IMG/VR virus record: IMGVR_UViG_3300031963_000004
Location: 124,001 to 188,000 of that record
Direction: 5' to 3' (one strand)
From: a virus
Length of the DNA: 64,000 nucleotides
In this document: piece after piece, positions 1 through 64,000 of the stretch
Layout of the letters: every line of letters begins with the position of its first letter
How positions within the stretch are numbered: position 1 is the stretch's first letter
The notes under the pieces: generated by a model
Told to the model about the DNA's origin: nothing
Seen by the model: only the letters and a program-made list of their open reading frames with translations
Databases searched by the model: none
Position numbers and translations under genes: made by a program

Positions 1-1173
1 TGCAAAATGAGGTCCTATATCTGTTGAATACTTTTTATCGTATTCTCCGATATAACCATTGATTCTTTCAATGATAGAATCTTTAAACTCATCTGGTAAA
101 ATATGAACGTGATAATAACTAGGTTGTTCAAGTAGATTAATGAAGAAGTTTTTATACCAAAGCTTTTCTTTAATAACACCCAACTCTAGCAATTTATCAA
201 TTATCTCAGGTAGTCTGAATACGTTCATAGCACCAATAGTTAATCCAGGTCTGACTATAAGATTATCCAATTTAGTCATTGCTATAAGATTTTCTTCTAC
301 TTTAGGCCATATAGTACCGCTGCGAATTAACTCTGCTCTTGCACCTATCTCATCAATACTAGGCCAAATTTCTAACTTACCGTAATCCCATTGACTCCAG
401 TAATCTAACACATTCTTTTTACCATATTCTAATACTGAACAGTTTGTATTATATGAAAGCTTAACGTCGAAACGTTTACCTTCAACTAACATATCAAGTA
501 TCTGCCAATGCTCAGGCATTAACAATGGTTCACCACCTGCAAAGTAAATCTTCTCTACATGTTGAACCTGATCCTGTAAGAAATCATAGTTAGTTTGTTG
601 ACCGACTGCATCAATATTCCAAACTTTTTCCTGATCAGTGTAGCCTAATTTCTTTGCATCAGGTACCCATGCTGAACTATATCTTGGCCCACAGCTACGA
701 CATTTAAAATTACACAGATTACTAAATCTAAAGTCCCAATACTTTAATTTCATTTCATTACAAGTACCATCTTTTTCTGTAATGACTGGAATCTTTTTTA
801 ATACTGATTTGAATTCACGGTTGTGATATATTCTACCACTTTCACCTGTAACTTTTTCTTTGTCGTAACACTTTCTACATATCTCAGGCTCCTCGTTGTT
901 CATCATCTGTACACGGAGATTTTTCATATTGTCGCTGTTCCAAATCTGATCAATTGTTTGATGAGTTAGGTCGCCAGCAAAATAATTATATGTAGAAGTT
1001 AAGCAGCAAGGAACTACTTTACCGTTTGGTTCAAAGTTTAAGTGCATCCACGGGACTGCACATATTTTATTGTCTGTCTCTTTCATTAGCTTTCTGTATC
1101 TCCGTTTAGCATATTTGTACAACTGTGTGTTTAATAAAAATCTTTTAATCTTAACTTTAAGTGGAACTGACAT
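1..1173 (-). CDS. Radical SAM protein with N-terminal twitch/SPASM-like cysteine domain (3' part outside window)
   Basis: The frame is open for 391 codons from an ATG at 1173 to the window edge, so the C-terminus is missing. The N-terminal ~110 residues hold scattered cysteines (CAVPW, VVPCC, ICRKCY), the pattern of an auxiliary Fe-S twitch/SPASM-type region. A radical-SAM core follows, with SNLCNFKCRSCG giving the CX3CX2C cluster motif and then YFAGGEPLL, the GGE motif that binds S-adenosylmethionine. Members of this superfamily cleave SAM to start radical chemistry on peptides, sugars or nucleotides; the substrate cannot be told here. The start codon overlaps the upstream stop (TAATG), so it is translationally coupled to a glycosyltransferase-like gene, which makes glycan or peptide modification plausible but unproven. 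Confidence in the family is high and in the role low. Confidence 0.85.
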   Translation of the reverse strand, partial: MSVPLKVKIKRFLLNTQLYKYAKRRYRKLMKETDNKICAVPWMHLNFEPNGKVVPCCLTSTYNYFAGDLTHQTIDQIWNSDNMKNLRVQMMNNEEPEICRKCYDKEKVTGESGRIYHNREFKSVLKKIPVITEKDGTCNEMKLKYWDFRFSNLCNFKCRSCGPRYSSAWVPDAKKLGYTDQEKVWNIDAVGQQTNYDFLQDQVQHVEKIYFAGGEPLLMPEHWQILDMLVEGKRFDVKLSYNTNCSVLEYGKKNVLDYWSQWDYGKLEIWPSIDEIGARAELIRSGTIWPKVEENLIAMTKLDNLIVRPGLTIGAMNVFRLPEIIDKLLELGVIKEKLWYKNFFINLLEQPSYYHVHILPDEFKDSIIERINGYIGEYDKKYSTDIGPHFA

Positions 1174-2105
1174 TACCAGCCTTCAATTTTCCGTATAATG
1201 TCCATTTCTCTGACTAAGGGACCTAAATTATATTTATCGGCATTATAGTGTCGTTTGAAGAACTTCGATTGTTCTGCACTTAACGCACACATAGGTAACC
1301 CTAACTTGTCAGACAATAACTCGGCTAATTGTTTAGGTTCATTATGTTCAAATGTGTCCCATAACTTTACTAGTTCATCAAAATCTTGAACTTTGTTATA
1401 GTCCCACTCAGTTAGCATAGTCAAATATGTTCCTAATCTTGCACCATAGATAGCCCATTCACCGTTCTCAACATCCATACCCACATTCTGCCATATAGTA
1501 AGATTATTAAGATTTCTACTCGCTACACTTTCTTTAAATGAACTAATACTTGGTTTATTGCCCACTACTAGGCACATCTTTACACCTTCTCTAAATCCTG
1601 CACGCCAAGCTTGAAATGGTGTATAGTTAGGATACGTGGTTGAATAACAATCATACATGCTCCAGTATATATTGTCACTACTATCTAAACAAAAATCAAC
1701 CGTCGTCGCCGCACCGCCGTCACTATTTTCGTGTGTTCGCATATTCATGACGTAAGTTTTAGTCCAACTACTCATGCCACCATTACCGTAACGTAAACCG
1801 TTAACAGCATTAATTGCTCTCCAACGATATTGTGCGATTTGATAGGTAGGGTGTTTATCAGTGAAATCTAAATCTAAATCAAAGAATGACGGATCAGGCA
1901 TATTGTCACCGTCGATTAATATAAATCTTTCTGTGTCGCTTGCCTCTGCTGCTGCTTTGTGTGCGGCATCACTTCCCTTAACTCCATCTACTCTTTTAGC
2001 CCACGGAACCATGTTTTGAATTTTAACCCAAAATTCTTCTTTTTGTGGTTCATCATAACTAAGGTATATACAATCTAAATCTCTTACGCTTACAATCTCA
2101 GACAT
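1173..2105 (-). CDS. GT-A-like glycosyltransferase (phage type)
   Basis: A 310-residue protein with a Rossmann-like opening (DCIYLSYDEP), a lysine-rich VKGSDAAHKA stretch, and ILIDGDNMPDP with a DGD at residues 65-67. This is the DxD-type motif that holds the metal and nucleotide sugar in GT-A glycosyltransferases. Similar proteins occur in T4-like marine phages as glycosyltransferase-like proteins. Its first codons overlap the end of the preceding small gene by 8 bases, and its stop overlaps the start of the radical-SAM gene by one base, so the set is one operon. It could decorate virion fibres, DNA or host envelope; the sequence does not decide. The tail after about residue 230 is not recognised. 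Confidence 0.65.
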   Translation of the reverse strand: MSEIVSVRDLDCIYLSYDEPQKEEFWVKIQNMVPWAKRVDGVKGSDAAHKAAAEASDTERFILIDGDNMPDPSFFDLDLDFTDKHPTYQIAQYRWRAINAVNGLRYGNGGMSSWTKTYVMNMRTHENSDGGAATTVDFCLDSSDNIYWSMYDCYSTTYPNYTPFQAWRAGFREGVKMCLVVGNKPSISSFKESVASRNLNNLTIWQNVGMDVENGEWAIYGARLGTYLTMLTEWDYNKVQDFDELVKLWDTFEHNEPKQLAELLSDKLGLPMCALSAEQSKFFKRHYNADKYNLGPLVREMDIIRKIEGW

Positions 2106-2388
2106 TTTTTACGTTCCAAAAATAAGTTTCACCTGTGTAGTTTTCATTAGCTATAATAGTAATATCTTCTACAGGACATTTAGTGCCAGTTGTATCTTTT
2201 GCTAGTTTAAAAATTGTGCTAGTATACTTAATTGGTTCTATTTTACCATCTACAACCTGAACATCAAATCTACCCTCAGCATATGTCATGGCATCTATGA
2301 CCAAATAATCGCCCTCATGCATGTCGCAAGAATAGAACAACACTTTACCAAAAGTGTCATAATATAACTTAAATTCAGGTTCGTTCAT
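2098..2388 (-). CDS. Small hypothetical protein in glycosyltransferase operon
   Basis: A 96-residue protein if started at the ATG at 2388; the frame also permits a TTG start at 2400, four codons earlier, but the ATG is preferred. No family is recognised. The sequence looks like a small beta-rich domain (alternating hydrophobics, KLYYDTFGKVLFYSC, YLVIDAM, FDVQVVDGKI) with two cysteines and no signal peptide or membrane segment. It overlaps the upstream glycosyltransferase-like gene by 14 bases and the downstream one by 8, so it is co-translated with them and is real despite its size. A structural or accessory role in the same pathway is only an inference from position. Confidence 0.6.
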   Translation of the reverse strand: MNEPEFKLYYDTFGKVLFYSCDMHEGDYLVIDAMTYAEGRFDVQVVDGKIEPIKYTSTIFKLAKDTTGTKCPVEDITIIANENYTGETYFWNVKNV

Positions 2389-3178
2389 AGGCTTGTTCAA
2401 GTTTATCAGAAAATTCTTTGTTATGATAGTGAAATGGATACTTTTGATAAATTGTATTAATTCTTAAACATTCTGGTAGAATTTCATAAACTAATTCGTC
2501 AGTCCAATCTTCTGTTAATAATCCATTAATATCTTTTTTCATATGAACCATTGACATATCTGTAAAGAAAGGCATCGTAGTGTTTTCTACTCCTAGTATA
2601 TGACAAGCTATTGCATATACCCAATCTGTTGTAGCCCTTTCTTTCATATCACATTTAAGTATTGTTTTATATTCTTCCCAGTTATTAAAAATTTCTTTAA
2701 TTAATTCAAAGAATTGTTTAGCGAACTCTGATTTTTTAAAGTATGTTATAGCATTGTAAGTATCAGGTAATTTGTTATCGTATATAAACTTTCTATAAGA
2801 CTTTACCTCACTAATATCACCGGTAAAATCTCGTATGTGAGTAGAAACTACGACATCCTTATGTTTCAATATATCCCACCAATAATCAATTGATCTTGTT
2901 AAACACATATCAGCTTCAAGCTTAATTGTGTAATCGTATGGGCTAGCTTCATAAACTTGCCAATCATTGATTAGTTTCCAAAAACTATTTGGTGCTAAAT
3001 CACCATAAGGTAGTGGAATTATATTATCAAAAATACTGTCTGTGCAGTCATTACTGGTAATCAAACTAACACTTGCATTTGGCATAAAGTTTTTAATACT
3101 CTTTGCTAAAACTCTAGCACATTTTATATAATCTACATTAGCTGTATTTTGGGCGAGTATAACGTAACCACACTTCAT
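2375..3178 (-). CDS. Glycosyltransferase-like protein (GT8/GT-A type)
   Basis: A 267-residue protein with a GT-A-like layout: an N-terminal beta strand (GYVILAQNTANVDYI), a strand-turn region ending in SLITSNDC, then KLEADMCLTR at residues 86-95. Its ExD lies where GT8-like enzymes carry the metal-binding DxD. An aromatic-rich middle and a conserved TDWVYAIACHILG segment follow. It shares architecture with the next gene upstream (MKxGxxxxA-N opening, acidic motif near residue 90), so the two look like diverged duplicates. ATGA overlaps with both neighbours indicate a coupled operon. The acceptor is unknown; an alternative is a catalytically altered family member, since the first acidic residue is Glu rather than Asp. 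Confidence 0.6.
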   Translation of the reverse strand: MKCGYVILAQNTANVDYIKCARVLAKSIKNFMPNASVSLITSNDCTDSIFDNIIPLPYGDLAPNSFWKLINDWQVYEASPYDYTIKLEADMCLTRSIDYWWDILKHKDVVVSTHIRDFTGDISEVKSYRKFIYDNKLPDTYNAITYFKKSEFAKQFFELIKEIFNNWEEYKTILKCDMKERATTDWVYAIACHILGVENTTMPFFTDMSMVHMKKDINGLLTEDWTDELVYEILPECLRINTIYQKYPFHYHNKEFSDKLEQAYERT

Positions 3179-3975
3179 ACAACCTCCAAAAAGTTTTTCT
3201 TACTAAGCATATGAAGGTCTGTATCTTTTACCTCTAGATATGTAGTTTTTTCTGGTTCAAAAGGATCAGACATTGTTTTTAAAACCGACACGAATTCTGT
3301 GTTAAATTGCTTATCCGATTTACTAAAAAGTTGTAATTCATTTGACACATGTAGTAAGTCCCATGGAATAAAATTAGATTTATCTCGAATATGACCATTT
3401 AAAGTTCTTGCTGCAATAGTCAATGCATAATCATTTCTATATTGTGTAGAAAAACAATTGTGTAGAGTCACATAATGCGTGTAATTATCTTGCACCATTT
3501 TAATAAAATCAAATAAAAGGTTACTTCTATGTGTCTTTTTAAATACAATTACCGTTGCCCAATAAGTTAAGAATGTGTTAGTTCCTATTAAATCGGAACC
3601 AGCTTCTTTAAACATTAAATATTTGGCATTTTGATGGAAACAAAAATCTTCACAATAATCAAACGCTGATAATAACTTATCCGAGTTTACTAAATAATCC
3701 GTATCTAATAACAATGTTTCATCATATGGACTAAACTGATAGGCTTGATATCTTCCTTTGTTAATCCAAATTTTCTCATCTCTAAAATTACTTAAGTCGC
3801 CGGCTACGTTAATTACTTTATCAAACTGATAATTGTTGTTTGGTGTTGTTTTATCCGTAACTATAGTGACAGGTAAATTTAAAAAATGATTAATTCTTTT
3901 AGCAGTTTTGACTGCCATTGTGTAATAATCAATAGCATCATTGTTAAAAGCAAAGAGTAATGCACCGCGCTTCAT
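3175..3975 (-). CDS. Glycosyltransferase-like protein (GT8/GT-A type)
   Basis: A 266-residue protein with an opening strand RGALLFAFNNDAIDYY, then LPVTIVTDK, and TLLLDTDYLV with a complete DTD at residues 91-93, the nucleotide-sugar/metal motif of GT-A glycosyltransferases. The overall layout matches the following gene, with which it overlaps by four bases (ATGA), suggesting an old tandem duplication. It is the first enzyme of the glycosylation-like group and follows directly on the small 101-residue gene, which carries its own late-type promoter, so the whole enzyme group is probably expressed late together with the tail fibres. Target unknown. Confidence 0.65.
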   Translation of the reverse strand: MKRGALLFAFNNDAIDYYTMAVKTAKRINHFLNLPVTIVTDKTTPNNNYQFDKVINVAGDLSNFRDEKIWINKGRYQAYQFSPYDETLLLDTDYLVNSDKLLSAFDYCEDFCFHQNAKYLMFKEAGSDLIGTNTFLTYWATVIVFKKTHRSNLLFDFIKMVQDNYTHYVTLHNCFSTQYRNDYALTIAARTLNGHIRDKSNFIPWDLLHVSNELQLFSKSDKQFNTEFVSVLKTMSDPFEPEKTTYLEVKDTDLHMLSKKNFLEVV

Positions 3976-4277
3976 CTTTGCTTTCTTAATTTAGACCATT
4001 CTTCATGCCACTCAGTCATAACATCATTGTATGTTTGATGAGCCTTTATACTAAGTAATTCTGTTTCTACTTTAATTGGATTTTCATGTAAGTCTAAAAT
4101 GACTATTTCATCAGTAGTAACAGAGCCAAGAAAACTTAAAAATTCTGGTGTGGCTTTCCACAAACCACCTTGGTCTGCAAAAATTAATTTGCTCTGATAT
4201 TTGTCTTTGAGATAGTCTTTTGCTGCGTTGTGATTAAATTTGGCTTTTGCTTCTTTTAAGAATGAATTGGTGTCCAT
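3972..4277 (-). CDS. Conserved phage protein of 101 residues, possible fibre-associated chaperone
   Basis: The start is set at the ATG at 4277 because AGGAG lies seven bases before it; an upstream in-frame ATG has no ribosome site. The product begins MDTNSFLKEAKAKF and contains KDYLKDKYQ, GGLWKATPEFLSFL and WHEEWSKL, a compact alpha/beta pattern familiar from small proteins next to tail-fibre genes in T4-like marine phages. No enzymatic motif is visible. It lies between a glycine-rich fibre gene and the glycosyltransferase set and overlaps the latter by four bases. A fibre-assembly chaperone role is an inference from position. Its leader carries a late promoter inside a hairpin (see 4275-4304). 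Confidence 0.6.
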   Translation of the reverse strand: MDTNSFLKEAKAKFNHNAAKDYLKDKYQSKLIFADQGGLWKATPEFLSFLGSVTTDEIVILDLHENPIKVETELLSIKAHQTYNDVMTEWHEEWSKLRKQR

Positions 4278-4304
4278 TATATACTCCTGAGAGTATTTAT
4301 AATG
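4275..4304 (-). promoter_or_regulatory. Late promoter TATAAATA embedded in a hairpin that sequesters the ribosome site
   Basis: On the minus strand TATAAATA, the exact T4 late-promoter consensus, lies at 4301-4294. The same bases are the 5' arm of an inverted repeat: CATTAT (4304-4299) pairs with ATAATG (4280-4275) and ATACTC (4296-4291) pairs with GAGTAT (4286-4281). This gives a 12-bp stem with a 2-base bulge and a TCAG loop. AGGAG (4288-4284) and the AUG (4277-4275) lie in the loop and 3' arm. A transcript starting about six bases after the late motif would lack the 5' arm and leave the ribosome site free. Confidence 0.65.
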
Positions 4305-4325
4305 AACACCTTTTACCAAATTTTA

Positions 4326-6215
4326 TTAAGTGATGATTGTATCTGTGTTGGTATTTGGGAACGCTCTGTTGATGCCAGAACTACCTGACCAGATGAGTCT
4401 AACAGCTCCATGTCCACCATTACATCCTGGAGTTGTCTTAGCATCATTACTTTGTCCACCGCCACCTCCGCCTGGGAAGCCGCCTGTGTTACTTGCACCA
4501 CCTACTGTGAACAATGGGGAACCGTTGCTGCCATTACTTCCACCTTGACCTGATAAACTTCCTGAATTACCTGAACCTAATAATCCTGTACCGCCACCTG
4601 ATCCTGAAGATCCAGCTGATCCATTTGATCTATCGTGCGCACCACCTGCTGATCCGCCACCTAAACCGCCTGTAAATGATCCACTGTTTTGACTTCCGCC
4701 GCGGCCACCGGTGCCAGAATATCCACCTGCACCACCACCGCCACCAGGATAATCGCTATTACTTGAGCCACCATCACCACCGCGGCCACCGCCGTCACCT
4801 GCAAATGAACCACCAATCCCGCCTGCGTAACTTGTATTTGTGTTACTTGCTGTGCCTATACCCGCGGTTCCACCGAAGCCTGCAACAGTGCTTGAGTTAA
4901 TAAAATAACTGTCACCACCATTAGTACCTTGTCCACCTGCTGCTGCACTAACACCAACACCACCTGCACCAACTACAACAGTGTAGTTATTTCCTGGTAC
5001 TATAGGTATATTATTCTTCCAGCCGAGACCGCCACCGCCGCCACCGCCACCTGCCCAATAAGCTGCGCCGCCAGCGCCACCGCCGCCAACTGCGACAGCA
5101 TGTACACTTGTAACACCAATTGGTGCTCTCCATGTATAGACACCCGGATTAGTAAATAATGCTTCACCTGCACCGCCTGGCAATGTTGTTACTGTGCTTC
5201 CAGTAGTGTATCCTTGATAGTTAGGACTGTTAACTGCCAATACGTTACCTATAATTAATGGATTGCCCCATGTATTTGCGATATACGCGGTACTTGGTGG
5301 CCTTAATGATACTGTCACTGCGCTACCGCTACTTACCATTGATCTGCCGTAACTCAAATAATGTCCATCAGGTACTTGATCAAATTTCGTAACAATGGTG
5401 ATTACATTACCTACGTCACCATTACTACCTCTTGTGCCATTTGTTTTTACGTTTACGCTTATAAAACTCTGTAGATATTTGTAATTACCTTGCGCTGCCT
5501 TTTGCTTAAACACTTCACGATATGTTGTATTAAGATTATAATACCCCATTGATGCAGTTAGTGTAGTAGGTGCGCCAGAGCCGCCTATTCTCGTTACGCC
5601 TGAATAGTCTACACCTGCTATTTTTGTAGTACCGCTAACTGGACTACTGATTACTACAGTTCCACAATCTCTGGTTAAGTTATTCCATAATGTATTGATA
5701 CCAGTACCACTCGGGTGTGTGAAGTTGATAGCGATTTGTCCGCCTGCATTAAAGAAATGTCTTGCAGCGTCTCCGGAATCGAAGGTGATTGTATGACTAA
5801 AGAATACGTGATTATTCCATTGTTCTTGTTTTACTACGGTAGCTGAGATTGTTGCTCCCTGAGCAGCGCAATTATTTCTATTATTATAGATTGAGGTTAA
5901 TGCAGTTTCAAACGCTGAAGTAACGCTATCGTTATCTTCCGCTTCAATAATTTCAGATTCATTTATAGAGATAGTAGGAACAATAGTATTTTGATGCCTA
6001 GAAACACTATTAATGCCAGATATCAAATTATTCCAATTACCCCAAGATACAACTGCGTCTGTAGCTACTAGTGGAAGGGGTATCTGACCATATCCTGATC
6101 TTCCACTTCCCATACCATATACGGTATTGAATCTATTCGGGGCTGCACTGGGATCAGTGCCTACGTAATTATTATAGTCACTTGCTTGTATTAATCCGCC
6201 CGCAATGTAAGCCAT
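4326..6215 (-). CDS. Tail fibre / adhesin with glycine-rich C-terminal domain
   Basis: A 629-residue protein. The N-terminus (MAYIAGGLIQASDYNNYVG) is of a type common in marine T4-like phage fibre proteins. From about residue 370 to 610 it becomes extremely glycine-rich, with runs of GG, GGSG and GAGG separated by aromatic or polar residues, as in polyglycine-II-type receptor-binding adhesins. It ends in a short conserved cap, GAVRLIWSGSSGINRAFPNTNTD cut into pieces GAVRLIW and RAFPNTNTDTI, seen at the ends of related phage fibres. It is presumably a receptor-binding tip. It follows another fibre gene by 11 bases. The high-GC, low-complexity part produces spurious open frames on both strands. 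Confidence 0.8.
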   Translation of the reverse strand: MAYIAGGLIQASDYNNYVGTDPSAAPNRFNTVYGMGSGRSGYGQIPLPLVATDAVVSWGNWNNLISGINSVSRHQNTIVPTISINESEIIEAEDNDSVTSAFETALTSIYNNRNNCAAQGATISATVVKQEQWNNHVFFSHTITFDSGDAARHFFNAGGQIAINFTHPSGTGINTLWNNLTRDCGTVVISSPVSGTTKIAGVDYSGVTRIGGSGAPTTLTASMGYYNLNTTYREVFKQKAAQGNYKYLQSFISVNVKTNGTRGSNGDVGNVITIVTKFDQVPDGHYLSYGRSMVSSGSAVTVSLRPPSTAYIANTWGNPLIIGNVLAVNSPNYQGYTTGSTVTTLPGGAGEALFTNPGVYTWRAPIGVTSVHAVAVGGGGAGGAAYWAGGGGGGGGLGWKNNIPIVPGNNYTVVVGAGGVGVSAAAGGQGTNGGDSYFINSSTVAGFGGTAGIGTASNTNTSYAGGIGGSFAGDGGGRGGDGGSSNSDYPGGGGGAGGYSGTGGRGGSQNSGSFTGGLGGGSAGGAHDRSNGSAGSSGSGGGTGLLGSGNSGSLSGQGGSNGSNGSPLFTVGGASNTGGFPGGGGGGQSNDAKTTPGCNGGHGAVRLIWSGSSGINRAFPNTNTDTIIT

Positions 6216-6226
6216 TTTACAATTCC

Positions 6227-7441
6227 TTATTTAATTACAACAATGGCTTCAACCGTGCCTGAACCATTCGTAGTTTTGTTAGCAAGACTTCTTCCAATAG
6301 TATTGAATGCGTTTGCTTCGCCTGGTTTAGCTGCTCTTGCATAACCCTTGCCTGCACTTACTAAACGATCACCTTTTTTAACTTTACCATTAACTTTAAC
6401 TTGAACTCTACCGCTAATAGCTACAGGAGGATGAGTATTATCTTCACCTGCACCAGTATTCATCAAGTAAGCGGCAGTGTTACTTACAACTCCGAACACG
6501 CTCTCACTTAACTCATCTCTAACAGCAGTAATTTCTTTTTCACCACCCAACTCAACAACTGTACCTGCATCATATAAGTCGTCTGCTTCAAATCTTTCTG
6601 CTAAGTCAGCATATGTTGCCTGTAATCTTGCGCCGGCTGCTAGTGTCCATATACCTGCGATAACACCGCCGCCGTCTAATCTTGTTGTAGTAACTCTTGT
6701 TGGAGCAATGTTTCCTGTAAATCTTGAAACACCATTAGCGCCAGTTAAGAAAGCAGATACGTTACTGTTAGTGTATGTACCAGCTGGATTAAATGTGACA
6801 CCGTTTGCATACATGTAGTTGTCGCACTTGATACCGTTAACACTGTTGGCTGAGAAAGCTAAGTTACCTGAGTTAACTACTACTGCGTTACCATTTGTTT
6901 GACCATATACTGTCCAAATACCAGTTAGTGTGCCTGAAGTTGTGTTATTTCCTGATGTAATTTGTTGAGTGACTACATTAGCTAAAGTAGCTGTTTGTAT
7001 TGTGCCACGCAATGCGTATAAATCACCAGTTACATTGGCATTCAAAGTAGTAATTGTGTTTCCTACTTGTAAATCAGTTAATGCTTGAATATTATTTGCT
7101 ACTAAATTGCCTGTAACTGCAACGTTTCCAAATGTAGTTGTTCCAGATTCGCCTGTAGCAGCGAGTTCTAACCAGGAATTAGCGGTTACTGTGTTGTCTG
7201 CTGGGCAAACATTTAACGTGCCTCTAGTGGTGTTAAACCAAAGTTGGCCTCTTAGTGGATTAGCAGGTGGACTAGCACTCGCAAAATTCTCTAGTATACG
7301 AACAAAGTTAGTATCAATTGTCTGTCCATATCCTGCGTAACTACGTCCGGGAAGTCCTAAAGACGTACTTGTAGTGTTGATAGTACCGTCCTGAATAGTA
7401 GTTAACGTACTTCCATCACTTCTAATAATCGTATAAGCCAT
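6227..7441 (-). CDS. Tail fibre protein with C-terminal intramolecular-chaperone/autoproteolysis-like domain
   Basis: A 404-residue protein. Residues 1-90 form a conserved phage fibre N-terminus with LRGQLWFNTTRGTLNV. The middle is a beta-repeat region of the VTGNLVANNIQALTDL type. From about residue 275 there is IWTLAAGARLQATYADLAERFEAD followed by a beta-rich domain with repeated short valine/glycine strands; the YADLAERFE motif resembles the peptidase-G2 type chaperone-cleavage domain of phage tail spikes. That assignment is by motif memory and moderate. The gene is preceded by a late-type motif at 7471-7464 and is followed 11 bases on by the glycine-rich fibre gene. It is expected to be trimeric at the fibre or baseplate periphery. 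Confidence 0.75.
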   Translation of the reverse strand: MAYTIIRSDGSTLTTIQDGTINTTSTSLGLPGRSYAGYGQTIDTNFVRILENFASASPPANPLRGQLWFNTTRGTLNVCPADNTVTANSWLELAATGESGTTTFGNVAVTGNLVANNIQALTDLQVGNTITTLNANVTGDLYALRGTIQTATLANVVTQQITSGNNTTSGTLTGIWTVYGQTNGNAVVVNSGNLAFSANSVNGIKCDNYMYANGVTFNPAGTYTNSNVSAFLTGANGVSRFTGNIAPTRVTTTRLDGGGVIAGIWTLAAGARLQATYADLAERFEADDLYDAGTVVELGGEKEITAVRDELSESVFGVVSNTAAYLMNTGAGEDNTHPPVAISGRVQVKVNGKVKKGDRLVSAGKGYARAAKPGEANAFNTIGRSLANKTTNGSGTVEAIVVIK

Positions 7442-7463
7442 TGTTTTACTCCGCTATTTTGTA

Positions 7464-7471
7464 TATTTATC
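7464..7471 (-). promoter_or_regulatory. Late-type promoter motif GATAAATA
   Basis: GATAAATA reads on the minus strand 23 bases before the ATG of the 404-residue fibre gene, one mismatch from the T4 late consensus TATAAATA, in a 30-base intergenic gap. A GGAG ribosome site follows before the start codon. Confidence 0.5.
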
Positions 7472-8089
7472 TTAAATTGTCACTACATTGGTCAAGCTTT
7501 GGATTCTGACCGTGTAATCAATCTGTATTTGTCTGTTTAAGCTTTTCTGCACAGGGTGAAAAACCACGTGCGTAAGCAGTCTTGTTTGCTCATTTCCTGC
7601 TACATCAGTCCCGTATCCAGCTAAAATGCCCATCTCATCAAAGGTATATAAACTATCCACTTGAGTTCCGTTGTCAAACGCTGTCTGCCCAGCTGGTTCA
7701 CCGAAATCTAATAAGCATTGTATTAGAATGTCTGTGTAGACCTTACCTGGGCTATGAGAAACTAGCATTTTGTTTCTAGCAGGATCTACGTTAAGTATGC
7801 TGGTGTCGTCTACAATTTTGCTATATGTCTGATTGTATAGGCTAGCATTTTGTCCTACTGTATTTGGTGGCAAATATGTGATTATTCCAGTGTCATCGAC
7901 ACTAGAACCACCGTTTCCAAAAGCCATTCTGTACATTGAGCCATACCCTCTATTACTTAATGTGTCGGCTATCGCTTCAGATATGTTTTCGTAGTGTATA
8001 GCATTCTTCTTGTCAACTAACACCTCTCCTGTGTTGGGGTCGGAAATTTTAATAAATCCCTCAATTTTTAGTGTATGTATTAATGACAT
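7472..8089 (-). CDS. Virion structural protein (baseplate/fibre-associated)
   Basis: A 205-residue protein beginning MSLIHTLKIEGFIKISDPNTGEVLV. Further on it contains YRMAFGNGGSSVDDTG, a compact Gly/Ser-rich turn followed by a beta-rich domain, and VQKSLNRQIQIDYTVRI. The type is familiar from structural genes next to the large baseplate protein of marine T4-like phages. No catalytic motif is seen. Its start overlaps the stop of the tiny gene upstream (TAATG). The N-terminal DPNTGEVLV block is shared with that tiny protein. It is likely to be an adaptor between baseplate and fibres; that role is inferred from position only. Confidence 0.65.
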   Translation of the reverse strand: MSLIHTLKIEGFIKISDPNTGEVLVDKKNAIHYENISEAIADTLSNRGYGSMYRMAFGNGGSSVDDTGIITYLPPNTVGQNASLYNQTYSKIVDDTSILNVDPARNKMLVSHSPGKVYTDILIQCLLDFGEPAGQTAFDNGTQVDSLYTFDEMGILAGYGTDVAGNEQTRLLTHVVFHPVQKSLNRQIQIDYTVRIQSLTNVVTI

Positions 8090-8235
8090 TAATCGTCACC
8101 CCTTTGCTGTACCAAGACTTCTTTAGTGTTAGGATCAAAGATTTTGAAAGCTGAACTGAAGTAAAACCCGGATGTTTCGTTGGGCCTGTCTTCTTTTTGT
8201 TGGGTTTGGTTCAAATCTTTAGTATTTTCGTTCAT
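8089..8235 (-). CDS. Small 48-residue protein sharing the DPNT-EVLV motif of its neighbour
   Basis: The ATG at 8235 opens a 48-codon frame that ends at TAA 8091-8089, overlapping the next ATG by one base. The peptide has a polar, disordered N-terminus (KDLNQTQQKEDRPNE) and then FKIFDPNTKEVLVQQRGDD. The second half matches the start of the following protein (IKISDPNTGEVLV), so it looks like a detached copy of that N-terminal strand pair. The frame fills the otherwise empty gap between the giant gene and the 205-residue gene, which supports it as real. There is no clear Shine-Dalgarno; a GATAAATA motif lies only eight bases upstream of the ATG. Function unknown, probably structural. Confidence 0.6.
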   Translation of the reverse strand: MNENTKDLNQTQQKEDRPNETSGFYFSSAFKIFDPNTKEVLVQQRGDD

Positions 8236-8252
8236 AATAATTTATTTATCAT

Positions 8253-11200
8253 TTATTTTGTACCCTGTTGCAGGAACTTAGCTGGGGCAGAATCGCTTAT
8301 TTGTAATGGATCTCCTGCTGTGTCGTTATAAATTTCACTATTCCAGCTTCTATTATAATAGAAATTAAACAACGTGTTACTTGGAGTAATTCCCACCACC
8401 GAAGAATATTTTAGGTGCATCTTGTTTATAGCAGTGCCCTGAATACCTCGTTTTAAGTTGCTTATGGTATTGTTTTGATAGTCAACTTTTGAGTATCTTA
8501 TCTTTTCTCCGTTAACGTTTATAGTGTCACCTAATCTCATAACAACATTGATTTGATCGCCCTCAGAAACTCCGTTTCTAAAGACAAGATAAGCTACACT
8601 ATTATTTGTTAATAGAGTAAAATCACTAGAATTTAATTTAGAAAGAGTGGTTTCATTATAAACTTCGGTTTCTTTGATTGTTTCTAGGTCATATATAATT
8701 CTGACCAATAATCTGTCACTATCGGCTACTACAATATATGTATCTTCTACAATATCAATTAGCTTAGAAACGTCTTTTACATGAATAACGTCTTGTAGTG
8801 GTTCTAAGTTTTCTGTCAACCAGGTTCTATTACTAGAATTTGCTCTGTAAATAAATTGATCTCCGTTTTTATCAACTTCATTCACATAAATCATTTCATT
8901 TGGTGTTGCGCTGGATACCATACTTGTAATCATTATAACGTCATCTGGTTTAATATCAGCCAAAATGCTTAAATAATTACCGTCATTTAATCTAAGTCCG
9001 TCGCTGCCCAATCTTATTCCATTAACTGAAACGTTTAATCTAGTTTTATCACTAATATCGATGGTTTGAGGTATTACATGTGTATCTTCATACTTCCACA
9101 CGAATCCACCTCCGACATATTCTGACAAGAACCTACTAGTAACTGGTCTACTTAAAGAATCATTAAACCACAATGTGATTGGGTACACATCTTTAGTGTA
9201 AGACGTTTCCGTACCTTCATCATCGTATTCAGTAAATGTTTCACTAAATTTCGTTTCTAACTTCATGTAATACGTATTATTGTTTAATTGGTTAGTACCA
9301 GAAATACCATCTATCTGAATTAAATCACCTGTAGTTAATCCAGGATCTTCGTCTGTTTCTGTTGTTATATACAAATATACCACATCCTTGTCAATCGCAA
9401 CAGCTAATAACGGAGTAACTCTCAATGTAGAAATGCTTTCTTGTAAGAAATACTGCTCTCTAGTGTCATTAAATGTAGTGATACTTATTATATCGCCCTC
9501 GTTCAACGTTGGGATAATTGCCAAAGTAGACACAGGTCCTATTGTAATAGTGTAGTCAGTGATGGGTAGTTCTAATCCATTGACTCTAACAATCCTAGGA
9601 ATATAATCATTTTCATTTTCTATTAATTGATAATCTAACGCTAGACCAGTTTGACCTGTACTGTCAAATTCAAAAACTTGTGTTTCTGGCAATGAATAAC
9701 CATAATTTTGTACCGTGCTACCAAATAATACAAAACTTATGAAATTAACGGTTGTATCATAAACTCTATCAAATAACAGCTTTGTTCTGCCGTTATCAGT
9801 AGAAGCTATTACATAATCATTAGTAAATGTTTTCTTTTCTCCGTTTATGTAAACTGCAGGATCAGCAGTCAATAATTCTTCATATTTTATATTGAATACG
9901 ATTTGGCTATGTCCTGTGGATTCATCTATAGTAACTGGTATATCATCTGACGTTGCTCTTACTAATTGATTACCATTACCGAATTCATAAACTTCAACTA
10001 AAATAATTTCTGTTTCTCTAATCTCTTTGTTTAGTGTGATTTTCTTTTGAATCCAATCAACTGAATATGTGTATTCATTATTGTCAGTTGGTGTAACGTT
10101 TGGATGAATCATTTTACTAAGGTTAGATAACGGATCCATTATAGATAATGCTAATTGTGCTGGTGCTTGTGAGAAATTAGAGAAATCAATTTCTACACCA
10201 TTAGGGGATACTTTGTTACCTATAACTTTATATCCATTATGTTGATATACTTCAGGATTCCATGTACTGCCTGATCTTGTAATTACTGTCATTGAGAATT
10301 GATCAGTAATAGCTCCTGGAACCATTTCTTCAGGACCATATCCAGAAGTGAAAGGATCACCTTTAACTTCATAGAATGTATTTGCACCGCCTATTGCAGA
10401 TACATTTTGCCATACTAATCCTTCCCAACTGCGTAGAATTGTAGCATTGTTACCTACTGCTAAGAAATGTTGTCCATCGTGTGTAACACTATTAAGATTC
10501 TGATTCGTTCCTGAGGTAATCTTAGACCATGACATACCATCATAACTAACTAAGATTAATCCATTCTGTCCTACAAACACAAACGTATTAGCAGCATAAC
10601 AACCAGCTAAAATGTTATCTGTTATAGTATCACCTTCTATTGTTCCTGCAAATATATTCTGCATGTTCGTAGAATACAATACTGTTCCGTTATCGCCACC
10701 TAAAACAATCATTTCAGGTCCACCTACTACTGTGTTCAATCCATTATTAGTTGGGTGTGGATATATTGGTGTCCATGCTCTACCATTTTCACTTAATAAT
10801 ACTCTGCCAATAGTTGTTACTTGCGCTGATACTTCTTCAGTTGGATCTTCAATAACATCTAATCCATATCCAACTGCAATAAAGCCAGCATAGAATTCAC
10901 TGTTAATGTAGTCGATATAATTTGCTCTTGCTTCTGTTCTACTTTGGAAGCTATAAACGCTGTCCCAAGCATATGCGTCTGTACTTGCTACAAGTTGATC
11001 ACCTGCTGCCACATAAAAATCATTATGGCTAGCTACATTATAAAGCCCGCCGCTGGGAGCAGTTAATGATGAGCTATCCCATGCTTCACCGGGCTCGTCA
11101 AAGTCAACTTTATCATAAGGTGTGTAACTACCTAAACCTAACCATGACAACCCGTCGTAACTTATAAAGACAGGATTGCTAGGCTTTCTAGTTGTTAATA

Positions 11201-14200
11201 CATAATGTGTTCCAGAATGTATCACGTCGGAAACTTCTAGTACATCAGCACTTATTCTCTTAATTTGCCAAGTAATACCTTCATCGTAACTCAACAATAT
11301 CATAGAATAATCTCTACCGTCTGCTACAGCAAGATACTTTTCATTATCCCATAATACGGATCTAATCTTTATATCTTTTGGATAGAATGGTTGATCTTTT
11401 AGTTGTGTATCTAAAGTATAATTTTCATCAAACTTATTTGAATAATATGTATTATTAGGGTAATCGACACCTGTTAATAATAATGGTAAGTTTTTACCTG
11501 GCATGTTAGTAGTGGGCTGATAAAAACCCACGATTCTGTCTAATGCATTTAATTCTTCTTTGTTACTATCTAAAACTTGCCATTTGTCAAAATCAAACTC
11601 TGTGTCATTGTTACTAACCAAGCACTTGTACAGTCTGTTGTTTAAGCTTACTATACTACTTGTAGTACGTGAGTATCCTGAAGTTAATTGAACAGGCTCA
11701 GGTAAGTACATATAGCTGTTATTATCAAATGGGAACGGGTTATCTTCTAATCTGACGTAACCTGCAGGATTAAACTCATTTAAATAAACAAATGCAGAGG
11801 CGTTTATAAAGATGTTGCCATTTGCTGTAGCTGTAAATGGTTCAGTACCTGCTAATTCATTTGCGGTGTCGGCTCCGATTACGGTCCAGTCTATTAATCC
11901 AACTGTTTTTACATAATAACTCTTATCTTTTACGATACTTCTTGCACTGACAGTTGTTGGCTCAACATCAGCTATTGCTCTATAGTATTTTCCATTAGCT
12001 AAAACAATGTCACCACGTTTGTAACTCTTGTTGCCTTTCCAAACTTGACTAGCAATTACAGGTCTAACCATTGGGGCATCATGATAAACTTTTAGCTGAG
12101 TTTGATTTATAGGTTTCACATAGTATTGCTTAAAGGCACCTACTGCCAACCCAGACAATTCATATAATTCCATTTTGTTAGCCTGTGTATAGACTACCTT
12201 AATTGTTGCATCATTTGCTCCGCTAACACCACCTAAATAAACACCGTCTACAGTAATTTTATCACCTACATTGTAGATTGTGCCTTTGTTAAACACTTCT
12301 ACAAAATACTCATTGTATACTTTGTTGAAAACAAAGTTAGGTCTGTAGAATTTGATTAGAGCATGGCCCTCTTCTATTGCTTTGCCTGGAGTAGATCCAA
12401 AATTAGATGGTGATAAATCTTCAATCCAAATTCTGTTTCCTACCTGATAAATAATTCCCTCGGTCTGAGCAATTAAATCCCATCTCGTATCTCCTAACTC
12501 GGCAATCACATACCATTTGTCGTACTCTAAGTTATTAGGTGCTAAAAATGCTGTGACAACTCCGGTGCCCATCCCTCTTACTACAGGCTTGATTGAATCT
12601 CCTACGTTATATGTTAAGCCTGTTGTCCCTGCCATAAAGTTCCAATTAGTATCGCCTAAAGATAAAATTTTGTATTGGTTACCTATAATTATATCTTTAA
12701 CTTTAACATGCTGAGGGTACATGTATGTAGGTGGAACTACGTAGAAATACAAAGGTAGACCTTTTAATTGTCCTGGTGATAAACTAGAACCGGTATAATC
12801 AATTGATACTGCAACTTCATTTGTGCCTTCTTCAAGTGTTACTTCTTGTATATCAAACACACGATGCTGTACACTTGATAGTGTTGAACCTGAAGCTGAT
12901 ATTGAGGAAGTACTTGACTCATCTCCTGAGGGAGAGAATTCGCTAGCATAAAATTCACCTGATTTCCATTCCGTAACTTTACTTACGTAGCTTGTTCTGT
13001 CAAACTTAAGTTTAGTAGAAATCTCTCTGGTTGGTGTGTTACTTGCAACTGCAACTGCTCTAGCTGTTAACTCTAGTTTATTATCAGTAGAAGAACCAGT
13101 GTCTATTAAGTCAATTCTATGGTTGTCTAGCTGTGCATTAACTGCTGTGCTATATAAAGCGATTATAGATTTAGCTCCAAACACTTCATCTTTCCAAAGT
13201 ACTCTTACGTGATAATATTTTTTATTTGCAAGACCCTTAATTGGGTTACCTTCACCATGCACGAATCTTACTACGTCGCCTGTGTTTAAATCCACACTAT
13301 CAATATTAATTGAGTTAACTAAAAAGTTTACAACAGAACTATTGAACTTAAATGTTTTTGAAGCTTGGATAATTATTTCAGGTGTTGCTGCGTAACCAGC
13401 ACCTGAATCTACAACTTTCACACCTACTACTTTATCGTCTGCCATAATAGGTTCAAGAACCGCTTCACGTAATGGAGCAGGATATCTAGTTGTGTCAATA
13501 TATGCTATAACAGTCGGTACATCAATGTAGTTTCTACCTGTATTAAGGACTACGACCTCAGGCAAATCTATAATAACTTTGCTATTTGGATTATGATCAG
13601 ACGCCACACTGCCTCGTAAACCCCTGCTTACGAATGTGAGTTTTCCTGCATCTCTATCAACACCTGCGTAGCCAATATATTCATTATTAATTTTGACTAC
13701 TCCGTTTACTGGTAATCCATAAGCATTATCAATATAAATTGTTTCACTAACAGGAGTAATATACTTTGTCAATGAACCTATTGTTACAGACTTTTGTCCA
13801 GTTAAAGATAATCCATAATTATCTAACCAATCAAAATAAATTGATCTGTTCCATATTGCGTCAGTTGGTCCAAATTCTCCTACTGCTGTTACAGGGAAGA
13901 AAGTTAGATTAGGAGTAATAAATTTACCTAAATTAAAATCATATTGCGCCGGTAAATCAAAATCTGTAAGTTGACCATCATATGTATCATTTACTGTATA
14001 CTTTATTGCAAACTCTTTCATAACAACATGATAAGGCTTAATCTCTTTGAGATATCCTTGCAAGAAATCTTGATTATCTGAACGATAATTCAAGTCGGCT
14101 TTCAACTCACGTAGTGTATTAGTTACATCTACTAAACTTGTTTTGTTTAACCATGTTAGGTAACAATTTGTTGATGTAGCTTCACTTATAATGTACTCAA

Positions 14201-17200
14201 ATAGGGTAATTAAACTCTTATTTCTATGAATCAACAATTCGTTTGTAAATATTTCTTCAGTCACGGACCTTACAATATATCTTGTTTCTGTGTGAGGGAA
14301 AACGTCAAAACTATCTGTATCATAGAATGTATTTCCGAATCCCAATCCAAGTATCTCATAGTTCCATAATGATTCTTTTATTTGAATGGTGCCCTGCTCA
14401 AGACCAACTCGTACCCAATCACCATTAGTATAAAGATATACCTCACGTTTGCCATCACTGTTGGTTGTTACACCAGCTAACATGTTTTCAAATGGATTCA
14501 ATGTGGCTAAATCATAATACTTTAACACTTCAACATCAGGCTTTGTATTATTATTGTAGCCGTCTGCCCACCAATATACATGCTCCCAATAATCAGGTGT
14601 GTTGAAAAACTCTCCGCTAGTTGTTAAAAAGCCCGGAGCTCCTTTTGGTACTGACTCTTTGTTAGATTCTCCGATAAAGCTTGGTGTTAAAATTTCTGAT
14701 ATAGGATGCTTGATTAAAACACTGTTTACATACTTGCAGTAATTCTCAAGTGCCTTTAATCTATTACTAAAGAAACTTTGTCTTGGTCTTACTTTAATTC
14801 CTTGCTGTAATAGCTTTGGAAGATGTATGTCAGGGACTAAATTACCTCTCTCGTCTATACCAGATAAGCTATCAAGTAGTTTATCATATAAACTCTCTGG
14901 CATTTCAAATGCAGTATACGCACTAGGTACTCCTGGTAAGAAATCATTAGGATTACCATCTTTGATTAATTTAAATTCATTATAAGAATCATCTTTTTTG
15001 ATTTTATCTGTGAATCCAATATGCAATCCCGTAGACTTACCTTTAATAGAATCTATAGCATTAAATAACCCATACACATTGTTTTGTAGTGCGGCAAAAT
15101 AACCTATACCTGAACTTTGTGGATCAGTAATATATTGTTCTAATATTGAATCAGGTAATGTTTTATCGCTACTCAAAATATTTGTACTACGTACCCAATA
15201 ATAATATTTGTTTGTCAATGCACCCGAGTTGTCAACATTATACAATGAAGTATAATATTCTATATTATATGGGGTACCTGGTCCTTGATAATTTACAGGC
15301 AACACATTGCTTTCTATCCACGTGTAAATTGTGACTGTACTGCCAGGGAATATTTTACCCCAGTTCTGTGCATTATAAAGTACATCTTCTTGATGGTAAT
15401 TTAAAAACTTTGTTGTCGAAGTGTCAAACCATATTTTACCTACAAATGCATCTCCCCAAACTAAATTACCAGTTGTTAATTGAGAGTTATATCCTGCAGG
15501 ATCTTGACTACTGATATAATCAATATTTTCAGTTACGATTCCTAACAATTTACCTTGTAGAGGGTCTATATAATCCAAAGACTCAATTCTTTCATTGTTT
15601 TCGGCATTGAATATTTGAATGTTTTGTAATCTATTAACATCAATAACATCATTAGATTTTCTAAGCACATGCCAGTTTCTTAAGTTTTGTTTGTTTTCAT
15701 AAAATACTATTCTACCATTATCAACACCTGGTTTATAATCAGGACATCCAATGATTAGATTATAATCTTTAAATTCAATAACCTTACCGTAATGCGGGTT
15801 AGCACCAATATCTAATGTTGTATCATTTGCAGCCTGTGAGTAAACAAATTTACCTAATTTGTCTGCGCTTTCATTATGATTAGCCAAATAGTCATAGATA
15901 TAAACTGAGCCGGCTGACCCCAATTCATCAACAAATTTCGTATAGTTGTTGTCAAATATAGTGTCATTAGTTGTGTCTAGATCATCTGTAAAATCGAACG
16001 TGGTTAATGATTTTCTTGTACTAGTTGGTGCTCCAACAGCAAAAGAATTATATTCATTAAACTTGATTGAGAAACCAAATTGTGATGCACCCTCTACGTT
16101 CTCAGGATCAGAGATTCTTTGACTTTCTTGATATTCAAGTATACCAATTTGTTGTAGTGTTGTAGAATTTAGTGCTTGAATTGTTAATTTTTCTTCTATA
16201 GGACCTAAGTTAGGGTCAACTAATCCTATAACAAGTTTATTATCTACTACTCTTGCATAAACATTAGTTATGTTAGCATCATTAATAGCATTTACTGCAC
16301 CTAGTAGATTAGTGGGTAATGTAACTTGATATCCGTTTATTAATATTTTACTTGAGCTAGCAAGTGAATAGTTATTAGTAGCCTGTATTATTCCGTATTT
16401 TTTACCATAGTTAGTATAGCGTACTACTAAGCCTTCTAAATTATTTTCACTTACAAAGAATGGTGCACCAACTAGTAATTCAGATCCATGTCTATTTGTG
16501 TCTAATGCATGACCAAAAGCGTTACCAGGACGAATTTCTGCTAGATTAGTTAATTGAAATTCTTGTGTCTTGAATAAATCAGGATATGATATTTCAATTA
16601 CGTCTCCCGCTTTAAGATCATACAAGAATTGTAGTCCAGCTACTGTAATTTGATATTTTGTATTTTCAATCAGCTTACCATTAACAAAAACATCTAGATA
16701 ATGATCTGTTGTTGGAGCCGAAACTGATAGATTATAATAAACCTCGGTATCCTCAACATAATCACGCTTAACATCAATCTTTTCAATAACTCTGTTTAAA
16801 ACAGCAGCCATACCCACGTTTACTATTTGATTGGGTGATGTACCATAATTCTTTAATGGCGCGCCGATAAACAATTTACTACCGTTGTAGTTTGTAGAAA
16901 GAGTAATCTTAGAAAAGTCCTGTAAGTCTCCGCCTAAGTTATAAGTTTTCACAAACTCATAGGTTTGAGCAGCAGTCTTTTTATATGTTCTTACAAAATT
17001 ACCTGATACTGTGTGAGAAGATGCATATAGCCAATTAGCATCACCCGATAATGCAATTGAATCTCCTACTCGCTGAGAATTAATTGTTATTGCAGGTTTT
17101 TCAACATAATTACCTGTTCGTGTTCGTTTAATTTGATATACATAAATTGTGCTATTTGTTCCTGGTTTAGTCACAATCATAGTATCCTGAGCGATAGCTA

Positions 17201-20200
17201 TTTGTGTACCGAATCCGGCTCCAATGGTCACGCCTAAAAATTTATCTATAACTTCATTGGCTCTGTATTTTGATTTTTCAAAATCATCTGGTTGATATCT
17301 ATAAATTTTACCTTGTGCTGCGTCGGATACAAAATATCCCAATTTAGAGTGATGCGCTATTGCTGATCCAAATGTTCCTGTACTATTTGGTTTTACAATG
17401 TCTTGCTTTATATAATTTATATTTTTTTGATAAACTGCCCAAGTACCATCGGTATCTTCATCTACCCAAACTTTTGCTTTACTAAAGCCACTGTTAATTA
17501 ACTGTAAATTGTTAATGCTGCTTGGGGTAGATACACGTTGATTTTGAAACTTAGCAACAATACCTTCACCTACAATACTTAACACATTGTTAGGCAAAGT
17601 AACTTCAATTACAATAGTATCTAAGGTTGTAACGTTTTTAACTTCATAGTAACCATCAACTCTATAATCAAATTTCAATAAAATGAAATGATTACCTAAA
17701 ACTAAGTTGTGTTGATTTTCAAACCTTAATGTGATTGTTCCGTCTAGATTATTGACAGCTTCAACTACTTTTACTGTAGAATTCTTTTCGCTAATTGAAA
17801 TTGCAGTGTTTACTAACCAGTCATCTTTTTCATCTGCAACCCAAATATAATCATCCATATTAACATCATTTGCTGTTATTGGATTATTTTTTAATGACGA
17901 TATACTGTATCCTGTAACTCTTACATCATCAAAATGCACATAGCCTGCCGATGGTAACTTCTCAATATAATTTGCTTTTATGACAGGTGCGATTTTGTTC
18001 TCACTGAATGGTCTTCCATAATTTATGACAGAATTTAAAGGTATTGACTGCATTACGTTAGGTATAATCATTTTGTCAACGATTCCAACGATTGCAGGAT
18101 TACCTGTTAATTTTGTCTCATCAAATATAAATTCTACAAAGTTTTCATTTTCAACGCCGCCAAATTCGCTAACTTTTAAAGCCCAGTTTTCGTAAACATC
18201 ATAGCTTATTTTACCGGTAGTAAGTGTGATATTTTGAACTGCATCTGCTATTAATCTTGTGCCTTTTTCAGAAATAATGTTCTTATAAACATTAACTTGT
18301 GAGATATCATCTAAGTTACTTGCATTTAAATAATCTCTTGGTCTATAACCAATTAAACCAAACGCTAATAAGTTGGCATCACTTTCTAAATTAGTATTTG
18401 TAGTGTCGTAATATAGTTCACTTTCCAAACTGCGATTACTTGCGTTAGGTAATAAACCTTTTTGAATTTTTTCGTAATCTGTTTTAATCCACTTGGTTTG
18501 ATTAAAGGTTGCTTCGGCAGCTATTCTATCCGCTGCCATCCAATAACTGTTTTTATAGTAAACTATTTCACCCTTAATATATCTCTGATTAGATTGCCAA
18601 TCTTTAATGTTATCTTGATTTAATATAAATCCGTAGGTATCAAGCGTGCCTTTCCACTCAGCAGTTTTTGTACCCTTCATTAATATTCTATGCTGTCTCA
18701 ATCCTGTTATTGGATTATAGATAGTATCATTAAACTGAGTATAATTATCAAACACGATTCCATGCTCAATGGTACTCATATTAGCAGTGAAATAGGATAC
18801 AGAATCTCCTGTATTAAGAGTTTGTAATGTAAATTCTGTGCCTTTTCTAGATATAACTAAATCTTTAAGTTGTATAGGAACAAGGTTTTGATTCAGTGCA
18901 TAGTTTTGTTGGAATAGTGTAAGTGGTTGAACTATAGCATTTTCTTTATCAATGACTAAACCATTTGCACTTGGGTTGATATTAATTGTACTGCCTGCTT
19001 CCCATCCAGTTAAATTCCAATATATTAATTCGGCAATCATTTGCTGCCAATTAATTTCTATACCTTCTTCAATGTTCGTAAACTTCATACCCTGATCTTC
19101 AAGGTATCTGCCATAGTTAATAATAAATTCTGATAATGCTTCTAATGAAACGAACTCACTTCCATAAGGAACAATTATTTCATTTTTATAAAAGTTTTCC
19201 GAAACATATATTGTTGTTTCAAGTACAGTTATATTCTTATATCTACCATTGTAATTAGGCGTGTATTGTACGAAGTAAGACTTGTTTTGGCTATTACCGT
19301 ATACTTTGAATCCTTTATTAGTCTTTTGAACAATCACGCTACTATAAATTACTCTGTCATACGGTTCATTTTCGTATAACATCAAAGCAAAGCTACCATC
19401 TGGTATTAATAATGAATTGCTTTTTGAGCCAGCAGAACTTTTTTCTAAGTAAAATTTTAGTAAATCTTTATCACTAAAACCAGCCATGCGATATACTAAT
19501 CTAACATCTAAATTATTTAAAAGCTCTTTAAATGTTGCGTTTCCGTTTAGACCAAAGCTTTGAACATAATCTACAATCCAATTTATATATCCATGCTGTG
19601 CTTTTCCAGAACCATAATCTACGAAACTCGTTGTTATTCTGCTTCTGTCGTTAATTAACCACTGATTAAATTCAGCATTTTTATTGTATGCATCTAAATT
19701 TTGGGTTAGAGCAAAAAATTTAGCTGGTCTAGCTATGGCTAATATTTTAATTAAATCAAATGGATAGGTACTGCTTTTACAATATGAAAATTCTTGCGGA
19801 CCATAATCACCTGCATTCCAACCTCTGTCATATGTAGGTTGGTCTGTTCCAATAGTTAGAAAATCTAATGGATTTCTTAAATTACCTCTACTATCAACTG
19901 GAATGATTTTACTTAAACCTGGTCTCTTTCTTGTTGGTATAGTATAACTGTCACCGTCATTGTAGACGACTCCATTTTCTAAATCTTCCCATAAAATCTT
20001 GTTATCGTATGTATATGGTGCTGCACCATATCGTTCGTCCCACCATGATGGTTTTGAAACGAAGCCTAACATTTCCCATGGGGATTTGTGCGGAGTTGTA
20101 GTATCATATAGATGTAGATATATACCTCTCCAATTTCCTTGCTTAAACCCTTCACCGTCTAATTTGAACTTACACTGATCAAAATTATAGGTAAATTGAT

Positions 20201-23200
20201 TGTCTGGCAAGAAATATTGAGTTTTATAATCCACTCTGTGTTGACCTATCCAGTTTAAGAAATATGTCGTATATAAATTTTTTGTAAATTCATATGTAAA
20301 ATCAGTTTTTCTAAAATAACCGGATAGAACATCATCGTTGGATACAAAAGTGTTTACATTTAACTTAACATTATTATAAACTCTGCATTCAAATTCAAAT
20401 AATACTCTGTCTCTAAAATCTAATAAAGTACCTTCTTTTGATACTTTACCATATATTCTAGTATATGAGCCATCATGACCTTGTATGAAGTATGCAGGGA
20501 AAACGTATGTATCATCGTAAACCACTTTTGGTTCGAATAAAGGATATAAACCTAACTTGGTTGGAGTATTTGGTACGAAGCTACCATAAGTTTGATTATA
20601 CTCTTTTATTGTAATCTTATCACCAGGTTCTAAATCTAATGTAATAATAACTTTTGGTTCGTCTTGGCTAATTGTATAATCACGATTTCTTAATAGCTGC
20701 GTTATTCGTGTCTCACTCTCTGTTTCTTTAGTTAGGTATATCAAAATTCCATCATAGCTTGCTTTACTAAAATCGTAAATCTTGCTTAATGGAAAGAAAC
20801 TTGTATCTATAAATGCGTTGAATGCGTAGGTATTTGCAGCGAAAGGTGCTCTGCTAGGTATCATGTCACTCCAAAAGAATGAAGTGTTTTGATCCTTATA
20901 GCTTGCGATTTGTTGTAGTGCTAAATCTAATAAATCAGATGCACTCTCTCCGCTATATTCTACTGTTTCAATAATACTTGTAATTAATAATTTAAAATTA
21001 ACATATTCATTTGCACTATAAGTTAATGAATCAAATAAATTAAAATTTTTGTTTCTTAGACATGCCGCAGCATAAATTAATGGGGCACTGTTTTGAATAA
21101 TTTTATCACCATACGTGATTAAATTACCCGCATCTCTGTAATTGTTTGATCCAAAAACTTGTCCTGTCAGTTGTTGACTATTAACAAAAATAGTTTGATA
21201 GTGATTTCTTATATCACCTAAACTTAATGACGCTATCGGTGTGTTAAATGGGTTGCTGCTTAAGTTAATAGGGATAGTATAGTATGCCCCCTCACCCAAT
21301 GGTCCCTCACTGTGTATAAGTACCTCAACAGGGGACTCAGTTACAGGAGGATTTAGTAGTGTAACAATTGTTTCTTTATCAGTTTTAGTAACTGTGTACT
21401 GATCACTGGTTAATATATTTTCATTTACACTGACCTTAATGACTGGCCATGGGCTATCGTTCTGATCTATAGCGACTGCATTACATGTAAATGAATTTTG
21501 TCTTAGTATAGGATTATATGTAAAATTATATGCTTGATACTGAAAGCTTTCACCAACTGTTTTTACCCAACCCAATTCTCTCGTAAATTCATATCTATCC
21601 GTATAGCGATGAGGATAACCTATGCTAACTTTTTCTGTTACAGGTCCTGTCATTAAAGAATATTTGAATACATCTTCATTCAATGATATTCTAAAACTGA
21701 TATCTCCAATATTGGCTACTGAACTGTATGCTAATGGAAACCCTAATACTGGGTCATTTTCGCCCACACCAGGTTTAAATTCAAACAACGTGCAACCTAT
21801 AAAATTACTGCCTGGATAAAAATCTTTATCGGCTAAACTTATATTGTTTTTATCAAAAATATCAAATAATGGTGGTTGATTTACATATGTTTTTTGTTGT
21901 GCTTGATTCCAATATCCTTTATCAAAATAAAAACTCTTTCCACTGTTTGCTGTCCCAAAGTTAACATAAACTTGATCTAGGTCTTGTATGTCGCCATCTG
22001 CTGCCTTTGTAAGAACAATGGTTGGTTCTTGTGTTTCGTTTATTGATGCAAAGTTAATAATGAAAATTTTATTTCTTACATTTGGATCACTGTCGTTTGC
22101 AAAAATAACTCTACTACCTTGAATAGCTTTATACTGATTCCCATCAGGATAATATTCTGTTCTGCCAACTACCCCTATAGTTGGATTACTATTCATTACG
22201 TCAGTTGTAGTATTATCGATAAAGTCTACGTAGCCCTTACCAATGGTTCCTGAATCAAATAATTTTAGCTCAGGATAAAATTCTAAGATAGGTCTATTTG
22301 CTCTGTTTTCTCTATTATTAAGTGCGGCTAAAACTACATCACCCGAAGTGTATTCTGCTGTTGCCTTAAGAACATCTATATGAAACCAACGATTGCTGCG
22401 ACTCCATGCATTTTTATTGATTGCGCTACGATTAATTGTAATATAATCTTTTTGTGCTGGCATTGAAGTTCTGCCACCGTATCTTAGTGTATCGAATCCT
22501 TCATTATCATAGATTGTGTAAATTAGTTGCCCAAATGGTTCTACAATATTTAAATCTTCTGCTTTAATTAATTTTATACTTGTCCCTACTCCTTCAACAT
22601 AATAACTACCTGTTTTATATGGAGCTGGAATAATATTACCAACAAATTTAACTTTTAACCCGTTTGTAAATTGTACACCATTAGGACCTGTATAATTTTT
22701 CTTCCCTAATACATCAGTTTCAATATTAATAGCATTGTTAACTTTGGCATCTAGTAATTTAATTGTTCCTACTTTATTAGGTGTGCTTTCATCTTGATAA
22801 TACAGAGTATCTAATGGGGCAGTTATAATAGGTATTTTTGCTATTTCACCTACAGGCAATCTGACAAACTCTTGACTAACGTATTTTCTCCCGTTCGTTG
22901 CTATAATCTTTTCTGCTATAGGAAGTTCACCATCTTCATCTACGCTTATTATAAAATCATTGTCTAGTTGTAAAAATCTAATTTTATAATAATTATTATT
23001 TGGAATAGTTTTTGGAGCATCATCAAACTCTTTTTCTTCTAGTGAATAGAGATCGTACGGAGTCGGTAGTTCAACTGATTGACCTGGTTTGTAATTTAAA
23101 AATATAACTCTTTTTTCACGGATTTGATTAATACCGTCAATTAATCCCTTAGGATACTTAGATAAAACTTCACTTAACTTTTTACCATGTAATTCACTTA

Positions 23201-23993
23201 TCGGTGTATCAGAAATTAAGTCAACATAATTTTCACCAGAAAAAATCCACTCATCCTGATCAGATGCTTGTGGCACAGTGAATTCGATTATACCGGCATT
23301 TGCACCATTATTTTCAACACCATAAATTTCTCTAGATGTTACATTAGGTCTAATAGGATTTTTACCATTTATACCAGGATCAGTCTGTATCCAAAAGTTA
23401 CTATTTTGATTTACTATAAACTTGTATGTGCCGCCACGAACTAATTTTAGTGTAGGATTACTTTGAGGTATTCTTTTAAAATTTTCTCTTACGGCATAAA
23501 CTGATGAATCTGATATGATTGTAAAGTCGGCTTCACTGTTTACTGTTTCTGTTGTGACTGGTACCTGATCAGGACCGTCAGGTAACCAATAATACTGACT
23601 AAAATTTACAACCTTATCTAAGTCTACAAAACTATCCCAACTATAAAATTCATTTCTAAATAATAAAGAATGGTTATCAGTAATACCATTTTGTGTTTTG
23701 ATAGCATCAATTAATCCAGGGTAGCTTATAAAATCTTTTGCTACAGAAGTCTCTGGTTTAGTAAAGACAACTCCGGGTTCTAATTGATAATTCTGTCTTG
23801 TTGAATTAGGTTCTTTAACATATACGGCATTGGGATCAATACCATATTCAAACTTTCTTCCAATATATCCTTCGACACGTTGTGTGTTAGGTGTCTGAAC
23901 CAATTGGTCTAATGTCGCGCCTAAAAATTCTTCATTAGGCTTGGTTCTAAAAATCTCAGGAAGAAAATCTAAAGTTCTTACTTTATTAACCAT
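8253..23993 (-). CDS. Giant baseplate/tail structural protein of 5246 residues with beta-propeller regions
   Basis: One uninterrupted 15.7-kb frame. The N-terminus (VRTLDFLPEIFRTKPNEEF) and a block with ITINRSAINKNAWSRSNRW are of the type found in the largest virion protein of marine T4-like phages, encoded right after gp6, where T4 has gp7. Regions visible: residues ~2200-2770 with repeated FG..VGAP motifs (FGHALD...LLVGAPF, FGFSIKF...AVGAP, IGCPDY), an integrin/FG-GAP-like propeller; ~4205-4560 with repeated SYDG..W and VGxNGxIL blades, a BNR/YCF48-like propeller. CBM5/12-like W..Y..G..V...Y.A modules lie near 1795 and 3980. Three copies of a GDT.W....G repeat lie near 3775, 3830 and 4030, and two VN.E.I.Y...RG..G repeats near 3430 and 5160. 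There is no signal peptide or membrane segment. Likely a wedge or peripheral baseplate component with surface-binding modules. Confidence 0.85.
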   Translation of the reverse strand: MVNKVRTLDFLPEIFRTKPNEEFLGATLDQLVQTPNTQRVEGYIGRKFEYGIDPNAVYVKEPNSTRQNYQLEPGVVFTKPETSVAKDFISYPGLIDAIKTQNGITDNHSLLFRNEFYSWDSFVDLDKVVNFSQYYWLPDGPDQVPVTTETVNSEADFTIISDSSVYAVRENFKRIPQSNPTLKLVRGGTYKFIVNQNSNFWIQTDPGINGKNPIRPNVTSREIYGVENNGANAGIIEFTVPQASDQDEWIFSGENYVDLISDTPISELHGKKLSEVLSKYPKGLIDGINQIREKRVIFLNYKPGQSVELPTPYDLYSLEEKEFDDAPKTIPNNNYYKIRFLQLDNDFIISVDEDGELPIAEKIIATNGRKYVSQEFVRLPVGEIAKIPIITAPLDTLYYQDESTPNKVGTIKLLDAKVNNAINIETDVLGKKNYTGPNGVQFTNGLKVKFVGNIIPAPYKTGSYYVEGVGTSIKLIKAEDLNIVEPFGQLIYTIYDNEGFDTLRYGGRTSMPAQKDYITINRSAINKNAWSRSNRWFHIDVLKATAEYTSGDVVLAALNNRENRANRPILEFYPELKLFDSGTIGKGYVDFIDNTTTDVMNSNPTIGVVGRTEYYPDGNQYKAIQGSRVIFANDSDPNVRNKIFIINFASINETQEPTIVLTKAADGDIQDLDQVYVNFGTANSGKSFYFDKGYWNQAQQKTYVNQPPLFDIFDKNNISLADKDFYPGSNFIGCTLFEFKPGVGENDPVLGFPLAYSSVANIGDISFRISLNEDVFKYSLMTGPVTEKVSIGYPHRYTDRYEFTRELGWVKTVGESFQYQAYNFTYNPILRQNSFTCNAVAIDQNDSPWPVIKVSVNENILTSDQYTVTKTDKETIVTLLNPPVTESPVEVLIHSEGPLGEGAYYTIPINLSSNPFNTPIASLSLGDIRNHYQTIFVNSQQLTGQVFGSNNYRDAGNLITYGDKIIQNSAPLIYAAACLRNKNFNLFDSLTYSANEYVNFKLLITSIIETVEYSGESASDLLDLALQQIASYKDQNTSFFWSDMIPSRAPFAANTYAFNAFIDTSFFPLSKIYDFSKASYDGILIYLTKETESETRITQLLRNRDYTISQDEPKVIITLDLEPGDKITIKEYNQTYGSFVPNTPTKLGLYPLFEPKVVYDDTYVFPAYFIQGHDGSYTRIYGKVSKEGTLLDFRDRVLFEFECRVYNNVKLNVNTFVSNDDVLSGYFRKTDFTYEFTKNLYTTYFLNWIGQHRVDYKTQYFLPDNQFTYNFDQCKFKLDGEGFKQGNWRGIYLHLYDTTTPHKSPWEMLGFVSKPSWWDERYGAAPYTYDNKILWEDLENGVVYNDGDSYTIPTRKRPGLSKIIPVDSRGNLRNPLDFLTIGTDQPTYDRGWNAGDYGPQEFSYCKSSTYPFDLIKILAIARPAKFFALTQNLDAYNKNAEFNQWLINDRSRITTSFVDYGSGKAQHGYINWIVDYVQSFGLNGNATFKELLNNLDVRLVYRMAGFSDKDLLKFYLEKSSAGSKSNSLLIPDGSFALMLYENEPYDRVIYSSVIVQKTNKGFKVYGNSQNKSYFVQYTPNYNGRYKNITVLETTIYVSENFYKNEIIVPYGSEFVSLEALSEFIINYGRYLEDQGMKFTNIEEGIEINWQQMIAELIYWNLTGWEAGSTININPSANGLVIDKENAIVQPLTLFQQNYALNQNLVPIQLKDLVISRKGTEFTLQTLNTGDSVSYFTANMSTIEHGIVFDNYTQFNDTIYNPITGLRQHRILMKGTKTAEWKGTLDTYGFILNQDNIKDWQSNQRYIKGEIVYYKNSYWMAADRIAAEATFNQTKWIKTDYEKIQKGLLPNASNRSLESELYYDTTNTNLESDANLLAFGLIGYRPRDYLNASNLDDISQVNVYKNIISEKGTRLIADAVQNITLTTGKISYDVYENWALKVSEFGGVENENFVEFIFDETKLTGNPAIVGIVDKMIIPNVMQSIPLNSVINYGRPFSENKIAPVIKANYIEKLPSAGYVHFDDVRVTGYSISSLKNNPITANDVNMDDYIWVADEKDDWLVNTAISISEKNSTVKVVEAVNNLDGTITLRFENQHNLVLGNHFILLKFDYRVDGYYEVKNVTTLDTIVIEVTLPNNVLSIVGEGIVAKFQNQRVSTPSSINNLQLINSGFSKAKVWVDEDTDGTWAVYQKNINYIKQDIVKPNSTGTFGSAIAHHSKLGYFVSDAAQGKIYRYQPDDFEKSKYRANEVIDKFLGVTIGAGFGTQIAIAQDTMIVTKPGTNSTIYVYQIKRTRTGNYVEKPAITINSQRVGDSIALSGDANWLYASSHTVSGNFVRTYKKTAAQTYEFVKTYNLGGDLQDFSKITLSTNYNGSKLFIGAPLKNYGTSPNQIVNVGMAAVLNRVIEKIDVKRDYVEDTEVYYNLSVSAPTTDHYLDVFVNGKLIENTKYQITVAGLQFLYDLKAGDVIEISYPDLFKTQEFQLTNLAEIRPGNAFGHALDTNRHGSELLVGAPFFVSENNLEGLVVRYTNYGKKYGIIQATNNYSLASSSKILINGYQVTLPTNLLGAVNAINDANITNVYARVVDNKLVIGLVDPNLGPIEEKLTIQALNSTTLQQIGILEYQESQRISDPENVEGASQFGFSIKFNEYNSFAVGAPTSTRKSLTTFDFTDDLDTTNDTIFDNNYTKFVDELGSAGSVYIYDYLANHNESADKLGKFVYSQAANDTTLDIGANPHYGKVIEFKDYNLIIGCPDYKPGVDNGRIVFYENKQNLRNWHVLRKSNDVIDVNRLQNIQIFNAENNERIESLDYIDPLQGKLLGIVTENIDYISSQDPAGYNSQLTTGNLVWGDAFVGKIWFDTSTTKFLNYHQEDVLYNAQNWGKIFPGSTVTIYTWIESNVLPVNYQGPGTPYNIEYYTSLYNVDNSGALTNKYYYWVRSTNILSSDKTLPDSILEQYITDPQSSGIGYFAALQNNVYGLFNAIDSIKGKSTGLHIGFTDKIKKDDSYNEFKLIKDGNPNDFLPGVPSAYTAFEMPESLYDKLLDSLSGIDERGNLVPDIHLPKLLQQGIKVRPRQSFFSNRLKALENYCKYVNSVLIKHPISEILTPSFIGESNKESVPKGAPGFLTTSGEFFNTPDYWEHVYWWADGYNNNTKPDVEVLKYYDLATLNPFENMLAGVTTNSDGKREVYLYTNGDWVRVGLEQGTIQIKESLWNYEILGLGFGNTFYDTDSFDVFPHTETRYIVRSVTEEIFTNELLIHRNKSLITLFEYIISEATSTNCYLTWLNKTSLVDVTNTLRELKADLNYRSDNQDFLQGYLKEIKPYHVVMKEFAIKYTVNDTYDGQLTDFDLPAQYDFNLGKFITPNLTFFPVTAVGEFGPTDAIWNRSIYFDWLDNYGLSLTGQKSVTIGSLTKYITPVSETIYIDNAYGLPVNGVVKINNEYIGYAGVDRDAGKLTFVSRGLRGSVASDHNPNSKVIIDLPEVVVLNTGRNYIDVPTVIAYIDTTRYPAPLREAVLEPIMADDKVVGVKVVDSGAGYAATPEIIIQASKTFKFNSSVVNFLVNSINIDSVDLNTGDVVRFVHGEGNPIKGLANKKYYHVRVLWKDEVFGAKSIIALYSTAVNAQLDNHRIDLIDTGSSTDNKLELTARAVAVASNTPTREISTKLKFDRTSYVSKVTEWKSGEFYASEFSPSGDESSTSSISASGSTLSSVQHRVFDIQEVTLEEGTNEVAVSIDYTGSSLSPGQLKGLPLYFYVVPPTYMYPQHVKVKDIIIGNQYKILSLGDTNWNFMAGTTGLTYNVGDSIKPVVRGMGTGVVTAFLAPNNLEYDKWYVIAELGDTRWDLIAQTEGIIYQVGNRIWIEDLSPSNFGSTPGKAIEEGHALIKFYRPNFVFNKVYNEYFVEVFNKGTIYNVGDKITVDGVYLGGVSGANDATIKVVYTQANKMELYELSGLAVGAFKQYYVKPINQTQLKVYHDAPMVRPVIASQVWKGNKSYKRGDIVLANGKYYRAIADVEPTTVSARSIVKDKSYYVKTVGLIDWTVIGADTANELAGTEPFTATANGNIFINASAFVYLNEFNPAGYVRLEDNPFPFDNNSYMYLPEPVQLTSGYSRTTSSIVSLNNRLYKCLVSNNDTEFDFDKWQVLDSNKEELNALDRIVGFYQPTTNMPGKNLPLLLTGVDYPNNTYYSNKFDENYTLDTQLKDQPFYPKDIKIRSVLWDNEKYLAVADGRDYSMILLSYDEGITWQIKRISADVLEVSDVIHSGTHYVLTTRKPSNPVFISYDGLSWLGLGSYTPYDKVDFDEPGEAWDSSSLTAPSGGLYNVASHNDFYVAAGDQLVASTDAYAWDSVYSFQSRTEARANYIDYINSEFYAGFIAVGYGLDVIEDPTEEVSAQVTTIGRVLLSENGRAWTPIYPHPTNNGLNTVVGGPEMIVLGGDNGTVLYSTNMQNIFAGTIEGDTITDNILAGCYAANTFVFVGQNGLILVSYDGMSWSKITSGTNQNLNSVTHDGQHFLAVGNNATILRSWEGLVWQNVSAIGGANTFYEVKGDPFTSGYGPEEMVPGAITDQFSMTVITRSGSTWNPEVYQHNGYKVIGNKVSPNGVEIDFSNFSQAPAQLALSIMDPLSNLSKMIHPNVTPTDNNEYTYSVDWIQKKITLNKEIRETEIILVEVYEFGNGNQLVRATSDDIPVTIDESTGHSQIVFNIKYEELLTADPAVYINGEKKTFTNDYVIASTDNGRTKLLFDRVYDTTVNFISFVLFGSTVQNYGYSLPETQVFEFDSTGQTGLALDYQLIENENDYIPRIVRVNGLELPITDYTITIGPVSTLAIIPTLNEGDIISITTFNDTREQYFLQESISTLRVTPLLAVAIDKDVVYLYITTETDEDPGLTTGDLIQIDGISGTNQLNNNTYYMKLETKFSETFTEYDDEGTETSYTKDVYPITLWFNDSLSRPVTSRFLSEYVGGGFVWKYEDTHVIPQTIDISDKTRLNVSVNGIRLGSDGLRLNDGNYLSILADIKPDDVIMITSMVSSATPNEMIYVNEVDKNGDQFIYRANSSNRTWLTENLEPLQDVIHVKDVSKLIDIVEDTYIVVADSDRLLVRIIYDLETIKETEVYNETTLSKLNSSDFTLLTNNSVAYLVFRNGVSEGDQINVVMRLGDTINVNGEKIRYSKVDYQNNTISNLKRGIQGTAINKMHLKYSSVVGITPSNTLFNFYYNRSWNSEIYNDTAGDPLQISDSAPAKFLQQGTK

Positions 23994-24007
23994 TTAATTA
24001 TCCGTAC

Positions 24008-27000
24008 TTAATTAATCTGTGTAAGGGCTGAAATTACCACTACATCTGTTGCTTGTGCTGCGTTGACAAATATCTCATATGGAGCTGAACGAATTTCATA
24101 CAAAGTACCAAACGTAGCATTAGGGTCGTTAGGTGTCAATACTATTGAGCTTATTAATGTACCTAACCTTCTATGTAAATACGCACTTAATTCGCTGAAG
24201 TAAAATGTATCTCCAAAATTCCAATTAGCTATATCAAAATAAGTATTAATTTCATTAATTACAGCTATTCTTATTTCACTATCACTTGCTGATGCATTAC
24301 TATTTTTAATTACTTTAAATGTTGCCTGTAAATTAGATGGTGCTTTGTCACCAAATAATGGTTTAAACTTAACGCTATTTAGAACCACAGTATCGCTCAA
24401 CATTTTATAATCATCAATTTTGCTATATGATTGTTTAAGTTCTACAATACTTGGCATTGACGGTTCTTTGATTGTGCCAGTTGAATCTTTAATCCAATTC
24501 TGATATCTTGTATAATAGCTGTTAGTTACCAAATATAAATCAATTATATTTGTAGTTGCTGGATTAATTCTTGTTGTGTTGCTACTATTATGTCTGTAAT
24601 GAAAGTATAATCCTTGACGACCATCATAAGCTTTGTAATTAGTAACCTGTGCAAGTAATAATATATTAGCAGAGGTTGTATCTTCTATCGTTTTGAAAAA
24701 TTTATTTTCACCGTATGCGTAGAACATTTGTCCTACTGGGTATTCATACTTTACTACAGCAATTTGATTTTCCGTAGGATAAGCATAGACGATGTCCTTA
24801 CTTGCAACTAATTCAAACTTACTCAATAAGTTAACATCTATAATTTGTCTAGTAAACACGAACTTATCTGTGTTGTTAACTCCAACTTGATAACCTGTAA
24901 TATTAGTAAAGAAGTCAGGATCTGCTAATAATCTACTGCTCGTTGGGTCAAAACTACATACTTCAACACTATAATCGTTAGGATATCCGTCTGTCTCAAT
25001 AGTCTGACCAACAACTGCCAATGCAATATCTTCTGCCATTGAATAGTTGTTGTTAGGTAGTGAATTAGCCTTTAATACTTTAATCATATCATATAACAGT
25101 TTACCTGTTAATGGGTCATAGATTACTTTGGTTCTGTCGTAAGTAAATCTTGTGTCCTTTACACTACCAAAATAATATGACAATGCTTTGTTTGTGACTT
25201 CATACTTACCCTCACCCAAACTTTTAAATTTAACAAAAGCGTTCGCATTGTCAAAATTTCTAATGAACCAACGACTTACATTAGACGTAAGGCTATTGTC
25301 AAAAACCAAACTGAAACTTTGTCCGATGTTTACTCTAGCAATTGCGCTTTGTATAACATCGTTTGGTACCATATTATCAAACGCTGGTATAATTTCTTCT
25401 AATAATGCCCCATTGGGTATATGTTCGTTTAAAGTTACAGGACCTAAACCATTATACAAATCACCTTTACCACCATTATATCCATCGTCTACGACATTTA
25501 ATACTGTAGTCCAAATATGTGTTTTGCTGCTAGGTGTCGCTAATCCTGCTACTAATCTACCTTCATCAAAGAAATATCCTGCAGGTGGAACAAACTTAAC
25601 GTATGCACCAGTTGTGAAGTATTTTAAGTTATCACTTGTGAATACACCAACTGGAACTGGTTCATTATCTACTGTAAAATGTCCAGTTATCTTTGAACCC
25701 TTATAAGACGTTAACTTCCAAATTGGCTTTAATACAACAGGTGATCCACCTATTATTCTATTAAAAATAACTTTGTATTTAGGATAATTTGTAATATAAT
25801 ATTGTATCGCCCTATTACTTGATAATACTTTTAGAATTTTGTTTGTTAAAAAGGCTACTAATGTGCCTGCACCTCTTTCAACAGTGAATTCACTAAAGTC
25901 ATCTTTTTCGACTTTATATAGAGCGCCATCGTGACTAAAACTACTTGTGCTACTATACTTTCCTGTAGGATCAAGTAAGTCTAAGTTTCTGCTTGTACCA
26001 ATACTGCTTCTGTTTAATGCTTTACTTTTAATAATAGAGTTATACAATGTAAATGGGAAAACATTATAATCTTCCCCATTAACCATACGATTTTGTGTAT
26101 AATAGCGTGTTGGTGCTTTTAGTTTAATATCTTCTAATGTTTCTCTTGATTGAGCATTTGAAATGGTTGATGTTAATGTTAACACCATAGTCATAGTTTC
26201 GTTTCTACCTAACTTACTAACATAGGTAAATGAAATTTGAACATTTTGCATTTCACTAGGATCAATCGTATATGTTAAAGCATTACTTGAACGAATAAAT
26301 GCTTTGAAGTTTCCTAATGGAATTTCACCAAATACACCGTCACCAAAAGTATATGTTACTTGGTCGTTGAATCTAGATTTTACGCTAAAAAATTTTCTAT
26401 CTTCGGAATTATAATTGCTGTACGCACTTGCATACACACTTTCTACTTGCTTCCACTCACTTAATTCTAATGTAGTTGGATCCACTTTAAACAACCAAGT
26501 ATCAGTTTCATTTATACCCTGTATGTCGATATCGACCGCTTGGTTAGCTATCTGTTGATCCGTTGTAAAATCAAATGTTTGAAGGGTGCCCTGCTTAAAG
26601 TATATAAAGAAGCCTGTGTTTGCGCTTCCATAGCCCAAATTATCATTGCGATATATTATGTTAAATTTGCCTGCTGGGTTAGGAGTTTGTTCATAGATAT
26701 ATTCTTGTCCCAAACTTGTGACATTAACCGCTTCAAAGTTCATGTTGGTACTTTGAACTCTGGCAGTAAATGGTATTACTGGAACGGCTGTAGTTGGAAT
26801 TTGTACCGTATATTCTTGCGTATCTATACCTAAAATAGTCTGTCTGTTGCCGGGACGACCAATTTTTTGAGTTCCACGCAATGAAGCATTGACTACTGTA
26901 TTGAACTGTTCTTGCCAATTGGTATTAGCCGGATCATTCCAAATAACAGGAATACCAGCTAAGTTAAATCCATTAATATCAGATATATTTTCTGTGGTCT

Positions 27001-27370
27001 GTACGCTGGTAACTTTTAAATACCCTTGAGCCGGCGTATTTCTTTTAGGATTATATCCAACTAGATTAGCTAATTTAATAATACTATCTCTGCGTTCAGC
27101 AGTATCGATAAAGTTTTCTCTAGTATTTAGGTCGTTTCTAAACGCTAATGCTTGCCCCATAAAGGCAATAACGTCAAGCAAAGCGATGTATTCTGAGCTT
27201 TCTGTATAATCGTTGAAGGTTTCAGGATACTGTGTTCTAAGGTAGTCTACGAAACTCTTTCTTAATGTTTCGTAATCATAACTTTGAAAGTCTGCCTGAC
27301 TAAAGGTTTGGTATACTGCTTTCCAATCGTTAGCACCAAAGATAGCGGTTTGTCTAGAACTTGTGGCCAT
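24008..27370 (-). CDS. 6: Baseplate wedge protein gp6
   Basis: A 1120-residue homologue of T4 gp6 (660 residues), the wedge subunit that forms the continuous inner ring of the baseplate and drives its rearrangement. The diagnostic N-terminus is clear: FQSYDYETLRKSFVDYLRT, ESSEYIALLDVIAFMGQALA, RNDLNTRENFIDTAERR and IIKLANLVGYNPKR. The C-terminal part has the gpJ/gp6-like strand-helix end (RIAVINEINTYFDI, FYFSELSAYLHRRLGTL). The extra ~460 residues sit mainly in the middle and are beta-rich. It lies between gp25 and the giant protein, as in marine T4-like phages. A GATAAATA late motif is found 25 bases upstream. Confidence 0.92.
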   Translation of the reverse strand: MATSSRQTAIFGANDWKAVYQTFSQADFQSYDYETLRKSFVDYLRTQYPETFNDYTESSEYIALLDVIAFMGQALAFRNDLNTRENFIDTAERRDSIIKLANLVGYNPKRNTPAQGYLKVTSVQTTENISDINGFNLAGIPVIWNDPANTNWQEQFNTVVNASLRGTQKIGRPGNRQTILGIDTQEYTVQIPTTAVPVIPFTARVQSTNMNFEAVNVTSLGQEYIYEQTPNPAGKFNIIYRNDNLGYGSANTGFFIYFKQGTLQTFDFTTDQQIANQAVDIDIQGINETDTWLFKVDPTTLELSEWKQVESVYASAYSNYNSEDRKFFSVKSRFNDQVTYTFGDGVFGEIPLGNFKAFIRSSNALTYTIDPSEMQNVQISFTYVSKLGRNETMTMVLTLTSTISNAQSRETLEDIKLKAPTRYYTQNRMVNGEDYNVFPFTLYNSIIKSKALNRSSIGTSRNLDLLDPTGKYSSTSSFSHDGALYKVEKDDFSEFTVERGAGTLVAFLTNKILKVLSSNRAIQYYITNYPKYKVIFNRIIGGSPVVLKPIWKLTSYKGSKITGHFTVDNEPVPVGVFTSDNLKYFTTGAYVKFVPPAGYFFDEGRLVAGLATPSSKTHIWTTVLNVVDDGYNGGKGDLYNGLGPVTLNEHIPNGALLEEIIPAFDNMVPNDVIQSAIARVNIGQSFSLVFDNSLTSNVSRWFIRNFDNANAFVKFKSLGEGKYEVTNKALSYYFGSVKDTRFTYDRTKVIYDPLTGKLLYDMIKVLKANSLPNNNYSMAEDIALAVVGQTIETDGYPNDYSVEVCSFDPTSSRLLADPDFFTNITGYQVGVNNTDKFVFTRQIIDVNLLSKFELVASKDIVYAYPTENQIAVVKYEYPVGQMFYAYGENKFFKTIEDTTSANILLLAQVTNYKAYDGRQGLYFHYRHNSSNTTRINPATTNIIDLYLVTNSYYTRYQNWIKDSTGTIKEPSMPSIVELKQSYSKIDDYKMLSDTVVLNSVKFKPLFGDKAPSNLQATFKVIKNSNASASDSEIRIAVINEINTYFDIANWNFGDTFYFSELSAYLHRRLGTLISSIVLTPNDPNATFGTLYEIRSAPYEIFVNAAQATDVVVISALTQIN

Positions 27371-27394
27371 ATGTATTTCTTCTGTTTATCAATA

Positions 27395-27402
27395 TATTTA
27401 TC
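27395..27402 (-). promoter_or_regulatory. Late-type promoter motif GATAAATA before gp6
   Basis: GATAAATA on the minus strand 25 bases before the gp6 ATG, in the 52-base gap that separates gp6 from gp25. Spacing is suitable for a late start with a short leader containing AGAAGA. Confidence 0.5.
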
Positions 27403-27422
27403 TATGCTGAAAACCCGCATTT

Positions 27423-27878
27423 TTACAGCATTATTGCGGTTGTGCTTCTCTCGTCAAATTGAATTGTTAGTATTTCTACCATATTTTGAGGTCTAATTGC
27501 TATCTCTGCTTCTACGATAATTATATTTTCTCCTGAACTTGAACTAACTTCAACTCTGTTTACTGCAACTCTAGGATCCTGTTCAATAATTCTGCGAACT
27601 TCATATTCCACCTGTGCTTGTACATCAGCAGTGTTTGGTTCGTAAATCATATTATAAATTGCTGTGCCGTATTCAGGTCTACCTGGCTTAGATCCTTGAG
27701 GGATATTAAAAGCATTCAATAAGTCTCTTTTTACTAGATCATTATCAGTAAGCCTAAATTTGTTAGACGCAGGCGCTACTGGCCTACGCAAACCCATATC
27801 CTCAGTGACCCCTGTGGGTATATTTACATCTCTAGGTTTATTTGTATGTTGCGTTGAAAATCCTACGTAGTAAGCCAT
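27423..27878 (-). CDS. 25: Baseplate wedge protein gp25
   Basis: A 151-residue member of the gp25/GPW family (T4 gp25 132 residues), the sheath-initiator part of the baseplate that resembles a sheath end domain. Seen in it: a start with TNKPRDVNIPTG, a core KRDLLNAFNIPQGSKPGRPEYGT followed by IYNMIYEPNT, and a VRRIIEQDPRV strand, which together form the family signature (R-P-x-YGT then EP). It lies five bases downstream of gp5 and before gp6, the usual marine T4-like order. Confidence 0.92.
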   Translation of the reverse strand: MAYYVGFSTQHTNKPRDVNIPTGVTEDMGLRRPVAPASNKFRLTDNDLVKRDLLNAFNIPQGSKPGRPEYGTAIYNMIYEPNTADVQAQVEYEVRRIIEQDPRVAVNRVEVSSSSGENIIIVEAEIAIRPQNMVEILTIQFDERSTTAIML

Positions 27879-27882
27879 AATT

Positions 27883-30687
27883 TTATCCTTTTAACTTATA
27901 AATTTCTGTGTTGATACTGTCTAATTTGTTTAACAGAGTTTTGTAATTTTCTTCCGCATTTTTAGCATCAGTACTATCAGGACCATATTTCTTTCGGGCT
28001 TCTAAGTAAGTTTGGTATGATTGATTCTTTTGCGGCAGATAAGCGTCACGCTCTTGTTGCAATTCTTCTAATCTTGTGATTTGATTATTTGGATCAAGAG
28101 ATGATGTACCCGTAAATGAACTTGCTGATACTGGTACTCCGGATCCTAATAATGTTTTTACCTTTTCATTAATTTCAGTACGGTCGAAAGTATCTACACC
28201 TACAGCAGGCAGTCGGGCATCGTTAAGGTTAGATGTGTTTAAAGAACCAAATAGATTATTTAAATTTTTCTTTTTTTCTGCATCGGCTTCAAAATATGCT
28301 GCTGACTTAAGACTAATCTTTTTGTTCTGCATTAGTGTTTTCATTTTCTCAGGATCTAATACTGGAAAACTAAAGGATGAAAATCTTCTTTCGTTACTAA
28401 AACTGAAGTCAGTAATTTTGTTTGTTGCAAGATTTAAAGGTCCTGTTCCCAACGGGGCGTATGACTTTTTAATTTTTTCAAACAAACTATTACTAGAACC
28501 TCTATTATCATTATTTGTAGAATCGTCATCTGTTGAATCTGATAACTTGCCGGCTGCGCTTAATTTTTTATCTGCTATTATAGCTGCATAGTTACCTGAA
28601 GCATAAGTTTTAACAATAGGATCAAATCGATTATTGTTGCTTGGGTCGTTGACAAATTGAATTGTTTTGTCAGAGCCAAACTTAGCACTAGTTAATGCTA
28701 ATCCTCCCAATTGATCTGAGCTTTCTTTACCTGATATAATACCTTTTCTATATAGGTCTGTCATTCCTTTTGTAATTAAAGTTTGTTCAGCTTTTATTTG
28801 AATCTTTTTATTAGACAAATATTCATTTACAGAATTTATGTTATCTTTTCCTGTGAATAACCTATTAGGCATTGCAGCAGATAATGCACTACCCGAAGAA
28901 ATTAACTTTTCGGCTAATAGTCCACTTCCTGGCTTTAAATAACCTGCTCTTTCTAGTTGAGTTGGTGTGTGCCCAAACTTACCAATAACAGCAAATTTAT
29001 TCCCACTAGAATCTGTTGTAATACCGTTCACTGCTCTCTTATTAAGTTCATCACTTTCGGCGTTTGTTGCTGATTGTGCTATTAGTGTTGCAGTTGTTGT
29101 TTTATCGAAAATAACTGGATTAACTTGTATTTCTTCTGATTCCGGCACCGTGTCCTTTACCGGCGGTTTTACTGGATTAGAACAGCTTGATCCAACCGAA
29201 CCATTGCATGATGATACCTTACCACTACAACCAGATGATTGTTTTGCGCTAGCATTGCAACTACCTTTACAGCAAACACCTTTATTATGATCTGGCCAAG
29301 GTGTATGTGTAGGGCATCGTGTTGTTATACTTTTTAGTTTACCAGGACATGGTGTCCAACCTTTTGTTTTGTCAAACAATGTTTCAGCGTAGCAAGATGG
29401 AACGAAAGGTTTTAATGTAGCTGGTTTAAGTGATGTAGAGCCTGTATTTAAATTTACTTTAGCTCCGTTAACAAATGAGGTAGCTGCGCTAGCCATACTC
29501 GCATCACCTGCACTATCAAAACTCATTTTTTTGTCAACTTTAAGAGTATGGTCTCCTACTGTGTGTTGTTTAAATTCTGTGCCTACTCTAATGCTAGTGT
29601 CTTTGGAACTTTCTACTGTGATTTTTTCTGTAAATAAATTAACTTCTTTACCTGCATGAAAATTAATTTTTCTATCAGCATGAAAATTTAAATCACCTTG
29701 TGTTCTTATGTTAACGCTGTTGGTAGCAAACACATCAACCGTGCCTTCTTTTCCTAATTCAACGTAACTTTGTCCATTGCTATGAATTACGAAGATAGTT
29801 TGACCGTCATCACTCATTGTAATTTGATGACCTGCTGAGGTTCTAACTCTTACTAAATTATTTTTTCCATCAAAATCACCGTCATCCATAACAAGTGAAT
29901 GACCACCTCTACGACCTATAATCTTTAAATCTTCATCATTTGCGTTTGGTATTTTCGCTGCTATTTCTTCATCGGTACCTTCAAATCCGCCCTTATATAA
30001 AGGTCTGCCTGGGGTGCTTATACCAAACACTCTTGAGGGACTCTCACGCATACTTGAGCTTGTGATTACTCCTCTAACTTTATCTTTTATTAAACCTTGT
30101 TCAAATAATTGTGTGGCTACTCTTTTATGCGTTGGTCTAACTGTAGCATACGGATTTCGGCTATTTGCTAAGGCTTTATTGTAGGGCTGCATTTCAACTA
30201 CAGGCAGTACACTAGCACCGCCGTATGCAGTTGATTCATCAGAATCTAATACAACAAAATTCGTTGATCCAACAGCAGGAACCATGTGCGTAAGTCCTGG
30301 CGCCGGAACACATCCTATATAAAATCCAAAGTCTTTTTTACCATTTAAAAATAAACAAACTACTTCTGATTCAACATCAGGTGGTTGCGCCCAAAATCCA
30401 TATGCATGTGGATTCTCTTTATATTTGCCATATTCAGAAGTTTCTTTGTCAATTGTTCCTGTAGTTCCACCAAAGAAAGGAGGTAAGAAACTAACTGGTA
30501 TCCATTGGTCAGCATTGTCAGGATCAAGACCACTAAAAGCTTCAATATAAACACGAATTCTTCCTGTTCTTGCAGCGTCAATGTTGTCTTTAACTATACC
30601 TTTTACAGGATAGGGAATTTCTACTTGTCCACCAGGATTAGGTTTATACGACCCGGTAGTACCTCTTACTTTAGTTACGTCATCCAT
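27883..30687 (-). CDS. 5: Baseplate central spike gp5-type protein without lysozyme domain
   Basis: A 934-residue spike. Residues ~25-130 form the OB-fold hub domain (GIVKDNIDAARTGRIRVYI, DQWIPVSFLPPFFGG, EVVCLFLNG). From about residue 265 there are octad-like beta-helix repeats (GQSYVELGKEGTVDVFATN, INFHAGKEVNLF) typical of the trimeric spike of T4 gp5 and VgrG. T4 gp5 has a lysozyme between these parts; none is visible here. Residues ~432-505 are cysteine-rich (nine Cys, with TRCPTHTPWPDH), a likely metal-binding or tip element. A long C-terminus includes AGYLKPGSGLLAEKL and ends in a coiled-coil-like Lys/Glu tail. It sits between the hub-type protein and gp25. Confidence 0.85.
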   Translation of the reverse strand: MDDVTKVRGTTGSYKPNPGGQVEIPYPVKGIVKDNIDAARTGRIRVYIEAFSGLDPDNADQWIPVSFLPPFFGGTTGTIDKETSEYGKYKENPHAYGFWAQPPDVESEVVCLFLNGKKDFGFYIGCVPAPGLTHMVPAVGSTNFVVLDSDESTAYGGASVLPVVEMQPYNKALANSRNPYATVRPTHKRVATQLFEQGLIKDKVRGVITSSSMRESPSRVFGISTPGRPLYKGGFEGTDEEIAAKIPNANDEDLKIIGRRGGHSLVMDDGDFDGKNNLVRVRTSAGHQITMSDDGQTIFVIHSNGQSYVELGKEGTVDVFATNSVNIRTQGDLNFHADRKINFHAGKEVNLFTEKITVESSKDTSIRVGTEFKQHTVGDHTLKVDKKMSFDSAGDASMASAATSFVNGAKVNLNTGSTSLKPATLKPFVPSCYAETLFDKTKGWTPCPGKLKSITTRCPTHTPWPDHNKGVCCKGSCNASAKQSSGCSGKVSSCNGSVGSSCSNPVKPPVKDTVPESEEIQVNPVIFDKTTTATLIAQSATNAESDELNKRAVNGITTDSSGNKFAVIGKFGHTPTQLERAGYLKPGSGLLAEKLISSGSALSAAMPNRLFTGKDNINSVNEYLSNKKIQIKAEQTLITKGMTDLYRKGIISGKESSDQLGGLALTSAKFGSDKTIQFVNDPSNNNRFDPIVKTYASGNYAAIIADKKLSAAGKLSDSTDDDSTNNDNRGSSNSLFEKIKKSYAPLGTGPLNLATNKITDFSFSNERRFSSFSFPVLDPEKMKTLMQNKKISLKSAAYFEADAEKKKNLNNLFGSLNTSNLNDARLPAVGVDTFDRTEINEKVKTLLGSGVPVSASSFTGTSSLDPNNQITRLEELQQERDAYLPQKNQSYQTYLEARKKYGPDSTDAKNAEENYKTLLNKLDSINTEIYKLKG

Positions 30688-30698
30688 AGTTTAATACC

Positions 30699-33350
30699 TT
30701 AAAAATAACTTCTGCTCTTAATCCAATCCATGTCCTTAGATGATTGACTATTATCATCATCAATGGCTTGATTGGGTTTTGGGTTTGTGGGACTTCTGAT
30801 GGCACCTACAATGCTAGCATTTGTTCGTTGATTAAATTGATTAGCTGCTATTATACCGGCTGGATCAGGACCTTGTCGTGCAGTTGCTACTTGCGGCATA
30901 CCAGTTGGTTGTTTACCTTGATAAGTTGTTGGGGAGGCTGCTTCAGCAGACGAACGCTGTGCTTCCCCATAACTTACTGATTGTGCGTACCCGCCTGGAT
31001 TAGTTGGTCCTGAATAGTAACTACTACTAGTATTATTAACAGAAGTTTGACTAGCGGTTGTATTACTTGATTTAGTTGCACTTGCACCATTATTCCATGG
31101 TGGGCTCCACAATATTAAATTTAAATCTTGTGTAAATCTGCCTCTACTAAAAGTTGATGTTACATCTACCACCATATAAGAAATTGCACCGTTCAAAACT
31201 TTTTCAAGTTCAGGGGGGTATTTATAAACTTCAATATTTTCACTTGGAGTCATTAATCCAGTATTGTTATCATAATCAATTGCTTCATTAAATTTAATTT
31301 CAATAAACACTTGACCATCATGTGCGTCTACACTATTATCTGGTCCATATCGCTTTGGATACAAATCATATCGCATACCTGAAGTGGCTATTAAGAAATC
31401 TGGATCGCCCAATATTGAAATTTTTGCCGAAGCCTTATCACCGGGGCTATACAAACTAGTTCTAATACTTGCTGCTGCTTGACCTGCTTTACCAAATGCT
31501 CCGGAGTCTGACTCATTCTGTTTGGTCATCATATTAACTTCAACAGGAGGACTTGTATTGGGCGGAGATTGTTGTAAACTGTTCATGTAATACAAGGCAT
31601 TATAACTTTGTTCATAACTTAAAATTTCATTATTAAGACCTGTATAGATATAGTTATACCTTTTATGTGGACCGGGGTAAGAACTTGTTTTGTTAATGAA
31701 TGCTGAACGTAGATATGGTATTTTATAATTATTAATTAAGTAGGTCGTGTCATAGACATGACCCTTTCTTATGTTATCGTATCCGGTACGCTTCACTACC
31801 GGAGTCACAGTAAACCACATAAACTCTTTTTTCTCACCACCGCCTGCACTTTCATCAATGTCTGGTTCTGGATCTTCCTTGTACTGTTTGTTAAGTGCCT
31901 CTCTTACATAACTACTTTGTCCTATTATGGTATCTATAGCTTGTGCTATAGTGGTTCCAGAGTCAATACCAAATGTTCTATTTTTTCTATCGAAACTTGC
32001 AGTGGCTATTTGACTATTTTTATCATTCGATTCACTTGTTTTTTTAATGTTTGTTGATGTATTGGCTTTATAGTTTTTAATTTCATTATCAGTTTCATCA
32101 ACTAATAACGAACTTTTTATTGATCCGTTATCTATAAATTTAATTTGATAAGTGTTTTTTAATTCTGCTGCTTGAATTTTGTTAGTGCCACCTGTAATCA
32201 AATCATCTTCAAATTTGTTCAGTGATGTGATAAGACTATCTGTAGGATGCGTTGATAAAATTTCTTCAACTGTTTTACCACAAAGGGTAAGTTGATTTTT
32301 AATTATTCCCCTTTTAGTTCCGAATCCTGCCTGTACTGACGTATTTTGTGCTTTAATACTATAAGTAGTTGCTTTGCCGTCTAATTTGAATGATATACCT
32401 GTTAGTGTTAGGGGAAAATATCTTGGGAACAAACTGAATTGATCTGTCCCTCCACCTTTAACTGGATTGCCTTCACTGTCATATCCATAAAATTTGATAC
32501 CCAATATATACAATTGTTGCATATGATGGTTTGCCATATTCCCATTTGGAATTTTTTCTTGTGATGATACTCTAAGTGCAGCAGTTTTAAGTTCACTTAA
32601 AAATTTAAATCCATATGGTTCATAGATTTTGAACTCAAATGCTGTACTATCAACAGTTGGGCCGTCAGTTGATTTTGTATTAACAAATGTTTTAAAATTT
32701 AAATCATCAATATAATAATCACGTTCAAATAAAGCCTTACCTCCTGAACCACTGCGGTTAGTTCCGCCCGATTCAGCAACTACATACATACCTTCTAAAG
32801 ATGTTTCACCTGTTTCTATAAAATCATTATAAATTTCACTAGTACACATATACAAACTTAAATTGTAAGTATAGCTTATCATAGTTGATAGTGGGTTGTG
32901 TAGGCGAGGACCTGTTGCTGTTGCAACACTTGATGGCGTAACCGGAGGCTTAAATGCGACATCGTTTCCTGTATTAGATACGACTGCTGATTGTGCATAT
33001 CCACCGGGATTAGTTGGTCCTGAATAATAACTGCTACTTGAATTGTTGGTAGGCACAATAGTGTCTGTGAAATTATTTGCCGATTGTGCATATCCACCGG
33101 GATTAGTTGGTCCTGAATAATAACTTGATGTGCTTATTGTGCTTGTGCCATTAGCGTTTATCTGTCTACCAAAAGCAGCGGCATTTCTATCATCAGGATT
33201 TATAGCGGTTATAGGAGTCGTAGAAGTTGTCGGAGTCGCAGGAGTCGTATTTTGTTTTGTGACGGCAGCCACAAAGTCTGCATTTGTTTTTTGATTAAAT
33301 TGATTTGCAGAAATTACACCGCCTATATTATTCAGTGTTGGGAAAGTCAT
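30699..33350 (-). CDS. Virion structural protein, baseplate hub candidate, with repeated linker motifs
   Basis: An 883-residue protein. The ends are disordered and carry short repeats: SYYSGPTNPGGYAQS at about residues 78, 109 and near 790, and ANQFNQ(K/R)TNA at the start and again near residue 840. The folded middle (~150-780) includes FEFKIYEPYGFKFLSEL, ILGIKFYGYDSEG, and RYNYIYTGLNNEILSYEQ. The last block resembles the gp27/gpD-type hub domains that clamp the spike, and the gene is directly upstream of gp5. The hub assignment is therefore an inference from weak motifs plus position. It shares the repeat motifs with the 426-residue gene nearby. Confidence 0.6.
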   Translation of the reverse strand: MTFPTLNNIGGVISANQFNQKTNADFVAAVTKQNTTPATPTTSTTPITAINPDDRNAAAFGRQINANGTSTISTSSYYSGPTNPGGYAQSANNFTDTIVPTNNSSSSYYSGPTNPGGYAQSAVVSNTGNDVAFKPPVTPSSVATATGPRLHNPLSTMISYTYNLSLYMCTSEIYNDFIETGETSLEGMYVVAESGGTNRSGSGGKALFERDYYIDDLNFKTFVNTKSTDGPTVDSTAFEFKIYEPYGFKFLSELKTAALRVSSQEKIPNGNMANHHMQQLYILGIKFYGYDSEGNPVKGGGTDQFSLFPRYFPLTLTGISFKLDGKATTYSIKAQNTSVQAGFGTKRGIIKNQLTLCGKTVEEILSTHPTDSLITSLNKFEDDLITGGTNKIQAAELKNTYQIKFIDNGSIKSSLLVDETDNEIKNYKANTSTNIKKTSESNDKNSQIATASFDRKNRTFGIDSGTTIAQAIDTIIGQSSYVREALNKQYKEDPEPDIDESAGGGEKKEFMWFTVTPVVKRTGYDNIRKGHVYDTTYLINNYKIPYLRSAFINKTSSYPGPHKRYNYIYTGLNNEILSYEQSYNALYYMNSLQQSPPNTSPPVEVNMMTKQNESDSGAFGKAGQAAASIRTSLYSPGDKASAKISILGDPDFLIATSGMRYDLYPKRYGPDNSVDAHDGQVFIEIKFNEAIDYDNNTGLMTPSENIEVYKYPPELEKVLNGAISYMVVDVTSTFSRGRFTQDLNLILWSPPWNNGASATKSSNTTASQTSVNNTSSSYYSGPTNPGGYAQSVSYGEAQRSSAEAASPTTYQGKQPTGMPQVATARQGPDPAGIIAANQFNQRTNASIVGAIRSPTNPKPNQAIDDDNSQSSKDMDWIKSRSYF
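32989..33125 (-). repeat. Two 44-base identical copies encoding the YSGPTNPGGYAQSA motif
   Basis: Bases 32989-33032 and 33082-33125 are identical over 44 positions and lie 93 bases (31 codons) apart, in frame. A third, diverged copy is at about 30978-31024. The near-identity points to recent duplication or gene conversion. Confidence 0.85.
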
Positions 33351-33351
33351 A

Positions 33352-33654
33352 TTATAGTCCTAAAATTTCTTTTATTGCAGTTGCTTGTGGCAAGTAAATT
33401 GAGGTGCCTGAAACAAAATCGAATAAAGGATCTTTTAGTTTATTAGGATTTCTAGCAGCAAAGACCCACCATAAATTTGCGTCATCATATAAGTCATATG
33501 CCAATAAATCAGGTCGTAAATTATATGTTACATTTATTGTCCAATTTATATCTTGTGGATTTTTAGGTATATACCTATTTTCCATAATATCTAAAAACTG
33601 TTTATTAACAAGTTTAGTAGTAAAATATGGACTAGTTTGTTTATATGCAGCCAT
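33352..33654 (-). CDS. 53: Baseplate wedge protein gp53
   Basis: A 100-residue protein from the ATG at 33654, whose first base overlaps the preceding stop (TAATG); a TTG two codons earlier is possible but unnecessary. The gp53 signature is plain: NVTYNLRPDLLAYDLYDD, LWWVFAARNPNKLKDPLFDF and SGTSIYLP. gp53 is the LysM-like wedge component that locks adjacent wedges together in T4. It is about half the T4 length (196), keeping only the N-terminal core, as in other small marine homologues. It lies between two structural genes that share linker repeats. Confidence 0.88.
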   Translation of the reverse strand: MAAYKQTSPYFTTKLVNKQFLDIMENRYIPKNPQDINWTINVTYNLRPDLLAYDLYDDANLWWVFAARNPNKLKDPLFDFVSGTSIYLPQATAIKEILGL

Positions 33655-34934
33655 TACCAAATACCTTTCTTGATTAGATCACCTTTAGCATAATCTTTAA
33701 CAGAGAACTTGTTACTAGAATCATATCTACTAATCATTGGGCTTGCACCTAATTGAATAGTAAGTTTAGTCGGTACGTATGTAGCCTCTTTAGAATGTTC
33801 GTTACGAAACATAGGTCTGTCAGGTTCGGCCCCTGCAGGTATTTGTGCTGATTCTCTGCGAAGTACTTTTGATATGATCGTATTAAAAATTCCCCCTACA
33901 CCGGATCTACCTCCGCCGGCAGCAGATTTAGTTACAGGACTATATGAGCCTAAATTTTGTCCGCCAGTGTTGGCGGGCAAACTTGCTCTTATATAATCAA
34001 CATCATTTGGAAGAGAATAGGTAAAGTTAGTTATCACTAATGGATGTTTAGAAAATTGATATTGTCCGTATCCAGACAAATAGCATAATGGCGGGGGAGT
34101 CCCTTTCATGGGATCCTTATCCATACCATAAAACATTTTTGTCACTGATTTAAAGAAATGAATTACTGCAAGTAAATATCTTGCTTCATTGGTATCTTGT
34201 GCAGTAAATTCTGCTGAAATTTGTATCTCACCTACATTACTGTTTCTATATTGATAAAATTTATAATTTGTATGAGTTAAATCAACAGGATCATAACTTG
34301 CTTGATAACTTAAGTTTATTATAGGAGTATACGGGAATATAACGCCGTTAGTTTGTCTTAAAGGATATAAAACATGACTATCATCTCTTGCATCCATATA
34401 CAAATAATTTGCGTTTGGTGCTAATTGTAACCTTACTCTCCAGTCATTTTCATTGATATTAAATCCTCTAGAGGGTTGAGCAGGAGGCATTGTTGGGTTA
34501 GCGAATATACCTTTTTTAAGTGGTTCCGCACTAAATGTAGTAGGTGCGGCTCCGGTGCTATTTGTAGCTGAAGCTGCATACCCTCCTCCCGATGTAGGTC
34601 CTGAATAATAGCTTGAGCTAGTATTAAAGTTTTCAGGCTTAAAATTAGTCGCAGACTGTGCATATCCACCCATACTAGTTGGTCCCGGAGAATAACTACT
34701 AGTCACTGGTCCTGAATAGCTGATTGGTGAATCTTTAAAATTGCTAGCAGATTGTGCGTAGCCACCAATATTAGTTTGTCCTGAAAAATAACCACTGCCA
34801 CTGTTACCTACTGTTGGTTGTGGACTGTTATTCCTAGTGATAGCAGCTACTACACTTGCGTTGGTATTTTGATTGAATTGATTAGCTGCAATTATACCAG
34901 CTGCGTCCGGAACTGTTGGGGTTGGGAATGCCAT
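33654..34934 (-). CDS. Virion structural protein (tube/baseplate junction type) with repeated linker motifs
   Basis: A 426-residue protein. Residues 10-30 read AAGIIAANQFNQNTNASVV, and residues ~45-130 hold three copies of a (Y/G)(Y/F)SGxT...GGYAQSA linker. The folded part starts near residue 155: WRVRLQLAPNANYLYMD, GVIFPYTPIINLSYQASY, LTHTNYKFYQYRNSNVGEI and AVIHFFKSVTKMFYGMD, which recur in a structural protein family of marine T4-like phages encoded just upstream of gp53. This could be the counterpart of the tube-initiating gp48/gp54, which is otherwise missing; that is inference. It is the first gene of the leftward operon, with GATAAATA 18 bases upstream and AAGGA before its ATG. Confidence 0.65.
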   Translation of the reverse strand: MAFPTPTVPDAAGIIAANQFNQNTNASVVAAITRNNSPQPTVGNSGSGYFSGQTNIGGYAQSASNFKDSPISYSGPVTSSYSPGPTSMGGYAQSATNFKPENFNTSSSYYSGPTSGGGYAASATNSTGAAPTTFSAEPLKKGIFANPTMPPAQPSRGFNINENDWRVRLQLAPNANYLYMDARDDSHVLYPLRQTNGVIFPYTPIINLSYQASYDPVDLTHTNYKFYQYRNSNVGEIQISAEFTAQDTNEARYLLAVIHFFKSVTKMFYGMDKDPMKGTPPPLCYLSGYGQYQFSKHPLVITNFTYSLPNDVDYIRASLPANTGGQNLGSYSPVTKSAAGGGRSGVGGIFNTIISKVLRRESAQIPAGAEPDRPMFRNEHSKEATYVPTKLTIQLGASPMISRYDSSNKFSVKDYAKGDLIKKGIW

Positions 34935-34951
34935 AATTGTATCCTTTTTGA

Positions 34952-34959
34952 TATTTATC
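34952..34959 (-). promoter_or_regulatory. Late-type promoter motif GATAAATA, head of the leftward structural operon
   Basis: GATAAATA on the minus strand 18 bases before the ATG at 34934, followed by AAAAAGGA as ribosome site. It is the natural candidate for driving the 34-kb leftward baseplate and fibre block. Confidence 0.6.
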
Positions 34960-35001
34960 GCTAAATAATATCACTATTTTTACCTTTTCCTAAAAAAATA
35001 C

Positions 35002-35030
35002 TTAACTTTCTTGTATTTTTATGTTACAAT
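35002..35030 (+). promoter_or_regulatory. Sigma70-like promoter of gp55
   Basis: TTAACT (35002-35007) and TACAAT (35025-35030) are separated by 17 bases, close to host -35/-10 boxes, and lie 25 bases before the gp55 ATG. The box type differs from the late motif on the opposite strand, consistent with host-polymerase expression of the late sigma factor before late transcription. Confidence 0.55.
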
Positions 35031-35054
35031 ACATGTAACTTTACACACTAACCT

Positions 35055-35951
35055 ATGACAATACCAACAAAAAAACCAGTAAATTACCTAAACAACAAAG
35101 ACATTCTCAAAGAAATACATGCAAGTAAAAACACATTTTGTACATATCTAGATCCAAAAAACGATCACAAGTATGATTTTATTGTGGATATGCCACATGC
35201 TAGTATTGAAGATAGTCTAAAATACGCAGCAAAACCAAAGATAATCAAAGAAGCTAAAGCTAATCGTGCAGCTAGATTATCTGTAGAAACAGGAACTACG
35301 GTTGATCCTAAGAAAGTACCAAACACAGATTTAGTGTTTAGAGTAATGACTTGGGATCATGTTCCGGTTGCCCCTAAGCAACCCAGAAAGATTGATAAGA
35401 AGAAAAGTGCAAAAGACATTTTTGAGTTTGAAGAAATCGTTGACGAGGCGTTTGTTGATCTAGAGGATCCAACTACAGCGGGAGAAGTTGATGATATGGT
35501 TCATATCAAAGTTAACTTTCCTCCTTTCCAACATTTTCGGATGGATGAAAACAAGTCGTTCCAATGCATAGGAAAAAGCCATTGGGAGGGTGACTTAACA
35601 ACAGGCACCTTTAATAAAGATCACGGCAACATAACCAATAAGCTAGCCCGTATGTATATTATGTTATGTGAAAAATACGCTATGAAATATAATTGGCGTG
35701 GATATACGTACAATGATGAGATGCGTAATAGTGCCATTTTACAGTTAACCTATGTTGGGTTAAGATTCAATGAGGCAAAGTCGGCTAACCCATTCGCATA
35801 TTATACTGCCGCAATCACTAATAGTTTTTGTAGAGTGTTGAATTCAGAAAAACGAAATCAAAACATTCGTGACGATATCTTAGAGATGAATGGACTAAAT
35901 CCAAGTTGGAGTAGACAAGGGGCCGAAGGCTCAACCGTTTACGAAGAATAA
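35055..35951 (+). CDS. 55: Late transcription sigma factor gp55
   Basis: A 298-residue protein. The start NYLNNKDILKEIHASK matches the opening of T4 gp55 (NYVNNKELLQAI). The C-terminal part has the sigma-region-2-like core: YAMKYNWRGYTYNDEM, ILQLTYVGLRFNEAKSANPFAYYT and ITNSFCRVLNSEKRNQNIRD. gp55 is the minimal sigma factor that recognises the TATAAATA -10 element of late promoters together with the sliding clamp. T4 gp55 is 185 residues; the extra ~110 residues here lie between about 50 and 170 and are charged, with an acidic stretch near 150. Late-type motifs throughout the window are its expected targets. Confidence 0.88.
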   Translation: MTIPTKKPVNYLNNKDILKEIHASKNTFCTYLDPKNDHKYDFIVDMPHASIEDSLKYAAKPKIIKEAKANRAARLSVETGTTVDPKKVPNTDLVFRVMTWDHVPVAPKQPRKIDKKKSAKDIFEFEEIVDEAFVDLEDPTTAGEVDDMVHIKVNFPPFQHFRMDENKSFQCIGKSHWEGDLTTGTFNKDHGNITNKLARMYIMLCEKYAMKYNWRGYTYNDEMRNSAILQLTYVGLRFNEAKSANPFAYYTAAITNSFCRVLNSEKRNQNIRDDILEMNGLNPSWSRQGAEGSTVYEE

Positions 35952-35995
35952 CCAATGTAGTTGATTTGTTGTGCTAAAGTTGTTAATATATCCTT

Positions 35996-37009
35996 ATGGC
36001 AAATTTATTTAATAAAGCAGCAGTATTCACAGATATACATTTTGGTTTAAAGTCAAATAGCTTACAGCACAATCAAGATTGTGAAAAGTTTGTAGATTGG
36101 TTTATCTCCCAAGCAAAGAAAGAAGGGTGTGAGACTTGTTTCTTCTTGGGAGATTATAACCATCACCGTGCTAGTATAAACATTCAGACCATGCAATATG
36201 GTTTAAGAGCATTGGAAAAACTTAATGATAATTTCAGTAGCGTCTATTTTATCCCCGGTAATCATGATTTGTATTATAGGGATCGTCGTGATATACATTC
36301 AGTAGAGTGGGCTAAACATTTACCAAATGTAAAAATTATCAATGATTGGTTCGTAACAAACGATGTAGTCATTGCTCCATGGCTTGTACAAGAAGACTGG
36401 AAGCGTTTACAAAAGATGGGCGGCAAGTATCTATTCGGTCATTTTGAATTGCCTAGATTCTATATGAATGCTATGGTAGAGATGCCTGATCATGGTGAGC
36501 TTAATGATACGCATATGGTTGGCTTTGAAAAAGTATTCAGTGGTCATTTTCATAAACGTCAAGCACGTAGTAATGTATGGTATATTGGTAACGCATTCCC
36601 GCATAACTATGCTGACGCAGGCGATGACGCTAGAGGCATGATGATACTTGAATGGGGAAGTGAGCCAGAGTTTGTTAGTTGGCCAGATCAACCTAAATAT
36701 CGTGTTTATAAACTAAGTGAAATTTTAGAAAATCCAGAAGGATTATTACTAAAAGATTCTCATGTAAGAGTTCATTTAGATATAGATATAAGTTACGAAG
36801 AGGCTAATTTCATTCGTGAGACACTAATACCACAACATAGTTTACGTGAAATGGCATTGATACCAATGAAACTAGATACTATGGCAACTGATTACACAGG
36901 CGAATTAAAGTTTGAGTCAGTTGACCAAATTATACTTGATCAAATAAGTTCTATTGAAAGTGAATTTTATGATCAAAAGTTGTTGCTGGACATATATAGA
37001 AATCTATGA
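35996..37009 (+). CDS. 47: Recombination nuclease subunit gp47 (SbcD/Mre11-like)
   Basis: A 337-residue metallophosphoesterase, close to T4 gp47 (339). Metal-binding motifs are all present: FTDIHFG (D13, H15), LGDYNHH (D53), PGNHD (88-91), FGHFE (H149) and SGHFHKR (H184, H186). With gp46 it forms the Mre11/Rad50-type complex that processes double-strand ends for recombination-dependent replication. No convincing Shine-Dalgarno precedes the ATG; a weak TTGATT-17-TAATAT promoter-like pair ends only seven bases upstream. The gene overlaps gp46 by four bases (ATGA). Confidence 0.93.
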   Translation: MANLFNKAAVFTDIHFGLKSNSLQHNQDCEKFVDWFISQAKKEGCETCFFLGDYNHHRASINIQTMQYGLRALEKLNDNFSSVYFIPGNHDLYYRDRRDIHSVEWAKHLPNVKIINDWFVTNDVVIAPWLVQEDWKRLQKMGGKYLFGHFELPRFYMNAMVEMPDHGELNDTHMVGFEKVFSGHFHKRQARSNVWYIGNAFPHNYADAGDDARGMMILEWGSEPEFVSWPDQPKYRVYKLSEILENPEGLLLKDSHVRVHLDIDISYEEANFIRETLIPQHSLREMALIPMKLDTMATDYTGELKFESVDQIILDQISSIESEFYDQKLLLDIYRNL

Positions 37010-38766
37010 TTTTATTAAAAAATATTACATTACGAAACTTTCTAAGTATCGGAGCAGTAACACAAGCAGTTGATTTTAACAGATCGGATTTAACTCTTAT
37101 CTTAGGTGAAAACTTAGACCTAGGTGGCGACGGTGCCCGTAACGGTACGGGTAAAACCACATTGATTCAGGGACTCTGTTATGCGTTGTTCGGTAATCCA
37201 ATCAATAACATTCGCAAAGATAATCTAGTAAATCGAACAAACGGTAAGGGTATGTTAGTTACCCTAGAGTTTGAGGTTAACGGTGTTTCTTATAAAATAG
37301 AAAGAGGTCGTAAGCCGAATATACTTAGATTCTATGCAAACAATGAGCAAACATCTAAAGATGATGCGCAGGGTGAAAATAAAGAAACGCAAGCTGAGAT
37401 AGAAAAAGTCATTCACATGAGTTTGGATATGTTCAAGCATATCGTTGCGTTGAACACGTACTCTGAACCGTTCTTAGCTATGAAGGCTAACGACCAAAGA
37501 AACATCATTGAGCAATTACTTGGCATTACATTGTTAAGTGAGAAAGCAGAAGTAATTAAGGGCTTAATTAAAGATAGCAAAGATAATATTCAACAAGAGG
37601 AATTTAAAATAAAAGCTATTGAAGAAGCAAATAAAAGAGTTAAGGAGCAGATTGATTCATTAAGACGCAGACAGACGCTTTGGAAGCAAAAGCATGAAAC
37701 GGATTTGTCTGCTTTAGTTACAAAATATGATGAGTTGTCAAAGCTTGACATTGCGATAGAGTTGAAGGCGCACAAAGACTTGGCAGCTTATAATGAGAAG
37801 GTTAAAGATAAGACCGAAAAACAAAAATGGTTGACAAGTGCTGAGCTTTCGTTAGCCAAAGAAAACAAGTTGTTAGAAAAGCTTAATCTTGAGGTTGAGA
37901 AATTAAGAAAACATGAATGTTATGCTTGTGGTCAAACAATGCATGACGCTAAGCATGAAGAGGTTCTTGCTAGCAAAGAAAAGCAGTTACAGGAAACTGC
38001 GTTGCAAGTTTTATCTACCTCAGGTCAAATAGATGAATTAATAACACAAATTGCAGACATAGGCGACGTGGGTTCTATGCCTAAATGTTTCTATGATACT
38101 GAACAGTTGGCGTTCGAACACGCAGGTAAGATAACTAGCCTAGAAGAACAGATTGCTAAAAAATCAGAAGAAACTGATCCATATGCAGAACAAATCACTG
38201 ATATGGAAAATCAAGCATTACAAACTATAGACTTTGATGCAATCAATAAGATTACTAGGGTTATGGAGCATCAAAAGTTCCTATTAGATTTGTTAACAAG
38301 CAAAGATAGTTTTGTTCGTAAAAAGATTATTGATCAGAACCTAAGTTATTTGAACGCAAGATTGACACACTATCTTGACAAGATTGGACTACCCCATCAA
38401 GTTATATTCTTAAATGATCTAACCGTAGAAATTACAGAGTTGGGTCGTGAATTAGACTTTGATAACTTGTCTAGAGGTGAGCGTAATAGATTGATACTAG
38501 GATTAAGTTTTGCTTTTCGTGACGTGTGGGAGAACTTGTACACCCCAATCAATGCATTGTTTATTGACGAATTAATTGACAGTGGTCTCGATACTATGGG
38601 CGTTGAAAATAGTATTGCGATTTTAAAAGATATGTCACGTAGACGACAAAAATCTATTTGGTTAGTATCACATAGAGAAGAATTAGCAGGAAGGGTGCCT
38701 AGTGTCTTGAAGGTTATAAAAGAGGGTGGATTTACCTCATACTCATCCGCAGCCGAAATAGGATAA
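37006..38766 (+). CDS. 46: Recombination nuclease subunit gp46 (SbcC/Rad50-like)
   Basis: A 586-residue ABC-type SMC-like ATPase (T4 gp46 560). Visible: a Walker A region GARNGTGKTT at residues 43-52, long coiled coils on both sides of a zinc hook CYAC at residues 305-308, the signature LSRGE at 488-492, and a Walker B ALFIDELIDSGLD with D521 and E522. A final H-loop VSHREE follows. It partners gp47 in end processing. The overlap with gp47 suggests balanced translation. Downstream, a homing endonuclease gene has been inserted before the next nucleotide-metabolism gene. Confidence 0.93.
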   Translation: MILLKNITLRNFLSIGAVTQAVDFNRSDLTLILGENLDLGGDGARNGTGKTTLIQGLCYALFGNPINNIRKDNLVNRTNGKGMLVTLEFEVNGVSYKIERGRKPNILRFYANNEQTSKDDAQGENKETQAEIEKVIHMSLDMFKHIVALNTYSEPFLAMKANDQRNIIEQLLGITLLSEKAEVIKGLIKDSKDNIQQEEFKIKAIEEANKRVKEQIDSLRRRQTLWKQKHETDLSALVTKYDELSKLDIAIELKAHKDLAAYNEKVKDKTEKQKWLTSAELSLAKENKLLEKLNLEVEKLRKHECYACGQTMHDAKHEEVLASKEKQLQETALQVLSTSGQIDELITQIADIGDVGSMPKCFYDTEQLAFEHAGKITSLEEQIAKKSEETDPYAEQITDMENQALQTIDFDAINKITRVMEHQKFLLDLLTSKDSFVRKKIIDQNLSYLNARLTHYLDKIGLPHQVIFLNDLTVEITELGRELDFDNLSRGERNRLILGLSFAFRDVWENLYTPINALFIDELIDSGLDTMGVENSIAILKDMSRRRQKSIWLVSHREELAGRVPSVLKVIKEGGFTSYSSAAEIG

Positions 38767-38780
38767 TTTTATGCAAATTT

Positions 38781-38823
38781 GATAAATAAGAAGTGAATCC
38801 AAACAGGAGAACTTATGTTTATC
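38781..38823 (+). promoter_or_regulatory. Late promoter GATAAATA inside a hairpin covering the HNH gene start
   Basis: GATAAATAAG (38781-38790) pairs with CTTA (38812-38815) plus TTTATC (38818-38823), a 10-bp stem with a 2-base bulge. The 5' arm contains the late-type motif GATAAATA (38781-38788). The AUG (38815-38817) lies in the 3' arm and AGGAGA (38805-38810) in the loop. Late transcripts starting just after the motif would lose the 5' arm; read-through from gp47/gp46 would keep the start codon folded. Confidence 0.6.
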
Positions 38824-39462
38824 AAAAACGAATCATATATTAGATACTATGAAATAATTGAAAATGCAAATAAAATTTGCCCAAGAACTATAAAAAAGAC
38901 TGAAGCAATGGAAATTAGAGGGTACATTGAAGATCATCACATCATACCTAAATGTTTAGGTGGAAAAGATGTTCTTTCTAACAAAGTATGGTTAACCGCA
39001 GAAGAACATTTCATATGTCATAAACTACTCACAGAAATGACGGTTGACACTGCTAATGGTAAAATGTGGAGTGCATTGTGGCGAATGATGAATAAACAAA
39101 GCAAAAATCAATCACGTGATTATCAAATAGATGCAAAAGAATATGCAATAGCTAGAGAACAAAATGCAAAAAATCATAGCATTAGGATGCAAGGTAGTTT
39201 GAACCCGTTTCATAATAAAAAACATTCTGATTCTACTAAAGAAGTTATGTCTGCTAAGAAAAAAGGTAAATCATACGAAGAAATTTTTGGTGCGACTAAG
39301 GCAAAAGAAATGCGACTCCGCAGAAGTAAAGAATCATTAGGAAAATTAAAAGGTCCTCAACAAAAAATTAAATGTTTGCATTGCGGGTCTGAAGGTGGGT
39401 TAGGGATTATGAAACGGTGGCACGGTGATAGATGTAAAAATTTAAATAACATACTAAAATGA
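38815..39462 (+). CDS. Free-standing HNH homing endonuclease
   Basis: A 215-residue protein with the HNH core DHHIIPKCLGG (HH at 41-42) followed by NKVWLTAEEHFICH (H65, H69), the beta-beta-alpha metal fold. A NUMOD3-like DNA-binding segment NPFHNKKHSDSTKEVM lies at about 130-145. A C-terminal zinc-finger-like set has C187, C190, H203 and C207. The enzyme would cut a specific DNA site and copy its own gene into phages lacking it. It sits between gp46 and a HAD gene, its stop overlaps the next ATG (ATGA), and it has its own late-type promoter. Lysine-rich, A-rich codon use differs somewhat from its neighbours. Confidence 0.87.
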   Translation: MFIKNESYIRYYEIIENANKICPRTIKKTEAMEIRGYIEDHHIIPKCLGGKDVLSNKVWLTAEEHFICHKLLTEMTVDTANGKMWSALWRMMNKQSKNQSRDYQIDAKEYAIAREQNAKNHSIRMQGSLNPFHNKKHSDSTKEVMSAKKKGKSYEEIFGATKAKEMRLRRSKESLGKLKGPQQKIKCLHCGSEGGLGIMKRWHGDRCKNLNNILK

Positions 39463-39944
39463 AATCGACATTATATCTAGATATGGACGGGGTCGTAGCT
39501 GACTTCAACAAATATGCGTATGACGTATTACGTGCGCCACCAACTGAGGGAGTTTACCCTAATGAGAAGTGGGTTAAGTTGCGTGATAATGAAAGATTGT
39601 ACAGAGATTTAGATAAAACTTCTTATGCGGATGAACTTATTGAGTTTTGTAGAGAGTTCGCATGGAACAAGTACAATTTAATATTTTTAACTGCTGTACC
39701 AAAAAACAATGACATGCATTGGTCATTCTACGATAAGGTAATGTGGGCGCACAAACATTTTCCAAACATACCTGTTCACTTTGGTCCGTTTAGTAAAGAT
39801 AAACATGTCCATTGTGTAATGGGAGACATATTAATTGATGACAGAACCAGCAACATAGAAGAATGGCGTAGTGCTGGTGGCATTGGAATACATCATAAAA
39901 CATTTAAAGATACAATTGAACAACTAAAAAATCTGCAGGATTAA
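39459..39944 (+). CDS. HAD-superfamily 5'(3')-deoxyribonucleotidase-like phosphatase
   Basis: A 161-residue protein with LYLDMDGVVADF (nucleophile D8, acid/base D10) as HAD motif I, FLTAVP (T78) as motif II, a lysine near 113-115 and ILIDDRTSN (D127, D128) as motif IV. This matches the small 5'(3')-nucleotidases that dephosphorylate deoxynucleoside monophosphates, often carried by phages for nucleotide pool control. Polynucleotide-kinase-type phosphatases are less likely because no kinase domain is present. The gene overlaps the homing endonuclease by four bases. Confidence 0.82.
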   Translation: MKSTLYLDMDGVVADFNKYAYDVLRAPPTEGVYPNEKWVKLRDNERLYRDLDKTSYADELIEFCREFAWNKYNLIFLTAVPKNNDMHWSFYDKVMWAHKHFPNIPVHFGPFSKDKHVHCVMGDILIDDRTSNIEEWRSAGGIGIHHKTFKDTIEQLKNLQD

Positions 39945-39964
39945 GGAACTAGATAAGTAGACTC

Positions 39965-40525
39965 ATGCCATCACCACAGAAAGCTAAAGGATCAGGATTT
40001 GAGCGAGAAATTGCTAAGTATCTCAGTGAAACATACGGAGAGAGCTTTATTCGTGCGCCCGGATCCGGTGCTTATATAGGTGGCAAAAATCAGAATCGCA
40101 CTCAGATATTACATGAGGGCCAGATTCGCAGTTTCAAAGGGGATATTGTTCCCGGAGAAAGTTTTCCAAAATTCAATGCAGAATGTAAGTTCTATAGTGA
40201 CTTTGCATTTCATTTGTTGCTAACAGGTGAACATAAGGTTTTAGATGGTTGGATACAACAATTACTTGATGTAGCTGACCCGGGTGATTGCAACATACTT
40301 TTTATGAAGTTTAATAGAATAGGAAGATATGTAGCAGTGCAATGTCACTTAACATGGATCATTGATAATTTTACTTTTTATGCAAGTAAAAAAGTTGGTG
40401 ATTGGTATATAATAGAATTTGATCATTTTATGGCTCACAATAAAAATTTACTCAAGGCATATTCAGGCAACACAGGCACATCAGACACCAAGTCAAGCAC
40501 TTCATTACTTACAATAGACATTTAA
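39965..40525 (+). CDS. Holliday-junction-resolvase-like PD-(D/E)xK nuclease
   Basis: A 186-residue protein with KAKGSGFEREIAKYLSETY (E13), RAPGSGAYIGG, FKGDIV (D60) and NAECKFY (E73, K75). This is the arrangement of archaeal-Hjc-type resolvases and related PD-(D/E)xK endonucleases: E, then GD, then ExK. In a T4-like setting it may resolve or debranch DNA before packaging, the role gp49 plays in T4 with an unrelated fold; that role is inference. It follows the HAD gene by 20 bases and is the last plus-strand gene before the structured intergenic element. The serine/threonine-rich last 25 residues look disordered. Confidence 0.72.
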   Translation: MPSPQKAKGSGFEREIAKYLSETYGESFIRAPGSGAYIGGKNQNRTQILHEGQIRSFKGDIVPGESFPKFNAECKFYSDFAFHLLLTGEHKVLDGWIQQLLDVADPGDCNILFMKFNRIGRYVAVQCHLTWIIDNFTFYASKKVGDWYIIEFDHFMAHNKNLLKAYSGNTGTSDTKSSTSLLTIDI

Positions 40526-40983
40526 TACAATTCGACGGTCAAGTTGTTGACCCTCCTTGAGGACGTACAGGTAGTGCTGTGCTGACGGATCTGGAGTACG
40601 CCTAAGATTAATCTTAGGGAACACCGACAGGGCAATCGTGTGGAGCGAACCCTGAATGAGTACATAGTTAACTTTGTCTTGCGACTATGTAACATGCGTT
40701 GCTGAGGCGTTATTTATAAGAAATAATAGTCTCACTACAGTCCCAATAAACTTTACAGAGCAACCGGTGGCGATTGACAGCGAAAAGGGCTAGTTAGTCG
40801 GGGAATAGACAACATGGGTGACGGTCATGGCAAGTAACCTTTACCAATGGTAGTGCTGAATAGCACTACCATGGATTCAAATCGGCAATTAGTTAATATA
40901 ATCCTATAATAAGAATAAGTCCGAACAAACGAATGAGCGATAGCGAATGAGTGTGAAGGACTTAGATTAGCGAAGCTAATCTC
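40526..40983. ncRNA. Gene-free element with at least ten stems, candidate structured RNA
   Basis: No convincing coding frame exists here, and base composition is visibly less AT-rich than around it. Perfect stems on the plus strand include GGTCAA/TTGACC (40537-40552), CGTAC/GTACG (40564-40600), CCTAAG/CTTAGG (40601-40618), CAGGG/CCCTG (40628-40654), ACATAGT/ACTATGT (40662-40690), TTATTT/AAATAA (around 40710-40726) and an 11-bp ATGGTAGTGCT/AGCACTACCAT with GAAT loop (40847-40872). TAAGTCC/GGACTTA (40916-40964) and AGATTAGC/GCTAATCT (40964-40982) close it. GGTAGTGCTG occurs at both 40570 and 40849, so AGCACTACC could pair with either copy. Strand is undecided, and no known RNA family (tRNA, tmRNA, RNase P, group I intron) was recognised. 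Confidence 0.45.
40711..40718 (-). promoter_or_regulatory. Late-consensus motif TATAAATA on the minus strand inside the structured element
   Basis: An exact TATAAATA reads leftward and would start a transcript through the left half of the element and then antisense to the resolvase gene. The same bases also form the TTATTT/AAATAA stem, so the match may be incidental. Confidence 0.25.
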
Positions 40984-41214
40984 TTAAAAGAATGGCATCT
41001 GAGATTTTTTTGTGGTTTCTAGGTTTTCTTCAATAATTTCGTTTAATGATTGGAGTTCTTCCGGGCTCATGTTTAATACATCTTCATAGGATACAGCTCC
41101 GCGCATATACCAGGCTATACGTTGTGCATTTTTCTTAATAGCCTTAACGTCTTTCTCCATGCCTTCTATAAGCTTCCCGATACCCTCGGAGTCGAGGTAT
41201 AGAAGCTTTATTCG
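40984..41214 (-). CDS. -1 frameshift extension of gp26 (76 codons)
   Basis: In the -1 frame relative to gp26 an open frame runs from the slippery site at 41220-41214 to TAA at 40986-40984. It adds RIKLLYLDSEGIGKLIEG, then a segment with IKKNAQRIAWYMRGAVSYED and the ending NLETTKKSQMPFF. That ending is of a type I associate with a small protein encoded after gp26 in marine T4-like phages. Independent start at the ATG at 41160 (58 residues) is possible, but the only Shine-Dalgarno-like bases (GAAGG) are one base from it. The fused product would be about 352 residues. This parallels the G/GT tail chaperones encoded beside tape-measure genes, and tape-measure-type genes are indeed adjacent here. 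Confidence 0.65.
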   Translation of the reverse strand, partial: RIKLLYLDSEGIGKLIEGMEKDVKAIKKNAQRIAWYMRGAVSYEDVLNMSPEELQSLNEIIEENLETTKKSQMPFF

Positions 41215-41220
41215 AAAAAA
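41163..41220 (-). other. Programmed -1 frameshift signal: slippery T TTT TTC plus downstream stem
   Basis: In the gp26 frame the codons GAT TTT TTC GAA TAA contain the heptamer T TTT TTC (41220-41214), a canonical X XXY YYZ site two codons before the stop. After an 8-base spacer comes CTTCTATA (41205-41198), which pairs with TATAGAAG (41170-41163). Between them CCTCG-ACTC-CGAGG (41197-41184) forms an inner hairpin; ATACC/GGTAT is an alternative extension. Site, spacer and structure are all within the usual ranges. Confidence 0.68.
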
Positions 41221-42041
41221 TCGCTGATGTTCAACGTGAATGGTTGATCATATTCATGCTTACAATGTGTACATGCAATATGTAATGGTTTAATTTGTGT
41301 GGTTTCTCTTAATTTAATGCTGGTTTCACGAATCATTTCAAAGGTTTTCTTATCGGTATTATTGAGAAAATCTTTAATATAAGCCTTTTCAGATACTACT
41401 GCTTCAGGTGTAGCTATGTATTCTATAACATTAACTAATACATCAATTGTGCTGTCCCCGATTATTTTGAGAATTTCGGTACTTCTAGCCTCACGTTCTG
41501 GGCCTTCTTCCATAGAGTTTAGAGTGATAAATGCTCTTTGAATTTCTAATTGCCTTGCAGTGCTATTAGTAAGTTCTTTGTACATTAATGGTCTAAATTT
41601 AATACGTAAATTATCAATCATTAATGGTCTATCATAATCACCCGGGGCGAAGTTATTAAGTACAAAACTTAAATTTAATCCAAACTTACTATCTTCATTA
41701 CAATTTGGACATGTAGTATCTAAATCCATATCATTACCATTAGTCGCTATTTTAATAGCAACTAATATAGCATCCAAATCAACACTGCTTATAGCCCATG
41801 GGTCTTTAATACTAGGTACACAACTGCGTATTATCTCAGCCACCGCTGATCCATTGTATAATGCATCAGGTGTTTTACTGGTTATCTCATCAATAGCAGT
41901 CATAGGATAAACTGGTAGTTCACCAGTTTCTGTCATAACCAAAACATCAGGACCATATCCTTTCCCTTGAGTTGGTAATTTTAAATAGATTCCTGGTCTG
42001 CGAAAGTATTGCTTAAGTGGGTTATGTTCGATACTGCTCAT
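41208..42041 (-). CDS. 26: Baseplate hub assembly protein gp26
   Basis: A 277-residue homologue of T4 gp26 (208), a hub assembly factor. The start FRRPGIYLKLPTQGKGY and ELPVYPMTAIDEI, then TPDALYNGSAVAEIIRSCVP, form the family signature. CPNC (111-114) and CTHC (257-260) suggest a zinc-ribbon-like pair. AGGAGA precedes the ATG. It ends SDFFE-stop directly at a slippery heptamer that leads into a 76-codon -1 extension. It is divergently transcribed from the tape-measure-type genes, with a shared palindromic late-promoter region between them. Confidence 0.85.
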   Translation of the reverse strand: MSSIEHNPLKQYFRRPGIYLKLPTQGKGYGPDVLVMTETGELPVYPMTAIDEITSKTPDALYNGSAVAEIIRSCVPSIKDPWAISSVDLDAILVAIKIATNGNDMDLDTTCPNCNEDSKFGLNLSFVLNNFAPGDYDRPLMIDNLRIKFRPLMYKELTNSTARQLEIQRAFITLNSMEEGPEREARSTEILKIIGDSTIDVLVNVIEYIATPEAVVSEKAYIKDFLNNTDKKTFEMIRETSIKLRETTQIKPLHIACTHCKHEYDQPFTLNISDFFE

Positions 42042-42070
42042 TCTATCTCCTAAAACGGTAATTTTTTGCG

Positions 42071-42097
42071 ACTAAATATAATAGTCAAATATTTAGT
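42071..42097. promoter_or_regulatory. Divergent late-type promoters forming an inverted repeat
   Basis: ACTAAATAT on the plus strand (42071-42079) and its exact inverted copy ATATTTAGT (42089-42097) lie in the 68-base gap between gp26 and the tape-measure-type gene. Each copy reads outward as a CTAAATA late-type element, 31 bases before the plus-strand ATG and 48 before the minus-strand ATG. Confidence 0.45.
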
Positions 42098-42109
42098 GGC
42101 AAAAAACAC

Positions 42110-44539
42110 ATGGCTGATATTCCTGATGACTTAAGAGATACAAGCGAAGATGCTTCCAGAGCGGCTAGGGAAGCTGCCAACGCCCTACGTAGGGCAGTAG
42201 AAGCAGAAGCAGAAAAAAGAGAAAGAATAGAAAGAGCTAAAGCCGGAGTTGAGCAGTTAGCCGGAAGTGCCATATCCTTTTCAAGAACTTTAACTGAAAA
42301 TTCGGGGAGTATGGGAAAATACGGATCTGCTATCGATCAAGCAGCTTCAGGGGTAGGTGATTTAGTAAGCTTGTTAGGACCTTTTGGTATAGTCGCAGGT
42401 TTATTAATAAAAGTTGTAGGTAAACTTGTAGGACAGGTTTTAAAAACAGACGATACTCTTATTCAGGGGTATGACAAATTAGCAGAGATGGGAGGTGCTA
42501 CTGCATTTAGCACCGACGGCTTAAGAGATTTAGCACTTGAAATGAAGTGGACTGTTAGCGACGGTGCATTTACGCAACTAGTAGATGTGGTCGCTGAATT
42601 TGGTAACAACGTAACAGGATTGGGCACAACAGCTGGCGTTGGTATTAAAAACTTCATGAAAATTGTCGAGATGGAACCTGTTGTTAGGGAAGAATTCACA
42701 CGCTTAGGTATAGGACAAAAAAAGGTAGCGCAATTACAAGCTTCATATCTTGCTAATGAAATAAAATTAGGTGGCCGTAGATACAAAGATAATGAAACTT
42801 TAAGAAAAGAATCATTATCTTATATAAGAAATTTAGTTGAGTTAAGTGCCTTAACTGGTGAAAATATTGATGAGATTAAGAAAAGGCAAGAAAACGATTT
42901 AAAAGACATTGGATATAATCTAGCGTTGCAAGAAAGAATGCAACAAAAGAATGGTCAACAACTTAAGTTGAATATTCAAAGAGGTGTTGAACTAGCAGGC
43001 CAAGTTGATGAAGGCTCACGTAAAGCAGTTATGGAAGTTGTTGCTAAGGGATCTGCCGTTGGTCCTGCCGCTGCTGCGCTACAGCAACGATTTAGTATGG
43101 CTGGTTTAGATTTTGTAGAAACAGTGCAATCATTCGAAAAGGGAATGATTAAAGAAGATGAGTTTAGAAGAAGATTTCAACAAGCTAATAAGGCTACATT
43201 TGAAAAATTAGGAAAAGGATTCCAACTAGATGCGCAAGGTTTAAGCAATGTTTATGCGATTTCTGCAAAAACAATGGAATTCCAATCTAAAACGATTGGT
43301 GAAAACACATCGCAGCAAGTAAAAGACGATGTTAAAAATGTCAAAGATAGAAAAGACGAAATAAAAGATGGTCAAGTTGCGATTCAAGATGCAACTACTC
43401 AATTAACCAGAGCGTTTGATGAATTTATAAAATTAATTTCTGGACCTGTACATGCTGCATTCAAAGGATTAATTTATTCATTGCAGGCATTAACTAAAGG
43501 TATAACGAAGTTTGTAAATTTTATTGGCTTAGCTAAAAATTTCGGTGATAAGTCTAAAGTAGATCCTACTATGCCATTTGCGTTTGATTCTATTGAAGAA
43601 TTACTTGATCAACAGATCGAATCAAATAAAGAAATGATTCGAATAGAAAAATTATTTAAAGAAAAAGGAACATCACCTAAATCAAAATTTGAAGATCCAA
43701 ATTCTGTAAAGGCCCTACTTAAGAATCCATCTTTAGTTAAAGAAAGATACAACTATCTTGAAGCAGAAGAAACATACAGGGGAACAACCCAACAATTAGA
43801 AAAACTTTTAGGTACTGAAGGATATAAAAAAGCATTAGAAGAAAGAGAGAAAAATTTAAGAGAAGGTAAAACAAAAGAAGAAGCGGCAAATAAGGAAGCA
43901 GCGAAGAATCAGCAACCAAAAGAATCAGCTACCGCAAATACTGTTGGACCACCTCAAACTCCTACAAGTACAACTACTGCGACGGTAAATACTAACGAAC
44001 AACCAAGAACAAGTACATCTGCTCCTAGCAATGGTCAACAACCAACACAAAAATTTATGCGAGGTGGTATCGCTAGGAATCCAAATCAAGCTAATAGCCT
44101 TGTTTCACATTTAGGTGGAAATGCCAAAATACCTTTACCGAATGGTATTAATTTACCAGCTGATGTTTCTTTATCTGAAGATTTACTATCAAAATTAATG
44201 TCAGCACAACCCGGTGCTAGTAATAACACTGACATTTTTGCATCACTTCAAAATGCTATGCAAAATATGAAAATAGATGCCGTACCTGCTAATTTTGAAA
44301 TGAATAGTAAAAATATATTGAGAGATACGGATAATATGGATAGTATTACAGGTAACTATGCAGAAACACTTAAAAAATCAATTGATAATACTATTAAGAT
44401 GCCCGAAAAATCTCAAATGAAATCTAATAATGTTAATGATATTTTATCTGTTATAGTTGAAAAAATGGATGTTTTAGCTAGTAAGATGAATGAAAACGTA
44501 GATAATCAATATACTACTTTACTAAAGAGTAGAAGATAA
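42110..44539 (+). CDS. Tape-measure-type tail protein, paralogue A
   Basis: An 809-residue protein: a highly charged alpha-helical N-terminus (EDASRAAREAANALRRAVEA), a hydrophobic segment LLGPFGIVAGLLIKVVGKL near residues 88-107, long helices, then a Pro/Thr/Gln-rich disordered region (~600-650). It shares a core with the next gene: FTRLGIGQKKVAQLQASYL, ETLRKESLSYIRNLVELSALTGE cut as SYIRNLVELSALTGE, matching SSLEYAKSLTKLSALTGE. Helical length, a hydrophobic patch and position next to gp26 point to a tape-measure role like T4 gp29; direct gp29 similarity is not evident. No peptidase motif is present. Confidence 0.6.
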   Translation: MADIPDDLRDTSEDASRAAREAANALRRAVEAEAEKRERIERAKAGVEQLAGSAISFSRTLTENSGSMGKYGSAIDQAASGVGDLVSLLGPFGIVAGLLIKVVGKLVGQVLKTDDTLIQGYDKLAEMGGATAFSTDGLRDLALEMKWTVSDGAFTQLVDVVAEFGNNVTGLGTTAGVGIKNFMKIVEMEPVVREEFTRLGIGQKKVAQLQASYLANEIKLGGRRYKDNETLRKESLSYIRNLVELSALTGENIDEIKKRQENDLKDIGYNLALQERMQQKNGQQLKLNIQRGVELAGQVDEGSRKAVMEVVAKGSAVGPAAAALQQRFSMAGLDFVETVQSFEKGMIKEDEFRRRFQQANKATFEKLGKGFQLDAQGLSNVYAISAKTMEFQSKTIGENTSQQVKDDVKNVKDRKDEIKDGQVAIQDATTQLTRAFDEFIKLISGPVHAAFKGLIYSLQALTKGITKFVNFIGLAKNFGDKSKVDPTMPFAFDSIEELLDQQIESNKEMIRIEKLFKEKGTSPKSKFEDPNSVKALLKNPSLVKERYNYLEAEETYRGTTQQLEKLLGTEGYKKALEEREKNLREGKTKEEAANKEAAKNQQPKESATANTVGPPQTPTSTTTATVNTNEQPRTSTSAPSNGQQPTQKFMRGGIARNPNQANSLVSHLGGNAKIPLPNGINLPADVSLSEDLLSKLMSAQPGASNNTDIFASLQNAMQNMKIDAVPANFEMNSKNILRDTDNMDSITGNYAETLKKSIDNTIKMPEKSQMKSNNVNDILSVIVEKMDVLASKMNENVDNQYTTLLKSRR

Positions 44540-44542
44540 TAC

Positions 44543-47305
44543 ATGGCAACTCCAGAAGAAATTAACAGAGAATTATCTAACCTAGCTAGATCGTTAGGTT
44601 CTGCCAGCGCAGATATTGCATCTGCTTCTAAAACTGCTGCAACAGGAGCAAATGCAGTAAAACTATCTTTACAAACATTTGCCACTACTCTTAAATCAAC
44701 TGCTTCTAGTATAAGTGATATAAACAGCGATTTTCAAAAATTTGATGGTGCAATTACTGCCACCTCAAATTCCATACAAAGATTTAGCGTATTTTTTGGA
44801 AAATATGGAATAGCATTTAAGGGAGTAATAAAAGGCTTTGAAGCAAGCTTAAAGTCAGTGACTCAGTTTGGTGAAAGCTTAACTCAATTTTATGATAGTG
44901 TATCGGCATTAGGAGTAACAGCAAGTAGAACTACAGATCAAATTCTTGATTTAATGCACCAAGCAGGATATACACTTGCTAATTCAAAAGAGTTTTATAA
45001 GCTAGTCAAAGATTCGGGAACAACTCTTACCTCATTAGGAGAAACATCGGCTAAAGGTTTAGATAGATTAGCAAGTGTTTTTAACGTTACCCAACTAGAA
45101 GGGGCGCAGGAAAGCTTTTTAAAGTTGGGTTTGGGTCCAAAAGAACTAAACAAACTTCAATTAGAATATATTAAAAGTCAAGCTACAGTAGGATTAAAAC
45201 TTACATCAAATGATAATCTATTGCGTGAAAGCTCATTAGAGTACGCAAAATCTTTAACTAAGTTAAGTGCATTAACAGGTGAATCAAGAGATAAAGTTGC
45301 TCAAGAAATTGCTAAGAATCGCAAAGATATTAGGTACGCATTAAAAATTCAAGAACTTACAGCCAAAGGTAATCAAAAAGCTATTGATGCATTTGATAAG
45401 GCAGGAGCCATTGTTGGATTAAATTTAGGTGATGATTATAGTTCGGGATTAAGAGATTTCGTAGCTAATGGTACAGCTACTACCAAAGAAGGTGAAATGC
45501 TATTGTATAAAACTCAAGGACAAATTGCAAAATGGGTTCGTGATGTTGAAGCAGGAACAATGGATGAGGTTGAACTCGCAAGAAAAATAGCAAAAGCAGA
45601 ACAACAATTTACGCAGGGCAATAGAGAAGCTTTAACCTTCAGTGATGAATTTAGAGAAAGAATGTCATCATCAGGTGATACTATCGCAGGCGCAACTAGA
45701 TTATTAGAAATTAGAAGTAAAGAAGATGTTGATAAAATGGTAGAGGCTGCTGCTAAACGGGAGGATGCTAGAAAATCAAATCAAAGTGAAACAATAAATT
45801 TAGAGAGAAAAGCCAGTCATTTAAATGATAAACTAAGTCAAATGTTGTTTGGAACCGGCGTAGATGTTATACTTGGATTAATAGAAATTGTAAAGCAGAC
45901 AGCAAGAGGTACTATTAAATTAGCACTTATGTTACCAATTGACGGGAAATTAGAAGAATCATTAAAAGAATTAGAAACTATTTTAAGTAGTAAGGATGGA
46001 TTAGGAGAAACTAAAAAAGAACTAGATGGAAAAATTGATGAGATATCCAAACAAATAAAAGATAGAGAAAATATAGCTAAATCAATTAAACTCTCTGAAT
46101 CGGAATTAAAAGAAGCACAAGAAAGAAAAACAAAATTAGATGCAGACGTTCAAAAAGATCCAACAAGCGACCTAGCTAAAGAAACACAAAGAAATAACGA
46201 AATATTGATTGAGCGTAAACAAAGAGAAATTGAAATATTAAAACGTAAAGAAAAAGAATTAGAAGAAAAAAGAACCAAACAAGAACTTGAAAGAGATAGA
46301 AAAAAACTACTTGATCAAAGTCGTAGGGTAGAAAAAGAACGCAAGCAAACAACTAAAGCGGATCAAACAGTTCCGCCCGTAAGAACAGACAAAAAAGATG
46401 ATGGGAAAAGAAGACCATATAAGCCGCCTAAGATGGAGAGCGGTGAAGATGATGATAGAACAATATACCCTGAGCTAGCACCTGTCAAAGGAAAGTTTAG
46501 TAACATAGATTATGTAGATGCTAGATTCCAAAAACAATTTCAAGGATTGATTGATGAAATGGAAGAAAGGGGCTATAAGGTAAAAACACTAAGCGGTTAT
46601 AGAAAACATAATACGGTTCGTGGAGGTCCTTATAGCGCACATGCCTTTGGTATAGCCATTGATGTTAATGCTAAAGAAAACTGGGGTAACATGGATACTG
46701 GAGGTGAAGGACCAGTTAAAACTGACATGCCAGCATATTTTTCTCAATTAGCGAAAAAATATGGCTTAGGATGGGGTAAGGATTGGGGAGGTAAGTGGAA
46801 GGATCCTATGCATTTTAGCGGCATGCCTAAAGAGGGTGGTAGTTTAGTTAAGGGAACAAAACACATTTATCCTCAGTTTAAAAGAGGTGGCGTAGGTCAA
46901 GGTCCAGAATCTGGTTATGATGTTACACTACATGGTAGAGAGGCAATCGTCCCATTCAATGGAAAACCAATTCAAGTAAAGATTAATGACAAAAATCTTA
47001 AGATTGACCATAAGAAAAAGTTTAATGAATTAGCTGAAAGAGCTAATGAAATGCGTCAAAAACTACAAGAAAAGACCAACAAAGTTGATCTAAAAGCTAA
47101 AGATACTACAGTAGATTTTACTGAGATAACCAATAATATTAAGGCAAAAATAGTAAACTTAAATCAATTTTACCAAGAAAATCAAGAGGATACAGTAGAT
47201 ACATCATTAGCAGATGCGTTAGTTAATAAGCTTGAAAATATGATTTCTAGTGTGGATCGCAGCAATTCCATACACAACGATCTAAAAATGTATCTACGCA
47301 ATTAA
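44543..47305 (+). CDS. Tape-measure-type tail protein, paralogue B, with M15 peptidase domain
   Basis: A 920-residue protein. Residues ~1-450 are the helical region related to paralogue A (FLKLGLGPKELNKLQLEYI, LTKLSALTGESRDKVAQ). Residues ~480-620 are strongly charged coiled coil. Residues ~655-765 are an M15-type D-Ala-D-Ala/L-Ala-D-Glu peptidase: TLSGYR, then SAHAFGIAIDVN with H700 and D707 in the SxHxxGxAxD motif, and DPMHF with H757. That enzyme cleaves peptidoglycan cross-bridges and would aid DNA entry. A helical C-terminal part follows. The start lies 3 bases after paralogue A. The peptidase may make up for the missing lysozyme of the gp5 spike. Confidence 0.75.
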   Translation: MATPEEINRELSNLARSLGSASADIASASKTAATGANAVKLSLQTFATTLKSTASSISDINSDFQKFDGAITATSNSIQRFSVFFGKYGIAFKGVIKGFEASLKSVTQFGESLTQFYDSVSALGVTASRTTDQILDLMHQAGYTLANSKEFYKLVKDSGTTLTSLGETSAKGLDRLASVFNVTQLEGAQESFLKLGLGPKELNKLQLEYIKSQATVGLKLTSNDNLLRESSLEYAKSLTKLSALTGESRDKVAQEIAKNRKDIRYALKIQELTAKGNQKAIDAFDKAGAIVGLNLGDDYSSGLRDFVANGTATTKEGEMLLYKTQGQIAKWVRDVEAGTMDEVELARKIAKAEQQFTQGNREALTFSDEFRERMSSSGDTIAGATRLLEIRSKEDVDKMVEAAAKREDARKSNQSETINLERKASHLNDKLSQMLFGTGVDVILGLIEIVKQTARGTIKLALMLPIDGKLEESLKELETILSSKDGLGETKKELDGKIDEISKQIKDRENIAKSIKLSESELKEAQERKTKLDADVQKDPTSDLAKETQRNNEILIERKQREIEILKRKEKELEEKRTKQELERDRKKLLDQSRRVEKERKQTTKADQTVPPVRTDKKDDGKRRPYKPPKMESGEDDDRTIYPELAPVKGKFSNIDYVDARFQKQFQGLIDEMEERGYKVKTLSGYRKHNTVRGGPYSAHAFGIAIDVNAKENWGNMDTGGEGPVKTDMPAYFSQLAKKYGLGWGKDWGGKWKDPMHFSGMPKEGGSLVKGTKHIYPQFKRGGVGQGPESGYDVTLHGREAIVPFNGKPIQVKINDKNLKIDHKKKFNELAERANEMRQKLQEKTNKVDLKAKDTTVDFTEITNNIKAKIVNLNQFYQENQEDTVDTSLADALVNKLENMISSVDRSNSIHNDLKMYLRN

Positions 47306-47320
47306 ACAATAAATACAAGT

Positions 47321-49075
47321 ATGAAATATAAAAAGCGTTTTACGGCTGTTAATACTACAGGGGCACTAAGCCCCATTTCTGGTTTTAACAGTAATTCCGA
47401 TAATTGGAACAGCCCAACTGGTGGTTGGAACAATCAAGAATTTGGATACAAGAATTATCTAAGCAGATTGCCAGAAGTTTATACTGGACATCCTAATCGT
47501 ATTGAAAGATATAACCAATACGAAATGATGGATGTAGATGCCGAAGTCAATGCTTGTTTAGACATTATCGCTGAGTTCAGTACACAACTAAACGAACAAA
47601 ATAGCACACCTTTTCACATTGATTTTAAAGAAGATCCTACTGAACACGAAGTAGAACTAATTAAAAAGCAACTACAACAATGGTGCAAACTCAATGAGTT
47701 TGACAACCGTATGTTTAAAATCTTCAGAAACACTATAAAGTACGGTGATCAAGTCTTTATCCGTGACCCTGAGAATTTTAAGTTATATTGGGTAGACATG
47801 ACTAAAGTTGGCAAAGTAATTGTCAATGAAAGTACAGGTAAAGAACCTGAGCAGTATGTCATCAAAGACATTAACGTAAATTTACAGAATCTTTCAGTTG
47901 CAGCAAAGACTACAACAGATTTTCAAGCGCAACCCCCAACAGCAGGATATAGCGCGCCATATAGTTACACAGTTCCGAATGAGCCTTACGGTACCACAGG
48001 AAGTAGATTTAGTTTAGGACAAAATGAATCCGCAATAGATGCTAAACATATTGTTCATCTAAGTTTAACAGAGGGGTTAGACAGATATTGGCCTTTTGGT
48101 CAAAGTATTTTAGAGAATATATTTAAAGTATACAAACAAAAAGAATTGCTGGAAGATGCTATTCTTATCTACCGTATTTCACGTGCTCCAGAGCGCAGAA
48201 TGTTTAAGATTGATGTTGGTAATATGCCAAGTCATATGGCTATGGCTTTCGTTGACCGTGTTAAGAATGAGATTCATCAGCGTAGAATCCCAACAGTAGG
48301 TGGCGGTGGCGGCACAATGGATGCTACATATAATCCACTAAGTATCAATGAAGATTACTTCTTTCCTGTTACTGCTGACGGTCGTGGATCAAGCGTAGAA
48401 ATACTACAGGGCGGTCAAAACTTAGGTGAGATTGATGACCTAAAATACTTCAATAATAGATTAGCACGTGGTCTACGTGTTCCAAGTAGTTACTTACCTA
48501 CTGGACCTGATGATGGTCAAACACCATTAAATGATGGTCGTGTAGGTACTGCAATGATTCAGGAATTTAGATTTAATGAATATTGCAAGAGATTACAAAA
48601 GTCTGTCAGTCAACAAATAGATAATGAATTCAAGCTTTTCCTACGTTGGAGAGGGTTTAACATTGATTCTAGTTTGTTTGACTTACGATTCAATGAACCA
48701 CAGAACTTTGCAGCATATCGCCAAAGTGAACTTGACACAGCAAGAGTAACAACATTTGCTAGTATGGAAGCCTTCCCCTACATTAGTAAACGATTCGCAC
48801 TCAAACGTTTCTTAGGATTGACTGAAGAAGAACTCAAAGAAAACGAAAAAATGTGGGAAGAAGAAAGAGAAAAGCCTGATGATATGGAACCACAAGGCGG
48901 AGACCTACGTAACATCGGAGTTAGTGCAGGTGACATAGACACTGACTTAGAAAGTGCAGAAGGTATGGAACAAGGTCAAGATATGGGCCAACCTCCTGAA
49001 GTAGCCCCAGGTGTTATGGGTCCTGAATCAGCGCCCGCAATGGCACCACCAATGGCTCCACCGGGCGCTATGTAA
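47321..49075 (+). CDS. 20: Portal vertex protein gp20
   Basis: A 584-residue portal (T4 gp20 524). Family segments are clear: RIERYNQYEMMDVDAEVNACLDIIAEF, given here as RYNQYEMMDVDAEVN, then FRNTIKYGDQVFIRD, LYWVDMTKVGK, HIVHLSLTEG, YRISRAPERRMFKIDVGNMP and the LPTGPDDGQTPLNDGRVG stretch cut as LPTGPDDGQTP. It forms the dodecameric ring through which DNA is packaged and to which the tail joins. The C-terminal 70 residues are Pro/Gly/Met-rich and acidic. AATAAATA lies just before the ATG without a clear ribosome site. Its stop overlaps a GATAAATA motif for the next small gene. Confidence 0.93.
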   Translation: MKYKKRFTAVNTTGALSPISGFNSNSDNWNSPTGGWNNQEFGYKNYLSRLPEVYTGHPNRIERYNQYEMMDVDAEVNACLDIIAEFSTQLNEQNSTPFHIDFKEDPTEHEVELIKKQLQQWCKLNEFDNRMFKIFRNTIKYGDQVFIRDPENFKLYWVDMTKVGKVIVNESTGKEPEQYVIKDINVNLQNLSVAAKTTTDFQAQPPTAGYSAPYSYTVPNEPYGTTGSRFSLGQNESAIDAKHIVHLSLTEGLDRYWPFGQSILENIFKVYKQKELLEDAILIYRISRAPERRMFKIDVGNMPSHMAMAFVDRVKNEIHQRRIPTVGGGGGTMDATYNPLSINEDYFFPVTADGRGSSVEILQGGQNLGEIDDLKYFNNRLARGLRVPSSYLPTGPDDGQTPLNDGRVGTAMIQEFRFNEYCKRLQKSVSQQIDNEFKLFLRWRGFNIDSSLFDLRFNEPQNFAAYRQSELDTARVTTFASMEAFPYISKRFALKRFLGLTEEELKENEKMWEEEREKPDDMEPQGGDLRNIGVSAGDIDTDLESAEGMEQGQDMGQPPEVAPGVMGPESAPAMAPPMAPPGAM

Positions 49076-49088
49076 GATAAATAATAGT

Positions 49089-49313
49089 ATGAAACTTTTC
49101 GAAATGTTTGACAAAGCAGTACCAGGTTATCAGGATGAAAAAGACGATAACAGCAAACCACGTTGGAAAGAAAGTCGCAAAACTAAACTCACATTACGCC
49201 AAATTCGTAAACTACGTAAGATGAATGATGTAAGAAATTACGAAAGGGCACAAAAACTCAAAAAAATACGTAATCAATATAAACCAGCTGAACAGGCTGC
49301 GGCACCAATTTAA
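49089..49313 (+). CDS. Small basic protein between portal and prohead core genes
   Basis: A 74-residue protein from the ATG at 49089 (the frame extends upstream inside gp20 but without a sensible start). It reads MKLFEMFDKAVPGYQDEKDD and then a very basic helical half with KLTLRQIRKLRKMNDVRNYE. In T4 the small core genes 67 and 68 occupy this place; this could correspond to gp68, but no sequence match is claimed. GATAAATA lies at 49076-49083, only five bases before the ATG, too close for a normal leader. It is basic where the next core protein is acidic, so the two may interact. Confidence 0.65.
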   Translation: MKLFEMFDKAVPGYQDEKDDNSKPRWKESRKTKLTLRQIRKLRKMNDVRNYERAQKLKKIRNQYKPAEQAAAPI

Positions 49314-49374
49314 TCCAAAATTTTTCAAAAAACGTAAAAAAATAGCACATTTTGAGCTGTTTTTAGTACTACTC

Positions 49375-49382
49375 GCTAAATA
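49375..49382 (+). promoter_or_regulatory. Late-type promoter motif GCTAAATA before the prohead core gene
   Basis: GCTAAATA lies 35 bases before the ATG of the acidic core protein, in a 104-base gap that is otherwise A/T tracts. A strong AGGAGA ribosome site follows at about 49405. Confidence 0.4.
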
Positions 49383-49417
49383 AATTTACAAAGCCATTTC
49401 TATAGGAGAATTGAATA

Positions 49418-50287
49418 ATGGATAACAGAAAATTTGAACAACTTATTGATATGATTATCAATGAGGAAGAAGATAAAGCACGTGCGTTATTTCACGATAT
49501 CGTAGTAGAAAAAAGTCGTGAAATATATGAGTCCATGATGTACGCAGAAGGCGATATGCCCCATGGTGAAGTAGGTGATCTATTAGGTGAAATCGGAGCC
49601 GAAGTTGAGAGAGAAGAATCAGGCATGACCGAAGAAGATGATGAGTTTGCCGACATTGACGTTGATGACGAAGATGGTATGGGCGATGAGTCAGACATGG
49701 ATATGGATATGGGCGACGGTGAAGAAGAATTAGAGGACCGTGTTGTTGATCTAGAAGATAAACTAGATATGCTAATGGCTGAGTTCGAAGAACTAATGGG
49801 CCAAGAAGGCGACATGGGCGATGAAGAAATGGGCGACATGGGCGATGAAGAACAGTTTATGGAAGGCTCTCGTGACCCAGAAGGAGAAGAAGCAGTTGAA
49901 GAATCAGAAGCACTAGATGAAGAAGAAAATCTAGAAGAATCTGTTCAATTGAAAAAAGTTCCTGGCCTATATGACAGCAAAATAGGTGGTGATGACGGTC
50001 AGAACACAAAGAGTGTTGCACTAAGCAAGCCAAAAGTCACACAAACTGGCGCTAAAGCAGTTAACTTCTCAGGTGAGTCAAGTTCAGGTGGTACACAAGG
50101 TGGTGTATTAAACCCAAGTCCAAAGACAATTCCAGGTAGTTACAAGAACGCACCAGGTGGTAAGAACTTTAGTGAAAAGGGCGAAGCAGCTCCTAAGCCA
50201 AAGCACGGTGAAGGAAGCCAAGGACAAAACAACAAGAGTATCGTTGGTGAGTCCAAGAAGTCCGTTAAGAAAATTATTAAGAAGTAA
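49418..50287 (+). CDS. 67: Prohead core protein, gp67-like, extended and acidic
   Basis: A 289-residue protein. The first ~45 residues (FEQLIDMIINEEEDKARAL, then FHDIVVEKSREIYESM) match the pattern of T4 gp67 (80 residues), an internal core protein that is destroyed by the gp21 protease. Residues ~65-165 are extremely acidic with repeated MGDEEMGDMGDEE and (E/D)(L/M) runs; the C-terminal ~110 residues switch to a Gly/Ser/Lys-rich basic tail with GGDDGQNTKS and PGSYKNAPGG. The length is far above T4's and resembles the extended marine versions. It sits in the T4 order 20-67-21-22-23. Confidence 0.72.
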   Translation: MDNRKFEQLIDMIINEEEDKARALFHDIVVEKSREIYESMMYAEGDMPHGEVGDLLGEIGAEVEREESGMTEEDDEFADIDVDDEDGMGDESDMDMDMGDGEEELEDRVVDLEDKLDMLMAEFEELMGQEGDMGDEEMGDMGDEEQFMEGSRDPEGEEAVEESEALDEEENLEESVQLKKVPGLYDSKIGGDDGQNTKSVALSKPKVTQTGAKAVNFSGESSSGGTQGGVLNPSPKTIPGSYKNAPGGKNFSEKGEAAPKPKHGEGSQGQNNKSIVGESKKSVKKIIKK

Positions 50288-50302
50288 GGAACTCTAAAAC
50301 AA

Positions 50303-50938
50303 ATGGCTTTGTATCTTAGAGAAAACTTAACATTCGACCGTGCTAACATGGTCGTTGAAAGTATAGCAGATGGAGAGAACAAAAAGTCTCTCTATATGAA
50401 GGGTATTTTCATTCAGGGCGGGGTAAAGAACGCAAATGAGCGTGTTTACCCTGTTAATGAAATTGAAAATGCTGTGCAAACTCTAAATGAACAAATTCTT
50501 GAAGGCAACAGCGTTTTAGGCGAGGTTGACCACCCAGATGATTTAAAAATCAATTTAGACCGTGTGTCACACATGATTACTAATATGTGGATGGACGGTC
50601 CTAATGGTTTCGGTAAATTGAAAATATTACCAACTCCAATGGGACAACTTATTTCAAGTATGTTAGAAGCTGGAGTGAAGTTAGGTGTTAGTAGTAGAGG
50701 AAGCGGCAACGTGGATGATACTACAGGTAAGGTTAGTGACTTTGAAATAGTCACTGTGGATATTGTCGCACAGCCTAGTGCGCCTAATGCTTATCCAAAA
50801 GCAATTTATGAAGGCATGATGAATATGAAGCATGGTCATAAGTTACTAGAAATAGCAAAAGACGCACAAAACGACAAGAAAGTACAGAGATACCTGAAAG
50901 ACGAAGTGGTTCGTCTTATCAAGGACCTCAAGATATAA
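50303..50938 (+). CDS. 21: Prohead core protease gp21
   Basis: A 211-residue serine protease, almost the same length as T4 gp21 (212). Visible: NANERVYPVNEIENAV, GEVDHPDDLKI with the catalytic histidine H77, and GVKLGVSSRGSG with the nucleophile at S130/S131. An acidic segment DFEIVTVDIVAQPSAPNA follows. It cleaves the scaffold, core proteins and gp23 during capsid maturation. AAGGA precedes the ATG, which lies 15 bases after the core gene. Confidence 0.93.
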   Translation: MALYLRENLTFDRANMVVESIADGENKKSLYMKGIFIQGGVKNANERVYPVNEIENAVQTLNEQILEGNSVLGEVDHPDDLKINLDRVSHMITNMWMDGPNGFGKLKILPTPMGQLISSMLEAGVKLGVSSRGSGNVDDTTGKVSDFEIVTVDIVAQPSAPNAYPKAIYEGMMNMKHGHKLLEIAKDAQNDKKVQRYLKDEVVRLIKDLKI

Positions 50939-50950
50939 GGGAGTTTAAGC

Positions 50951-52051
50951 ATGTTAGATGCTATCAAACCATTACTTGAGAGTGGTATCATTAACGAAGA
51001 AACCAGCCAAGCTATAAACGAGGCATGGGAATATAAGTTACATGAAGCCAAAGAACAAGTCCGTGCAGAACTACGTGAGGAATTCGCACAAAGATATGAA
51101 CATGACAAGAATGTAATGGTGGAAGCCCTTGACAACATGATGACAGAGAGTTTATCACAAGAAATTGCAGAATTTCACAATGATAGACAAGCAATGAACG
51201 AAGACCGCGTTAAGGCACAATTAAAACTACGTGAAAACGCAAGTAAGTTCAATGATTTTATGGTAACAAAATTAGCAGAAGAAATCAAAGAACTACGTAG
51301 TGATCGCCAAATACAAAAAGAAAGTCAACAAAAGCTAGAGCAATTTATTGTTCATGCACTTGCACGTGAAATTAAAGAATTCGCACAAGACAAGCAAGCA
51401 GTTGTTGAAGCTAAGGTTAAGTTGGTTGCTGAAGGACGCAAGCAATTAGTGGCATTGAAGCAAAAGTTCGTTGCCGAAAGCGCAAAGCGTATCAACAGTG
51501 CTGTTACATCACAACTTAAGGGTGAAATTGGTCAGTTGAAGGAAGATATCCAACTTGCACGTGAAAATGCATTTGGACGTAAAATCTTTGAAGCATATGC
51601 AAGCGAGTTTAGCGTAACTCATTTAAATGAGAAAGCGGAAACACGTAAGTTAATTAATGCATTAGAAGAAAAAGACCAACAACTAGCCGAGTCCATCGAC
51701 CAAATCAACAGAGCGAGAGTTCTAGTTGAGAGTAAAGAACGTGAAGTTCGTGTAATTAAGGAAAGCAACCTTCGTGAAAAGACTATGGCAGATTTGCTAG
51801 GTCCATTAAACGAAGAAAAGGCTTCATTAATGAAGAACTTACTAGAAAGCGTCCAAACACATCGTTTACAGGCCGCTTTTGATAAGTATCTACCAGCAGT
51901 TCTTAATAACGGAACAGAAAAAACAACAAGTAGAAAACCTGTTTTAACTGAATCAGTTAAGGAAGTTACTGGTGATAAAGCTGCAATCAAACCTAAAGTC
52001 GAAGAATCACGTGACAACGTGATCGACATTAAGCGTTTGGCAGGGCTTTAA
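50951..52051 (+). CDS. 22: Prohead scaffold protein gp22
   Basis: A 366-residue, almost wholly helical and highly charged protein. Repeated segments such as FMVTKLAEEIKELRSDRQIQ and FIVHALAREIKEFAQDKQ show a long coiled coil, and several LxE/IxE sites suit gp21 cleavage. The C-terminus ends in NVIDIKRLAGL. It is longer than T4 gp22 (269). It sits 12 bases after gp21 with a GGGAG ribosome site and directly before the major capsid gene, as in T4. Confidence 0.9.
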   Translation: MLDAIKPLLESGIINEETSQAINEAWEYKLHEAKEQVRAELREEFAQRYEHDKNVMVEALDNMMTESLSQEIAEFHNDRQAMNEDRVKAQLKLRENASKFNDFMVTKLAEEIKELRSDRQIQKESQQKLEQFIVHALAREIKEFAQDKQAVVEAKVKLVAEGRKQLVALKQKFVAESAKRINSAVTSQLKGEIGQLKEDIQLARENAFGRKIFEAYASEFSVTHLNEKAETRKLINALEEKDQQLAESIDQINRARVLVESKEREVRVIKESNLREKTMADLLGPLNEEKASLMKNLLESVQTHRLQAAFDKYLPAVLNNGTEKTTSRKPVLTESVKEVTGDKAAIKPKVEESRDNVIDIKRLAGL

Positions 52052-52080
52052 TTAGACATACGAATTAGGAGAAATATATT

Positions 52081-53277
52081 ATGTCACAAGTACTCTTAGA
52101 AAGCCGTTGGGACGAGACCAAAGAAGCTCTGTTAGAAGGCTTAAAGGCAAATCGTCGTTCAACAATGGGTGTTCTTTTAGAAAACACTCGCAAGCAACTA
52201 CTTGCTGAAAGTTCAGCAGGTACAACAACAGCTGGTAACATCGCTACATTAAACCGTGTAATTCTACCGGTTATCCGTCGTGTGATGCCTACTGTTATCG
52301 CTAATGAACTAGTCGGCGTTCAGCCAATGACTGGTCCAGTAGGCCAAATTCATACACTACGTGTACGTTATGCAAACAGCTTAACAGACAACAGCGCAGC
52401 AGGTACAAGCGTTGTTGCAGGTGAAGAAGCACTATCACCATTCAAGATTGCTCAAGCATATTCACGTGCTAAGTCAGGTGATTCATCAACAAGTGGTTAC
52501 ACTGGTAACGATACTGCTGCTTTAGAAGGTAACGGCGGTAAGCAAATCAGCGTACAAATCTTACGTCAGGCTGTTGAAGCTAAGTCACGTAAGCTACAAG
52601 CTCGTTGGACATTCGAAGCTGCACAAGACGCTCAAAGCCAGCATGGTATTGACGTTGAAGCAGAAATTATGGCAGCGTTAGCACAAGAAATTACTGCTGA
52701 AATCGATCAGGAAATCTTGCTATCACTACGTACATTAGCAACAACTGAATTTACATTCAACCAAGCTACAGTAAGCGGTACAGCTACTTATGTTGGTGAC
52801 GAACACGCTGCATTAGCTGTTCTAATCAACCGTGTTGCTAACTTAATCGCTCAGCGTACACGTCGTGGCGCTGGTAACTGGGCAGTTGTTAGCTCAGCAG
52901 CATTGACTGTTCTACAGTCAGCTACAACTTCAGCATTTGCACGTACAACAGAAGGTACATTCGAAGCTCCTACAAACACTAAGTTTGTTGGTACATTGAA
53001 TGGTGCTATGCGTGTGTTTGTTGATAGCTATGCTCCTGACACAACTCCAGTACTAGTTGGTTACAAAGGATCAAGCGAAACTGACGCAGCAGCATTCTAT
53101 TGCCCATACATTCCATTGATGAGCAGTGGTGTTGTTCTAGATCCATCAACATTTGAGCCAGTAGTTAGCTTCATGACTCGTTATGGTTATATTGAGTTAA
53201 CTAACACTGCATCAAGCTTCGGTAACGCGGCTGACTATGTTGGTGAAATCGCAGTAAGCAACCTAACATTCCAATAA
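52081..53277 (+). CDS. 23: Major capsid protein gp23
   Basis: A 398-residue capsid protein, shorter than T4 gp23 (521). The N-terminus MSQVLLESRWDETKEALLEG and RSTMGVLLENTRKQLLAE is the cleaved propeptide type; LAE at 41-43 is a plausible gp21 cut site. Core signatures: NRVILPVIRRVMPTVIANEL, GVQPMTGPVGQIHTLRVRY, and the C-terminal EPVVSFMTRYGYIELTN. The shortening falls in the peripheral insertion of T4 gp23. A strong AGGAG ribosome site lies upstream and a strong terminator 35 bases downstream; codon use is of the highly expressed type (frequent CGT, GGT, GAA). Confidence 0.95.
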   Translation: MSQVLLESRWDETKEALLEGLKANRRSTMGVLLENTRKQLLAESSAGTTTAGNIATLNRVILPVIRRVMPTVIANELVGVQPMTGPVGQIHTLRVRYANSLTDNSAAGTSVVAGEEALSPFKIAQAYSRAKSGDSSTSGYTGNDTAALEGNGGKQISVQILRQAVEAKSRKLQARWTFEAAQDAQSQHGIDVEAEIMAALAQEITAEIDQEILLSLRTLATTEFTFNQATVSGTATYVGDEHAALAVLINRVANLIAQRTRRGAGNWAVVSSAALTVLQSATTSAFARTTEGTFEAPTNTKFVGTLNGAMRVFVDSYAPDTTPVLVGYKGSSETDAAAFYCPYIPLMSSGVVLDPSTFEPVVSFMTRYGYIELTNTASSFGNAADYVGEIAVSNLTFQ

Positions 53278-53311
53278 TCTTTTATTCTCAATCGGGATGG
53301 GAAGAACAAGG

Positions 53312-53335
53312 AAGCGCACTTCGGTGCGCTTTTTT
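53312..53335 (+). terminator. Rho-independent terminator after gp23
   Basis: AAGCGCAC-TTCG-GTGCGCTT, an 8-bp GC-rich stem with a UUCG loop, followed by a T run. It is the clearest intrinsic terminator in the window and isolates the capsid operon from the fibre array. Confidence 0.93.
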
Positions 53336-53368
53336 GTTATGTTGCGTAACATATAAAGCCAAAATAGA

Positions 53369-53376
53369 GATAAATA
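53369..53376 (+). promoter_or_regulatory. Late-type promoter motif GATAAATA for the right tail-fibre array
   Basis: GATAAATA lies 33 bases before the first fibre gene and directly after the gp23 terminator, so a new transcription unit is expected here. Confidence 0.55.
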
Positions 53377-53409
53377 AAGTATATTACTATATTTTTTACG
53401 GAAGAATTC

Positions 53410-54093
53410 ATGGCAGCAGAACCATTTAACTCAGCAGGCGGTTATACATATGGTATACCTCCTCAACCACTCATAACATCAAACGGTAATCTTAGTGCAA
53501 TAAACGCAACCTTTGCAAATGTTAACGTGTCTGGTAATCTTATCACTAGTGGAACAATAAGTGCGGATAATTTTATTGGAAACGTTCAAGGAAATATTAC
53601 TGGTGATTTTGCAGTTGTGGGTCCGGACAAAGGTATTGTATATAATAAAGCTGGGATAATTTTTTCAGACGATAATTTTAAGTTTGACTATGCAAATGCT
53701 ACTTTAAATTTAAATGGTAATCTAGTAACAAATAGTATTACGTTGGGGGTAGGACCTCTTGAATTTAGCAAAGCCATAGTGTTTAACGCAACAACAAACA
53801 GTAGCACACCAGAACAGCCCCTACATACAATAGCTGCTAACACAGTATCTTCAATTGACTATGTTGTTGTTGCAACTGATGCAACTGCTAACACAAGACA
53901 AACTAGTAAATTAATTGCAGGTGTTTTAGGTGACACCGTTGAGTATTTTGAATACGGTACAATTGATATAAACGGTGGAGTATGCGATGTTAGAATCAAA
54001 AACGAAACAGGTAACGTCATACTGACTGTAAGCCCAATGACTTCTAATCAGATCACCTATAAGATTATGGTGACTACAGTTAAAGAAGGATAA
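53410..54093 (+). CDS. Tail-fibre-family protein with beta-repeats
   Basis: A 227-residue protein. The N-terminus has AINATFANVNVSGNLITSG and FIGNVQGNITGDFAV, the G-N strand repeats that recur in the next genes. The C-terminal ~90 residues form a compact beta domain (VEYFEYGTIDINGGVCDVRI, ILTVSPMTSNQITYKIM) also found at the end of the following protein, apparently a trimerisation or cap domain. It is the shortest member of the array and first in its operon. Role inferred as fibre or spike part. Confidence 0.7.
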   Translation: MAAEPFNSAGGYTYGIPPQPLITSNGNLSAINATFANVNVSGNLITSGTISADNFIGNVQGNITGDFAVVGPDKGIVYNKAGIIFSDDNFKFDYANATLNLNGNLVTNSITLGVGPLEFSKAIVFNATTNSSTPEQPLHTIAANTVSSIDYVVVATDATANTRQTSKLIAGVLGDTVEYFEYGTIDINGGVCDVRIKNETGNVILTVSPMTSNQITYKIMVTTVKEG

Positions 54094-54102
54094 CAAAAAG
54101 AA

Positions 54103-56394
54103 ATGTCAATTAAAGCCCTTAACTCGGTTGCAGGTTTTTCGGTAGGGGAAAATCCAACAGAAGTTATTTTAGCGAATGGCGATATTACCACAGGTAATGC
54201 TTTATTGTCAGGCAATGTTGTAACAGGTTCTATATTCACAGATGACTATCGCTATGCTAATGGAGCTCCCGTCGATTTCGCACAGCCTGCAGGAAACACA
54301 TATCAGTTACAATATAATCTTAACGGTGACTTTGGAGCCACAGATTCACTTACTTTTAATCCAATATCGAATACATTAAACGTTGCTAATGCAATTATAG
54401 CCGGAAACATAACATCAATTGGTAATGTTTCAGCACAATACTTTTTTGGCAACGTTATAGGTAATATCGCAGGTAACTTAACAGTTCCTGGAATCAATAC
54501 CTCTGTTATTTTTAATACTACTGGAACAGCAGATGCTACTGATGCGTTTACATTTAATAAAAATTTAAATGTATTAGACGTAAGAGGAACCATTCAATCA
54601 CAAAATATAAGTGCAACACAGTCTATTGCTACAGAAAATATAATAGGCACATTACAAACTCCTAATCAGCCTAATATTATACAATTAGGTAATTTAGGTA
54701 ATTTAACTGTTAACACGTTTATAAACACTGATAGTATTACAGGTAATACTGCAAATTTTGCCAACGTTAATAGCAACAATATAACCAGTAATTCAATAAC
54801 TAGTAATACAATTAATTCTGCTAATTTAAATGTTAGTCAAAATATAAGTGGTTTAAATCAAGAGTTGACTGGTAATCTATCTGTTTTAGGTAATGTAGCT
54901 GCTAATAACTATTCTGGAAATAATTTAAACATAAGCAATAACATTGCTGCGAACACCGGATCTTTTACAGGTAATCTATCAGCGGGAGAAACTTCAGTTA
55001 CAGGAAATTTAACTACTACCGGTAACGTAACTGCTGATATCATAACTGCAAATCAAATTGTTTTAACAAGTAACTTATCAGTTGGTGCATCATTATCTGC
55101 AAGCGACTTATCAGTTTCGGGTAACTTACAGGTAGGTAATTTAAGTATTACCAGTACGATAAGTTCTAATTTAATACCTAATGTTAGTAACACCTATGTC
55201 ATAGGTAATCAAGAAAATCGTTGGAGTAATTTATGGTTATCTAATGACGGTGTATATTTAGGTGATCTGCCTATCAAAAACGATAGCGATACCTTAGTTA
55301 CTAATAATATCAGATCAAATGGTAACGTAACAACAACTAATTTAAATGTCACTGGCGCAACAACTGCTACAGGTGATGTTAATATTACAGGAAATCTTAC
55401 TGTTAACGGTAATACAAAATATGTGAATGTAGACACTGTTGCTATTAAAGATCCTATAATACCAATTGGTGGTAGTACGAATGGTGCTAACGCAGAAGGG
55501 TATGACGGTAAAGATAGAGGTTTACTATTACAAAACTACACATCTGACGGAACAGCCCCAGAAAATCAGTTCTTTGGTTGGAAAACTCAGGATCAAGAAT
55601 TTATAGCAGTTTCAAATGTAGGAAGCTCACTAAACGAACTTATCATACCTAATCATTTAGGTAACATTAGAGCAAACGTTTTCAAAGGTAATATTGAGGG
55701 CAGAGTTTTAACTGGTACTCAACCTAACATTACAAGTTTAGGTAACTTGACCGGACTAAATGTTAATGGTAATTTAAATGTAACTGGTGTAGCAAATACT
55801 ACAGCATTAAGAATAGCAAATACATTATATCCAACGACACCTGGCACAGATGGTCAGGTATTAACAACAAATGGTGCTGGTTCAATATATTACACAACAC
55901 CGATTACAGACGAATTATTTAACGGTACCAGTAACGTAAAAGTCAACGAAAACAGTAATGTAACCATAAGTGTTAATGGAAACGCTAATGTACTTACAGT
56001 CACATCAAACACTGCGGAAGTTAATGGCACATTATTAGCAAATACAATATCAGGTTCTGAGTTTGTATTAGGTATTACTAAAGTTGGACACGCAACTGTT
56101 ACAACTTCATCAACTGCGCTTAATCAAGTAATCGCTAGTATACCAATAGCTGATATCAGAGGGGCAGAATTTTTCATAAAAGGTGAAGAAAATTCGGGTG
56201 CTAAATATAGCGTTGAGTCTATATCTGCCGTACACAATGGTACTTCTGTAGAATTTTCAAAATACGGAGCTGTTAATTTAGGTGGGGCAACAGGTGCATT
56301 AAGTGTTAGATTAGCAGCAGGATTTTTACAATTAATAGTTACACCAAGCAGTAGTAACTCTACTAATTGGACTACACAATATAGGACAATTTAA
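54103..56394 (+). CDS. Tail-fibre-family protein with beta-solenoid repeats
   Basis: A 763-residue protein. The opening SIKALNSVAGFSVGENPTEV matches that of the next gene (TKFNSEAGFSVGAYP). Then come many short TGN/ITSN strand repeats typical of a beta-solenoid shaft. A conserved insert lies near residues 448-510: KDPIIPIGG, DRGLLLQNY, FFGWKTQDQEF. Two QPNI..LGNL repeats are present, at about 187 and 545. The C-terminal ~110 residues carry the same cap domain as the first array gene (TTSSTALNQVIASIPIAD, LQLIVTPSSSN). Probably a trimeric fibre. Confidence 0.75.
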   Translation: MSIKALNSVAGFSVGENPTEVILANGDITTGNALLSGNVVTGSIFTDDYRYANGAPVDFAQPAGNTYQLQYNLNGDFGATDSLTFNPISNTLNVANAIIAGNITSIGNVSAQYFFGNVIGNIAGNLTVPGINTSVIFNTTGTADATDAFTFNKNLNVLDVRGTIQSQNISATQSIATENIIGTLQTPNQPNIIQLGNLGNLTVNTFINTDSITGNTANFANVNSNNITSNSITSNTINSANLNVSQNISGLNQELTGNLSVLGNVAANNYSGNNLNISNNIAANTGSFTGNLSAGETSVTGNLTTTGNVTADIITANQIVLTSNLSVGASLSASDLSVSGNLQVGNLSITSTISSNLIPNVSNTYVIGNQENRWSNLWLSNDGVYLGDLPIKNDSDTLVTNNIRSNGNVTTTNLNVTGATTATGDVNITGNLTVNGNTKYVNVDTVAIKDPIIPIGGSTNGANAEGYDGKDRGLLLQNYTSDGTAPENQFFGWKTQDQEFIAVSNVGSSLNELIIPNHLGNIRANVFKGNIEGRVLTGTQPNITSLGNLTGLNVNGNLNVTGVANTTALRIANTLYPTTPGTDGQVLTTNGAGSIYYTTPITDELFNGTSNVKVNENSNVTISVNGNANVLTVTSNTAEVNGTLLANTISGSEFVLGITKVGHATVTTSSTALNQVIASIPIADIRGAEFFIKGEENSGAKYSVESISAVHNGTSVEFSKYGAVNLGGATGALSVRLAAGFLQLIVTPSSSNSTNWTTQYRTI

Positions 56395-56400
56395 AATTAA

Positions 56401-59400
56401 ATGGCATTAACTAAATTTAATTCAGAAGCAGGTTTTTCAGTAGGAGCATATCCTGCTATAGACGTTATTGATCGTAATGCTAATATTACGGCTAACAGCC
56501 TGCAGGCTACTGGTGCTGTTGATTTAGGTATAATCGGCAACTTAACTATTACTGGTGGTAACGCAGGTCAATATCTGCAAACTGATGGATCAGGAACATT
56601 AGTTTTTGCTAATGTTGATTTACCTTATGCAAGAGGTCCAAATCTTGCAGTACAATATAACAACACTTCTGCATTCAGCGGTGACAATAACTTTACATAC
56701 GATCCTACAACAGGTACAGTAAACGCTATCGCATTTGCGGGAGATGGTAGTAAACTTTCAGGTATAACAGGAGCAAACGTTGTTGGTGTAGTTGCAAATG
56801 CAAACTACGCAGCATTTGCAAACGTTACACTAAACTCATTAGCAGCTAACACAACTCAATTCGTTATTGGTAACAGTCAACCAAATATTACCAACGTTGG
56901 TAATTTAGAGCAGCTTAATGTTACAGGTAATCTTTTAGCAGAGGCTTTGGTAGCGAATTCATCATTACTAGTTCAAGGCGATGCAACAATTAACGGTAAT
57001 CTAGTTGTTCAAGGTACCGCAATATATTCAAACGTACAAACATTAAATGTTAAAGATCCTATACTAGAATTAGGTGGTGATCCATTTGGTGGCGCATTAG
57101 TAGCAAATGATTATATCAACCGCGGTATATTAGTTCATTACTATGATGGTATCCCCCTTAAAGGTTTTATGGGTTGGGACAGTAATGCTAATGGGTATAC
57201 TTTTGCCAGTAATATATCGCTAACTAATAATGAAGTAATCATTCATAATTTAGGTAACATTACAGCCCAAAACTTTATAGGTAACGGTGTAGGTATTACT
57301 GAGATAGAAGGCGGTAACGTTACAGGAATCGTAGCGAATGCTAACTTTGCTCAATACGGAAATTACGCAAGCTTTGCAGGAAATGTAACTGCATCAAATC
57401 AACCAAATATTACTACAGTTGGTAGTTTAGGTAATCTAACAGTTTTAGGTACAAGTAATTTAGGAAACGCTGCTGTTGCTAATTTTTTAGTAGGAGACGG
57501 CGGTTATCTATCAAATATTAAAGGACCTAATGTTGTAGGCACAGTTGCAAATGCTAACTATGCTCTTTATACAAACTACGCTAATACAGCAGAAACAGTA
57601 ACAATAGGGGCACAGCCAAATATTACAAGTGTTGGCACATTAACAGGATTAAATGTTGATGGTATAATAACTGGTGATGAAGCAACCTTTGTTGATGACG
57701 TAACAGCAGCATATTTTATAGGTGATGGTTATCAACTATCAAACATCACAGGTGCTAATGTTACTGGCACGGTAGCAAATGCATCAAATGCTAATTCATC
57801 TCATTACGCTACACATGTATTAGGTGCAGAACAACCAAATATTACAAGCGTTGGCACATTAACAAGTTTAGCAGTCACAGGTAATATTTCAGGTAATGTA
57901 ATTACTGGTAATTTATTTGTAGGTAACGGATCACACTTATCTAATATAACAGGCGCGAACGTAAGCGAAGTTCCAAATGCTAACTTTGCTACCTATTCAG
58001 GTCAGGCTAACAACGCAAACTTTGCAGGAAATGTCACAGTAGCAGATCAACCTAATATTACAAGTTTAGGTACATTAGTAAGATTAGACATAACAGGTAA
58101 CCTAACAGCAGGTAATGCTAATTTAGGTAACATGGTTAAGGCTAACTTTATAGACGCAAATGGTTATTTCTTAACATATACAGCAGGGCCAAATGTTGTC
58201 GGTTTAGTTGCCAACGCTAATCACTCATGGCATTCAAATGCTGCTAACTTTGCTAATTTAGCCAGTTTTGCAAATACAGTTGTATTCGCTAATCAACCTA
58301 ATATTACAAGTGTTGGTACACTAACTAATCTATCCGTATCCGGTAATATTATATCCGGTAATGCTAGCCTAGGTAATTTTGTACAAGCTAATTTTTTCTC
58401 AGGCAATGGTTATTATCTAACAGATTTACAGGCAGCTAATATAGTAGGTACTGTAGCAAACGCCAACTACGCAAATTTTGCAGGCAATGCTACACAAGCA
58501 AATCACGCTAATACAGCAAATACAGTTACCAATGCAGCACAACCTAATATTACAAGTGTTGGCACATTAACTTCACTAACAGTATCAGGGAATGTTTCAG
58601 CACAAAATGCTAATTTAGGTAATATTGCTGTAGCAAACTTCTTTGTTGGTGACGGAAGTAATCTATCTTTAATAAATGGTGCGAACGTAAGTGAAGTACC
58701 TAACGCTAATTTTGCAAGCTATTCTGAGCAAGCTAATAATGCTAATTATGCTACATCAGCGGTAACTGCGGGTACTGTAACAACAGCAGCACAGCCAAAT
58801 ATTACATCGGTCGGCACATTAACTGATTTAACCGTAACTGGTAATATAACAACAGGTAATCTAGTAAGCTTGCTTGATGTTACAGCAGTAAACTATTTTG
58901 GTAATGCGTATAATTTATTTGATATAAATGGTGCAAATGTAAGTGAAGTTCCGAATGCTAACTTTGCTACTTACTCAGGTCAAGCAGACAATGCAAACAC
59001 TGCGGTTAAAGTTACATCAAGCAGTCAACCTAATATTACTAGCGTAGGTTCACTTGTTGACCTAGATGTTATTGGAAACATTTCTGTAGGTAATATTAAT
59101 GATGCAGAAACAATAACAGCAACATTCTTTGTCGGTAGTGGCGCAAGTTTAAGTGATATCAACGGAGCAAACGTAAGCGAAGTAGCAAATGCAAATTACG
59201 CTACGTATTCAGGTCAAGCAGATAACGCAAATACTGCCGGAACAATAACAGCAAGTAGTCAACCTAATATTACCAGTGTCGGCACGTTAACTAGCTTATC
59301 GGTAACAGGTAATGTTAGTGCAGGAAATGTATTAGGTGGTAACGCAGTAAGTGCTAATTATTTTGTCGGTAACGGAGCATTTTTAACAGGTGTTATTACA

Positions 59401-61581
59401 GGAATTGATGATACTATTGCAAATGGTAATAGTAACATAACAATATTTGAAACAAGCGTAGGACTTTCAGCTAACGGCGTAGCGAATGTAATGCTCATCG
59501 GTAAAGATACCGTTGACGTAATTGGATCAATAACAGCCACTGGTGATATAACAGTAGACAATGTTATTTCAAATCTAATCACAGGTACATTAACAACTTC
59601 TGCGCAACCAAACATTACTACTGTAGGTACACTAGATGAATTAACTGTAGACGGTAATGTAACAGCAAATTACTTTATAGGTAATGTAGTTGGTAATATA
59701 CAAGGTACATTACAAGCACCTGGTGGCAATACACAAATACCATTTAATCAAAATGGTAATTTAGGTGCGACAGATAAACTTCAGTTCAATTACGCTACAA
59801 ACACATTATCTGTAATAGGAAACATATCCACATCTAATAATCTTACTAGAGATAGCAAGGTCGTTACTACATTCGTATCACAACCAACTGCCCCTACTAA
59901 TGCTAAAATGGGTGATCAGTGGTATGACACTGATAACGATGTCATTTACCAGTACATATATAATGGCACAACATTTGCATGGATTGATATTAGCTCTGGC
60001 TTCACAAGTTCAGATGCGAATGCTATCCCACAAACATTAGCCTTAAGAGATGATGAAGCTAATCTAAAAGCTAATGGTTTTGTTGGTAACACAATACAAG
60101 TAACTGATGCAGTTGTTACTGGAAACTTGACAGTAAGCGGCAACATAACCTATGTAAGCACAACTAATATTGATGTAAAAGATCCTATTATAGAATTAGG
60201 CGGCGGACCTAATGGCGCAGCATTAACTCAAAATGACGGTTACGATAGAGGTAGCCTACTACATTTATATCAGGGCAGCAATACAGTTGACGCATTTATG
60301 GGTTGGGACAACTCAAATGCAGAATTTACACTAGCGAGTAACGTAACATTAGATAACAATGTAGTAACTATAAATCAGTTAGGCAATATCAGAGCGGCCT
60401 ACTTTATTGGTGATGGTAGTCAATTAGCAAACATTCCTGCATCAGCGGTTCAAGGTGGAGTTGCTAGCGTAGATGCTAATATTACTTCAATTGTACCTGG
60501 TTCAGCTATTGGAGTATCTATGGATTATTCTGATCCATTATTTCCAGCAGGTAAGTTTATGATATATCAGTTAGGACCAGTTAGTTTGACAGTTACAAAT
60601 AATTGGCAATCTAGTAGTTTGTCAAGTAAAAATGCATATGCTAATTTCTTAGCAAGCTCAATTAATACATCAAATGTTAGAATGACATTCTCATTGGCGA
60701 ACGCGGTGTTTAATGTACAAAGCACCGATACAATTACGATCGGGGGTAGTGTGGTAACAGGAGCTAATTTATTAGCAATAGGAATAACAGGAAATAGCGG
60801 TACCTATACTATTCCTAGCGACTATTTCGCAGCAAGCGTACAAACAAATGCTACTAGTACAGTCAGTGCAAACTTAACTACATCTAGAGGTGTTTATACA
60901 GGAAGTGGCACTACACTTACTACAGCACAACCTGTGGCATACAATGTTAACAGTATAACTGGTAGCTTCCCAGTAAGTTCTGTTCCTTATTGGAACTTGA
61001 ATCAATCATTCAATTGGAGCGTAAGCGTTACAGGAACGACAGCTAGCGGTAATTTAACATACAGCGGTGGCGTAGTAACTACAACTTCACTTTCTTCTAC
61101 TGGTCAAACAAGTGGAACAAGTGGAAGTATTAACAGTACTAGCAGCTATACTATTACAACAAATGATTACACAGGAGCAGGCTTGAACGGGTATGGAACT
61201 AGAACGATCCCTAATACAGTTAATGGTACAGTAAACGCAGCTACCAAATACTATCCGTTGTTCTGGAAAATTACAGCGAATAGTACATTGCCTACATTTA
61301 CTGTAACTGATAGTAGAAATAATAATAATTTTGCAATCAACCAAAGCGCAAATACAAGTACGACAGTTTCAGATTATTTATGGATGGCAGTACCTAATTC
61401 GGGAAATGCAGCCACATTACAAAGTAGAACATTTAAACACATATTTGGAGGATTCGATATTATAGATACGCCTACTGTTACAGGCACACAAACAATTTCT
61501 GCTAACGGAGAAAGCTATAATTATTCAATTTATGGTTTCTCAGGATTCAGCCAAACATCATCTATAATAGTGACATCATAA
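56401..61581 (+). CDS. Large repetitive tail fibre / adhesin of 1726 residues
   Basis: The largest fibre of the array. From about residue 160 to 1075 it is made of repeats with a QPNITSVGTLTSLxVTGN core: eleven copies are seen, mostly 75-85 residues apart, each followed by (A)NFFVGDGSxLSxINGANV and NANYAxYSGQANNAN. The DPI-GG/DRG/FMGWD insert occurs twice, near 216-265 and 1259-1310. Residues ~1390-1726 are a unique Ser/Thr/Asn-rich beta domain ending FGGFDIIDTP and GFSQTSSIIVTS, the likely receptor-binding end. The start follows the previous gene by 6 bases. Confidence 0.78.
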   Translation: MALTKFNSEAGFSVGAYPAIDVIDRNANITANSLQATGAVDLGIIGNLTITGGNAGQYLQTDGSGTLVFANVDLPYARGPNLAVQYNNTSAFSGDNNFTYDPTTGTVNAIAFAGDGSKLSGITGANVVGVVANANYAAFANVTLNSLAANTTQFVIGNSQPNITNVGNLEQLNVTGNLLAEALVANSSLLVQGDATINGNLVVQGTAIYSNVQTLNVKDPILELGGDPFGGALVANDYINRGILVHYYDGIPLKGFMGWDSNANGYTFASNISLTNNEVIIHNLGNITAQNFIGNGVGITEIEGGNVTGIVANANFAQYGNYASFAGNVTASNQPNITTVGSLGNLTVLGTSNLGNAAVANFLVGDGGYLSNIKGPNVVGTVANANYALYTNYANTAETVTIGAQPNITSVGTLTGLNVDGIITGDEATFVDDVTAAYFIGDGYQLSNITGANVTGTVANASNANSSHYATHVLGAEQPNITSVGTLTSLAVTGNISGNVITGNLFVGNGSHLSNITGANVSEVPNANFATYSGQANNANFAGNVTVADQPNITSLGTLVRLDITGNLTAGNANLGNMVKANFIDANGYFLTYTAGPNVVGLVANANHSWHSNAANFANLASFANTVVFANQPNITSVGTLTNLSVSGNIISGNASLGNFVQANFFSGNGYYLTDLQAANIVGTVANANYANFAGNATQANHANTANTVTNAAQPNITSVGTLTSLTVSGNVSAQNANLGNIAVANFFVGDGSNLSLINGANVSEVPNANFASYSEQANNANYATSAVTAGTVTTAAQPNITSVGTLTDLTVTGNITTGNLVSLLDVTAVNYFGNAYNLFDINGANVSEVPNANFATYSGQADNANTAVKVTSSSQPNITSVGSLVDLDVIGNISVGNINDAETITATFFVGSGASLSDINGANVSEVANANYATYSGQADNANTAGTITASSQPNITSVGTLTSLSVTGNVSAGNVLGGNAVSANYFVGNGAFLTGVITGIDDTIANGNSNITIFETSVGLSANGVANVMLIGKDTVDVIGSITATGDITVDNVISNLITGTLTTSAQPNITTVGTLDELTVDGNVTANYFIGNVVGNIQGTLQAPGGNTQIPFNQNGNLGATDKLQFNYATNTLSVIGNISTSNNLTRDSKVVTTFVSQPTAPTNAKMGDQWYDTDNDVIYQYIYNGTTFAWIDISSGFTSSDANAIPQTLALRDDEANLKANGFVGNTIQVTDAVVTGNLTVSGNITYVSTTNIDVKDPIIELGGGPNGAALTQNDGYDRGSLLHLYQGSNTVDAFMGWDNSNAEFTLASNVTLDNNVVTINQLGNIRAAYFIGDGSQLANIPASAVQGGVASVDANITSIVPGSAIGVSMDYSDPLFPAGKFMIYQLGPVSLTVTNNWQSSSLSSKNAYANFLASSINTSNVRMTFSLANAVFNVQSTDTITIGGSVVTGANLLAIGITGNSGTYTIPSDYFAASVQTNATSTVSANLTTSRGVYTGSGTTLTTAQPVAYNVNSITGSFPVSSVPYWNLNQSFNWSVSVTGTTASGNLTYSGGVVTTTSLSSTGQTSGTSGSINSTSSYTITTNDYTGAGLNGYGTRTIPNTVNGTVNAATKYYPLFWKITANSTLPTFTVTDSRNNNNFAINQSANTSTTVSDYLWMAVPNSGNAATLQSRTFKHIFGGFDIIDTPTVTGTQTISANGESYNYSIYGFSGFSQTSSIIVTS
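56870..59660 (+). repeat. Eleven-copy coding repeat array (QPNIT module)
   Basis: The QPNIT codons fall at about 56878, 57400, 57613, 57833, 58048, 58292, 58540, 58794, 59025, 59260 and 59605, giving spacings of about 210-250 bases for most of the array. Repeats are similar but not identical, so the array is old or under diversification. Confidence 0.8.
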
Positions 61582-61582
61582 A

Positions 61583-62644
61583 ATGGCAGCGGCAACACTT
61601 ACCTTCCCCTCAGCAACGCTACTTAAAAATGTTGTAGATCCAGTAGATTTACAGGACGCTGCTACCAAAAATTATGTTAATCAAGCACTTGGTGCTGGTG
61701 GTGCAAGCATAGGTGCTGCGGGCAGTAATACACAAATACAATTCAATAATGCAGGTACATTAGGAGCAAGTGCTAACCTAACATTTGATGGTAATTTACT
61801 AACAATTACAGGTAATATAAGTTCACTAAATGCTAATTTAGGAAACTTAACTATCAGTAATTACTTTAGAGGCGTATTCGATGCTCAATCATCAAGTCAG
61901 CCCAACATTACCAGTTTAGGAACATTAACTGGATTAAATGTTGCAGGTAATGTTGATGTTGGAAACTTAAATGTTACTGGTTCTATTTCAGGTAACGTCA
62001 GTGGATCCTTTACTGGTACAGTCAGTGCTCCGGGTGCAAATACTCAAATCGTATTTAATGATGATGGCACATCCAATGCTACGTCAGGACTTACTTTTGA
62101 TAAATCTACGAATTTAATTACAGTAGCAGGAAATGCTAATGTTCAGGGTGGACTAGTTACTATTGGCGGCGCAACTATTGCAGCTAATGTTTCTACAGGT
62201 AACGCAGCTATATTCCCAATAGCTATTTCTAATTTAACAGTAGGTGCTTTAGCAGGTAATATTACTATTGGATCAACCGGTGGCACTGTAACAGCAAGAG
62301 GCACACTTGTAGCTAATACTATTGTTGGTTCTAATGTAATAAGTAATAGTTCAAACATAGCAGTTACAACAGACACCGTAGTAGACCAGTTCAATCCAGC
62401 ACTTTACAGAACCGCTAAATACTTAATCAAAGCTGGAAATGATGATGGATTCCAGTCAATTGAAGTGCTTTTGGTACACGACAATACAGACAGCTATATC
62501 ACCATATATGGTGCAGTAAGTTCTACTGAATTTGACATTGTAGACTTGTCAAGTAATATTTCAGCAGGAAACGTAAAACTGTATGCGACCGGAAGCAACG
62601 CTAACACTGTGGTAAACATACTAAGCACATACGTTAAAGATTAA
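61583..62644 (+). CDS. Tail-fibre-family protein
   Basis: A 353-residue protein. The N-terminus contains VVDPVDLQDAATKNYVNQAL, a motif common near the base of phage tail fibres. Beta-repeats follow, with one SQPNITSLGTLTGLNVAGN copy and AGSNTQIQFNNAGTLGAS, which is also found in the 1726-residue protein. The C-terminal ~90 residues are a cap domain (TAKYLIKAGNDDGFQSIEVL, VHDNTDSYITIYGAV) typical of phage structural proteins. Its ATG is one base after the previous stop. Confidence 0.72.
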   Translation: MAAATLTFPSATLLKNVVDPVDLQDAATKNYVNQALGAGGASIGAAGSNTQIQFNNAGTLGASANLTFDGNLLTITGNISSLNANLGNLTISNYFRGVFDAQSSSQPNITSLGTLTGLNVAGNVDVGNLNVTGSISGNVSGSFTGTVSAPGANTQIVFNDDGTSNATSGLTFDKSTNLITVAGNANVQGGLVTIGGATIAANVSTGNAAIFPIAISNLTVGALAGNITIGSTGGTVTARGTLVANTIVGSNVISNSSNIAVTTDTVVDQFNPALYRTAKYLIKAGNDDGFQSIEVLLVHDNTDSYITIYGAVSSTEFDIVDLSSNISAGNVKLYATGSNANTVVNILSTYVKD

Positions 62645-62646
62645 CA

Positions 62647-63459
62647 ATGACAACTAAGAATTTTAATGTAAAAAAGGGAATAACTACCGGTAACGTTAGG
62701 TTAGACGCCAACACTGGTAACATTGTAGGATCAAACGTAAATGCATCAAGTTTAGTTACAACATTAGACCTAGAAGTAACAGGGAATCTTAGATCAAATC
62801 TACGCCCAAACGCTAATGGTGTATTATCTTTGGGCAACTCTAGTGCAAGATATAAAGACCTGTATCTTTCAAACGTAGTTTATATAAACGATCAAAGTAT
62901 TAGTGCAAATGCCACTACAACGACAATATCTGGTAACCTACAATTAACAGATGCAAATATTGGAAATGTCGCAGTAGCAAATGCTAACATAGCATATCTT
63001 GAAACCGCAAATATTGTCGGAAATATTGCAAGCTTTAGCAACGTCACAATAGTAACTTTTGCTGCGAATCAAGCTAATGTTAATATATTAGCAGCTAACG
63101 TGATTACCGCAAATACAGGAAATATCACAAATCTGAATGTTTCTAATACAATTGTAGCAAACAAAATTGAAGTTGATTTGGTTGAGGGCAATATATTCCG
63201 CGCAAATTCTGCGAATATAAAGACCATAATTAGTGATCAAATCACGGTAAATAATCAGATTATCATAAATAGTACTACACAAGCTACCTCAACGACCACG
63301 GGAAGTTTCGTAACGGCGGGTGGTGCAGCAATTGGTAAAGATTTATATGTTGGTGGTTCCATACATTTAGCTAACGGAAACGGTGGCACAACAAGTAAGG
63401 GAATCATCAATTATAACGATGGAGTCAATAGCATTGACTTTGGATTTAACAACACTTAA
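62647..63459 (+). CDS. Tail-fibre-family protein
   Basis: A 270-residue protein. It opens MTTKNFNVKKGITTGNVRLD, then LGNSSARYKDLYLSNVV (a strand-turn motif shared with the 763-residue fibre, NRWSNLWLSNDGVYL), followed by many ANI/TAN beta-repeats. The end, SFVTAGGAAIGKDLYVGGSIHLANG, resembles the segment that precedes a receptor-binding domain in other fibres. The gene stops soon after it, so the tip may be supplied by the next gene, which starts 13 bases on. Family confident, exact role not. Confidence 0.7.
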   Translation: MTTKNFNVKKGITTGNVRLDANTGNIVGSNVNASSLVTTLDLEVTGNLRSNLRPNANGVLSLGNSSARYKDLYLSNVVYINDQSISANATTTTISGNLQLTDANIGNVAVANANIAYLETANIVGNIASFSNVTIVTFAANQANVNILAANVITANTGNITNLNVSNTIVANKIEVDLVEGNIFRANSANIKTIISDQITVNNQIIINSTTQATSTTTGSFVTAGGAAIGKDLYVGGSIHLANGNGGTTSKGIINYNDGVNSIDFGFNNT

Positions 63460-63472
63460 TGGATAGACAAAT

Positions 63473-64000
63473 ATGCCTACAGTAGGAGCAAGACTAAAAA
63501 ATGACGGAACTCTGCTTACAGCAGGGGAGTTTGAGGAAAATGGCATCAGCGGTGTTTCCCAAAGAGCATCTGGTCACGGAATAACCGTTGCAAATGTTTT
63601 TGCAGATGAGTTTGACGAAATTACACTTGGTGAAGGTGAACCTTCCGGTGGTTCAATAAAGCTCAATGGAACAACACAAAAAATAGACATTGCAGGTTCT
63701 GGAGATCTTCAGTTCGGCACCGGAGACTTTTGTGTAGAAGGTTGGTTCTATCTAAGATCAACTGGATATACAAGACTTTGGTGTTTTCCTGACGGAGACA
63801 ATGTTGAAGTAAACGGGACTAATGTATACTATTGGAACGGCGGCGGTAGTGTTGTAGCAAGTGGCAACAACACTGTACAACCATTTTCATGGTTCCACAT
63901 TGCATTAGTTAAAAGTAGCGGAACCGTTACAGTTTACGTAAATGGTGTTTCAAAAATTACAGACAACAGCCCATTTAATTCACAGACATCACGTGCATTG
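63473..64000 (+). CDS. Lectin-like structural protein with LamG/concanavalin-type domain (3' part outside window)
   Basis: An ATG at 63473 opens a frame of 176 codons that runs off the right edge. It begins MPTVGARLKNDGTLLTAGEF and then shows the LamG/ConA-like pattern: SIKLNGTTQKIDIAG, GDFCVEGWFYLRS, and WFHIALVKSSGTVTVYVNG. Such jelly-roll domains bind glycans and are frequent in marine phage fibre proteins. Being last in the visible fibre array it may be the receptor-binding tip. The C-terminus is not seen. Confidence 0.78.
   Translation, partial: MPTVGARLKNDGTLLTAGEFEENGISGVSQRASGHGITVANVFADEFDEITLGEGEPSGGSIKLNGTTQKIDIAGSGDLQFGTGDFCVEGWFYLRSTGYTRLWCFPDGDNVEVNGTNVYYWNGGGSVVASGNNTVQPFSWFHIALVKSSGTVTVYVNGVSKITDNSPFNSQTSRAL

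Follow-up and report, generated by a model that had tools for sequence, protein, structure and literature searches.

The stretch of DNA analysed here (the window, 64,000 bases in full) comes from a virus record of 223,151 bases, in which it spans 124001-188000; all coordinates below are positions within the window. The window carries T4-type genes for a Gp20-like portal, a baseplate hub, a late sigma factor and SbcC/SbcD-like subunits, the last of which are gp46/gp47 in T4; elsewhere, an open reading frame of 5246 aa occupies 8253-23993 on the minus strand. Our analysis concerns a 458-base gap (40526-40983) between the stop codon of a plus-strand nuclease gene and two minus-strand reading frames. 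The nuclease gene (39965-40525) encodes a PDDEXK_15/RusA-like Holliday junction resolvase, as judged by Pfam and PHROG matches. On the other side of the gap is a conserved 58-aa ORF of unknown function (40984-41160), which is without a Pfam or PHROG match and is found next to the element in nearly all relatives, followed by the convergent gene for a T4-type baseplate hub protein (41208-42041; PF12322, phrog_150). A first-pass annotation, made from the sequence alone, had called the gap gene-free; indeed, it has no ORF of at least 40 aa other than a 57-aa minus-strand frame at 40522-40695. An HNH homing endonuclease gene lies nearby (38815-39462, plus strand).

Within the nuclease gene, at its 3' end, lies the plus-strand motif GACACCAAGTCA (40484-40495), of unknown role, which is present in 70 of 77 relatives and occurs twice in five. 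In the form GACACCANGTCA, the motif represents nearly fixed codons of the resolvase gene; there are one or two per genome in five genomes, and one copy is out of frame, beyond the resolvase stop.

Conservation of the element and its position

Two protein-based scans and one DNA-pattern scan yielded loci L002-L278, which together with L001 make at least 278 loci. A profile of the element's core matches 275 of 278, among the matches listed. The three that it misses are L041, where the sequence ends 78 bases past the hub gene; L046, which has an HNH-like gene (read by eye) at the expected site, with 929 bases left; and L017, which has a different sequence there. Wherever the flanks are on the contig, the element is preceded by the resolvase gene on its own strand and followed, on the opposite strand, by the 58-aa ORF and the hub gene; among the matches listed, this arrangement holds although the DNA-pattern scan was independent of context. 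The 247 full-length copies among these matches, with some contigs counted by more than one scan, comprise 158 distinct sequences, or 85 at 90% non-redundancy. In 77 relatives, a CCUCC motif begins 8-139 nt past the nuclease stop. Several hundred extra intergenic bases, likely insertions, are present at eight loci (L005, L050, L131, L147, L216, L219, L256 and L265), and in the last four of these they lie between the element and the 58-aa ORF.

All six window-family genomes that we searched (223-525 kb, none known to be complete) have one copy, and the possibility of additional copies within the same genome was rejected for these six. In GTDB genomes, at least 117 stretches fit a pattern with 15 fixed positions; none of the 117 listed matches the profile, and blastn searches of INPHARED with three members gave nothing convincing. 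We found no published description of these elements in the literature searched, which did not cover most subscription journals.

Covariation indicates a structured RNA

The plus strand of 40526-40983 has a minimum free energy of -138.3 kcal/mol (z = -4.07), and none of 100 shuffles was as low; for the minus strand, z = -2.69. Counts of G-U versus A-C in the chosen helices (272 versus 37) also point to the plus strand, with the caveat that they are biased in that direction because G-U was counted as paired when the helices were chosen.

The covariation set started from 101 distinct intergenic regions. Four that exceeded 700 bases were set aside, and filtering at 95% identity left 78 sequences; columns in which gaps made up more than half were removed, and pairwise identity over the entire intergenic alignment averaged 0.60. 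The test was run with our own script, which is R-scape-like but is not R-scape, combining a G-test and APC with nulls that replay substitutions on the tree. Under these phylogeny-aware nulls, 26 of 61,776 pairs in the 78 non-redundant sequences reached E ≤ 0.05. Of these, 22 are paired in 90% or more of the sequences and one in 77%, with the remaining three being non-standard: a pair in the direct repeats described below, and columns 127:162 and 128:163, which are crossings of neighbouring true pairs. In 85 sequences, 98.6% of 2549 cells in a central domain are paired and both sides have changed in 22 of 30 pairs; the covariation score is 0.434, versus 0.160 in shuffles, and sliding the domain by one to three columns leaves only 28.5-37.3% paired. 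The cells-paired figure is favoured by the fact that the structure was taken from the same alignment.

The conserved core of ~355 nt (40532-40887), defined by blastn, nhmmer and alignment of relatives, and all parts described here are on the plus strand. The helices listed from the alignment are P1, P3 to P9, P13 and P14, together with a pseudoknot involving the loop of P8. All six pairs of the P1 hairpin (40537-40542:40547-40552) vary, with a minimum paired fraction of 0.97 and three significant pairs. A near-invariant segment, CCUCCUUGAG ... UCUGGAG (40553-40596), is defined by sequence conservation; it includes P3 (40565-40570:40577-40582), likewise in conserved sequence, and a possible CUCC:GGAG stem (40553-40556:40593-40596) that is supported by conserved sequence only and, since there is hardly any variation, is outside the reach of the covariation test. 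The central domain (40622-40769), which rests on the covariation and pairing described above, is closed by P5 (40622-40626:40765-40769) and contains P6 (40628-40632:40650-40654), P7 (40656-40658:40693-40695), P8 (40661-40668:40684-40691) and P9 (40698-40702:40760-40764). The predicted pseudoknot between the P8 loop (40674-40679) and 40807-40812 is supported: all six pairs vary, the minimum paired fraction is 0.96, and two pairs are significant. A second long-range helix is possible (40741-40744:40801-40804; four pairs, two of them variable, minimum paired 0.96), with no pair among those at E ≤ 0.05. Four pairs are significant in the P13 hairpin (40771-40778:40793-40800), which has an inner stem at 40779-40781:40789-40791.

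The 11-bp stem with a GAAT loop that had been described for this gap is P14 (40847-40872), the arms of which are both strongly conserved in sequence. The first-pass annotation also reported two occurrences of GGTAGTGCTG (40570 and 40849) and one of AGCACTACC (40862), correctly, and inferred that a two-state fold was possible. That inference did not survive comparison with relatives: of 85 that are non-redundant, 73 have an exact hairpin copy, but only nine an exact upstream GGTAGTGC. Because the upstream copy is so poorly kept, the two-state GGTAGTGCTG switch is not a feature of the family and we rejected it. Downstream of the core are two 3' stem-loops (40917-40922:40958-40963 and 40964-40971:40975-40982) that come from the fold, with no covariation data. 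Relatives have a hairpin like 40964-40982 at the same place, with varying arms, and it is possible that the 40917-40982 region is a terminator with a weak T run. The RNAalifold structure behind our model R2 lacks P14, and R2 contributes no results.

We conclude that 40532-40983 is very probably a structured non-coding RNA gene read from the plus strand, with its transcription inferred. The earlier suggestion of a candidate new structured RNA is thus upheld: most helices show compensatory changes, the pseudoknot covaries, synteny is fixed, the profile matches are as described above, and Rfam has no match. Stem-breaking substitutions without compensation, which would have refuted the suggestion, were sought in relatives, and the suggestion was not refuted.

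Direct repeats covary as identical bases

Two short direct repeats, xCATGGCA (40825-40832) and xCGGCA (40882-40887), both on the plus strand, flank P14 and lie outside the supported helices. The covariation between 40825 and 40882 takes the form of identical bases (U-U 30, G-G 45, C-C 3; n = 78). The two columns are identical in 78/78 of this first set, but in 129/148 of a wider set with letters in both; some of the exceptions resemble alignment shifts, and others are real. In divergent members, the repeats drift yet match each other, as with GTTGAA, AGTAAT, GATAAT, CTGCATGT and AAGCAG. Across 85 sequences, the longest word shared by the repeats averages 5.18 within a copy, a value reached by 0 of 2000 permutations. 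We know of no catalogued phage RNA in which two repeats covary as identical, rather than complementary, bases, and the pattern calls for a mechanism.

No complementary third column or strand for the repeats was found within the RNA. Several candidates for such a partner were tried and rejected. Exact complements in cis were missing in nine of 14 window-family members tried, and for copies of the 121Q-type element described below, own and swapped complementarity were 7.56 and 7.38, respectively. The variable base of the upstream motif GACACCANGTCA does not track the repeat base.

Comparison with known RNA families

A scan of the 64 kb with Rfam 15 covariance models gave no match at gathering score, and at E ≤ 10 its hits were limited to three short ones, all lying outside the core and far below gathering scores; as the first-pass annotation had it, no family could be recognised for the element. 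There was no match to the family models of GOLLD or ROOL, nor to those of group I and II introns, RNase P and HEARO, all of which are included in Rfam, and ARAGORN found no tRNA or tmRNA genes in the window. GOLLD and ROOL are described as large, ornate, pseudoknotted phage RNAs of unknown function (PMC12286853), and to that extent they are like the window RNA, which is also large, ornate, pseudoknotted, phage-encoded and of unknown function. The window RNA is unlike them in its fixed nuclease/baseplate site, its identical direct repeats and the absence of tRNAs from the window. The likeness to large ornate phage RNAs that had been drawn for this element stands as regards scale, but kinship with the known examples is unsupported.

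A likely counterpart in cultured 121Q/RaK2-like jumbo phages

Large gene-free gaps are present at the hub/nuclease junction in the cultured phages 121Q, XaC1 and Phosso; in Paride, this junction has only small hypothetical ORFs, and in Atu_ph07 it is mostly occupied by a nuclease relative and small ORFs. In Sinorhizobium phage Phosso (L396), the gap (7340-8237, minus strand; family not established) is close to a gene for ribonuclease HI and has a folding z-score of -5.75, based on 20 shuffles. Pseudomonas phage Paride (L398) has a long junction gap, parts of which are repeated on the same strand at two further sites in its genome.

The element in the 121Q gap has blastn matches in 40 phage records, and in the genomes examined it recurs on one strand, with four copies in 121Q and five in XaC1. 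After neighbouring pieces were joined, most of nine other genomes have five copies, with two in K64-1 and three in KP13-7. Several copies adjoin genes other than the nuclease gene. In 49 copies (43 non-redundant), 22 pairs covary at E ≤ 0.05, of which 21 are standard in at least 90% of copies; the last is an identical-base pair (U-U 21, C-C 22; n = 43). Copies within one 121Q genome differ in the covarying base, yet the bases match inside each copy. The 121Q-type element resembles the window RNA in occupying the same junction, with EndoVII replacing the resolvase, and in having a hairpin with a loop pseudoknot, a GUUG:CAAC helix with ACAGnGCAACC, a distance of 14 columns from the pseudoknot strand to repeat 1, and a GC hairpin between identical repeats. 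It differs in sequence, is longer and is found in two to five copies per genome. Because neither nhmmer nor model R1 links the two families, their kinship rests on shared plan and synteny, and we regard the 121Q-type element as a likely counterpart of the window RNA rather than a proven homologue.

Forty copies from eight 121Q-like phages group by genome position (10 label changes, versus at least 20 in 500 shuffles) rather than by genome (29 label changes). The five XaC1 copies form a separate clade; we assigned position labels to them by rotation, starting from the syntenic copy. The five copies in GAP32 are roughly evenly spaced, with gaps of 53-84 kb; for random points, the probability of a smallest gap this large is 0.0046 and that of a largest gap this small is 0.0008. 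These statistics describe one lineage, since related genomes count as one sample. Upstream of 121Q-type copies, TATAAT is present in 29 of 49 (8.5 expected) and TGAAAC in 13 of 49 (versus 1.9). In phage CBB, promoters with a TGAAACG -35 element serve DNA-synthesis genes (PMC5259590). For the window family, exact TATAAT is found just upstream in 0/82, and TATAAAAA with at most one mismatch is found in 32 of 82 (versus 12.8), most commonly at -28 from CCUCC.

The distance from the RNA to the GC-skew minimum is 4.5, 9.3, 10.6, 38 and 39 kb in five window-family genomes. The combined p-value for these distances (0.010) ignores shared ancestry, and the genomes are not independent because they share synteny. 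We rejected a general change in the sign of GC skew at the GAP32 copies: it was found at only one of the five (-14 to +67 per 2 kb), and the mean down-minus-up skew contrast (p = 0.024) comes mainly from that copy.

Possible functions of the RNA

The conservation of repeat identity rather than repeat sequence, together with position-fixed copies, points to action at the RNA's own DNA. In favour of action in cis, we count that the two repeats of any one copy share their covarying base even though it differs among copies of a single genome, and that no complementary third column or strand was found in the RNA. One way in which the RNA might work in cis is for the folded transcript to stay hybridised to its own DNA region as an R-loop, which would prime or mark phage DNA replication; the RNA of one repeat could pair with the template strand at the other, and repeat identity would matter for that reason. 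The models for this mechanism are the T4 oriF/oriG transcripts and the ColE1 RNA II pre-primer. The latter is a structured transcript of several hundred nucleotides that acts at its own DNA; the window RNA is likewise structured and several hundred nucleotides long, but the Rfam searches show no relation and priming is only inferred here. T4 has at least five early origins; R-loop priming there starts from middle promoters, and origins lie near transcription-strand switches. Its minimal origins consist of a promoter and an unwinding element, with oriF R-loops being independent of specific sequence (PMC3016281). The oriF/oriG origins and the RNA elements are alike in being transcribed (by inference, for the RNA elements), in being several per genome, in belonging to the same phage superfamily and in lying near transcription-strand switches. 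They are unlike in that T4 R-loops require no specific sequence and that initiation is only inferred for the RNA elements.

We count in favour of a primer the position-grouped, evenly spaced 121Q-type copies, the excess of TATAAT and TGAAAC upstream of them, the distances to the skew minimum in the window family, and the parallels with T4 R-loop origins (PMC3016281). Counted against it are the single copy per genome and lack of exact TATAAT in the window family, a skew minimum ~40 kb away in two of its five genomes, the unchanged skew sign at four of five GAP32 copies, and a pseudoknotted, loop-conserved core that exceeds what T4 R-loops need. With the skew distances extending from 4.5 to 39 kb and a sign change at only one GAP32 copy, we can put forward only tentatively that a structured transcript acts at its own DNA, perhaps as an R-loop replication primer; transcription, hybrid and priming are all inferred.

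The RNA could instead act in trans as a large ornate RNA, whether an RNP scaffold, a ribozyme or an RNA-only oligomer like GOLLD and ROOL, with copy number and position reflecting dosage. Its size, pseudoknot, strongly conserved loops and status as a single-copy, fixed gene fit such a role, and GOLLD and ROOL are precedents for phage RNAs with complex folds (PMC12286853). The lack of an Rfam match to either and of tRNAs in the window speaks against it, and per-copy repeat identity and position-fixed paralogues would be left unexplained. We narrowly favour a structured transcript acting in cis, perhaps as a primer, over a trans-acting ornate RNA, with each remaining a tentative reading. A sponge or antisense RNA, in which the repeats are two identical seeds for one hypothetical host or phage target (for counter-defence or regulation), would account for a pair of identical segments that lie clear of the supported helices, and the target could vary with the host; we consider it improbable, given that the covarying base varies between the copies of a single 121Q genome while matching within each copy, and that the elaborate core would be superfluous.

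The position of the CCUCC motif 8-139 nt after the nuclease stop and the presence of 3' stem-loops would suit a structured 3' UTR or terminator region acting only on the nuclease mRNA. The 121Q-type copies that adjoin other genes, with promoter-like sequence upstream, and a 350-nt pseudoknotted core that a terminator would not need, make this quite improbable. Identical direct repeats in cis around a hairpin might also serve template switching by a polymerase, for which DRT2-like reverse transcription is the comparison; we judge this very unlikely, with no match to RVT_1 (PF00078) in the eight phage records searched, a result by which we ruled out a reverse transcriptase there. An equally slim prospect is that the element functions as DNA, as direct repeats beside a palindrome at fixed positions might suggest, since that would not fit the many double-sided changes, the pseudoknot and the preference for G-U on one strand.

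Returning to the primer, its most general form would be that large phages of the T4 superfamily have replication origins defined by a structured pre-primer RNA, one per genome in the window lineage and as many as five, at even spacing and fixed positions, in 121Q/RaK2-like phages, with identical repeats around a hairpin annealing the RNA to its DNA. We regard this extended proposal as doubtful. Independently of function, which is unknown, the window RNA is, on comparative sequence evidence, a conserved, pseudoknotted RNA gene that is absent from Rfam 15 and that keeps its place as stably as the neighbouring genes. Because cultured phages that infect E. coli and its relatives have a likely counterpart built to the same plan, the function of the RNA is directly testable. 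If the RNA marks replication origins, the choice of origin in jumbo phages would become testable as well.

Follow-up and report, generated by a model that had tools for sequence, protein, structure and literature searches.

Phage lambda obtains its two tail assembly chaperones, G and the longer GT, by a frameshift that is widely conserved in long-tailed phages, with the exception of T4 (2016 review, PMC5009743). The identification of tail assembly chaperones in T4-like phages is credited to Vladimirov, Gautam & Davidson 2022 (doi 10.1016/j.virol.2021.11.003) by PMC10885494 and PMC12846349, the former citing it for the pairing of a short gene with a long, fused one in some T4-like phages, the latter for T4-like TAC-N genes whose slippery sequences are poly-T. 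As these citations present it, the idea of a frameshifted T4-type chaperone is already published in some form.

Here we analyze the gp26 gene in a 64,000-nt stretch (positions 124,001 to 188,000, termed here the window) of the virus record IMGVR_UViG_3300031963_000004, whose full length is 223 kb and which is possibly incomplete. The evidence makes it very probable that a -1 slip in this gene yields a short and a long gp26, together forming a chaperone pair of the G/GT kind.

A candidate frameshift site at the end of gp26

In profile searches, the gp26 of the window matched PF12322 (T4_baseplate) at 66.4 bits, against a curated cut-off of 24.5, and phrog_150 at E=2.7e-17. Its gene ends in the codons GAT TTT TTC GAA TAA, just as the first-pass annotation had read them, and among them is the heptamer T TTT TTC, phased for a -1 slip (Table 1). 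Reading after such a slip would continue as CGA ATA AAG CTT and so on, and this frame stays open for the 76 codons originally claimed for it, up to a TAA stop at 40984-40986; gp26 joined to this extension would make a fusion of 352 aa. Because the bare string TTTTTTC occurs 87 times in the 223-kb record, its presence alone carries little weight, and the strength of the case lies in its conservation.

As we read the locus, most ribosomes would end at 41208 and release the 277-aa short form. A minority would slip back by one base on T TTT TTC, aided by a hairpin about 6 nt downstream, and would reach 40984 to produce the 352-aa long form, the C-terminal domain of which is predicted to be helical. 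If the parallel with lambda G and GT holds, coating of the tape measure protein would fall to the short form, and recruitment of tail tube subunits to the long one. T4 and its close relatives would obtain these two proteins from a pair of paralogues, with gene 26 encoding the short one and gene 51 the long one as an in-frame fusion.

Table 1. Features of the gp26 locus, in positions of the window.
Feature	Position	Strand	Basis
-1-frame extension, 76 codons + TAA; proposed part of the long form ("T" / TAC-C)	40984..41214	-	Purifying selection in the -1 frame; helical model, pLDDT 83
58-aa ORF from internal ATG (41160), as a gene caller would report it; probably not an independent gene	40984..41160	-	ORF list
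Putative stimulatory RNA hairpin, ~6 nt past the heptamer	41171..41207	-	Conserved pairing, covariation, MFE
0-frame stop TAA, terminating the short form	41208..41210	-	Sequence
T TTT TTC slippery heptamer, with Phe codons in the P and A sites	41214..41220	-	Phase suits a -1 slip
gp26 ORF, 277 aa; proposed short chaperone form ("G" / TAC-N)	41208..42041	-	PF12322, phrog_150
809-aa tape-measure-like protein, encoded head to head with gp26	42110..44539	+	Conserved neighbourhood; RaK2 annotation
920-aa protein, also tape-measure-like; Peptidase_M15_4 at residues 697-759	44543..47305	+	Domain match

Conservation of the heptamer

From IMG/VR we collected the nearest 80 relatives, at 50-100% identity, with peptide search patterns that excluded the slippery site: TTTTTTC lies exactly at -10 from the 0-frame stop in all 80, and the -1 frame extends 75 codons beyond that stop in every one whose contig is long enough. 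The same position is occupied by TTTTTTC in 85 of 85 further loci, mostly cyanophage-like, that were found with the gp26 proteins of P-SSM5, Atu_ph07 and phiAS5, again with the site outside the search patterns (scans with gp26 yielded one locus for Atu_ph07, none for Vibrio 2.275 and four for phiAS5). Close to its end, the 0 frame thus carries an in-phase heptamer of the form X XXY YYZ, T TTT TTC, at all 165 IMG/VR loci. Since many of these loci are closely related, the counts do not represent independent events.

More diverged phages provide the stronger evidence, as synonymous sites between them should be saturated. Among 15 named phages with about 25-35% protein identity (including PA5oct and Paride, which are near-identical at the gp26 site and therefore likewise not independent), 14 have T TTT TTC, 121Q, RaK2, GAP32, Atu_ph07 and PA5oct among them, and XacN1 has T TTT TTT. 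The site is kept even where the 0-frame stop has shifted downstream, as in PA5oct, RaK2, GAP32, CBB, BF, 7t3, XaC1, SCTP-2 and XacN1; in these phages the heptamer begins 16-40 bases upstream of the stop. The first-pass annotation had proposed conservation of the heptamer in related phages as a check, and it held in both sets of loci and in most of the named phages.

Most named phages with a single gp26 copy have U UUU UUN there, and their -1 frame is open. The last base varies: RL38J1 has T TTT TTG, and Melnitz-3 and VmeM-32 share the T TTT TTT of XacN1. In phiA8-29 (L198) and Vibrio phage D531 (L204), each with one gp26 copy and a retained -1 extension, U UUU UUN is replaced by ACTTTTCA, possibly a different kind of slippery site. 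Together, these phages offer natural tests of how far a slippery site can drift.

Coding in the -1 frame

Across 62 non-redundant sequences, the extension contains no stop in the -1 frame, and both other frames are interrupted by stops in all 62. The codon ahead of the two Phe codons ends in T throughout. Selection follows the same frame: downstream of the internal ATG, pN/pS is 0.35 in the -1 frame, 1.13 in the 0 frame and 1.58 in the +1 frame, and the corresponding values upstream of this ATG are 0.50, 0.89 and 1.42. These results, together with the conserved heptamer, lend strong comparative support to the original proposal of a programmed -1 frameshift producing gp26 and a longer gp26.

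The downstream frame could also be a small gene in its own right, with translation beginning at the ATG at 41160 or by re-initiation after the gp26 stop, given that the in-frame ATG opens an ORF of 58 aa and that small genes of this sort are annotated in 121Q, P-SSM5, phiAS5 and other phages. However, this ATG is kept in only 55 of 79 relatives and is replaced by TAC, TAT, TTA, TTC, TTG or CTA in the other 24, and a Shine-Dalgarno-like sequence precedes any candidate start in just 4 of 62 sequences. Codons ahead of the ATG already evolve in the -1 frame, the FFR junction and the heptamer are kept in most phages despite the moved 0-frame stop, and phages with gp51 carry the same domain fused in frame. 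Because coding in the -1 frame begins before an ATG that is itself poorly kept, as is any Shine-Dalgarno-like sequence, an independent small gene fails as an explanation: we reject it for the close relatives and consider it very unlikely overall. Relatives that retained the small frame without the heptamer, and with a good ribosome site before an ATG, had been named beforehand as evidence against a frameshift; the close relatives did not refute it.

A conserved hairpin downstream of the heptamer

Compared with mononucleotide shuffles, the 45 nt that follow the heptamer form more stable structures (mean z -3.3, with 50 of 53 sequences below -1), whereas z is about 0 in most folding windows elsewhere, the two immediately downstream giving -2.1 and -1.0. 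In the window phage, the hairpin has a minimum free energy of -17.5 kcal/mol and a modest stability relative to dinucleotide shuffles (z -1.64). We imposed the fold of one relative, L018, on a gapless alignment of 53 sequences, a test that leans towards the L018 structure: 78.7% of cells were paired, as against 53.6% after sliding the fold by one column, and covariation reached 0.256, as against at most 0.144 for the slid positions, with changes on both sides in 9 of 14 pairs. RNAalifold predicted no consensus structure for the 53-sequence set, which is why the L018 fold was used, and an Rfam search of positions 40400-42200 of the window returned no match.

The hairpin starts about 6 nt after the heptamer, within the 5-9 nt downstream range considered for a stimulatory RNA structure, and does so with covariation. 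Its inner part is as the first-pass annotation had drawn it; the outer arm is not. The arm CTTCTATA/TATAGAAG was rejected because it is neither part of the predicted fold nor conserved, and relative L003 breaks it (TATAGAGG). The conserved outer arm is GCTTCT/AGAAGC, which in the window takes the form AGCTTC/GAAGCT and belongs to the minimum-energy fold. With the arm corrected in this way, relatives keep the hairpin through compensatory changes, the second conservation check that had been proposed.

A conserved homopolymer run might act on transcription instead: RNA polymerase could slip on the T run, such that some mRNAs with an extra U encode the fusion, and the protein expected would be the same in the absence of any ribosomal frameshift. 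Transcriptional slippage usually requires longer runs, though, and here the run is six T followed by a conserved C. A hairpin spaced about 6 nt from the slippery site is what ribosomal -1 signals typically show, and the variants T TTT TTG, T TTT TTT and ACTTTTCA suit codon re-pairing at least as well as slippage of the polymerase, which we regard as extremely improbable at this site.

Relationship to T4 gp26 and gp51

T4 gp26 and T4 gp51 are paralogues that both belong to phrog_150 and PF12322, with gp51 covering the C-terminal part of phrog_150 that is absent from T4 gp26. When gp26 and its -1 extension are treated as one protein, profile comparison aligns the cyanophage-type fusion with gp51 from end to end, extension included (E=1e-18), and the jumbo-phage fusion collinearly through the extension (E=6e-5). 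The jumbo extension by itself gives weak matches to gp51 and to the cyanophage extension (E of 0.017 and 0.0039) and is significant only within the fused protein. Both the cyanophage-type -1 extensions and the end of T4 gp51 match phrog_634, "baseplate hub assembly catalyst".

We also counted PF12322 genes in whole records, some of which may be incomplete; the resulting pattern is a comparison of counts with no formal phylogenetic test. A single copy is present in the window's record and in Phosso, Atu_ph07, PA5oct, 121Q, RaK2, Vibrio 2.275 and GAP32, as well as in XacN1, BF, P-SSM5, VmeM-32, phiAS5, LG08 and other records of the frameshift type; SCTP-2 has no gp26-family copy by the PF12322 profile and one by tblastn. 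Two copies, some of them split, occur in T4, Stupor, AS-gz and other phages with gp51, and the slippery site is absent from gp26 of the gp51 phages checked (T4, Stupor and AS-gz). The two-gene arrangement of T4 (26 plus 51) was not found in the window's 223-kb and perhaps incomplete record, which has one PF12322 copy and the slippery site. A search of this record with the T4 gp51 protein found no match, an empty result that is uninformative by itself, the PF12322 search being the better test.

T4 (L097) is annotated with a shorter product of gene 26, termed 26', that shares its 3' end, and another T-even record describes 26' as the result of internal in-frame initiation; T4 therefore makes more than one gp26-family product by a further route.

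In cyanophages, gp51 has been described as about 20% of its usual length and without the first ~200 residues, and as missing altogether from Aeh1 (Sullivan et al. 2010, PMC3037559). A frameshift would explain both the short cyanophage gp51 and the absence of gp51 from Aeh1. The frameshift signature is carried by L186 (233,234 bp), which we take to be Aeh1. On balance, though with less assurance than for the frameshift itself, we favor a history in which the U UUU UUC frameshift is ancestral across the T4 superfamily, jumbo phages included, and in which T4 and its close relatives replaced it by gene duplication and in-frame fusion of one copy, giving genes 26 and 51. If so, T4, the textbook exception to chaperone frameshifting, would represent the derived state, and cyanophages would have no separate gene for their truncated "gp51".

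Gene neighborhood and predicted structure

Tape-measure-type genes adjoin gp26 in the window, as had been noted, and are divergent from it; in lambda, the gene pair lies between the tail tube and tape measure genes within a single transcript. The homologue of the 809-aa protein is on the strand opposite to gp26 in all 70 loci with a match, and the corresponding neighbor in RaK2 is annotated as similar to tail tape measure protein. The 920-aa protein is apparently related to its 809-aa neighbor, and the two match some of the same neighboring loci. The lambda order itself is found in P-SSM5, phiAS5 and phi-Grn1, where the small frame lies between gp26 and a large gene in the tape-measure position. 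On the other side of gp26, about 460 bases between its extension and the next gene (40526-40983) hold no convincing gene, and a perfect 8-bp inverted repeat without a T run lies just past the stop codon of the extension (40964-40982).

The AlphaFold2 model of gp26 (pLDDT 88) matches proteins named T4-like baseplate hub assembly in a viral structure library. Neither a fold comparison of this model with the PDB (no match at E<=0.001) nor a sequence-profile search of PDB chains (designed proteins only) identified a relative, and the model of the extension had no confident match in the viral structure library, so no direct structural link to lambda-type chaperones emerged from these searches. The gp26 model also resembles uncharacterized giant-phage proteins of 450-550 aa (E of about 1e-7 to 1e-4) from Erwinia Special G, Ralstonia RP12 and RSF1, and Klebsiella Eowyn; on these predicted structures, they could be unrecognized chaperones outside the T4 group.

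Alternatively, the frameshift could be genuine and its long product a structural component of the baseplate hub instead of a tape measure chaperone. Annotations of gp26 as baseplate hub are widespread, genetic work has been read in the same way, and PMC3004832 presents both views. That source, however, counts both gp26 and gp51 among the hub assembly chaperones and gives gp51 as absent from the final particle; moreover, lambda follows just such a pattern, with a chaperone of two forms that arises by frameshifting and binds the tape measure protein (PMC5009743), and T4-like tail assembly chaperones are named as such by Vladimirov et al. 2022, as cited. A structural role in the hub is thus improbable. 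The first-pass annotation had seen a baseplate hub factor to which the theme of chaperone frameshifting was being extended, a view that we would reverse: gp26 is most likely itself a T4-type tail assembly chaperone, with gp51 as its in-frame long form.

Comparison with known tail assembly chaperones

Because T4 also makes both versions, albeit from two separate genes, the gene in the window represents a known theme, of which it is a well-conserved example, and not a new kind of system. What is apparently new are the unannotated cases in jumbo phages, the hairpin and the contrast in copy number. The chaperones of Vladimirov et al. 2022 presumably belong to the same gene family as the gp26 described here; the title of that work stresses a mechanism without frameshifting, whereas the window phage has a frameshift signature and one copy.

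For many T4-type and jumbo phages, this means that annotations need correcting, as gp26 probably does not form part of the hub and its small neighbor is probably not a gene of its own. The exception that T4 makes to the G/GT rule becomes a testable case of evolution switching between frameshifting and the duplication of a gene, and the many natural variants of U UUU UUC provide material for measuring how a slippery site and its hairpin set the ratio of two proteins.

T4 gp51 resembles the fused gp26 in aligning with it from end to end, and differs in that it is encoded in frame by a complete gene of its own, on the opposite strand; the window phage has the C-terminal part only as the -1 extension of its single gp26. 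The slippery heptamer of lambda is G GGA AAG and that of the window U UUU UUC, and the window differs further in its divergent tape-measure-like genes. With lambda G and GT, the locus shares a -1 slip (here predicted from sequence) near the end of the short ORF, a minor, C-terminally extended form and a tape measure gene nearby (PMC5009743), and the analogy drawn at the outset, of a short form and a -1-frameshifted long form from one gene, fits. Given the end-to-end alignment with gp51 and the contrast between one-copy and two-copy phages, the most likely reading is that gp26 and its fusion correspond, in T4-type phages, to lambda G and GT.
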